From: Acidimicrobiia bacterium
GTDB taxonomy: Bacteria; Actinomycetota; Acidimicrobiia; IMCC26256; JAMXLJ01
Direction: 5' to 3'
Assembly: GCA_024281095.1 (NCBI GenBank)
Contig: JAMXLJ010000050.1
Location: forward strand, 1-35,739
Length of the DNA: 35,739 nucleotides
This document shows, piece by piece, positions 1 through 35,739 of this stretch. The notes below the pieces were generated by a model. The model saw only the letters and a list, made by a program, of their open reading frames with translations. It made no database searches and had not been told where the DNA came from. Every line of letters begins with the position of its first letter. The first letter of the stretch is position 1. A program made the position numbers and the translations under genes.

Positions 1-127
1 CGGCTTGGTCGATGTGGAGGAACTGTTTGGGTTTGACCGCGCCGGTGAGGTAGGAGGGGTCGACCTCGTGCAGTTCGTAGTCGGTGGCGAAGTCCGGCAT
101 CGGCGGATTCGCGTCCGTGCGGGCCAT
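1..127 (-). CDS. Partial CDS, N-terminus only; possibly a 4Fe-4S ferredoxin-like protein
   Basis: Reading leftward from an ATG at 127-125, 42 codons are open to the window edge, so only the N-terminus is visible. A GGGAG ribosome-binding site lies 8 nt before the ATG. The peptide starts MARTDANPP, is hydrophilic and acidic, and ends in a KPKQFLHIDQA segment. That last segment resembles the stretch just before the first CxxC motif of small ferredoxin-type proteins, but no cysteine falls inside the window, so the assignment is a guess. It follows the membrane-protein gene at 195-728 by 67 bp on the same strand, so the two may be cotranscribed. That a gene starts here is fairly sure; its function is not. 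Confidence 0.5.
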   Translation of the reverse strand, partial: MARTDANPPMPDFATDYELHEVDPSYLTGAVKPKQFLHIDQA

Positions 128-194
128 CTTTATGGCTCCCTACGCTGCGCCATTGCGGCCTCCGGCCATGGCTCCGCTCCGTCCGCACACATGT

Positions 195-728
195 CTATGC
201 CCCGGTCCGCGCCGCGCGCCGGAAGCGTCGCATCGGCCGCCCGAACTTCGACGTGCCGGCGTCGGTGGGCTCGGCGCCGGCCGCGACCTCGGCCGCGGTT
301 GGCCGCTTCTGCCACTGCAGGAACAGCACGATGTTCATGAGGAAGAACACGACGTAGATGCCGGCGGCGATGACGTCGCGCACGTTCTGCTTCGTGAAGC
401 TGAACGGCCACTTGATGGGTAGGAAGAGGATGTCCTGCGAGCTGCGCCACACGAACTGGTCGGTGGTCCACCGGAGGTACTTGTCGGAGAACGTGATCCA
501 CTCGCTCGGGATGATGCCGTAGCAGAGCATGAACATCGCGAACACGCCGACCGAACCGAGCACCGCCTGCGCCCACGTGACGGGGCGCTCCGACTTCGGC
601 CGGCGGAAGAGCGCGAAGCCGATTCCGAAGCCGATCAGCGCGAGGAGGGTGGCCCATACGAGACGACCGGCCGGTCCCAGCCAGCTTGCGTGGAACCACC
701 TCCCGAGGTCGCTCATGATGTTGGGCAT
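195..728 (-). CDS. Small membrane protein of unknown function (177 aa)
   Basis: I do not recognise a family. The ATG at 728-726 has AAGGAG about 12 nt upstream on the minus strand; a second in-frame ATG, at 716-714, is a possible alternative start. Three hydrophobic segments look membrane-spanning: roughly residues 20-40, 53-72 and 113-138. Between the second and third lies an aromatic-rich loop with many Trp, Phe and Lys residues. The C-terminal 40 residues are hydrophilic and end in a very Arg-rich, probably cytoplasmic tail. There is no cysteine pattern for a cofactor and no signal peptide cleavage site. The next gene on this strand starts 67 bp downstream. A role beside a ferredoxin-like or quinone-linked protein would fit the neighbourhood, but that is inference. 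Confidence 0.75.
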   Translation of the reverse strand: MPNIMSDLGRWFHASWLGPAGRLVWATLLALIGFGIGFALFRRPKSERPVTWAQAVLGSVGVFAMFMLCYGIIPSEWITFSDKYLRWTTDQFVWRSSQDILFLPIKWPFSFTKQNVRDVIAAGIYVVFFLMNIVLFLQWQKRPTAAEVAAGAEPTDAGTSKFGRPMRRFRRAARTGA

Positions 729-969
729 CGCGCGCGATCTCTCCTTGTCTGCCGGGCCTCCCCCGACTGACCGCGGGCCCGGCTGCGCGATCCGTGTTGT
801 AACACGCTAGATCGCGGAGCGGCACATTCTGTTTCGCCCACGCGCCGGGCGCTCGCGCGCGGCGTCCGAGGGGCCCGCGAGCGGCAGTTCGCCGTCCGTT
901 TCGGCTCCGCGTCACGGCGCGTTCGATCACAAGCGCGCGAGCAGGGGGCCGGCCCGCGGCTGTGCCACG
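729..969. other. Divergent intergenic region
   Basis: These 241 bp separate the minus-strand membrane protein from the plus-strand menJ-like gene, so both promoters must lie here unless transcripts start elsewhere. The only structure I see is the short palindrome at 793-806. No clear -35/-10 pair and no small open reading frame with a convincing ribosome-binding site stood out. Confidence 0.5.
793..806. repeat. Short perfect palindrome in a divergent promoter region
   Basis: CGTGTT and AACACG form 6-bp arms around a 2-nt GT centre. The site lies 65 bp upstream of the minus-strand membrane protein gene and 164 bp upstream of the menJ-like gene. It could be a repressor or activator half-site pair, but it is short enough to occur by chance. 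Confidence 0.35.
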
Positions 970-2223
970 ATGCGTACCGTGCGGACGGGGCGTTACGACG
1001 TGCTCGTGGTCGGTGCGGGCCCCGCAGGGGCGTCGACGGCCTTCTGGCTCGCGAAAGCGGGTCGTCGCGTCCTCGTCGTCGACAAGAAGCAGTTCCCGCG
1101 CGAGAAGACCTGTGGCGACGGGCTGACGCCGCGGGCGGTACGCGAGCTCCACGACATGGACCTGCGCGAGCGCCTGACCGACTTCCAGCGCTACGACGGC
1201 CTGCGCGCCATCGCGCACGACGTCACGCTGGAGCTCGCATGGCCCGACCACCCGCGGTTCCCGAGGCACGGATATGTCGTGCGGCGTCGCGACCTCGACC
1301 AGATGGTCGTGGACCAGGCCGTCAAGGCGGGTGCGGACGTATGGATGGCGAGCGAGGCGGTCGCGCCGGCGACCGACGACGGCGTCGTTCGCGGCGCGCT
1401 CGTACGGCGCGAGGGCACGACCGCGGAGCGCGTCGAAGCCCGGTATGTCGTGGTCGCGGACGGCGCGAATTCCCGATTCGGCCGGGCCCTCGGCACGGCA
1501 CGACGCCGCTCCTTTCCCCTGGGCATGGCGATCCGCGGCTACTTCACGAGCCCCTACCACGACGAGCCGTGGATCGAGAGCCACCTCGACCTGCGTGACC
1601 GCGATGGCAACCACCTGCCGGGTTACGGCTGGGTGTTCCCGGTCGGCGACGGCACCGTCAACGTCGGCGTCGGCCTGCTCTCCACGTTTCACGGCTGGAA
1701 GTCGATCAACACGAGCCGACTGATGGACGCGTTCGTTGCCACCGCGCCGGCGCGTTGGGAGATCCGCCCGGAGACCTCCTGCGGGCCGCCGACGGGCGGC
1801 CGCCTCCCCACGGGCGGGTCGGTCGTGCCGTGTGTAGGCCCGACGTGGCTCGTCGCGGGCGATGCGGCGGGCTCGATCAACCCGTTCAACGGCGAGGGCA
1901 TCGCCTACGCCTACGAGACCGGTCGTATGGCGGCGGCCGCAGTCGACGCCGCGCTGGCGGGAGGCGGCGGCCTTGCGTTGCAGCGCTACCCACGCCAGTT
2001 GGAGGAGGCGTACGGCCTCTACTTCCGCGTGGCTCGTGCATTCGTGACCGCGATCGGCAATCCGGCAGTCATGCGGGAGTTGACGCGGGTCGGCATGCAG
2101 TCGCGGACGCTCATGGAGTGGGTGCTGCGGATCATGGCCAACCTGCTGCGGCCCGACGAGCTCGGGCCGGCCGAGATCGCGTACAGGATGGTCGAGCGCG
2201 TCGTGGTCGCGGCCGGGCTGTAG
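970..2223 (+). CDS. menJ: Geranylgeranyl reductase family flavoprotein, probable menaquinone reductase (MenJ-like)
   Basis: This 417-residue FAD protein opens with a Rossmann motif (GAGPAG, residues 15-20), followed by the family's CGDGLTPRAV segment (48-57). A second FAD-contacting motif, GDAAG...NPFNGEG, lies at about 297-310. The family saturates isoprenoid double bonds; MenJ of mycobacteria (Rv0561c) reduces one isoprene unit of the menaquinone tail. From memory, the resemblance to Rv0561c runs along the whole length, including an LPGYGWVFP stretch. The gene sits upstream of two menaquinone-using respiratory complexes, which fits a role in quinone tailoring. It converges on the amidase gene with only 3 nt between stop codons. 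No good ribosome-binding site precedes the ATG. A role in membrane-lipid geranylgeranyl reduction is the main alternative. Confidence 0.82.
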   Translation: MRTVRTGRYDVLVVGAGPAGASTAFWLAKAGRRVLVVDKKQFPREKTCGDGLTPRAVRELHDMDLRERLTDFQRYDGLRAIAHDVTLELAWPDHPRFPRHGYVVRRRDLDQMVVDQAVKAGADVWMASEAVAPATDDGVVRGALVRREGTTAERVEARYVVVADGANSRFGRALGTARRRSFPLGMAIRGYFTSPYHDEPWIESHLDLRDRDGNHLPGYGWVFPVGDGTVNVGVGLLSTFHGWKSINTSRLMDAFVATAPARWEIRPETSCGPPTGGRLPTGGSVVPCVGPTWLVAGDAAGSINPFNGEGIAYAYETGRMAAAAVDAALAGGGGLALQRYPRQLEEAYGLYFRVARAFVTAIGNPAVMRELTRVGMQSRTLMEWVLRIMANLLRPDELGPAEIAYRMVERVVVAAGL

Positions 2224-2226
2224 CGC

Positions 2227-3147
2227 TCACTTCCCGGCGAGGAAGGCCGCCAGGCCGTCGGCGAGCGCCTGGGCCACCTTCTGGCGGAACGGGGCGCTCT
2301 CGAGCAAGGCGGCGTCTGTCGGGTTCTGCATGTTCGCGGTCTCGAACAGGACTTTGGGCACTTTCGAGAGGTTGAGCCCGCCGAAGTCGCTGCGGGCCAG
2401 CAGGCCGCCGCTGCCCGCGTAGGTCGACGGCGGCATCCCGGTCCCGGCTTGGTACGCCGCTCGGAGGTCCACCGCCAGCCGGTACGACGGCCCGACGATC
2501 CCGTCCGTGTACCCCGGCACGAGGGCCGGATAGTTCACGTGGAAGCCCCGGCCCCCCGGTGGGCCGCCGTCGGCGTGGATCGAGATGCCGACCGCCGCAC
2601 GGGCCCGGTTCCCGATGGCGGCCCGCTCGTCGATGCACGGTCCCACCCCGTCGTCGGACGAACGGGTCAGGATCGCGTTGGCGCCCGCGGCCCGCAGGAT
2701 GGCCGCCAGCCGTACCGAAACGTCGAAGTTGTACGCCGATTCCGTGTACCCGTCTGGGGTGCTTGTCCCGGTTGTATCGCAGGCGCGGTACATCGTCCCG
2801 ATGAACACCTGACGAGCGATTTGGGCGGCATGAGAGGCGTTGCCCCCGTTGTGTCCGGGATCGATGACGATCGTCGCACCGGCGATCCCGCCGACCGCGC
2901 CGACGCGCGCCGTCGGCGCGGGCCGCGGGGCCGTGGGCGTCGTGGTCCGGGCAGCCGCGGTCGTCGACGTGGCCGCCGCGGTGGACGGCGCCGCCGAGGG
3001 AGGCGGAGGTGCGGTCGCGGTTGTCGCCGATGCGCGCGCGGCGTGACGCGTGCGTGGCGAGCCCGAGGAGCATGCGACGAGGACGACCGCGACGAGCAGG
3101 ACGAGCGCGGCGCCGGCTCGGCGCCCCCGGTTGCGCACCGCGCCCAC
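2227..3147 (-). CDS. Lipoprotein N-acetylmuramoyl-L-alanine amidase (Amidase_3)
   Basis: A zinc amidase that cleaves the bond between MurNAc and the stem peptide of peptidoglycan. From a GTG at 3147-3145 with GGGAGG 11 nt upstream, the 306-aa product has a basic N-terminus, a hydrophobic stretch and a lipobox LVAC with the lipidated Cys at 26. It should be anchored on the outer face of the membrane. An Ala/Thr/Pro-rich linker follows to about residue 85. The catalytic domain carries the expected zinc ligands: His99 in DPGHNG, Glu136 in YTESAY and His191 in SIHADG. The catalytic Glu is Glu269 in LFETAN. A longer reading to 3393 would run into nuoA1 and lacks a signal peptide at its start, so I rejected it. 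A GTG at 3138 is an alternative start. The gene is transcribed away from nuo. Confidence 0.88.
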   Translation of the reverse strand: MGAVRNRGRRAGAALVLLVAVVLVACSSGSPRTRHAARASATTATAPPPPSAAPSTAAATSTTAAARTTTPTAPRPAPTARVGAVGGIAGATIVIDPGHNGGNASHAAQIARQVFIGTMYRACDTTGTSTPDGYTESAYNFDVSVRLAAILRAAGANAILTRSSDDGVGPCIDERAAIGNRARAAVGISIHADGGPPGGRGFHVNYPALVPGYTDGIVGPSYRLAVDLRAAYQAGTGMPPSTYAGSGGLLARSDFGGLNLSKVPKVLFETANMQNPTDAALLESAPFRQKVAQALADGLAAFLAGK

Positions 3148-3195
3148 GCTAGTGCTGCCTCCCGTTCGACTCGCGTCGAACGCCCGGATGCTCGC

Positions 3196-3216
3196 CACGC
3201 AAGCATTGCTTGCGTG
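3196..3216. promoter_or_regulatory. Perfect 9-3-9 inverted repeat upstream of nuoA1 (candidate operator)
   Basis: CACGCAAGC and GCTTGCGTG form perfect 9-bp arms around ATT. The repeat lies in the 112-bp gap between the divergent amidase (start 3147) and nuoA1 (start 3260), just upstream of a possible nuo -10 element. There is no following T-run and no gene ends here, so a protein-binding operator is more likely than a terminator. The regulator is unknown. Confidence 0.6.
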
Positions 3217-3230
3217 CACGACCGCTCGGG

Positions 3231-3236
3231 TAGCCT
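3231..3236 (+). promoter_or_regulatory. Possible -10 element of the nuo1 operon
   Basis: TAGCCT fits the relaxed actinobacterial TAnnnT -10 pattern and sits 24 bp before the nuoA1 GTG. Possible -35 hexamers (TTGCTT at 3206, TTGCGT at 3210) overlap the inverted repeat but give spacers of 19 or 15 bp, so the promoter call is weak. Confidence 0.35.
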
Positions 3237-3259
3237 GCGCCCGAAGGGAGGCGCCTGAC

Positions 3260-3742
3260 GTGGTCCAGTACCTGCCGATCCTCGCGATGGTCGTGCTGGT
3301 CGTCGTGTTCGTGGTCGCGTCGTTCGCGGCCTCGACGCTGCTCGCGCCGCGGAATCCGAACCCGGCGAAGACAGCTCCGTACGAGTCGGGCATCGTTCCG
3401 GAGATCGCGCCTGCCGAACGCTTCCCGGTGAAGTTCTACCTCGTTGCGATGACGTTCATCGTGCTCGACGTCGAGATCGTGTTCCTCTATCCGTTCACCA
3501 CGGTGTACCGCGGGCTCGGCGTGTACGGGCTCGTCGCGATGGCGGTGTTCCTGCTCGTCCTGCTCGTCCCGTTCGCCTATCTCCTGTCGACCGGCGCGCT
3601 CGACTGGGGTCCCGTCCGCCGCGTGAGCGAGCGCATGGGCGAAGGCGTGTTGCGCGCCTCGGGGAGGCCGGGACGCGACGGGATGGCACCTGCGCAACTC
3701 GCGCACGGCGCCGACACCACCGAGCCGGGCGAGGCAGCCTGA
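3260..3742 (+). CDS. nuoA: NADH-quinone oxidoreductase subunit A (nuo1)
   Basis: Membrane subunit at the junction of the Q module and proton-pumping arm. I chose the GTG at 3260 because AAGGGAGG lies 8 nt upstream; earlier in-frame starts would extend into the divergent amidase. The 160-aa protein has three membrane helices, with the family's conserved loop between the first and second (YESGIVPE) and the [10 protein letters not shown] motif opening the second. A hydrophilic C-terminal tail of about 40 residues is longer than in typical NuoA. The gene opens the 14-gene operon, and its TGA overlaps the nuoB1 ATG by one base, suggesting translational coupling. Confidence 0.93.
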
Positions 3743-4272
3743 TGGGTCTCGACCAGGTCCCGCACAACTTCCTCACGGGCCGGCTCGAGGACCTCGTGAA
3801 CTGGGCCCGCAAGAACTCGGTGTGGCCGGCGACCTTCGGCCTCGCGTGCTGCGCGATCGAGATGATGGCGACCGGTGCGGCGCACTACGACACCGCGCGC
3901 TTCGGCATGGAGATCTTCCGAGCCAGTCCTCGCCAGGCCGACCTCATGATCGTCGCCGGACGCGTGAGCCAGAAGATGGCACCGGTGCTCCGCCAGGTGT
4001 ACGACCAGATGGTCGAGCCCAAGTGGGTCATCTCGATGGGCGTGTGCGCGAGCACCGGCGGCATGTTCAACAACTACGCGATCGTCCAGGGCGTCGACCA
4101 GATCGTGCCGGTCGACATCTACGTGCCCGGCTGCCCGCCCGGGCCCGAGACGCTGCTGCACGGCATCCTCCAGCTTCACGAGAAGATCCAGAGCGGCGAG
4201 TTGATGCGGCGACGCGAAGAGAGCGCGACGGGTGGCGCCGGGATCAACCTCGACGAGCGGGTCTCCGCCTGA
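3742..4272 (+). CDS. nuoB: NADH-quinone oxidoreductase subunit B (nuo1)
   Basis: This peripheral Q-module subunit binds [4Fe-4S] cluster N2, the last carrier before quinone. All four ligands are visible in the 176-aa protein: the tandem Cys36-Cys37 in LACCAIEM, Cys102 and Cys131 in the [10 protein letters not shown] motif. Residues 46-100 match the family throughout ([23 protein letters not shown]). The start ATG overlaps the nuoA1 stop by one base. The last 25 residues are polar and poorly conserved. A 24-bp gap separates it from nuoC1. Confidence 0.97.
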
Positions 4273-4296
4273 GGACCGCGGACGGAGCACGGGTTC

Positions 4297-5013
4297 ATGA
4301 CCGACGACAGCGCTCGTGAAAGCGTTCCCAAGCGCGGGGGTGACGGCGAAGCCGCCCCGGAGGTCGCCGCGGGCGCGGACACCACCGGCAGAGCGACGGA
4401 GCCGGAGGCCCCTGGCGACCCGGCCGCCGCGCCTGTGGCCCACGACGTCGACGCGCCGGCGCGCGCCGGCGGCGACGGAGGCACCGTCGAAGCGGCGCAC
4501 CCGCACCCGTCCGACGAGGTCGCGGCAGCGGTCGTCGAGCGCTTCCCCGAGGTCCTCTTCTTCGTCTCGCATATGCAGCCCGTGCTGCACGTGCCGCGCG
4601 AGCAGTGGCACGACGTCGCCGCGTTCCTGCGCGACGAGCAGCAGTTCACGCAGTGTGTCGACGTCACGGCGGTCGATCACCTCGTCGACGCGGCGAGGTT
4701 GGTCCTTCCCGGCGTCGACCCCGAGCGCTTCGAGGTCGTCGCGAACTTCCTGTCGCACCCGCGCAACCGCCGGATCCGGATGGTGTGCCAGGTTCCGGTC
4801 GACGCACCGACCGTCGGCAGCCTCGTCGACCTGTATCCCGGGCTCGACTTCGCCGAACGCGAGACGTTCGACATGTTCGGCATCACGTTCGACGGGCACC
4901 CCGACCTCACTCGCATCCTGATGCCCGACGACTGGCTCGGGCACCCGCTGCGCAAGGACGACGCGCCGGCGCGTGTCCCGGTGACGTTCAAGGAAGATCC
5001 GAGGCCGCAATGA
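4297..5013 (+). CDS. nuoC: NADH-quinone oxidoreductase subunit C (nuo1)
   Basis: Peripheral-arm subunit (30-kDa family) that packs against NuoD and has no cofactor. The 238-aa product begins with about 65 residues of Ala/Pro/Glu-rich low-complexity sequence, unlike the compact family core, which starts near residue 72. The family signature is clear near the C-terminus: [16 protein letters not shown], then LPDDW-like and GHPLRKD elements (about 187-223). The ATG at 4297 has GGAG 9 nt upstream, which supports the long N-terminus. The stop overlaps the nuoD1 start as ATGA. Confidence 0.93.
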
Positions 5014-6347
5014 CGACACGAAGCGACGACCCGGCACTTGGCGACTTCACCGACGTGCAGCACTTCTCACACGAAGAGGAGCGTCTGCAGCGGCAGACCG
5101 ACGAAGGCGCGCAGCAGCTGCGTCCGCGCCGCCGTCGTGAGGTGGTCATCACCGGGGGCGAGTGGCCCGAGGCCGACTCCGAGGGCGACACGATGATCAT
5201 CAACATGGGTCCGCAGCACCCGTCCACCCACGGCGTGCTGCGGCTCATGATGGAGCTCGACGGCGAGACGGTGCTCCAAGTGAAGCCGGTGATCGGATAT
5301 CTCCACACCGGCATGGAGAAGACCGGCGAAGAGCTGACGTACGTGCAGGGCCCGACGAACGTCACGCGCATGGATTACGCCTCGCCGTTGGCGAACGAGC
5401 TCGTCTATTCGCTCGCGGTCGAGCGACTGTTGGATCTGGAAGTGCCGCCGCGCGCGACGTGGATCCGCATGATGATGGTCGAGCTCTCGCGCATGGCCTC
5501 GCACCTCCTGTTCCAGGCCACGAACGGCATGGACATCGGCGCGTTGTCGATGATGATCTACGGCTGGCGCGAACGTGAGGAGACGCTGCGGTTCTTGGAG
5601 AAGGTGACCGGCCTGCGGATGAACCACAACTACATCCGCCCGGGCGGAGTCGCGACCGACCTTCACGACGGGTGGGACGTCGACGTGCTCGACCTGTGCG
5701 ATCTCGTCGAGGAGGGCCTGCGCGACTACGACGAGCTCCTCACCCAGAACCCCATCTGGGTCGAGCGTCTCGTCGGCGTCGGCGTGATCACGACCGAGCA
5801 GGCCCTCGCGCTCGGCGCGAGCGGCCCCATCCTGCGCTCGACCGGCATGCCGTGGGACCTGCGGAAGGCACAGCCCTACCTCGCGTACGACGAAGTGGAC
5901 TTCGACGTGATCTACACCGAGAACGGCGACTGCTTCGATCGGTACCGCATCCGGCTCTACGAGATCCTCGAGTCCATCAAGATCGTGCGGCAATGTGTGG
6001 ACCGGATGCCCCTCGGGGACTACCGCACGCAGGATCGCAAGGTCACGCCGCCGCCGAGGGCGCGCATCGACGAGTCGATGGAGGCGCTGATCCATCACTT
6101 CAAGCTCTTCACCGAGGGCTTCAAGGTCCCGGCCGGCGAGACGTATGTCGCGGTCGAGTCGCCGCGTGGCGAGATCGGCTGTTATCTCGTCGCCGACGGC
6201 ACCGGGAAGCCGTCACGGCTGCACATCCGGGGCCCGTCCTTCTACAACCTGCAGTCCGCGGGCCCGATGGCCGAGGGGTCGATGGTCGCGGACGCGGTCG
6301 CGATCGTCTCCAGCGTCGACCCGATCATGGGGGAGGTCGACCGCTAG
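5010..6347 (+). CDS. nuoD: NADH-quinone oxidoreductase subunit D (nuo1), canonical quinone site with HTG motif
   Basis: The 49-kDa-family subunit forms the quinone pocket with NuoB beside cluster N2. The 445-aa reading begins at the ATG overlapping the nuoC1 stop; an open frame continues upstream, but only inside nuoC1. Residues 1-60 are a charged extension. Aligned without gaps to the bovine protein, the quinone-site His59 is His74, Tyr108 is Tyr123 and Asp160 is Asp175, so all three are kept. The arginine dimethylated in mitochondria (Arg85) is Thr100, in an HTG motif, while the second conserved arginine is kept as Arg120. No CxxC pairs of [NiFe] hydrogenases are present. This is an ordinary actinobacterial-type NuoD. 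Confidence 0.97.
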
Positions 6348-6349
6348 CC

Positions 6350-6837
6350 ATGGCGTTCACACCCGAAAACCTCGCGCGTGCACGCGAGGTCGTCGCCCGC
6401 TACCCGCGGCCGAAGTCGGCGATCCTGCCGCTCGCGCATCTCGCGCAGGACCAGGACGGGTGGTTGACGCGCGACGCGATGGCCGAGATCGCGCAGCTCA
6501 CAGGAGTCACGGCCGCCGACGTGCTGGGGACCTGCTCCTTCTACACGATGTTCAAGCGCGATCCGGTCGGCCGCCTCGTCGTGTCGGTGTGCACGAACGC
6601 GACGTGTCTCGTCACCGGCGGCCCCGAGGTGCTCGAGCATCTCGAGCATCGTTACGCCGACGACCCCGAGGTCACCGTCGAGGAGGTCGAGTGCATCGCC
6701 GCGTGCGGGGGCGCGCCCGCGATGCAGGTGAACTACGAGTTCCACGAGAAGCTGACTCCTGACACCGCGGCGGAAGTCGTCGAGGCGTACAGGCGCGGTG
6801 AGCTCGAAGCCCGCACCGTTTCCGGGAGCAGACGCTG

Positions 6838-6838
<1 letters not shown>
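6350..6838 (+). CDS. nuoE: NADH-quinone oxidoreductase subunit E (nuo1)
   Basis: The 24-kDa-family subunit of the NADH-oxidising module, carrying [2Fe-2S] cluster N1a. The 162-aa protein has a helical N-terminal region and a thioredoxin-like C-terminal domain. The four ligands are present in normal spacing: Cys81 and Cys86 (CTNATC), then Cys115 and Cys119 (ECIAACGGAP). Its ATG lies 2 bp after the nuoD1 stop, and its TGA overlaps the nuoF1 ATG by one base. No counterpart exists in the second nuo operon. Confidence 0.96.
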
Positions 6839-8147
<1,309 letters not shown>

Positions 8148-8151
<4 letters not shown>

Positions 8152-10880
8152 CCACGACCGAAGGAACGCCGCCGCAGACGGTCACCGTCACGATCGACGG
8201 GCGCGAGATCCACGCCCAACCCGGCGCGCTCGTCATCAAGGTCGCCGAGGACAACGGGATCTACATCCCCCGGTTCTGCTGGCACGAACGCATGAAGCCG
8301 GTCGGCATGTGCCGGATGTGTCTCGTGCAGATCGAGGGCGCGAAGGGTCTACCGCCCGCGTGCACGACGCCGGTCACCGACGGCATGGTCGTGGAGACGC
8401 GCAACCCGGCCGTGAAGAAGGTGCAGGACGGCGTCCTCGAGTTCCTGCTGATCAACCACCCGCTCGACTGTCCGGTGTGCGACCGCGGCGGCGAATGCCC
8501 GCTGCAGGACCAGACACTCGCGTTCGGCCCGGGCGAGTCCCGCTTCGTCGAGGAGAAGCGACACTTCGAGAAGCCGGTGCCCATCAGCGAGCTCGTGCTC
8601 CTCGACCGGGAACGCTGCATCCAGTGCGGTCGCTGCACGCGCTTCGCCGACGAGATCGCGGGTGATCCGCTGATCGATTTCGGCGAGCGGGGTGGCGAGA
8701 TGCAGGTCATCACGTACCCCGACGAGCCGTTCCGCTCGTACTTCTCCGGCAACACCGTGCAGATCTGCCCCGTGGGCGCGCTCACCTCGAAGCCGTACCG
8801 CTTCAAGGCGCGCCCGTGGGACCTCGCGAGCGTCGAGACCACATGCGTCAACTGTGCGGTCGGTTGTCGGGGCGCGCTGCAGTCCTCCACGAACCGGCTC
8901 GTGCGCCTGCTCGGTGTCGACTCCGAGCCGGTCAACCACGGTTGGCTGTGCGACAAGGGGCGCTACGGGTTCGAGTACGTGCACGCGCCGGACCGCGTGC
9001 GGAACCCGATGGTGCGCAAGGAGGGCGAGCTCGTCGAGACGTCGTGGCCCGAAGCGCTCGACGCGGCGGCTGATGGTCTGCGACGCGCGCTCGACCTGCA
9101 TGGTCCCGAGGCGGTCGGGGTGATCGGGGGCGCGCGCGGCACCAACGAGGACGCGTACGTGTGGGCCCGCTTCGCCAAAGGTGTGCTGCGGACCGACAAC
9201 GTCGACTGCCAGCTCGGCGACGGGATCCCCGCCGACGTCATCCTCGGCGCGCCGCGCGCCACGATCGCGGACTGCGATCGCGCTGCCGCAGTGATCGTGC
9301 TCGCGCCCGACCTCAAGGAAGAGCTGCCGGTCCTGTTCCTGCGCATCAAGCGGGCCGCGGTCGACCTCGGTGTGCCGTTGATCGACGTCGCGCCCCGCGC
9401 GCACGGCCTCAGCCGCTACGCGACCGCGCTCGTACGCCACGCACCGGGTGAAGCGGCGAACGCCGCACGGAAGCTCGCGAACGCGTTGACGGGAAGCGTC
9501 ACGGGCGACAAGGCGATCGACGAAGCCGCAGCGGTGGTCCGCGACCGCGCCGGTGATGTCGTCGTGGTCCTCGGGCGGCCGTCGCTCGCGGAGTCGCCGC
9601 AGTCGATCGTCGACGCGGCTGCCGCGCTCCTCGGCGCACCGAACGTCCGGTTCCTCTCCGCGCTGCGGCGGGGGAACGTCCACGGCGCTCTCGACCTCGG
9701 CTTGGCGCCCGGCTTCCTTCCCGGCCGTGTCGCGCTCGACGACGGCCGCGACTGGTTCGTCTCGGCGTGGGGCGGCGCCCCCGCCCGGCGCGGCCTCGAT
9801 GCCCTCGGAATGCTCGATGCAGCGCGATCCGGGCGGCTGCACGCGCTGGTGCTGCTCGGCGCGGATCCCGTTGGCGATTTTCCCGACCGCTCGCTCGCCC
9901 GCCAGGCGGTCGCCGGTGCCGGATTCACCATCGCGGTGGGGTCCTTCCTCAACGACAGCACGCGGCACGCGGACGTGTTCCTCCCTGTTTCGCTGTGGGG
10001 AGAGAAGCTCGGCACGTACACGAACCTCGAAGGTCGCGTACAACGGGCGGGCCAGAAGGTCTCGCCCGAAGGGACGACCATGCCGGATTGGCGTGTCGCG
10101 GTCGAGCTCGCGGCGCGCTTCGACGACGACTTCGATCTCGAGAGTGCCGAGGAGGTACAGGACGAGATGGCCCGGCTGGCGGCCGCGCACGCCGGTGTGG
10201 ACGCGTCGTTGATCGTCCGGGCGCGCGACGGCGTCGTGCTCCCGCTGGCCGAGCACCGCGACGAGCTCGTGCTGTCACCCCGGCGCATTCCGGTCACCGA
10301 CGCGTCGTGGGAGCCGATCATCCCCGGCTCGATCCCCGACGAAGGGCTGACGGCCACACGACTCACCGACGTCCTCGAGGCCACCGGTACAGGCGCCACG
10401 ACCACGGTGAAGCCGGCCGTGGAACCAGTGGGTGACGAGATCGACGAGGCAGCCGTCGTCGAGCAGGCCGTTTCGGACGCGCAGGATCTCACCGCCGCTG
10501 CGCCCGACATGTACCGATGGACACCCGCCCCCGACGGTCACGCGGTCCCGCCGCGTGACGCGTACGCTCTGCGCCTCGTGGCGGCACGCAAGCTCTACGA
10601 CAAGGGCGACATGGTCGTGCGATCGCCGTCCATCGCAGCGCTCGCGACCGCTCCGATCCTGCTCGTGAACCCGGCGGACCGCGACCGCATCGGTGTGCGC
10701 GACGGCGACGACGTGCGTGCGACGACCAATCGCGGCTCGCTGGTGCTCGAGCTCCGCGGTGATGCAACCACGGCCGCCGGTCTTGCGTTCCTGGCCTTCA
10801 CCCAGAGCGGACCGGGCCCGGCCGATCTCATCGACGCGACTGCGGCGGTCACCGATCTCCGGGTGGAGACGCTGAAGTGA
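8148..10880 (+). CDS. nuoG: NADH-quinone oxidoreductase subunit G (nuo1), with N7 cluster
   Basis: The 75-kDa-family subunit wires NADH oxidation to NuoI. This 910-aa protein shows four cluster sites in order: [2Fe-2S] N1b (Cys44, 55, 58, 72), N5 with its histidine ligand (His104, Cys108, 111, 117), N4 (Cys157, 160, 163, 207) and the extra N7 (Cys233, 236, 240, 268) found in E. coli and Thermus but not mitochondria. A molybdopterin-oxidoreductase-like domain follows from about 240 to 690, and a dinucleotide-binding-like domain lies near 800-905. The linker from about 715 to 775 is acidic and low in complexity. The GTG start overlaps nuoF1 by four bases, and its end overlaps nuoH1 by four. A formate dehydrogenase-like subunit is excluded by the gene context. 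Confidence 0.96.
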
Positions 10881-12133
10881 GCGCGCTGGGCGCCGGCGAC
10901 CCGCTGTTCTCGAACGGCATCGACACGACGGTCGTGCTGATCGTCATCGGCAAGACGCTCGTGATCTTCGTGATGTTGCTCCTCGCCGTGATGATGTACA
11001 TCTGGTTCCTGCGCAAGGTGATCGCCGACATGCAGAACCGGGTCGGTCCCGAGCGCGCGGGTCCGTACGGCCTGCTTCAGTCACTTGCCGACGCGGTGAA
11101 ACTGTTCTTCAAGGAGCAGTCCATGCCGGAGTCGGCCGACCGCTGGGTGTTCCGGCTCGCGCCGTACATGTCCGCGCTTCCCGCATTCCTCGCGTTCGCG
11201 ATCGTCCCCATCGGCGGCGCGGTCACCATTGCCGGCCACCGCACGTTCCTCCAGCTCGCCGATTTCCCGATCGGCATCCTGTTCCTGCTCGCAATGTCGG
11301 GCCTCGGGCTGTACGGCGTGATGCTCGCGGGGTGGTCCTCCGGGTCCAAGTACCCGTTGCTCGGCTCGGTTCGCGCGTCGGCCCAGCTGTTGAGCTACGA
11401 AGCCGCGCTTGGCCTGTCGATCGTCGGCGTGCTGCTGCAGACGGGTGGCGCGACGAGCGGTGGCCAGGCCCACCCGGGCACCCTGTCGACGCGCGACATC
11501 GTGTCGCTGCAGGCGTGGACCGGCCATTGGAGCGGCTCGCCGGGCAACTGGCCGATCGTGCACTGGTTCGTGTTCCCGGCGATCATCTCGTTCGCGATCT
11601 TCCTGATCGCGGCAGTGGCCGAGACGAACCATCCGCCGTTCGACCTGGTCGAGGCCGAGCAGGAGCTCGTCGGCGGCTTCCACACCGAGTACACCGGCAT
11701 CCGCTTCGCGATCTTCTACCTCGCGGAGTTCATGAACCTCATCACGATGTCGGCGATCGCGGTCACGTTGTTCCTCGGTGGCCCGGCGGGCCCCGCGCTG
11801 CCCGGGTTGCCCCGCCTCGGGTGGTTCAACGCGTGGATCATGCCCGTGTTCTGGTTCTTCCTGAAGCTCATCGTCCTGCTGTTCTGCACCGTGTGGGTCC
11901 GCGCCACCCTGCCGCGGCTCCGGTACGACCAGCTGATGGACCTGGGCTGGAAGTACCTCATCGAGATCGCATTCCTGTGGCTCATGGTGTCGGGCACCGT
12001 CCGCGTCGCGCGCGATCAGGGGTGGAACCTCTGGATCGTGACGCCGCTCGCGACGCTCGGGGCCGTCCTGGTGTACGGCGTCATCTACCTCGCCATGCCG
12101 AAGCGCGACGAGTTGGTCGAGGAGATTCGGTAG
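10877..12133 (+). CDS. nuoH: NADH-quinone oxidoreductase subunit H (nuo1)
   Basis: Membrane subunit (ND1 family) that lines the quinone access tunnel and the E-channel to the pump modules. The 418-aa protein has about eight or nine hydrophobic helices. Conserved elements include [21 protein letters not shown] near residue 54 and the acidic loop [19 protein letters not shown] near 250-270, followed by [15 protein letters not shown]. An insertion of about 35 polar residues near 190-225 enlarges one loop. The GTG start lies in a GTGA overlap with nuoG1, and the TAG stop shares one base with the nuoI1 GTG. Confidence 0.96.
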
Positions 12134-12813
12134 TGGGCCGGTTCAGCGGGTTCGGCGTCACGCTGCGGCAGATGTTCCGCCCGCGCGTCACCGAGGAGTA
12201 CCCGGAGGTGAAGCGGCCGAAGCCGGCGCGCTTCCACGGCCGTCACGTCCTCAACCGGTACGAAGACGGCATGGAGAAGTGCATCGGCTGCGAGCTGTGC
12301 GCGGGTGTCTGTCCGGCGAGGTGCATCTACGTGCGCGGCGCCGACAACCCGCCGGACGCGCCCGTGTCCCCCGGCGAGCGGTACGGGTTCGTCTACGAGA
12401 TCAACTACCTGCGCTGCATCCATTGCGACCTCTGCGTCGAGGCCTGTCCGACCGAGGCGATCACCGAGACGAAGCTCTTCGAGTTCTCCTTCACCAACCG
12501 CGCCGATGCGGTGTACACGAAGAACGAGTTGCTGGTCGACGACCAGGGCCGGGCCAAGCGCCTGCCGTGGGAGCAGTGGATCGGCGACGAGGACGTCCCC
12601 ACGAGCGCGTGGATGCGCGCGACATCGCCCAACGGTGCTGCGGTCTACGAAGGCCGCGTGCAGTGGTCCGGCGAGCTCGGGTTCGGCGTACGGCTGCCCG
12701 AGCACGGGCAGGCGCTCGAGCTCGACGAGGACGAGATCGAGACCGCGCCGCCGTCCGAGCCCGTCGCCGCACGTGACGAGGAGCAGGACCACGACGAAGG
12801 GCACGGTCACTAG
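12133..12813 (+). CDS. nuoI: NADH-quinone oxidoreductase subunit I (nuo1)
   Basis: Peripheral ferredoxin-like subunit bearing clusters N6a and N6b, relaying electrons to N2. The GTG at 12133 overlaps the nuoH1 stop by one base, with GAGGAG about 8 nt upstream. In the 226-aa protein the two 4Fe-4S motifs are Cys50, 53, 56, 60 and Cys95, 98, 101, 105. After the ferredoxin core the protein carries a tail of roughly 80 residues that becomes very acidic and ends in a His/Glu/Asp-rich DHDEGHGH segment; NuoI2 lacks such a tail. Its TAG stop shares a base with the GTG of nuoJ1. Confidence 0.95.
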
Positions 12814-13388
12814 TGGAGACGGTGCTGTTCTTCGTGTTCGGCACGTTCGCGCTCGGCGGCGCCCTCGGTGTCGTGCTCGCGCGCAACCCTGTGCACTCCG
12901 CGCTGTTCCTCGTGCAGACGCTCGTCAGCATCGCCGTGTACTTCATCGTCGAGGAGGCGGAGCTGCTCGCGGCCGTCCAGGTGATCGTCTACGCCGGCGC
13001 CATCGTGGTGTTGTTCCTGTTCGTGATCATGCTGATCGGCGTCGACCGGCAGGAGGACCTCGCGCAGGACCCGATCCCGTTCCAGCGCCCGCTCGCGGTC
13101 GCGCTCGGGGTAGCGGCGTTCGTGGAGATCCTCGTGCTCGCCGGCTCCACATGGGCCACCGGCGAGCACACCGCTCGCGGCGTGCCGGTACGCGGCGGGA
13201 GCTTCGGCAACAACGTCGACCGGGTGGCGCGGGTGCTCTTCACCGACTTCCTCTGGCCGTTCGAGCTCACCGCGCTGCTGCTCGTGATCGCGGTCGTCGG
13301 CGGGGTCGCCCTCGCCCGGCGCAGCCGGCACCGCCCTCCGCCGACGTCGGTGCCGGCCGACGCGCCCGAGGAGATGACGGCCAGATGA
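12813..13388 (+). CDS. nuoJ: NADH-quinone oxidoreductase subunit J (nuo1)
   Basis: Membrane subunit (ND6 family) next to the Q module; its third helix undergoes the conformational change linked to pumping. The 191-aa protein has five hydrophobic helices, with the family's [20 protein letters not shown] helix near residues 52-71 including the conserved Tyr. The N-terminal NPVHSALFL motif follows the first helix. The C-terminal tail is polar. The GTG start overlaps the nuoI1 stop, and the stop overlaps the nuoK1 ATG as ATGA. Confidence 0.93.
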
Positions 13389-13696
13389 TCGCCGCCGTCA
13401 CCGGCAACTACTACCTGGTGCTCGCCGCGCTGCTCTTCACGATCGGCGCGATCGGCCTGCTCGTGCGGCGCAACGTGCTCGTCATGTTCATGTGCGTCGA
13501 GCTCATGCTCAACGCGGCGAACCTGACCTTCGTCACGTTCGCACGCATGCTCAACGACGTGGGCGGCCAGGTGATCGTGTTCTTCACATTGGTCGTCGCG
13601 GCGGCCGAGGTGGCGGTCGGTCTCGCGATCATCGTCGCGATCTTCCGCCGTCGTCAGGGCGCGACGGCAGACGACGTCGACGTGCTGAAGGGCTGA
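13385..13696 (+). CDS. nuoK: NADH-quinone oxidoreductase subunit K (nuo1)
   Basis: Small membrane subunit (ND4L family) contributing to the proton path. The 103-aa protein has three helices and the two buried glutamates expected of NuoK: one in [12 protein letters not shown] (second helix) and one in [12 protein letters not shown] (third helix). The RRN motif precedes the second helix, as is usual. The ATG overlaps the nuoJ1 stop. A 32-bp gap, the second longest in this operon's membrane half, separates it from nuoL1, which has its own GGAG ribosome-binding site. Confidence 0.95.
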
Positions 13697-13728
13697 CACG
13701 TGTCGAAGCGGCGGAAGACGGAGCGACG

Positions 13729-15765
13729 ATGAATTCGCGGGACCTGCTCGATCTCGCGTGGATCATCCCACTGTTGCCACTGGCCGGCGCGGTCGTGCTG
13801 CTGTTCTTCGGCAAGCGCATCGGAGAGCCCCGGGCCGGCTGGATCGGCACGACGATGATCGGCCTGTCGTTCGTCTGGACGGTCGTGACGTTCGCCGCGC
13901 TGCGAGACGTCGAGCCGCGCAGTCACGTGCGAACGATCTTCAGCTGGTTCGCCGCGGGTGGCTTCCAGGTGAAGATGGGCTTCCTCGTCGATCCGCTGTC
14001 GGTGACGATGCTGCTCTTCGTCACGGGTGTCGGCACGCTGATCACGCTGTACTCGATTGGCTACATGCACGGCGACGAGCGCTACTCACGATTCTTCGCG
14101 TACATGAACCTGTTCGCCGCCTCGATGATCATCCTGGTGCTCGGCAGCAGCTTCCTCGTCACGTTCCTCGGTTGGGAGGGCGTCGGGCTCTGCTCGTACC
14201 TGCTGATCTCGTTCTGGTTCGAACGCAACAGCGCGGCGGTGGCCGGAAAGAAGGCATTCGTCACCAACCGTGTGGGCGACTTCGGGTTCATGATCGCGAT
14301 GTTCCTGATCTTCGCCCATCTCGGAAGCCTCGACTACGGCGTCACGCTCACCAAGGCGTCGACGCTCTCGAACGGCACCGCGACCGCGATCGCGCTGTTG
14401 CTGTTCCTGGGCGCGGTGGGCAAGAGTGCGCAGCTGCCGCTGCACATCTGGCTCCCCGACGCCATGGAAGGCCCGACGCCGGTCTCCGCCATGCTCCACG
14501 CGGCCACGATGGTGACGGCCGGTGTGTACCTCGTCGTGCGCGCACACCCGTTCTTCCAGCACAGCGGTTCCGCGGGTGAGTGGGTCGGATGGGTCGGGGC
14601 GATCACCGCGCTGTTCGCGGCGACCGTCGCCATGGTGAACAACGACATCAAGCGTGTGCTCGCCTACTCGACGATCAGCCAGCTCGGCTACATGTTCCTC
14701 GCGGCAGGCGTGGGCGCCTACAGCGCGGCGATCTTCCACATGGTCACGCACGCCTTCTTCAAGGCGCTGCTGTTCCTCGGTGCCGGGTCGGTCATGCACG
14801 GCCTGCACGACGAGCAGGACATGCGTCGTATGGGGAACCTGCGCCGCTACATGCCGATCACGGCGCTGACCTTCATCTTCGGCTGGCTCGCGATCGCCGG
14901 CATCATCCCGTTCGCGGGCTTCTGGTCGAAGGACGAGATCCTCGCCTCGGCGTGGTTCGACCACTCCTACGGGCTGTGGGCGGTCGGCGCGGTCACCGCG
15001 GTGCTCACCGCCTTCTACATGACCCGACAGGTCTGGCTGGTGTTCTTCGGCAACGAGCGCTGGCACCCGCTGGGTGAGCAGATCCCCGGTACCCCCGACG
15101 TCGACACGGTTCCCGCGCAGCAGCCGGGCAGCGGCGACGAGCCGGTCAACGTGCTGGCGCACGCCGACGAGCCCGTCTCCGCGAAGGTCGCGGAAGTCCA
15201 CGACCAGCCGCACGAGTCGCCGCCGATCATGACGATTCCCCTCGTCGTCCTGGCGATCTTCTCGCTCGTCGGCGGCGGCCTCGACCTGCCGTTCCGGAAG
15301 CTCGAGGTGCTCAATCACTGGCTCGACCCGGTGTTCGTCGGGGGTCACGCCCCCGAACCGACCTCGTTCACCGCCGGATTCGCACTCTCGACGGTGGCAC
15401 TCGTGCTCGCGATCACGGGCATCCTCGTCGGCGTCGCGTTCTACAAGCGGGGGCTCCCGAGTTTCGACGCCGAACCACTGCGCGCTCGACTCGGCCCGTT
15501 GTATCCGGTGTTCGCGCACGCGTGGTACATCGACGAGGGAATCGCCGCCGCGGTCGGAGGTCCGGTGCGGCGCGCGGCCGAGTGGCTCGCGCACACCTTC
15601 GACGGTCGGATCATCGACGGTGCCGTGAACGGTCTCGGACTGCTCTTCCGTGACGGCGGGCAAGGTTTGCGACGGGTGCAGAGCGGTCTCGTGCGAACGT
15701 ACGCGGTGTTCATCGCGCTCGGCGCGGCCGGGTTGCTGTTGTTCGTGATGTTGCGGGCGGCCTGA
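13729..15765 (+). CDS. nuoL: NADH-quinone oxidoreductase subunit L (nuo1)
   Basis: Distal antiporter-like proton pump subunit (ND5 family) with the long lateral helix at its C-terminus. The ATG at 13729 follows GGAG by 5 nt. The 678-aa protein keeps the key pump residues: the glutamate in GWEGVGLCSYLL and the lysine in GKSAQLPLHIWLPDAMEGPTPVSA. KRVLAYSTISQLGYM and the FWSKDEIL motif lie further along. A polar loop of about 50 residues, centred near residue 465, interrupts the helices. The stop overlaps nuoM1's ATG by one base. Confidence 0.96.
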   Translation: MNSRDLLDLAWIIPLLPLAGAVVLLFFGKRIGEPRAGWIGTTMIGLSFVWTVVTFAALRDVEPRSHVRTIFSWFAAGGFQVKMGFLVDPLSVTMLLFVTGVGTLITLYSIGYMHGDERYSRFFAYMNLFAASMIILVLGSSFLVTFLGWEGVGLCSYLLISFWFERNSAAVAGKKAFVTNRVGDFGFMIAMFLIFAHLGSLDYGVTLTKASTLSNGTATAIALLLFLGAVGKSAQLPLHIWLPDAMEGPTPVSAMLHAATMVTAGVYLVVRAHPFFQHSGSAGEWVGWVGAITALFAATVAMVNNDIKRVLAYSTISQLGYMFLAAGVGAYSAAIFHMVTHAFFKALLFLGAGSVMHGLHDEQDMRRMGNLRRYMPITALTFIFGWLAIAGIIPFAGFWSKDEILASAWFDHSYGLWAVGAVTAVLTAFYMTRQVWLVFFGNERWHPLGEQIPGTPDVDTVPAQQPGSGDEPVNVLAHADEPVSAKVAEVHDQPHESPPIMTIPLVVLAIFSLVGGGLDLPFRKLEVLNHWLDPVFVGGHAPEPTSFTAGFALSTVALVLAITGILVGVAFYKRGLPSFDAEPLRARLGPLYPVFAHAWYIDEGIAAAVGGPVRRAAEWLAHTFDGRIIDGAVNGLGLLFRDGGQGLRRVQSGLVRTYAVFIALGAAGLLLFVMLRAA

Positions 15766-17345
15766 TGGAAGGCTTCCCGATCCTCACCGCCATCATCCTC
15801 ACGCCGTTCGTCGGCGCGCTCGTCACGATGGTGTTGCCGCGTCGCCGCCCCGAGTACGTGCGAGTCGTCGGCTTCGTCGCAACCGCGGCGACGTTGGGCT
15901 TCGCCGGCGCGTTGCTCTACAGCTTCCACACCCACTCCGGCGGCTACCAATTCGTCGAGAACACGTCGTGGATGGGCACACTGGGCGTCCGCTACCACCT
16001 CGGCGTCGACGGCATCAGCCTCTTCATGGTCGTTCTGACCGCGCTGCTGTTTCCGCTCGGGCTGCTCGGAGCGGGCGACATCGAGGAGCGTCTCAAGGCG
16101 TTCACCGTGTGGATGCTCGTGCTCGAGTCGGCACTGCTCGGCGTGTTCCTCGCCCTCGACCTCGTGCTGTTCTTCGTGTTCTTCGAGATCGTCCTCGTGC
16201 CGATGTACTTCATCATCGGCCAATGGGGGCACGGCCGACGCGTCTACGCGGCGACGAAGTTCTTCCTCTACACGATGACGGGCTCGGCCTTCCTCCTCGT
16301 CGGCCTGCTGTCGGTTGCGTTCCTCCACCAGGCGTCCACAGGGCGGCTCACCTTCGACCTCCCCACCCTCATGCAGTGGACGTCGGCGCCCGGCAACTTG
16401 TCCTCGGTGACGTCGAAGGCGTTGTTCCTCGCATTCTTCGCCGCCTTCGCGGTGAAGGTGCCGCTGTTCCCGCTGCACACGTGGCTCCCCGACGCGCACA
16501 CCGAGGCGCCGACAGCCGGTTCCGTGATCCTGGCGGGCGTGCTCCTCAAGATGGGCACGTACGGCTTCCTGCGGTTCTCGCTGCAGCTCTTTCCGAGAGC
16601 CGCGGTATCACTTGCCCCGTTGTTGCTCGTGCTCGCGACGATCGGGATCGTCTACGGCGCGATCGTCGCCGCCATGCAGCCCGACCTGAAACGGATCATT
16701 GCGTACTCGTCCGTCGCGCACCTGGGCTTCGTGGTGCTCGGCATCTTCGCGTTGACCACACAGGGCATCGAGGGTGGCGTCTTCACGATGATCAGCCACG
16801 GCCTCACCACCGGCGCGCTGTTCCTGCTCGTCGGCATGCTCTCCGACCGCCGCCACACGCGCGAGGTGGCCGCATTCGGCGGGCTGTGGAAGTCGATCCC
16901 CGTGTTGTCGGGCCTCTTCCTCCTGGCGACGTTCGCCTCGATCGGCCTTCCGGGACTGTCGGGATTCGTCGGCGAGTTCCTCGCGCTGATCGGCACGTTC
17001 ATCGTGCACCGGCCCTACGCGATCGTCTCGGCGGTCGGCGTGATCCTCGCCGCCGTGTATCTGCTGTGGGCCTTCCAACGGGTCTTCACAGGAGTACCCG
17101 ACGGTGAGAACGCGACCCTTCGCGACATCAGCGTTCGTGAGCTCAGCACGGTCGTCCCGCTGCTCGCGCTCTCGCTGTTCCTCGGCATCTACCCGAAGCC
17201 CGTGATCGACCGGGTCCAGCCGTCGGTGCAAGCACTGATCTGTCACGTCGAACGAACCACCAACTACCGGCAACCCGCGGTCGCGGTCGGTGGTGGTGCG
17301 GTCGCCGCGAAACGGACCGACCCGTGCGCGGGAGTGTCGAAGTGA
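15765..17345 (+). CDS. nuoM: NADH-quinone oxidoreductase subunit M (nuo1)
   Basis: Antiporter-like proton pump subunit (ND4 family). The 526-aa protein has about 14 helices. The pump glutamate is in FFEIVLVPMYFIIG, and the lysine-bearing helix contains KVPLFPLHTWLPDAHTEAPT; KRIIAYSSVAHLGFV and the later GLPGLSGFVGEF motif also match. After the last helix there is a polar tail of about 40 residues with two cysteines, which I do not know to be a family feature. The ATG shares a base with nuoL1's stop, and the TGA sits inside the GTGA start of nuoN1. Confidence 0.96.
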   Translation: MEGFPILTAIILTPFVGALVTMVLPRRRPEYVRVVGFVATAATLGFAGALLYSFHTHSGGYQFVENTSWMGTLGVRYHLGVDGISLFMVVLTALLFPLGLLGAGDIEERLKAFTVWMLVLESALLGVFLALDLVLFFVFFEIVLVPMYFIIGQWGHGRRVYAATKFFLYTMTGSAFLLVGLLSVAFLHQASTGRLTFDLPTLMQWTSAPGNLSSVTSKALFLAFFAAFAVKVPLFPLHTWLPDAHTEAPTAGSVILAGVLLKMGTYGFLRFSLQLFPRAAVSLAPLLLVLATIGIVYGAIVAAMQPDLKRIIAYSSVAHLGFVVLGIFALTTQGIEGGVFTMISHGLTTGALFLLVGMLSDRRHTREVAAFGGLWKSIPVLSGLFLLATFASIGLPGLSGFVGEFLALIGTFIVHRPYAIVSAVGVILAAVYLLWAFQRVFTGVPDGENATLRDISVRELSTVVPLLALSLFLGIYPKPVIDRVQPSVQALICHVERTTNYRQPAVAVGGGAVAAKRTDPCAGVSK

Positions 17346-18838
17346 TCGGCACGGTGACCCCCATCGTCACGCCGAAGATCGAGTGGCTCGCACTCGCGCC
17401 CGAGATCGCCCTCGGCGCCGCGGGCGTCCTCATCGTGCTCGCGAAGGCATTGATGCGCCGGAGGCCCGGCGTGTTCGGGCTCTCGATCGTCATCGCGTTC
17501 GTCGGGGTGATGACGTCGGGTGCGTTCATCGGCAAGCAATGGGTCGACGTCCGCCATGGTGGGCCGTTCACGACGATCAGAGGCATGGTCGCGCTCGACG
17601 GGTTCGGCGTGTTCCTCGGCATGGTGGTGCTCATCGCGACGGTGCTCGCGCTCCTGCTGTCGATCCGCTACCTCCAGCGCGAGGGCCTCGACGCGCCGGA
17701 ATACCTCGCGTTGATGCTGTTGTCCGCGGCCGGCATGCTCGCGATGACGACCGCCGGCGACCTCGTCGTCGTCTTCGTCGCGCTCGAGATCCTCTCGATC
17801 CCGCTCTACGTGCTCGCGGGCTTCGATCGAAGGCGGCTCACCTCGCAAGAGGCCGGCATGAAGTACTTCGTGCTCGGCGCGTTCTCCTCCGCCGTGTTCC
17901 TCTACGGCATCGCGCTCGTCTACGGGGCCACTGGCACGACGTCGCTCACCGGCATCGCGCGGTTCCTGGCCGGCAACACGGTCGTGCACGAGGGGGTCCT
18001 CTACGCCGGTCTCGCGCTGCTACTCGTCGGCCTCGGCTTCAAGGTGGCGGCGTCGCCGTTCCACATGTGGACGCCCGACGTGTACCAGGGCGCACCCACT
18101 CCGGTCACCGCGTTCATGGCCTCGGCCACGAAGGCCGCCGGCTTCGCCGCGCTCCTTCGCGTGCTCGGCACGGCCTTCGGCCTCTACAAGGCCGACTGGC
18201 ACCTCGCGATATTCGGGCTCGCGACGCTCTCGCTCGTGGTCGGCAGCGTCGCCGGTCTCGTGCAGCGAGACGTCAAGCGACTGCTCGCGTACTCGTCGAT
18301 CGCGCACGCGGGCTACGTCCTCATGGGACTCGAAGCTGCGACCGCGCGTGGCTTCGCCGCCGCACTCCTCTATCTCTTCGTGTACGCGTTCATGGTCATC
18401 GGAGCGTTCGCGGTCGTGCTGCTCGTCGGCCGTCGCGGCGACGAGTCCCACGACCTGGACGACTACCGCGGTCTCGCCGGCCGGGCGCCGATGTTGGCCG
18501 GCGCGCTCACCTTCTTCCTGCTCGCGCAGGCCGGAATGCCGTTCACCGGCGGTTTCGTGGTGAAGTTGCAGGTGTTCGCGGCGACGATCCAGGCCGGGCA
18601 GTACGCGATGACGATCGTCGGGGTGCTCGCCTCGGTAGTCGCGGCCTTTTACTACCTGCGCGTGGTCGTGGCGATGTACATGAGTGAGCCGGACGGCGCG
18701 CCCACGCCCGTGCTCCGGATCGATCCGGCGACCGCCCTCGTGCTCGTCGCCGCCGTGGCCGTCACCTTGTTCATCGGCTTCCTCCCCGGGACGTTCCTTC
18801 ACTTTGCGCGCGACGCCACCCTCATCTTCAGGGCGTGA
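17342..18838 (+). CDS. nuoN: NADH-quinone oxidoreductase subunit N (nuo1)
   Basis: Antiporter-like proton pump subunit (ND2 family), last gene of the first operon. I chose the GTG at 17342 because it makes the usual four-base GTGA overlap with nuoM1 and has GGGAG 7 nt upstream; a GTG six codons earlier is possible. The 498-aa protein shows the pump glutamate in FVALEILSIPLYVLAGF and the lysine in GFKVAASPFHMWTPDVYQGAPTP-like sequence, then KRLLAYSSIAHAGYV. Around fourteen hydrophobic helices are visible. A 156-bp gap follows before nuoA2. Confidence 0.95.
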   Translation: MIGTVTPIVTPKIEWLALAPEIALGAAGVLIVLAKALMRRRPGVFGLSIVIAFVGVMTSGAFIGKQWVDVRHGGPFTTIRGMVALDGFGVFLGMVVLIATVLALLLSIRYLQREGLDAPEYLALMLLSAAGMLAMTTAGDLVVVFVALEILSIPLYVLAGFDRRRLTSQEAGMKYFVLGAFSSAVFLYGIALVYGATGTTSLTGIARFLAGNTVVHEGVLYAGLALLLVGLGFKVAASPFHMWTPDVYQGAPTPVTAFMASATKAAGFAALLRVLGTAFGLYKADWHLAIFGLATLSLVVGSVAGLVQRDVKRLLAYSSIAHAGYVLMGLEAATARGFAAALLYLFVYAFMVIGAFAVVLLVGRRGDESHDLDDYRGLAGRAPMLAGALTFFLLAQAGMPFTGGFVVKLQVFAATIQAGQYAMTIVGVLASVVAAFYYLRVVVAMYMSEPDGAPTPVLRIDPATALVLVAAVAVTLFIGFLPGTFLHFARDATLIFRA

Positions 18839-18948
18839 CGCGACCCCGGCGGGCGGTCCCGTCAGCGCGCCGCGAACACGGTGGCGGCGACCCGTGACGG
18901 GCCGGAACGGGTATCCGCGCCATTTCCCGGCGCAGAACAGGCCGGACA

Positions 18949-18954
18949 TATACT
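18949..18954 (+). promoter_or_regulatory. Possible -10 element of the nuo2 operon
   Basis: TATACT, one mismatch from TATAAT, lies 41 bp before the nuoA2 GTG inside the 156-bp gap between the two operons (18839-18994). I found no good -35 at 16-18 bp. The same gap holds no strong terminator hairpin with a T-run, so readthrough from operon 1 is possible. Confidence 0.35.
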
Positions 18955-18994
18955 CCGCGCGTCATCCCGCCGTCGGGTTGAGAGGCCCCGCCGC

Positions 18995-19357
18995 GTGACG
19001 AGCTACTACCACTCATACCTTGCTGTCGCGGTCTTCGTCGGCGCCGCGCTCCTGATGGTCGGCGCCATGCTCGGCGTCGGCCGACTTGTTCGGCCGGTAC
19101 GGCCGCAGGCCGAGAAGTACGTCACCTACGAAGCCGGGTCCGATCCGGTCGGCGGGTGGGGACAGTCGAACGTCCGTTACTACGTCTACGCGCTGCTGTT
19201 CGTCATGTTCGACGTCGAGGCGGTGTTCATCTTCCCCTGGGCAGTGCACCTCGACGTGCTCGGTTGGTACGGCCTCGTGGAGATGGCGATCTTCATCATC
19301 GTGCTCACGCTGGGCCTCGTGTACGCCTGGCGCAAAGGGGTGCTCCGGTGGGCCTAG
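18995..19357 (+). CDS. nuoA: NADH-quinone oxidoreductase-like subunit A (nuo2)
   Basis: First gene of the second complex I-like operon. The GTG at 18995, with GAGAGG 9 nt upstream, gives a 120-aa protein of the usual NuoA length; the frame stays open further upstream but without helices or family likeness. Three membrane helices are seen, with the conserved [12 protein letters not shown] loop and the [14 protein letters not shown] motif. The protein is clearly diverged from NuoA1 (160 aa), so the two are not a recent copy. Its last ten bases overlap the nuoB2 start. Confidence 0.92.
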
Positions 19358-19875
19358 TCGAGAAGGGCGTGCTCGGGAAGAAGCCCCTGAAGCCCGTCAC
19401 GTGGCTGCTCAACTACAGCCGGAAGTACTCGCTGTGGATGTTCCAGTGGGGCCTCGCCTGCTGCGCGATCGAGATGGCAGCCGCGCTCGCGAGCCCTCGC
19501 TACGACATGATGCGCCTCGGTGTCATCCCGTTCCCGGCGAGCCCGCGCCAGTCCGACCTCGTCGTCATCTCCGGCACGGTCACCGACAAGATGGCCCCGG
19601 CGATCAAGCGTCTCTACGAGCAGATGCCCGACCCGAAGTACGTGATCTCCATGGGCTCGTGCGCGAACTGCGGTGGGCCCTACTGGGACTCGTACTCGGT
19701 GACGAAGGGCGTCGACCAGATCATCCCGGTCGACGTCTATGTGCCCGGTTGCCCGCCGCGGCCGGAGGCGCTGCTCCAGGGCATCGTCCTGCTGCAGGAG
19801 CGCATCCAGAAAGAAGGCCTCGGGAACGACGACCTCGGGGCACGCTGGCGCGGGGAGCCGATCGTCGTTGAGTGA
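19348..19875 (+). CDS. nuoB: NADH-quinone oxidoreductase-like subunit B (nuo2)
   Basis: N2-cluster subunit of the second complex. The GTG at 19348 overlaps nuoA2 by 10 nt and has AAAGGGG 7 nt upstream; it gives 175 aa and the expected N-terminus ahead of the first conserved helix. N2 ligands are Cys38-Cys39 (LACCAIEM), Cys105 and Cys135 ([10 protein letters not shown]). An extra Cys108 follows Cys105 (CANC), where NuoB1 has Thr-Gly. Unlike hydrogenase small subunits it keeps the tandem-cysteine motif of true complex I. It overlaps the TTG of nuoC2 by 8 nt. Confidence 0.95.
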
Positions 19876-20662
19876 CATCGGGAAAGAGGAGAGCGGAGCA
19901 GCCGAGGAGGAGCAGGCCGAACGCGCGCTCGCCGAGACGGACGAAGGCGCGGCCGCCGAGTTGGCGCGGGCCGATGCCGACGAGATCGGAGCGGCTCCGA
20001 CCGACGACGTCGCCGACGAGGGGCCCCAGCTCGATCCGTCGGTACTGCCCTTGCTCGAGCGGCTCGAAGCCGAGCTCGGCGACGCCATCCTCGACCGGGC
20101 CGAGGCCTACGGCACGCTGGTCGTGCGCGTTCGTCCCGATGCCTGGCGCCGCAGCGCCGAGGTGGCGAAGTCGAAACTGTCGTGCGACTACCTCAGCTTC
20201 ATCTCCGGGCTCGACTGGCAGCCGGCGCCACGTGAGGGTGGCGAAGCCGGGGGCGACACCTCCGCGCCGGTGCAACCCACGGAAACGACGTTCGGGCTCG
20301 CCGGTTCGGCCGGGCGTTTTCAGGTCTTCGCGCATGTGCAGTCGACCGCGCACCACTACGGCGTCACGTTCAAGGCCGACGTCGACGACGCCGACCCTCG
20401 CGCAGAGTCGTGGGTTCCCGTCTACGCCGGCGCCGACTGGCACGAGCGCGAGTGCTGGGAGATGTTCGGCGTCGTGTTCGACGGGCATCCGGCGCTCCGG
20501 CACCTCTATCTTCCGACCGAGTTCGAAGGGCACCCGCTCCGCAAGGACTTCCCCCTGCTCGCGCGGGAGGTGAAGCCCTGGCCCGGTCTCGTCGACGTCG
20601 AGCCGATGCCGGGTGAGGCCGGCGAAGGCGCGACCGCGGACGCGGAAGGCGGTGACGCATGA
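19868..20662 (+). CDS. nuoC: NADH-quinone oxidoreductase-like subunit C (nuo2), TTG start
   Basis: 30-kDa-family subunit of the second complex. No ATG or GTG is suitably placed; a TTG at 19868, 8 nt inside nuoB2, has GGGGAG 10 nt upstream and is the best start, giving 264 aa. About 50 acidic residues precede the folded domain, echoing the low-complexity start of NuoC1. The core shows [18 protein letters not shown] and [16 protein letters not shown], the 30-kDa signature. A polar Gly-rich insert lies near 120-136. The stop overlaps the nuoD2 ATG as ATGA. Presence of nuoC here matters, because NuoC is needed to bridge NuoD to the rest of the peripheral arm. Confidence 0.9.
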
Positions 20663-21846
20663 GCACGACCGAGACACCGCAGGTCCCGGGTTTCGAGATC
20701 GAGCCGCGCGATCTCCGGCACCTCGCGGACGCGCAGATCAACGTCGAGCTCGACACCGGCGACATGATCCTCAACCTCGGGCCGCAGCACCCGGCTACGC
20801 ACGGCACGCTGCGGCTGGTCGTGCGCCTCGACGGCGAGCGCGTGATCGCGGCCGACCCCGTGATCGGCTATATGCACCGCGGCTACGAGAAGCTGACCGA
20901 GTTCCGCACCTACCCACAGATCACCACGCTGGTCAACCGCATCGACTGGCTCTCGAGCTTCGCCAACGAAGTGCCGTTCATCCACGCGGCCGAACTGCTC
21001 ATGGGGATCGAGGCGCCGCCGCGCGCGGTGTGGATACGCACGATCCTCACCGAGCTCTCGCGCATCGCGACCTTCTACCTGTTCCTCGGCGAGATGGGCC
21101 TGCAGCTCGGCGCGTTGACGCCCGCGTTCTGGGGGTTCCGCGACCGCGAACACGTGCTCAATCTGATCGAGGCCGCGACCGGCGGTCGCTTCCATCCCAA
21201 CTTCAATCGCATCGGCGGCTTGAAGGACGATCTTCCGTGGGGATGGGTGTCGGAGACCCGTACCGCGATGAAGGCGATCCTCGACGGCTGCGACGACTTC
21301 GAGGACATCCTCATCGGCAACGAAATCTTCGAAGCACGCACACGCGGCATCGGGATCATCCCGGGCGAGATCGGCGCGAACTACGGCGTCTCGGGCTCGA
21401 ACCTGCGGGCGTCGGGCATCGACTGGGACCTGCGACGCGACGGGAAGCCCTATCTCGCGTACCCGGAGCTCGACTTCAAGGTCTGGACCCACCCCGACGG
21501 CGACTCGTTCAGCCGCTACTGGGTGCGGCTCCAGGAGACGCGTGAATCGGCGCGGATGGTGCTGCAACTGCTCGACGGGCTGCCGAGCGGGCCGATCATG
21601 GCGAAGGTGCCGCGGATCATCAAGGTGCCCGAGGGCGAGGCCTGGGTCGAGACGGAGAACCCACTCGGCCAGATGGGCTACTACGTGATCTCCAAGGGCG
21701 CCACGGGCCCGTTCCGGGTGAAGATCCGGTCGGCGTCGTTCAGCAACGTCTCGATCCTGCCCTGGCTGCTGCGCGGGGTCTACGTTCCCGACGTCATCAC
21801 GATCCTCGCGTCGCTCTACTTCATCCTGGGCGACATCGACCGGTGA
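20659..21846 (+). CDS. nuoD: NADH-quinone oxidoreductase-like subunit D (nuo2), altered quinone site with HRG motif
   Basis: 49-kDa-family subunit of the second complex, 395 aa, without the charged extension of NuoD1. Aligned without gaps to the bovine protein, His59 is His48, the dimethylated Arg85 is Arg74 (MHRGYEK) and Arg105 is Arg94. Two quinone-site residues are changed: Tyr108 is Trp97 (NRIDWLSSF) and Asp160 is Gln149 (GLQLGALTP). All intervals (26, 20, 3 and 52 residues) match exactly, so misalignment is unlikely. The protein has a single cysteine near 210 and no CxxC pairs, which excludes a [NiFe] hydrogenase. The fold is otherwise family-typical, including FNRIGGLKDDLPWGW. Confidence 0.95.
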   Translation: MSTTETPQVPGFEIEPRDLRHLADAQINVELDTGDMILNLGPQHPATHGTLRLVVRLDGERVIAADPVIGYMHRGYEKLTEFRTYPQITTLVNRIDWLSSFANEVPFIHAAELLMGIEAPPRAVWIRTILTELSRIATFYLFLGEMGLQLGALTPAFWGFRDREHVLNLIEAATGGRFHPNFNRIGGLKDDLPWGWVSETRTAMKAILDGCDDFEDILIGNEIFEARTRGIGIIPGEIGANYGVSGSNLRASGIDWDLRRDGKPYLAYPELDFKVWTHPDGDSFSRYWVRLQETRESARMVLQLLDGLPSGPIMAKVPRIIKVPEGEAWVETENPLGQMGYYVISKGATGPFRVKIRSASFSNVSILPWLLRGVYVPDVITILASLYFILGDIDR

Positions 21847-21853
21847 TGCCCTG

Positions 21854-22882
21854 ATGCTGCAACTCGCCGTGGATATCGGATGGGGCTGGACGCTGGCCTT
21901 CAAGACCGTGCTCGTGCTCGCGGTCGTGCCACTCGCCGCGCTCGTGCTCGGCTACACGTTCCTGCTCAAGATGATGAGCCACATGCAGAGCCGGTTGGGC
22001 CCGATGGACCCCGGCGGCTTCCACGGGTGGTTCCAGCTCGTCGGCGACGGGATCAAGTTCCTCCAGAAGGAAGACGTCATGCCGGCCGAGGCCGACCGGC
22101 GCGTGTTCGCGATCGCACCCGCGGTCGTCGTCATCTCGACGTTCCTCGTCTTCGTCGTGGTGCCGACCGGGCCGAAGCTCGTGGTCGAGAACCTCGACGT
22201 CGGCGTCTTCTACGCGCTCGCGGTGTCGAGCCTGTCGGTCATCGGCGTGCTGATGGCCGGCTGGGCCAGCGCCAACAAGTTCGCGTTGCTGGGCGCGCTG
22301 CGCGCCGCGGCGCAGCTCATCGCCTACGAGCTCCCGCTGCTGCTCGCCGTCGTCGGCGTCGTCGTGCAGGCGGGCACGATGAGCTTGCAGGGGATCGTGC
22401 ACGCGCAGCAGGCCGGCAGCATCTTCGGCTGGCACGGCATCGGCTTTCCTTTCATCCTCACGCAGTTCGTCGGCTTCCTGCTGTTCCTGGTCGCGTCACA
22501 GGCCGAGCTCACGCAGACACCATTCGACATGCCCGTGGCGGAGAGTGAGCTCGTCGCGGGCTACATGGTCGAGTACACCGGCTTCCGTTTCCTCTTCTTC
22601 TTCATCGGCGAGTTCGGCACCGCGTTCGCGTTCGCCGCGCTCGCCGCGACCCTCTTCCTCGGCGGCTGGTCGTTGCCGTGGGTGCATGGTGCCGCGGCCG
22701 ACCTGCTCGGGATCCCGGTCCTGTTCGCCAAATTGATGCTCGTCGCGTTCCTCATGTTCTGGGTCCGGTTCACCTACCCGCGCCTCCGTGAGGACCAGCT
22801 CCAATCGCTGGCGTGGAAGTTCCTGATCCCGATCGGTCTCGCCAACATCCTCGTCACGGGGATCTTCAAGGTGGCCTTCTGA
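21854..22882 (+). CDS. nuoH: NADH-quinone oxidoreductase-like subunit H (nuo2)
   Basis: ND1-family membrane subunit, 342 aa, without the loop insertion of NuoH1. The [22 protein letters not shown] element near residue 45 and the acidic loop [22 protein letters not shown] near 218-239 match the family. The NuoH1 Asn-His before PPFD is replaced by Thr-Gln here. About eight helices are evident. The start ATG lies 7 nt after the nuoD2 stop; an earlier ATG at 21846 hits a stop after two codons. The stop overlaps the nuoI2 ATG by one base. Confidence 0.95.
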
Positions 22883-23367
22883 TGCCGAAGAAGAAGCTTC
22901 CCGGCCTCGTCGAGGGTCTCGGCGTCACGTTCCGCACCATGCTCAAGGGCGCGGTGACGGTGCAGTACCCGCACGAGCGTGAAGACCCCGCACCGCGCGC
23001 CCGCGGGGTCATCGCACTGAAAGAGGAGAACTGCACGGTCTGCATGCTGTGCGCCCGCAGCTGCCCCGACTGGTGCATCTACATCGAGGGCCACAAGGAG
23101 AAGCGCCCGCCGCGCCGTGAGGGCGGTCGCGAGCGCACCGTCAGCATCCTCGACCGGTTCGACATCGACTACGCGCTATGCATGTACTGCGGGATCTGCG
23201 TCGAGGTGTGTCCGTTCGACGCCTTGTTCTGGAGCCCGGAGTACGAGTACTCCGAGATGAGCATCGCCAAGCTTCTCCACGACAAGGACAAGCTCGGCGA
23301 ATGGATGGAGAGCGTGCCCGAGCCGGAACCGCTCGAGATCGGAGCGGAGGTCAAAGGCAAGAAATGA
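22882..23367 (+). CDS. nuoI: NADH-quinone oxidoreductase-like subunit I (nuo2)
   Basis: Ferredoxin-like subunit with clusters N6a and N6b. The 161-aa protein starts at the ATG that overlaps the nuoH2 stop. Cluster ligands are Cys51, 54, 57, 61 and Cys100, 103, 106, 110; an additional Cys65 follows the first set. With no NuoG partner, this is the natural outermost Fe-S subunit of the complex, the position where ferredoxin docks in cyanobacterial NDH-1. It lacks the acidic His-rich tail of NuoI1 and ends in a Lys-rich tail (EVKGKK). A 28-bp gap precedes nuoJ2. Confidence 0.95.
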
Positions 23368-23395
23368 CGCGCTCGGCCGGCGGGGGGACGCACGA

Positions 23396-23899
23396 GTGGT
23401 AGCGGAGAACGTCGCGTTCTGGATCATCGCGGCAGCGATGGCGGGAGCCGCGATCGGTGTCGTACGCACCCAGAACGTCGTGCACGCGGCGCTGTTCCTG
23501 GTCGTCGTGCTCGCCGGCGCGGCCGCGCAGTACATCCTGCTCGCGGCGGAGTTCGTCGCGTGGGTGCAGGTGCTGGTCTACATCGGCGCGATCGTCATCT
23601 TGTTCCTCTTCGGCATCATGCTCACCCGCGCGCCGATGCGAGGCGATACCGAGCTCGACAACGACCAACGCTGGATCGCCGCGGTCACGGCGCTGTTCGT
23701 CCTCGGTGTGCTGGTGTTCCTGCTCGTCGACGCGTTCGGCGACCGGGCGATCAAGGTCGACGACTCGCTTCGTGCCGTCGGGCTCTCGCAGCACGTCGCC
23801 GACTCGATCTTCCGCACGTACGTCATGCCGTTCGAGATCGTGTCCATGCTCCTCCTCGCCGCGCTCGTCGGCGCCGTCGCGATCGCGCGGAGGGACTGA
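23396..23899 (+). CDS. nuoJ: NADH-quinone oxidoreductase-like subunit J (nuo2)
   Basis: ND6-family membrane subunit, 167 aa from a GTG at 23396 that follows a G-rich stretch. Five helices are visible. The conserved helix reads [20 protein letters not shown] and includes the tyrosine at the coupling helix, so the conformational relay looks intact. The loop after it is charged and short compared with NuoJ1. It follows nuoI2 by 28 bp, and its stop is one base before the nuoK2 ATG. Confidence 0.92.
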
Positions 23900-23900
23900 G

Positions 23901-24200
23901 ATGCAGATCAACCAATTCCTGATCCTGAGCGCGTTCCTGTTCTGCACCGGCATCTACGGCGTCCTCGCCCGGCGCAACGGCGTGCTGGTGCTCATGAGCG
24001 TCGAGCTGATGCTGAACGCGGTCAACATCAACCTCGTCGCCTTCGCGGCGTTCAACCACAGTGTGAGCGGCCAGGTGTTCGCGTTGTTCGTCATCACGAT
24101 CGCGGCGGCCGAGGTCGGCGTCGGCCTCGCGATCGTCCTGCTGATCTACCGCAACCTTCGGAGTCCCGACCTCGACCACGTCGACCAGCTGAAGGGCTGA
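23901..24200 (+). CDS. nuoK: NADH-quinone oxidoreductase-like subunit K (nuo2)
   Basis: ND4L-family subunit, 99 aa and three helices. Both buried glutamates are kept: one in [16 protein letters not shown] and one in [13 protein letters not shown]. The start ATG is preceded by a GGAGGGAC-like stretch at the end of nuoJ2. Together with the intact residues in NuoL2, NuoM2 and NuoN2 this argues that the second complex still pumps protons and is not a degenerate copy. It ends 7 bp before nuoL2. Confidence 0.94.
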
Positions 24201-24207
24201 CCTTCCC

Positions 24208-26262
24208 GTGCTCGACTACGCCTGGATCATCGCGTTCATCCCCGCGGTCTCGTTCGTGGCCATCCTGCTGTTGGGGAGGAAGTTCCCGCGCCACGGCTCC
24301 GAGATCGGCATCGCCGCGGTCGGCGCGTCGTTCGTGCTCGCGTGCGTCGCGGTCGTGCAGTGGATCAACCGGGTGGAGAACGCGACCGGAGCGTCGGCCT
24401 TCAAGGCACTGGGCAAGGGATTCGTCGCCAAGGCCGGCGAGCACGAGGCGGTGGTCAAGCCCGTGGTCCACTCCGTCACGTGGTGGCAGAGCGGCGGGCT
24501 CAAATTCGGGGCCGGCACGCAGATCGACGGGCTGGCCGTCGTGCTGCTCTTCGTGGTCACGCTCGTGTCTTTGCTCGTGCACGTCTACTCGACCGCGTAC
24601 ATGCACGGCGACCGGCGCTACACGTACTTCTACGCCGCGCTGAGCCTCTTCACGGCGTCGATGCTGCTGCTCGTGATCGCCGACAACACCCTGCAGCTGC
24701 TGGTGGGCTGGGAGCTCGTCGGCCTGTGCTCGTTCATGCTGATCGGACACTGGTGGGAGGAAGGGGCCAACTCCAATGCGGCCCTGAAGGCCTTCTTCAC
24801 CACCCGAACCGGCGACGTCGGCCTCATGATCGGCGTCATCGTCACGTTCTTCGCCGCGGGCCAAACCTTCAACATCGTGTCGATCAACGAGGCCGCGCTC
24901 GCAGGGAAGGGTGGCCACGCGCTGTGGCTCGGCGGCGCGGTCTGCCTGCTCGTCGGGATCATCGGCAAGAGCGGCCAGTTCCCCCTGCACACATGGCTTC
25001 CCGACGCCATGGCCGGCCCCACGCCCGTGTCGGCGCTCATCCACGCGGCCACGATGGTGGTCGCCGGCGTGTACCTGGGCGCGCGCGTCTATGGCGTGTT
25101 CTGGCAGGGCTTCTCGATCGACGCCGGCGGCGTGAACGCGATGGCGTTGATCGGCGGGGTCACGATCATCATCGGTGCGTTGCTCGCGTTCGTACAGGAC
25201 GACATCAAGAAGGTGCTCGCCTACTCCACGATCAGCCAGCTGGGCTACATGGTCATGGGCCTCGGTGTGGGTGCGTGGACCGCGGCGGTGTTCCACCTCT
25301 TCACCCACGCGTTCTTCAAGGCCCTCCTCTTCCTCGGCGCAGGATCGATCTCCCACTCGGGATCGCACCACAGCTTCGACATGAAGCGCGACATGGGGGG
25401 CCTGCGCAAGTACATGCCGATCACGTTCACCACGTTCATGATCGGCAGCGCCGCGCTCGCCGGCCTGCCTCCGTTCGCGGGCTTCTTTTCGAAGGACGAG
25501 ATCATCGCGACCGCGGGGCACTTCGGCTACGACGCGTTCCTCTACATCGGCCTCGCGGGTGCGTTCCTCACCGCGGCGTACATGACGCGCGCGATCTACT
25601 ACACGTTCTTCGGCGAGTTCCGGGGCCACGGCCAGCCGCACGAGTCACCGCCCGCAATCACCGGCCCGCTCGTGGTCCTGGCCGCGTTCTCGGTGTTTGC
25701 GGGCTGGCTGAACGCGACCGTCGTCCACGTCGAGAAGTTCCAGCAGTGGTTCGAGCCGCGGTTCGCGTTCCCGACCCAGGTGATCCACCCGTCGTTCCGC
25801 TTCGGTGAGGGCGCGATCGCGGTGATCGTCGCGCTGGCCGGCGTCGGCGTCGCGTACGCGTACTACTGGCGGGGGGTCGGCCACGGAGTCACCGAACGCA
25901 ACCCGCTGGCCCGTCTCGGGTATCGGTTCCTGCTGAACAAGTACTACCTCGACGACCTCTACGAGCGGGTCATCGTCGCCGGCATCAAGGGGCCGATCGC
26001 CCGGGCCGCGTACTGGACCAACCAGAACCTGATCGACGCCGTCATCAACGGCGTCGGCAAGGGCACGCGAGCGGTAGGGCAGTTCACGTACGACGTGATC
26101 GATCAGCGTGTCGTCGACGGTGCGGTCAACGGCATTGCCGAGGCAAGTGGCGAGACCGGTGGTTTGCTCCGCTACATGCAGTCGGGTCGTGTGCAGTGGT
26201 ACGCCGCGATCCTGTTCTTCGCGGTGGCCGTGCTGAGCCTCGCGCTGATCGTCTTCAGCTGA
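24208..26262 (+). CDS. nuoL: NADH-quinone oxidoreductase-like subunit L (nuo2)
   Basis: ND5-family pump subunit, 684 aa from a GTG at 24208. The pump glutamate is in VGWELVGLCSFMLIG and the lysine in GKSGQFPLHTWLPDAMAGPTPVSA. The E-to-A change in DAMAGP relative to NuoL1's DAMEGP is also seen in related antiporter families. KKVLAYSTISQLGYM and GFFSKDEII are present, and the C-terminal region carries the lateral-helix segment ending in a final membrane anchor. An N-terminal polar insert lies near residues 55-95. The stop codon overlaps a six-codon reading frame that leads to nuoM2. Confidence 0.95.
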   Translation: MLDYAWIIAFIPAVSFVAILLLGRKFPRHGSEIGIAAVGASFVLACVAVVQWINRVENATGASAFKALGKGFVAKAGEHEAVVKPVVHSVTWWQSGGLKFGAGTQIDGLAVVLLFVVTLVSLLVHVYSTAYMHGDRRYTYFYAALSLFTASMLLLVIADNTLQLLVGWELVGLCSFMLIGHWWEEGANSNAALKAFFTTRTGDVGLMIGVIVTFFAAGQTFNIVSINEAALAGKGGHALWLGGAVCLLVGIIGKSGQFPLHTWLPDAMAGPTPVSALIHAATMVVAGVYLGARVYGVFWQGFSIDAGGVNAMALIGGVTIIIGALLAFVQDDIKKVLAYSTISQLGYMVMGLGVGAWTAAVFHLFTHAFFKALLFLGAGSISHSGSHHSFDMKRDMGGLRKYMPITFTTFMIGSAALAGLPPFAGFFSKDEIIATAGHFGYDAFLYIGLAGAFLTAAYMTRAIYYTFFGEFRGHGQPHESPPAITGPLVVLAAFSVFAGWLNATVVHVEKFQQWFEPRFAFPTQVIHPSFRFGEGAIAVIVALAGVGVAYAYYWRGVGHGVTERNPLARLGYRFLLNKYYLDDLYERVIVAGIKGPIARAAYWTNQNLIDAVINGVGKGTRAVGQFTYDVIDQRVVDGAVNGIAEASGETGGLLRYMQSGRVQWYAAILFFAVAVLSLALIVFS

Positions 26263-26278
26263 TGGAAGGATCGAGGGG

Positions 26279-27799
26279 ATGAACTGGTTCGACTCCGGCT
26301 GGGGCCTCACCATGGCGGTGTTCCTCCCGGGCGTCGGGATGCTCGCCGTGCTTGCCGCGCCGAAGGCCGACGAGACGCTCCAGAAGGCGATCGCGCTCGT
26401 GACCACGCTGGCGACGTTCGGCGTCACGATCGCGTTGGCGGCGACCTTCAACTACGACAAGAAGGGGCTCCAACTCGGTACCGACAAAGCATGGATCGAC
26501 GTCATCAACAGCCGGTACCACATCGGCCTCGACGGCATCTCGCTCCCGTTGCTGCTCCTGTCGGCGTTCATCACGGTGCTGTGCGTCATCTACTCGTGGG
26601 ACCACTTCCCTGAGCCGCACAATCCGAAGGCGTTCCTTGCGCTGATCCTCCTGCTCGAGATCGGCATGAACGGCACCTTCGTCGCCCAGGACCTCATCCT
26701 CTTCTTCGTGTTCTTCGAGATCGTCCTGCTGCCGATGTTCTTCATGATCGGCGTGTGGGGCGGCCCGAACCGTGAATACGCGTCGATCAAGTTCTTCCTG
26801 TTCACCCTGTTCGGCTCCGCGTTGATGCTGTTGAGCTTCCTTGCGCTCTACTTCATCGGACCGAACACGTTCGACATTCCGAAGCTCGCGGCGTTGCACG
26901 GCGCCGGCATCGTCCACAGCACCCAGAACCTGATCTTCGCCGGGATGTTCCTCGGTTTCGCGATCAAGGTTCCGATGTTCCCGTTCCACACGTGGCTGCC
27001 CGACGCCCACACGGAGGCGCCCACGGTGGGCTCGGTGCTCCTGGCCGCGATCCTGCTGAAGCTCGGTACCTACGGCTTCATCCGGATCGCGCTCCCCATC
27101 CTTCCCGAAGCGGCACGCGACTGGGCGCCGTGGATCGGCCTCCTGGCCGTCATCGGCATCATCTACGGCGCACTGGGTTGTCTCGCCCAACGCGACATGA
27201 AACGGCTGATCGCGTTCTCGTCAGTCGCGCACATGGGTTTCGTCATGTTGGGCATCGCGACCCTGACGACGTTCGGCATCAACGCGGCGATCTTCGGCAT
27301 GGTCGCCCACGGGCTGATCACCGGCATGCTCTTCTTCGTCGCCGGGTCGGTGCAGGAGCGCTTCGAGACCCGACAGCTCGACCGGCTGGGCGGCCTGCTC
27401 ACCCAGGCCCCGAAACTGGGGTGGATCCTCGGGTTCTGCGCGATGGCCTCGCTCGGTCTCCCGGGCCTGGCCGGGTTCTGGGGTGAGTTCCCCGCGATCC
27501 TCTCGGCGTACAACCCGGCGAGCGGCATCGCAGGGAGCGAGTTCGTCGTGTTCCGCACCTACATGGTCATCGCGGCGGTGGGCACGGTGCTCGCCGCGGG
27601 GTACCTGCTGTGGATGCTGCAGCGGGTCGCGTTCGGCACCGTCAAGCCGGAGTGGGAGCACGTCCACATCCACGACGTCCACGTTCCCGAGTGGATCGCG
27701 TGGACGCCGATGCTGCTGCTCATCGTGGCCCTGGGCGTCTATCCGAACATCATCTTCCGGGTCACTGACGGTACGGTCACCCGGCTCTTCGGAGGCTGA
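26279..27799 (+). CDS. nuoM: NADH-quinone oxidoreductase-like subunit M (nuo2)
   Basis: ND4-family pump subunit, 506 aa. The ATG at 26279 follows a purine-rich GGAAGGATCGAGGGG leader in the 16-bp gap after nuoL2. The pump glutamate is in FFEIVLLPMFFMIG and the lysine helix has KVPMFPFHTWLPDAHTEAPT. KRLIAFSSVAHMGFV and GLPGLAGFWGEF match the family. The C-terminal loop contains a His cluster (HVHIHDVHV) between the last two helices, near residues 460-470; whether it binds metal is unknown. It lacks the Cys-bearing tail of NuoM1. Confidence 0.95.
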   Translation: MNWFDSGWGLTMAVFLPGVGMLAVLAAPKADETLQKAIALVTTLATFGVTIALAATFNYDKKGLQLGTDKAWIDVINSRYHIGLDGISLPLLLLSAFITVLCVIYSWDHFPEPHNPKAFLALILLLEIGMNGTFVAQDLILFFVFFEIVLLPMFFMIGVWGGPNREYASIKFFLFTLFGSALMLLSFLALYFIGPNTFDIPKLAALHGAGIVHSTQNLIFAGMFLGFAIKVPMFPFHTWLPDAHTEAPTVGSVLLAAILLKLGTYGFIRIALPILPEAARDWAPWIGLLAVIGIIYGALGCLAQRDMKRLIAFSSVAHMGFVMLGIATLTTFGINAAIFGMVAHGLITGMLFFVAGSVQERFETRQLDRLGGLLTQAPKLGWILGFCAMASLGLPGLAGFWGEFPAILSAYNPASGIAGSEFVVFRTYMVIAAVGTVLAAGYLLWMLQRVAFGTVKPEWEHVHIHDVHVPEWIAWTPMLLLIVALGVYPNIIFRVTDGTVTRLFGG

Positions 27800-27804
27800 G
27801 GGCG

Positions 27805-29283
27805 GTGAACCCCCACATCGACTACCACGCGCTCGCGCCGGAGATCGTCCTCTCCGCGACGATCGTCGTGGTGCTGGTCGCGGACCTCTTGTTCCCCGAC
27901 CGTGACCGTTGGCAGACGTCGCGCATCGCGACGATCGGCGTGCTGGGTGCGCTGATCCCGGTGCTGACGCTGGCCGCCGACGGCACCGACCGCTCGATGT
28001 TCGGGGGCGCCTACGTCGTCGACAACTACGCGCTCGTCTTCAAGGGCTTGTTCCTCGTCGCGACGTACGTCACCATCCTGTTGTCGTCGGACTACATCGC
28101 CGAGGGTGACTACTACCAGGGCGAGTTCTGGTTCCTGCTGCTGACGTCGGTGCTCGGCATGGTCGCGATGGCGTCGGCGCGTGACCTCATCTCGATCTTC
28201 GTCGCGCTCGAGACGATCTCGGTCCCTACGTTCGTCCTCGCCGGGTGGCGCAAGCACGACACCCGCTCCAACGAGGCGTCGATCAAGTACTACCTCATCG
28301 GCGTGCTGTCGTCCGCGGTGATGCTCTACGGGATGTCACTCATCTACGGCGTCACCAACTCGACGTTGCTCACCGACATCAGCTCGAAGGCCGGAAACCT
28401 CACCGGTTCCATGGACAACTTGTTCATCGTCGCGGTGTTCCTCACCCTCGCCGGCTTCGCGTTCAAGGTCAGCGCGGTCCCGTTCCACTTCTGGGCACCC
28501 GACACGTACGAAGGCGCACCGACACCGGTCACCGCGTTCCTGTCGGTCGCCTCGAAGGCCGGCGGGTTCGTCGCGCTGCTGACGATCGTCTACGTCGGCT
28601 TCTACCCTTCCGGCCACTCGTGGCAGCCCGTCCTGTGGGGTCTCGCGGCCGCATCGATGACGATCGGCAACCTCACGGCGTTGCGCCAGACGAACATCAT
28701 CCGGATGCTGGCGTACTCGTCGATCGCTCAGGGTGGCTTCATCCTCGTGCCGTTCGCCGTGGCCGGCGACAGCGGTCCGGCCGCGAAGTCCGCGCTCGAG
28801 GCGGTCGTCATCTACCTCCTCATCTACGCGGCGATGAACCTGGGCGCGTTCGCGGTCGTGATCGCGGTGGCGCGGCGCACCCGCAGCGCGGAGATCCGCA
28901 CGTTCGCGGGCCTGGGTCAATGGTCGCCGGCGCTCGCGGTGCTCTTGTCGTTCTTCCTCTTCTCCCTCGCCGGCATCCCTCCCCTCGCGGGCTGGTTCGC
29001 CAAGTTCGTGATGTTCCGGGCAGTCCTGGACGCGCACACGAGCGCGGCCGCGGTCATCGGTGTGATCGCAGCCGTCAACTCGGTCATCGCGCTCTTCTAC
29101 TACGCCGGTGTCGCCAGGCAGATGTGGTTCCGCGAGCCCGCGATCGAGGATCGTCGACCGTTGCGCGTGCCGCCGGCCCTCAACGCCGCCATTGCCGTCT
29201 GCGCGGCGACGGTCCTCGTCATCGGCGTCTACCCGCAGCCGTTCGCCAAGCTGGGCGAGCTCGCGCGCATCGCGCGCTTCTAG
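27805..29283 (+). CDS. nuoN: NADH-quinone oxidoreductase-like subunit N (nuo2)
   Basis: ND2-family pump subunit, 492 aa, last gene of the second operon. The GTG at 27805 has GGAGG 9 nt upstream. The pump glutamate is in IFVALETISVPTFVLAGW and the lysine in FKVSAVPFHFWAPDTYEGAPTP. IRMLAYSSIAQGGFI replaces the more usual KR(L)LAYSSIAH motif, so the His seen in NuoN1 is Gln here. About fourteen helices are present. Only 21 bp separate the stop from the methyltransferase ATG, and no terminator lies between them, so that gene probably belongs to the same transcript. Confidence 0.95.
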   Translation: MNPHIDYHALAPEIVLSATIVVVLVADLLFPDRDRWQTSRIATIGVLGALIPVLTLAADGTDRSMFGGAYVVDNYALVFKGLFLVATYVTILLSSDYIAEGDYYQGEFWFLLLTSVLGMVAMASARDLISIFVALETISVPTFVLAGWRKHDTRSNEASIKYYLIGVLSSAVMLYGMSLIYGVTNSTLLTDISSKAGNLTGSMDNLFIVAVFLTLAGFAFKVSAVPFHFWAPDTYEGAPTPVTAFLSVASKAGGFVALLTIVYVGFYPSGHSWQPVLWGLAAASMTIGNLTALRQTNIIRMLAYSSIAQGGFILVPFAVAGDSGPAAKSALEAVVIYLLIYAAMNLGAFAVVIAVARRTRSAEIRTFAGLGQWSPALAVLLSFFLFSLAGIPPLAGWFAKFVMFRAVLDAHTSAAAVIGVIAAVNSVIALFYYAGVARQMWFREPAIEDRRPLRVPPALNAAIAVCAATVLVIGVYPQPFAKLGELARIARF

Positions 29284-29304
29284 CAACGCGCCGGCCTCGT
29301 GCCG

Positions 29305-30513
29305 ATGAGCCTGCGCGATCGCCTGGTCGAGCGGATCCACCGACAGGGCCCCATCCCGTTCGACGCCTTCGTCGACGCCGCGCTCTACGACCCGGCCGAC
29401 GGCTTCTTCGCGCGCGGGCGCGGTTCAGGCCGGGCCGGGCGCGACTTCGTCACGAGCCCCGAGGTGGGCCCGCTCTTCGGTGCGCTCGTCGCGCGAGCGA
29501 TCGACGACGCCTGGGACGCGTTGGATGGGCCCGATCCGTATCTCGTCGTCGAAGCGGGCGCGGGCAACGGCCGTCTCGCCCGCGAGATCCTGCGGGCTCA
29601 GCCGCGTTGCGCCCGCGCGCTCCGGCTCGTACTTGTCGAGCGCTCGCGCGTGTTGCGCGATGAGCAGCGCGACCGTCTTCCCGTGGAGCCGGTGGAGGAC
29701 GCGCTCGGCCCCGCGCTTCCCGGCGTTGCGGGCGACGCGCCCGTCCCGGTCCCCCGGATCGGGCCGATCGTCACCGCGCTCGACGAGCTTCCCGCGATCG
29801 TCACCGACGGCGTCGTCGTCGCCAACGAGTTGCTCGACAACCTGCCGTTGCGGCTCGTGGAGCGGACGCCGGACGGATGGGCCGAGATCCGCGTGGGTGT
29901 CGACCGTGCGGATGCGCTCGTCGAGGTCGCGGTTCCCGCATCGCGCGAGCTCGCGGTGGAGGCCGACGAGCTTGCCGGAGAGCTCCGCTTCGAGCCGGGG
30001 ACTCGCATCCCGCTGCCAACCGGCGCGGCCCAATGGCTGGCCGACTCATCACGCCTGCTGCGCCGCGGGTTCCTTGTCGTCGTCGACTACGCCGACGAGC
30101 TCGCGTCGATCGCGTCGCGCGAGCCGTCGGACTGGTTGCGGACCTACCGCTCGCATGCTCGCGGCATCGGCGCGCTCGACGTTCCCGGCGGGCAGGACAT
30201 CACCTACGACGTGCCGGTCGAGTACCTCCGCCTGGCGGCGAAGCGGGTCGGCCTCCGCCTCGTCTCCGAGACGACCCAGGCCGAATGGCTGGGGCGTCTC
30301 GGCATCCACGAGCTCGTCGCAGACGCGCGTCGGGAGTGGAGCGAACGCGCCCATGTCGGCGACCTCCACGCGGTGGCTGCACGCAGCCGGGTCGGCGAGG
30401 CGGAGGCGCTGACCGACCCGGCCGGGTTGGGCGCGCACCGTGTGTTCGTGTTCGCGAAGGGTCTACGGCTCCGGGCGTCGCTGCCGGCTCCCGCTCCAGA
30501 GCACGGCGGGTAG
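29305..30513 (+). CDS. SAM-dependent methyltransferase, MidA/NDUFAF7 family
   Basis: Class I methyltransferase of the family (formerly DUF185) whose mitochondrial member NDUFAF7 symmetrically dimethylates Arg85 of the complex I 49-kDa subunit. The 402-aa protein (ATG at 29305; a GTG six bases earlier is possible, and neither has a clear ribosome-binding site) shows the N-terminal LYDPADGFF element and GRDFVTSPEVGPLFG (about 45-59). It also has the SAM-binding EAGAGNG (83-89), VANELLDNLP (about 172-181) and a VVVDYAD strand. It starts 21 bp after nuoN2 and, I infer, acts on NuoD2, which keeps the target arginine that NuoD1 lacks. Methylation of another protein cannot be excluded. acs follows after 39 bp. 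Confidence 0.88.
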   Translation: MSLRDRLVERIHRQGPIPFDAFVDAALYDPADGFFARGRGSGRAGRDFVTSPEVGPLFGALVARAIDDAWDALDGPDPYLVVEAGAGNGRLAREILRAQPRCARALRLVLVERSRVLRDEQRDRLPVEPVEDALGPALPGVAGDAPVPVPRIGPIVTALDELPAIVTDGVVVANELLDNLPLRLVERTPDGWAEIRVGVDRADALVEVAVPASRELAVEADELAGELRFEPGTRIPLPTGAAQWLADSSRLLRRGFLVVVDYADELASIASREPSDWLRTYRSHARGIGALDVPGGQDITYDVPVEYLRLAAKRVGLRLVSETTQAEWLGRLGIHELVADARREWSERAHVGDLHAVAARSRVGEAEALTDPAGLGAHRVFVFAKGLRLRASLPAPAPEHGG

Positions 30514-30516
30514 CCT
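30511..30516 (+). promoter_or_regulatory. Possible -10 element of acs
   Basis: TAGCCT, in a CGGGTAGCCT context identical to that upstream of nuoA1, overlaps the stop codon of the methyltransferase gene and lies 36 bp before the acs ATG. No convincing -35 was found, so acs may instead be read from upstream. Confidence 0.3.
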
Positions 30517-30552
30517 CGTCGAGCACGACATCGCGGCTCAGGGGGAGATCGA

Positions 30553-32514
30553 ATGTCCGACGCGACGATTGAGGCACTGCTCGCGGAAGGCCGCACGTTC
30601 CCTCCGCCGGAACATTTCAAGAAGCAGGCGCTCATCGTCGGCAGCGAGATCTACGAGGAGGCGGATCGCGACGCCGAGGGCTTCTGGGCCCGGCAGGCCG
30701 CCGATCTCCTCGACTGGTCCGAAGACTGGCACACGATCCTCGAATGGGACCTGCCCTTCGCGAAGTGGTTCGTGGGCGGGAAGCTCAACGTTGCGCACAA
30801 CTGTCTCGACCGTCATGTCGCCGCCGGCCGCGGCGATCGCGTGGCGTATCTGTGGGAGGGCGAGCCGGGAGACACCCGCACGATCACGTACGCGGAGTTG
30901 CTCGACGAGGTGTGCCGCGCCGCGAACGCGTTGGTGTCGCTCGGTGTGCGCAAGGGGGACCGCGTCAACATCTACATGGGCATGGTTCCCGAACTTCCCG
31001 TCGCGATGCTCGCCTGCGCGCGTATCGGTGCCGCGCACTCGGTCGTCTTCGGCGGGTTCTCCTCCGACGCGCTGCGCGATCGCATCAACGACGCCGAAGC
31101 GAAGCTCCTCATCACGGCGGACGGCGCGTGGCGGCGGGGTCAGGTCGTCCCGCTGAAGCAGAGCGCCGACGAGGCGATGGCGCAGTCACCGTCGATCGAG
31201 CACTGCCTCGTGCTGCGGCGCACCGGCCAGGACGTGCCCATGGAGAGGGGCCGCGACGTGTGGTGGCACGACGTCGTGCCGCAACAGCCCACCGAGGCGC
31301 CCGCGGAGCCGATGGACTCCGAGCAGCTGCTCTACCTGCTCTACACGAGCGGCACGACGGCCAAGCCCAAGGGGATCATGCACACCACGGGCGGCTACCT
31401 CACGCAGGTCGCGTTCACGCACAAGTACGTCTTCGACCTGCATCCCGAGACCGATGTCTACTGGTGCGCGGCCGACGTCGGCTGGGTCACGGGTCACTCC
31501 TACATCGTGTACGGCCCCCTGGCCAACGGCGCGACGAGCGTGATGTACGAAGGCACGCCCGACTTCCCCGACAAGGATCGTTTCTGGTCGATCGTCGAGA
31601 AGTACAAGGTCTCGATCCTCTACACCGCGCCCACCGCGATCCGCACGTTCATGAAGTGGGGTCCCGACTATCCGCGCAAGCACGACCTGTCGTCCCTGCG
31701 CCTGCTCGGCACCGTGGGCGAGCCGATCAACCCCGAGGCGTGGGTCTGGTACTGGGAGCACATCGGCGGTGAGCGCTGCCCCGTCGTCGACACGTGGTGG
31801 CAGACCGAGACCGGCGCCATCATGATCAGCCCGCTGCCCGGCGCGACCACGCTCAAACCCGGAAGCGCGACGTTCCCTCTGCCGGGCATCGGCGCCGACA
31901 TCGTCGACGACGTCGGCAACAGCGTCCCCATCCCGGGGGGCGGCAACCTCGTGTTGACCCGTCCGTGGCCGTCGATGTTGCGCGGGATCTGGGGTGATCC
32001 GGAGCGCTACCGCGACACCTACTGGGGACGGTTCGACGGCAAGTACTTCGCGGGCGACGGCGCGAAGCGCGACGACGAGGGCTACTTCTGGCTCCTGGGC
32101 CGCATCGACGACGTGATGAACATCAGTGGCCACCGCATCTCGACCACCGAGGTCGAATCCGCGCTCGTCGACCATTCGGCGGTCGCCGAAGCGGCGGTGG
32201 TCGGCCGCGCCGACGCGACCACCGGGCAGGCGATCGGCGCGTTCGTCATCCTGCGCGCGGGATTCGAGCCCGACGACGGCCTCGCCGGCGAGCTGCGCGA
32301 CCACGTGTCCAAGGTGATCGGCCCGATCGCGCGTCCGAAGACGATCCTGTTCACCGAGGAGCTGCCGAAGACCCGCTCCGGCAAGATCATGCGGCGGCTG
32401 TTGCGCAACGTCGCCGAGGACGAGGTCCTCGGCGACACGACGACCCTCGCCGACCCGTCGGTCGTCGACGGGATCAAGGCCCGGTACCTCGCGCAGCAAC
32501 CGGCCGAGGAGTAG
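30553..32514 (+). CDS. acs: Acetyl-CoA synthetase (AMP-forming)
   Basis: Activates acetate to acetyl-CoA through an acetyl-AMP intermediate. The 653-aa protein is family length, with a GGGGGAG ribosome-binding site 5 nt before the ATG. The phosphate-binding loop is [11 protein letters not shown] (264-274). DTWWQTETG follows, where Trp416 corresponds to the tryptophan that restricts the pocket to acetate in the Salmonella enzyme. The hinge and C-terminal signature [17 protein letters not shown] and the catalytic Lys611 in [10 protein letters not shown] are present; that lysine is the usual acetylation switch site. Other short-chain acyl-CoA synthetases are less likely given Trp416. The HAD-like gene starts directly after the stop codon. 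Confidence 0.95.
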
Positions 32515-33018
32515 GTGGAACAGTCGTCCAAGTTCTTCCCGCCCGAGCACTGGACGTGGCACGAGGGACCGGTCGCTCCCGGTCCGGCCGTGATCGTCGA
32601 CCTCGACGGGGTCCTGTCCGACGCGGCCGCGCGCCAGCACTACCTCGAGGCGCCCCGGCGTGACTGGCGGTCGTTCTTCGACGCCTGCGGCGAGGATCCC
32701 GTCATCGAGGAGGTGAAGGTCCTCCTCGATCTCCTCGACCGCGACATTCGTGTCGTGTTGCTCACTGCCCGCCCCCAGCGTGTGCATCACCTCACCGAGG
32801 CGTGGCTGCACCGCTACCGGATCCGATGGGACCTGCTGCTGATGCGGCCGTGGGGCGACTACGACCTCGCCCGCGAGTTCAAGCAGGCGTCGGTGCGCGA
32901 TCTCAGGGCGTACGGCTTCGACCTTCGCCTGGCCATCGAGGACGATCGGCGCAACGTGGAGATGTTCCGCCACGAGCGCGTTCCGGGCCTCTACATCCAT
33001 TCGGGCTATTACGACTAG
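32515..33018 (+). CDS. HAD-like phosphatase domain protein (polynucleotide-kinase phosphatase-like)
   Basis: A 167-aa protein starting at a GTG directly after the acs stop, so probably cotranscribed with acs. It carries the HAD motifs in order: VDLDGVLSD (motif I, Asp29 nucleophile and Asp31), LLTARP (motif II, Thr84), Lys123 as a candidate motif III lysine, and IEDDRRN (motif IV, Asp143 and Asp144). Size and spacing recall the 3'-phosphatase domain of T4-type polynucleotide kinase, but no kinase domain is attached. The substrate cannot be told from sequence; a nucleotide or small phosphate ester is plausible. No link to acetate metabolism is evident beyond position. Confidence 0.8.
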   Translation: MEQSSKFFPPEHWTWHEGPVAPGPAVIVDLDGVLSDAAARQHYLEAPRRDWRSFFDACGEDPVIEEVKVLLDLLDRDIRVVLLTARPQRVHHLTEAWLHRYRIRWDLLLMRPWGDYDLAREFKQASVRDLRAYGFDLRLAIEDDRRNVEMFRHERVPGLYIHSGYYD

Positions 33019-33071
33019 TTCTCGGAGCGGACCCGGGCCGGGTGAGGCTTCAGGAAATCCTCATGTGACGC

Positions 33072-33104
33072 GGGAACGGTTCGCCAGGTCCTACCGTTGG
33101 TAGG
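33072..33104 (+). promoter_or_regulatory. ECF-sigma-type promoter of htpX with overlapping inverted repeat
   Basis: GGGAAC (33072-33077) is followed after 17 nt by CGTT (33095-33098), the layout of extracytoplasmic-function sigma promoters of the SigE/SigH type in actinobacteria. Transcription would start near 33105, leaving a leader of under 20 nt that still contains a TAGGTGA ribosome-binding site. CCTACC and GGTAGG (33090-33095 and 33099-33104) form a 6-3-6 inverted repeat over the -10. Confidence 0.55.
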
Positions 33105-33121
33105 GGGTAGGTGATGCAGCC

Positions 33122-33967
33122 ATGACGAATACCTTCAAGACCTTCGTGCTCCTCGCCCTGCTCGGCGGGATCATCCTCGGCATCGGATCGCTGTTCGGGC
33201 AGAGCGGCCTCGTGATCGCGCTGGTGATCGCGCTGCTGCTCGTGGGCGGGTCGTACTGGTTCAGCGACAAGATGGCGGTCGCGGCGGCCGGCGCGAAGCC
33301 GGTGAGCGAACAAGAGGCGCCCCGCCTCTACGCCATCGTCCGTGAGCTTGCGGCACGCGACAACGTACCGATGCCGCGCATCTACCTCTCGCCGGCGGCC
33401 CAGCCGAACGCCTTTGCCACGGGCCGCAACCCACAGCACGCGGTGGTCGCGGTCACCGCAGGCCTGATGCAGGCCCTCAACGACGACGAGATCCGTGGGG
33501 TCCTCGCCCACGAGATGAGCCACGTGAAGAACCGCGACATCCTCATCGGGTCGGTCGCGGCCGGTCTCGCGATGATGATCACGTTCGCGGCCCGGATGGC
33601 GATGTGGGGAGCGATCTTCACCGGTGGGTCCCGCGACAACGAGGGCGGCAACATCTTCGGGATCCTCGCGATGGCGATCCTCGCCCCGATCGCGGCGGTC
33701 CTCCTCCAGATGGCGCTCTCCCGGTCACGCGAGTACCAGGCCGATGCGTCGGGTGCGCACCTGATCGGCACGGGCGAGCCGCTGGCCCGAGCGCTCGAGA
33801 AGATCGAGGCCTACGCCAAGCAGATCCCCATGGACGTCAACCCTGCGCAGGCGACGGCGTACATCATCAACCCCCTCACCGGGCGCAAGGTGAGCTTCGC
33901 CAACCTGTTCAGTACGCACCCGCCCACGGCCGATCGGATCGCCCGGTTGCGCTCGGGCCGCTACTGA
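33122..33967 (+). CDS. htpX: Membrane zinc metalloprotease HtpX
   Basis: M48-family protease that degrades misfolded or damaged membrane proteins with its active site on the cytoplasmic side. The 281-aa protein has two N-terminal helices (about 8-26 and 29-46) and two more after the active site (about 142-165 and 178-199). The zinc motif HEMSH gives His130 and His134 with catalytic Glu131; Glu204 in SRSREYQAD is the third ligand. FSTHPPTADRI near the C-terminus is also conserved. It is flanked by a stress-type promoter upstream and by hairpins downstream, so it appears to be a single-gene unit. A role in quality control of the adjacent large membrane complexes is speculation. Confidence 0.95.
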   Translation: MTNTFKTFVLLALLGGIILGIGSLFGQSGLVIALVIALLLVGGSYWFSDKMAVAAAGAKPVSEQEAPRLYAIVRELAARDNVPMPRIYLSPAAQPNAFATGRNPQHAVVAVTAGLMQALNDDEIRGVLAHEMSHVKNRDILIGSVAAGLAMMITFAARMAMWGAIFTGGSRDNEGGNIFGILAMAILAPIAAVLLQMALSRSREYQADASGAHLIGTGEPLARALEKIEAYAKQIPMDVNPAQATAYIINPLTGRKVSFANLFSTHPPTADRIARLRSGRY

Positions 33968-33976
33968 TTCCAGATC

Positions 33977-33995
33977 TCCGGATCCCCCCTCCGGA
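33977..33995. terminator. Small hairpin after htpX
   Basis: TCCGGA at 33977-33982 pairs with TCCGGA at 33990-33995 around a 7-nt loop, starting 10 bp after the htpX stop. It is short and lacks a T-run; it may contribute to termination with the stronger hairpin just downstream. Confidence 0.35.
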
Positions 33996-34001
33996 ACCCG
34001 C

Positions 34002-34032
34002 ACACGGCCGGTCCGCTACGGGCCGGCCGTGT
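34002..34032. terminator. Bidirectional terminator-like hairpin between htpX and yajQ
   Basis: ACACGGCCGG (34002-34011) and CCGGCCGTGT (34023-34032) form a perfect 10-bp GC-rich stem with an 11-nt loop between two convergent genes. There is no T-run on either side, as is common for actinobacterial terminators. Confidence 0.65.
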
Positions 34033-34049
34033 CGCGCGGGCGTCTCGTC

Positions 34050-34538
34050 TCAGTCGCGGAAGTTCGTGAACTGGAGCGGAATGCCGAAGTCGTGCTCACG
34101 CATCGCCTGGATCGCGGCCTGCAGGTCGTCACGCTTCTTCCCGCTCACCCGCAGCTGATCGCCCTGCACCTGGTGCTGTACGCCCTTGAGGCCGAGGCCC
34201 TTCAGGAACTTGCCGATCTCGCGGGCTTTCTCGTCGTTGATCCCGACCGTCAGCGTGGCGCGCTGGCGTACCGTGCCCTTGGCCGCTTCCTCCACCTTTC
34301 CGTACGACAGCACTTTGAGCGACACCTTCCGCCGCACGAGCTTTTCCTCGAGCACCTGCGTGAGGGCCTTGAGACGCTGCTCGGTGTCGGTGTGGAGGTC
34401 GATCTCCTTGTCGGACAGATCGATGGAGCTGTCGGTTCCCTTGAAATCGAAGCGGGTGTTGATCTCCCGGCTCGCCTGATCGACCGCGTTGCGGATCTCC
34501 TGCTGGTCGACCTCGGAGACGACGTCGAAGGTCGGCAT
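34050..34538 (-). CDS. yajQ: YajQ family nucleotide-binding protein
   Basis: Soluble 162-aa protein of the YajQ family, whose members bind nucleotides (cyclic di-GMP in Xanthomonas) and have been linked to gene regulation. The whole length matches: MPTFDVVSEVDQQEIRNAVDQ at the start, RFDFKGTDSSI near 30-39, KALTQVLEEKLVRR near 57-70 and a C-terminal DFGIPLQFTNFRD. The family has two RRM-like domains and no catalytic residues. GAGGTG lies 4 nt before the ATG. It converges with htpX and is divergent from tRNA-Tyr. Whether this actinobacterial member binds cyclic di-GMP is not known. Confidence 0.95.
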   Translation of the reverse strand: MPTFDVVSEVDQQEIRNAVDQASREINTRFDFKGTDSSIDLSDKEIDLHTDTEQRLKALTQVLEEKLVRRKVSLKVLSYGKVEEAAKGTVRQRATLTVGINDEKAREIGKFLKGLGLKGVQHQVQGDQLRVSGKKRDDLQAAIQAMREHDFGIPLQFTNFRD

Positions 34539-34599
34539 GGCGCACCTCGTGGGGATGTGAGGGCCGGCGAGCAGTGTGCCCGTCGACAGAGCGGACGGC

Positions 34600-34605
34600 T
34601 AGATT
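34600..34605 (+). promoter_or_regulatory. Possible -10 element of tRNA-Tyr
   Basis: TAGATT lies 11 bp before the first base of tRNA-Tyr. A TCGACA hexamer upstream would resemble a -35 but is only 11 bp away, too close, so only the -10 is supported. Confidence 0.35.
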
Positions 34606-34616
34606 ACGAGGCTCCC

Positions 34617-34697
34617 GGGTCGGTACCCGAGTGGCCAAAGGGGGCGGTCTGTAAAACCGCTGCGCAAGCTACGATGGTTCGAATCCATCCCGGCCCA
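34617..34697 (+). tRNA. tRNA-Tyr (GTA)
   Basis: GGGTCGG (34617-34623) pairs with CCGGCCC (34690-34696), with one G-T pair, and A34697 is the discriminator. The anticodon arm is GCGGT-CTGTAAA-ACCGC, with anticodon GTA. A 12-nt variable arm marks a class II tRNA, and the T arm is GATGG-TTCGAAT-CCATC. All 81 nt are accounted for by the cloverleaf. CCA is not encoded. A strong hairpin with a short T-run follows, so it forms its own transcription unit. Confidence 0.97.
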
Positions 34698-34707
34698 CGC
34701 TACGACC

Positions 34708-34733
34708 CGGCCCGCCCAGACGGCGGGCCGTTT
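34708..34733 (+). terminator. Intrinsic terminator of tRNA-Tyr
   Basis: CGGCCCGCC (34708-34716) and GGCGGGCCG (34722-34730) form a perfect 9-bp stem with a 5-nt loop, followed by TTT. It lies 11 bp after the tRNA and also faces the end of the convergent acetyltransferase gene, so it may work in both directions. Confidence 0.75.
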
Positions 34734-34753
34734 CGCGTATGACGGCACTCGGG

Positions 34754-35284
34754 TCACAGCATGCGTTGCATCTCGACGACGTCGAGCCATCGTCCGAACT
34801 TGCGGCCGACCTCGCGCTCCACGCCGACCATCTCGAAACCGCAGCGCGCGTGCAGCCGGATCGACGCGCCGTTCGCGCCGACGATCCGGGCGATGAGGCA
34901 GTGGAAGCCGTGCACCGTCCCGAGCCGGACGAGCTCTTCCACGATGATGCGTCCGACGCCGCGACCGCGCCGGTCACGACGCACATAGACCGAGCTCTCC
35001 ACCGACGTGGCGTACGCAGGCCGGGGTCGGTAGGGCGACAGGGACCCGAATCCGACGACCTGGCCCTCCGAATCCACCGCGACCACGGCGGGGTGGGCAC
35101 CGGAGTGCTCGTCGATCCACTCCACCTGCTCGTCGACGGAGCGGGGCACGAGATCGAACACGTTGGTCGATTCGGCGACCTCGCGGTTGTAGATCGCGGC
35201 GATGGCGGCGGCATCGCCCCTGCGGGCGAGCCGCACGGTGAGGGCGACGCCGGCAAGGTCGCCGGTCGGCGTGCCCTCGGACAT
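34754..35284 (-). CDS. GNAT family N-acetyltransferase (phosphinothricin acetyltransferase-like)
   Basis: Transfers an acetyl group from acetyl-CoA to an amine. The 176-aa protein has the single GNAT fold, with the acetyl-CoA pyrophosphate loop RRGRGVGR at about 105-112. Features of the phosphinothricin/methionine-derivative acetyltransferase subgroup are visible: IYNREVAEST near 31-40, SVESSVYVRRDRRGRG near 94-109, SIRLHARCGF near 140, and EVGRKFGRWLDVVEMQ near the end. Members often act on methionine sulfoximine or related amino acid analogues; the true substrate is not determined. It sits alone on the minus strand between two tRNA units. Only a weak ribosome-binding site precedes the ATG. 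Confidence 0.88.
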   Translation of the reverse strand: MSEGTPTGDLAGVALTVRLARRGDAAAIAAIYNREVAESTNVFDLVPRSVDEQVEWIDEHSGAHPAVVAVDSEGQVVGFGSLSPYRPRPAYATSVESSVYVRRDRRGRGVGRIIVEELVRLGTVHGFHCLIARIVGANGASIRLHARCGFEMVGVEREVGRKFGRWLDVVEMQRML

Positions 35285-35330
35285 GCCCGCCGACGCTACT
35301 TCGCCAGGTCGATTCCGCTGCGGCGTCCCG

Positions 35331-35352
35331 CTCGTCGGGCCCGTCCGACGAG
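35331..35352. repeat. Perfect 8-6-8 inverted repeat upstream of tRNA-Thr
   Basis: CTCGTCGG (35331-35338) and CCGACGAG (35345-35352) flank GCCCGT. The repeat lies between the acetyltransferase start and the tRNA-Thr promoter, in a divergent spacer where no gene ends. It could be an operator, or an upstream structure controlling the tRNA-tuf unit; function unknown. Confidence 0.45.
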
Positions 35353-35370
35353 GGCTGTCGACTGCATTGC

Positions 35371-35376
35371 TATCCT
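35371..35376 (+). promoter_or_regulatory. Possible -10 element of the tRNA-Thr/tRNA-Met/tuf unit
   Basis: TATCCT lies 10 bp before tRNA-Thr, the right distance for a start a few bases upstream of the mature tRNA. No clear -35 was found at 16-18 bp. Confidence 0.4.
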
Positions 35377-35386
35377 GGGTCGTTCC

Positions 35387-35459
35387 GCCCCCTTAGCTCA
35401 GTCGGCAGAGCACTTCCATGGTAAGGAAGGGGTCTACGGTTCGAGTCCGTAAGGGGGCT
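35387..35459 (+). tRNA. tRNA-Thr (GGT)
   Basis: GCCCCCT (35387-35393) pairs with AGGGGGC (35452-35458), with T35459 as discriminator. The anticodon arm is CTTCC-ATGGTAA-GGAAG, with anticodon GGT, reading ACC and ACT. The T arm is TACGG-TTCGAGT-CCGTA. Length is 73 nt without CCA. tRNA-Met follows after 32 bp in the same direction with no terminator between. Confidence 0.97.
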
Positions 35460-35491
35460 CTGGTGCGTCCGCCACCGGCGAGCGCATCCGT

Positions 35492-35567
35492 GGCGGTGTA
35501 GCTCAGTTGGCAGAGCACGCGGCTCATAATCGCGGCGTCGCGGGTTCGAGTCCCGCCACCGCTACCA
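35492..35567 (+). tRNA. tRNA-Met (CAT), elongator
   Basis: GGCGGTG (35492-35498) pairs with CACCGCT (35557-35563), with a G-T pair at the end, then A and an encoded CCA. The anticodon arm CGCGG-CTCATAA-TCGCG gives CAT. The acceptor end differs from initiator tRNA, and position beside tRNA-Thr favours elongator Met; an Ile tRNA with modified CAT is less likely. Length is 76 nt with CCA. tuf starts 45 bp downstream. Confidence 0.93.
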
Positions 35568-35612
35568 GGTATCCGGATCACCACCAGGACAACACCACGA
35601 GGTCAGGAAGCA

Positions 35613-35739
35613 ATGGCCAAGCAGAAGTTCGAGCGTACGAAGCCGCATTTGAATATTGGGACGATTGGTCATATTGACCATGGGAAGACGACGTTGACGG
35701 CGGCGATTACGAAGGTGTTGCACGATCGGAATCCGGATA
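35613..35739 (+). CDS. tuf: Elongation factor Tu, N-terminal part
   Basis: GTPase that delivers aminoacyl-tRNA to the ribosome. The first 42 codons are in the window. They start [19 protein letters not shown] and contain the P-loop GHIDHGKTT (residues 20-28) with the Ile seen in actinobacterial EF-Tu, so the identification is firm despite truncation by the window edge. AGGA lies 5-6 nt before the ATG. The tRNA-Thr and tRNA-Met genes upstream read in the same direction, recalling the tRNA-tufB unit of E. coli. Codon use is unlike the rest of the window: all four Ile codons are ATT, all three Leu are TTG, both Asn are AAT, and no codon ends in A. Confidence 0.96.

Follow-up and report, generated by a model that had tools for sequence, protein, structure and literature searches.

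The stretch of DNA analyzed here (the window; 35,739 bp of contig JAMXLJ010000050.1, from the 4.39-Mb draft genome of an Acidimicrobiia bacterium) carries two nuo operons in tandem, nuo1 followed by nuo2, and a methyltransferase gene, midA, directly behind the second (Table 1). Because nuo2 is devoid of nuoE, nuoF, and nuoG, the second complex is of the type without an N-module. A reading of the letters made without database searches (the sequence-only reading) had spoken of a second complex; a second nuo operon is indeed present, but it does not encode a second full NADH dehydrogenase. The midA gene starts 21 bp after the nuoN2 stop codon, as that reading had stated, and its ORF is open throughout (402 residues), with an alternative in-frame GTG start possible at 29299. 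An acetyl-CoA-synthetase-like gene (acs) comes next. Elsewhere in the genome, a small contig holds a short C-terminal fragment of a third NuoD (G000, C160:1850-2005, L324) that shares 73% identity with NuoD1 across about 52 residues and represents a remnant or a contamination.

Table 1 Features of the window discussed in the text.
Feature	Position	Strand	Remark
nuo1 operon, 14 genes, including nuoF and nuoG	3338..18838	+	
nuoB1, Arg at the Thermus Nqo6 Arg83 position (codon 3961-3963)	3742..4272	+	
nuoD1, Thr-type GYLHTGMEK	5010..6347	+	
NuoD1 Thr100 codon ACC, motif HTG	5307..5309	+	
nuo2 operon, A-B-C-D-H-I-J-(K)-L-M-N, without nuoE/F/G	18994..29283 (start approximate)	+	nuoK assigned from a short gap only
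nuoB2, Thr at the Thermus Nqo6 Arg83 position (codon 19576-19578)	19354..19875	+	
nuoD2, Arg-type GYMHRGYEK, predicted substrate	20659..21846	+	
NuoD2 Arg74 codon CGC, motif HRG, equivalent of bovine NDUFS2 Arg85	20878..20880	+	
nuoN2, directly upstream of midA	27805..29283	+	stop codon 29281-29283
midA, MidA/NDUFAF7-family (COG1565) SAM-dependent methyltransferase	29305..30513	+	PF02636, AlphaFold model
M48 (HtpX-like) peptidase	33122..33967	+	

The midA product belongs to the MidA/NDUFAF7 family and is a predicted arginine methyltransferase. It matches PF02636 (Methyltransf_28) with 129.4 bits, compared with a curated cut-off of 23.3, and a profile search revealed it to be the sole PF02636 gene of the genome. 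From an alignment of 23 sequences AlphaFold gave a model with a mean pLDDT of 89, for which Foldseek ranked 4f3n, 4g67, 5zu0, 5ztz, and 1zkd at the top (TM 0.70-0.80, E ~1e-24 or better), including the solved MidA structures 5zu0 and 5ztz with TM values of 0.76-0.78, whereas methyltransferases other than the COG1565/MidA structures were far weaker (E 3e-8). The match to 5ztz is also found at the sequence level, and identity to Dictyostelium MidA is only 21-22% across the fold. Columns invariant in 23 relatives (DFxTSPE, the GxG SAM loop, NExxD (NExxDN), DY, and G..DIT) recur with small changes in the alignments with 4f3n and 1zkd. A contig scan with the single protein retrieved no relatives; the alignment-based scan retrieved 569, of which the best 80 were kept, nearly all of them named Actinomycetota.

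A potential client of this enzyme is encoded in its own genome. Human NDUFAF7 modifies Arg85, and the human and Dictyostelium MidA relatives both act on the subunit concerned (PMC3829151). The equivalents named for bovine Arg85 are Thermus Nqo4 T64 and an arginine of E. coli NuoCD; Paracoccus complex I carries a dimethylarginine at the equivalent site, Nqo4 Arg65, whereas E. coli retains the arginine in unmethylated form (PMC3750175). NuoD2 Arg74 aligns with Thermus T64 and the E. coli arginine, which bears out the earlier assignment of this residue to the position of bovine Arg85. The difference between Arg74 in NuoD2 and Thr100 in NuoD1 likewise holds, both in the codons and in the homology of the site. 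MidA, its mitochondrial substrate, and its bacterial relatives are already known (PMC9006661, which cites Shahul Hameed 2018).

The two NuoD proteins also differ at the quinone site, where NuoD2 Trp97 (20947-20949) occupies the position of a tyrosine (Thermus Nqo4 Tyr87, Yarrowia Tyr144). Trp was found in 122 of the 122 nuo2-type NuoD sequences read and Tyr in all HTG-type NuoD, suggesting that the site for quinone or another acceptor differs in the second complex.

An intersubunit switch has been described at the arginine site: in Thermus, which is without the NuoD arginine, the side chain of Nqo6 Arg83 (Thr in Yarrowia) occupies that space (PMC8042128). The window contains both arrangements. 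Complex 1 combines NuoB1 Arg74, aligned to Nqo6 R83, with NuoD1 Thr100, as in Thermus, and complex 2 combines NuoB2 Thr75 with NuoD2 Arg74, as in mitochondria. The same pairing was observed in all fetched loci of the class Acidimicrobiia in which both motifs are readable, the NuoB motif being unreadable in a few. The closest solved NuoB to NuoB1 is 8e9g. With Thr in NuoD1 and Arg in NuoB1, complex 1 is without a MidA target at this site, as had been proposed, and a structural substitute is apparently supplied by the NuoB1 arginine. In this respect it resembles the Thermus/Mycobacterium-type complex I with HTG-type NuoD (NuoB Arg, NuoD Thr), which is not a MidA client at the site.

We searched 148 genomes of the class for PF02636, HRG-type NuoD, and HTG-type NuoD, and found them in 122, 127, and 134 genomes, respectively. 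The midA gene and HRG-type NuoD occur together in 120 genomes, HRG-type NuoD alone in 7, midA alone in 2, and neither in 19. In both midA-only genomes (G040 and G108) midA follows nuoN2 and a contig end cuts nuo2 before the motif, and in no genome of the 148 is midA found without a nuo2 operon. Six of the seven HRG-only genomes have contigs that end before the expected midA position (G021, G039, G093, G111, G025, G081), leaving a single one, G109, unexplained by contig ends. The profile search found MidA absent from the HTG-only families f23, f28, and f29. The lack of nuo2 in G036, of the same genus as the window, was given little weight, as its nuo1 contig stops inside nuoL1.

Conserved linkage in relatives, a test set in advance, was observed across Acidimicrobiia, with midA usually right after nuoN2. 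Whenever midA and the HRG-type nuoD share a contig they lie on the same strand, and midA is typically located at most ~140 nt from the nuoN2 stop or slightly overlaps it. Judged from gene order, this placement is not due to chance, because the same-strand order after nuoN2 is kept in most of the class, even where MidA identity falls to 24%. An operon linking the enzyme gene to the gene of its predicted substrate, as originally suggested, is thus present in most of the class but not in some families that have midA outside the nuo operon; in f22, midA is unlinked to nuo2 and both are nonetheless present. Since much of the co-loss in the class is to be expected from adjacency alone, the survey of the phylum carries more weight.

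Outside the class, we examined 215 Actinomycetota genomes, counting NuoD with HRG, HRA, or HRS as Arg-type. MidA was found in 57 of 99 Arg-type genomes, 2 of 32 Thr-only genomes, and 1 of 84 genomes without either motif; conversely, Arg-type NuoD is present in 57 of the 60 genomes with MidA. Counted by family, 18 have both, 10 only Arg-type NuoD, 1 only MidA, and 23 neither (Fisher p = 6e-6). The sequence-only reading had staked its proposal on MidA not being equally common in genomes with only HTG-type NuoD, and it is indeed rare there. MidA is therefore nearly always accompanied by Arg-type NuoD, and the reverse does not hold. Both genes also occur in f37, where midA is unlinked to nuo2. The exceptions are G232 and G338, with only Thr-type NuoD found, and G310 (83% complete), with neither motif. 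The residue after the conserved arginine varies (HRA in f43, f77, and part of f46; HRS in G188 and G312), and G318 carries HRG in an altered sequence context outside the initial motif pattern. Beyond the phylum, our statements rest on the literature and 14 control genomes.

Two sets of apparent cases were set aside. MidA seemed to occur with Thr-only NuoD in f43 and f77, but the genes read there are of the HRA type, missed by the first pattern. The midA of G277 (family f47) is a probable contamination from Acidimicrobiia: its contig equals L162 in length, match position, and identity, and the genes there are 53-79% identical to the nuo2-midA-acs run of the window. The tally of 215 genomes and the family counts still include G277. 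Members of f69 (G232 with L246 and L247, and G320) show at least two PF02636 matches, G232 being the one with only Thr-type NuoD found, and the extra matches are possible MidA paralogs with another substrate.

Arg-type NuoD without MidA was found in 42 genomes outside the class. As the arginine also stays unmodified in E. coli, its presence does not imply methylation. Twenty-three of the 42 carry Phe as the second residue past the arginine (HRxFEK), a feature shared by three genomes with MidA; 23 of 26 genomes with HRxFEK-type NuoD2 (e.g. L275, L276, L279) hence have no MidA, whereas most others of the nuo2 type have it. This pattern may reflect phylogeny, or Phe may substitute for the role of the methyl groups. 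At least one of the Arg-type cases without MidA, that of G239, looks hydrogenase-like rather than nuo2-like.

A second arrangement was found in genomes where nuoD2 has left its operon. In f54 (Streptomyces-like, judged by gene order and a genome size of 7-10 Mb), f43, f77, and f66, nuo2 has the order A-B-C-H-I, nuoH following nuoC without an intervening nuoD (nuo2 operons without nuoD are seen in L314, L316, L317, and L319); f42 likewise passes from C to H without D, the stretch read there stopping in H. The sole Arg-type nuoD found in these genomes adjoins midA or lies a few kb off, often in convergent orientation: the distance is 64-80 bp in G235 and G274, ~260 bp in G169, and 6-8 kb in G193, G245, and G304. 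In most of those read, midA accompanies the relocated nuoD2 and not the end of nuo2. nuoD2 and midA thus stay together in two different arrangements, and this pairing is a more direct pointer to NuoD2 as the substrate than operon membership.

A gene for an M48 (HtpX-like) peptidase, also present in the window, repeatedly neighbours nuoN2 or midA across the phylum (L078, L128, L314, L316, L319), even where midA has moved away. Its product may serve in quality control of the second complex.

Could MidA be a genuine methyltransferase with another main substrate, either a different nuo2 subunit or a shared protein, so that its correlation with Arg-type NuoD reflects nothing but co-inheritance of nuo2? 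The physical linkage of midA and nuo2 in most of the class predicts joint gain and loss without any NuoD chemistry, and the 42 genomes that have the arginine and no MidA also fit. We nevertheless consider this unlikely, given that the co-occurrence persists in f22 and f37 where midA is unlinked, that midA stands beside the relocated nuoD2 and not at the nuo2 end, and that the human and Dictyostelium relatives target this very subunit (PMC3829151). It is quite improbable that midA became caught behind nuo2 with no functional link and was kept through shared transcription only. One ancestral event could give the adjacency seen in the class, and acs too follows midA in many relatives; however, in families where acs no longer adjoins midA in the stretch read, the nuoN2-midA adjacency outlasts it. 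Nor would a trapped gene account for the second arrangement outside the class, with midA beside a solitary nuoD2, or for Thr-only genomes being almost devoid of MidA.

A further proposal, made for Wolbachia MidA, is that the protein methylates nucleic acids, m4C and m6A having been detected, with no conserved motif, in E. coli expressing Wolbachia midA (PMC12455994). The site after nuoN2 would then be incidental. The dependence of midA on Arg-type NuoD and its pairing with the relocated nuoD2 are unexpected for a DNA enzyme, and such a role of the window's MidA seems to us extremely improbable.

We conclude that midA probably encodes a MidA/NDUFAF7-type arginine methyltransferase acting on NuoD2 Arg74 during assembly of the NuoEFG-less complex I. 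Family membership, linkage, co-occurrence with Arg-type NuoD, the matched NuoB/NuoD switch, and the relocated nuoD2-midA pairing are the observations on which this conclusion is based; methylation of Arg74, its symmetric form, and a role in assembly would follow by analogy with the human and Paracoccus data (PMC3829151, PMC3750175). MidA would bind newly made NuoD2 and methylate Arg74 with SAM as the donor, either ahead of docking with NuoB2 or in the course of it, the product probably being a symmetric dimethylarginine. This would ready the loop that packs against the N2 cluster in NuoB2. Complex 1 would not be a MidA substrate at this site, its arginine coming from NuoB1 and NuoD1 having Thr. 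The idea of a dedicated assembly factor for the second complex, put forward in the sequence-only reading, is consistent with the linkage, the near-restriction of MidA to genomes with Arg-type NuoD, and the absence of the site in complex 1, and is weakened by the occurrence of the arginine without MidA. With moderate confidence, we extend our conclusion to the phylum: of the two complex I isozymes that coexist in Actinomycetota, the methyltransferase may serve just one, with nuoD2-midA forming a separate assembly unit that remains intact after nuoD2 leaves the operon, and the isozymes may be split by the source of the arginine on the N2 side, presumably a methylated one from NuoD2 versus an unmodified one from NuoB1.

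Human NDUFAF7 and Dictyostelium MidA are of the same family, and the predicted bacterial target is the equivalent arginine of the homologous subunit. In contrast to these enzymes, the bacterial gene is part of an operon that encodes one of two coexisting complexes, and its product, ~22% identical, is known here from sequence and a model. Alphaproteobacteria share the family (Rhodopseudomonas 1zkd) and, in Paracoccus Nqo4 Arg65, an equivalent modified site (PMC3750175), whereas in the example read, Sphingomonas, midA belongs to an lgt-midA-GNAT-pgeF cluster away from nuo, and there is no contrast of two complex I copies. Like the window, Actinomarinales have two nuo clusters, one of them EFG-less, for which use of F420H2 was proposed (PMC7771536); the passages found of that account mention neither midA nor the arginine or the NuoB/NuoD switch. 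MidA with its relatives and the EFG-less nuo cluster were thus already known, whereas the midA-nuo linkage, the dependence on Arg-type NuoD, and the nuoD2-midA pairing appear to be new: we found no report of them in the open-access literature, subscription papers lying outside the search.

These results offer a likely function for a gene usually annotated merely as a SAM-dependent methyltransferase, and the pairing of enzyme and complex suggests a dedicated, testable assembly step. They also bear on what makes a methylated arginine near cluster N2 necessary in mitochondrial complex I, when the E. coli arginine is unmodified and Thermus has none. Cells of these soil and water bacteria, having both arrangements with the enzyme tied to one, represent a natural side-by-side experiment, and lineages with Arg-type NuoD and no MidA, together with culturable Streptomyces in which nuoD2 lies beside midA, make the question experimentally tractable.
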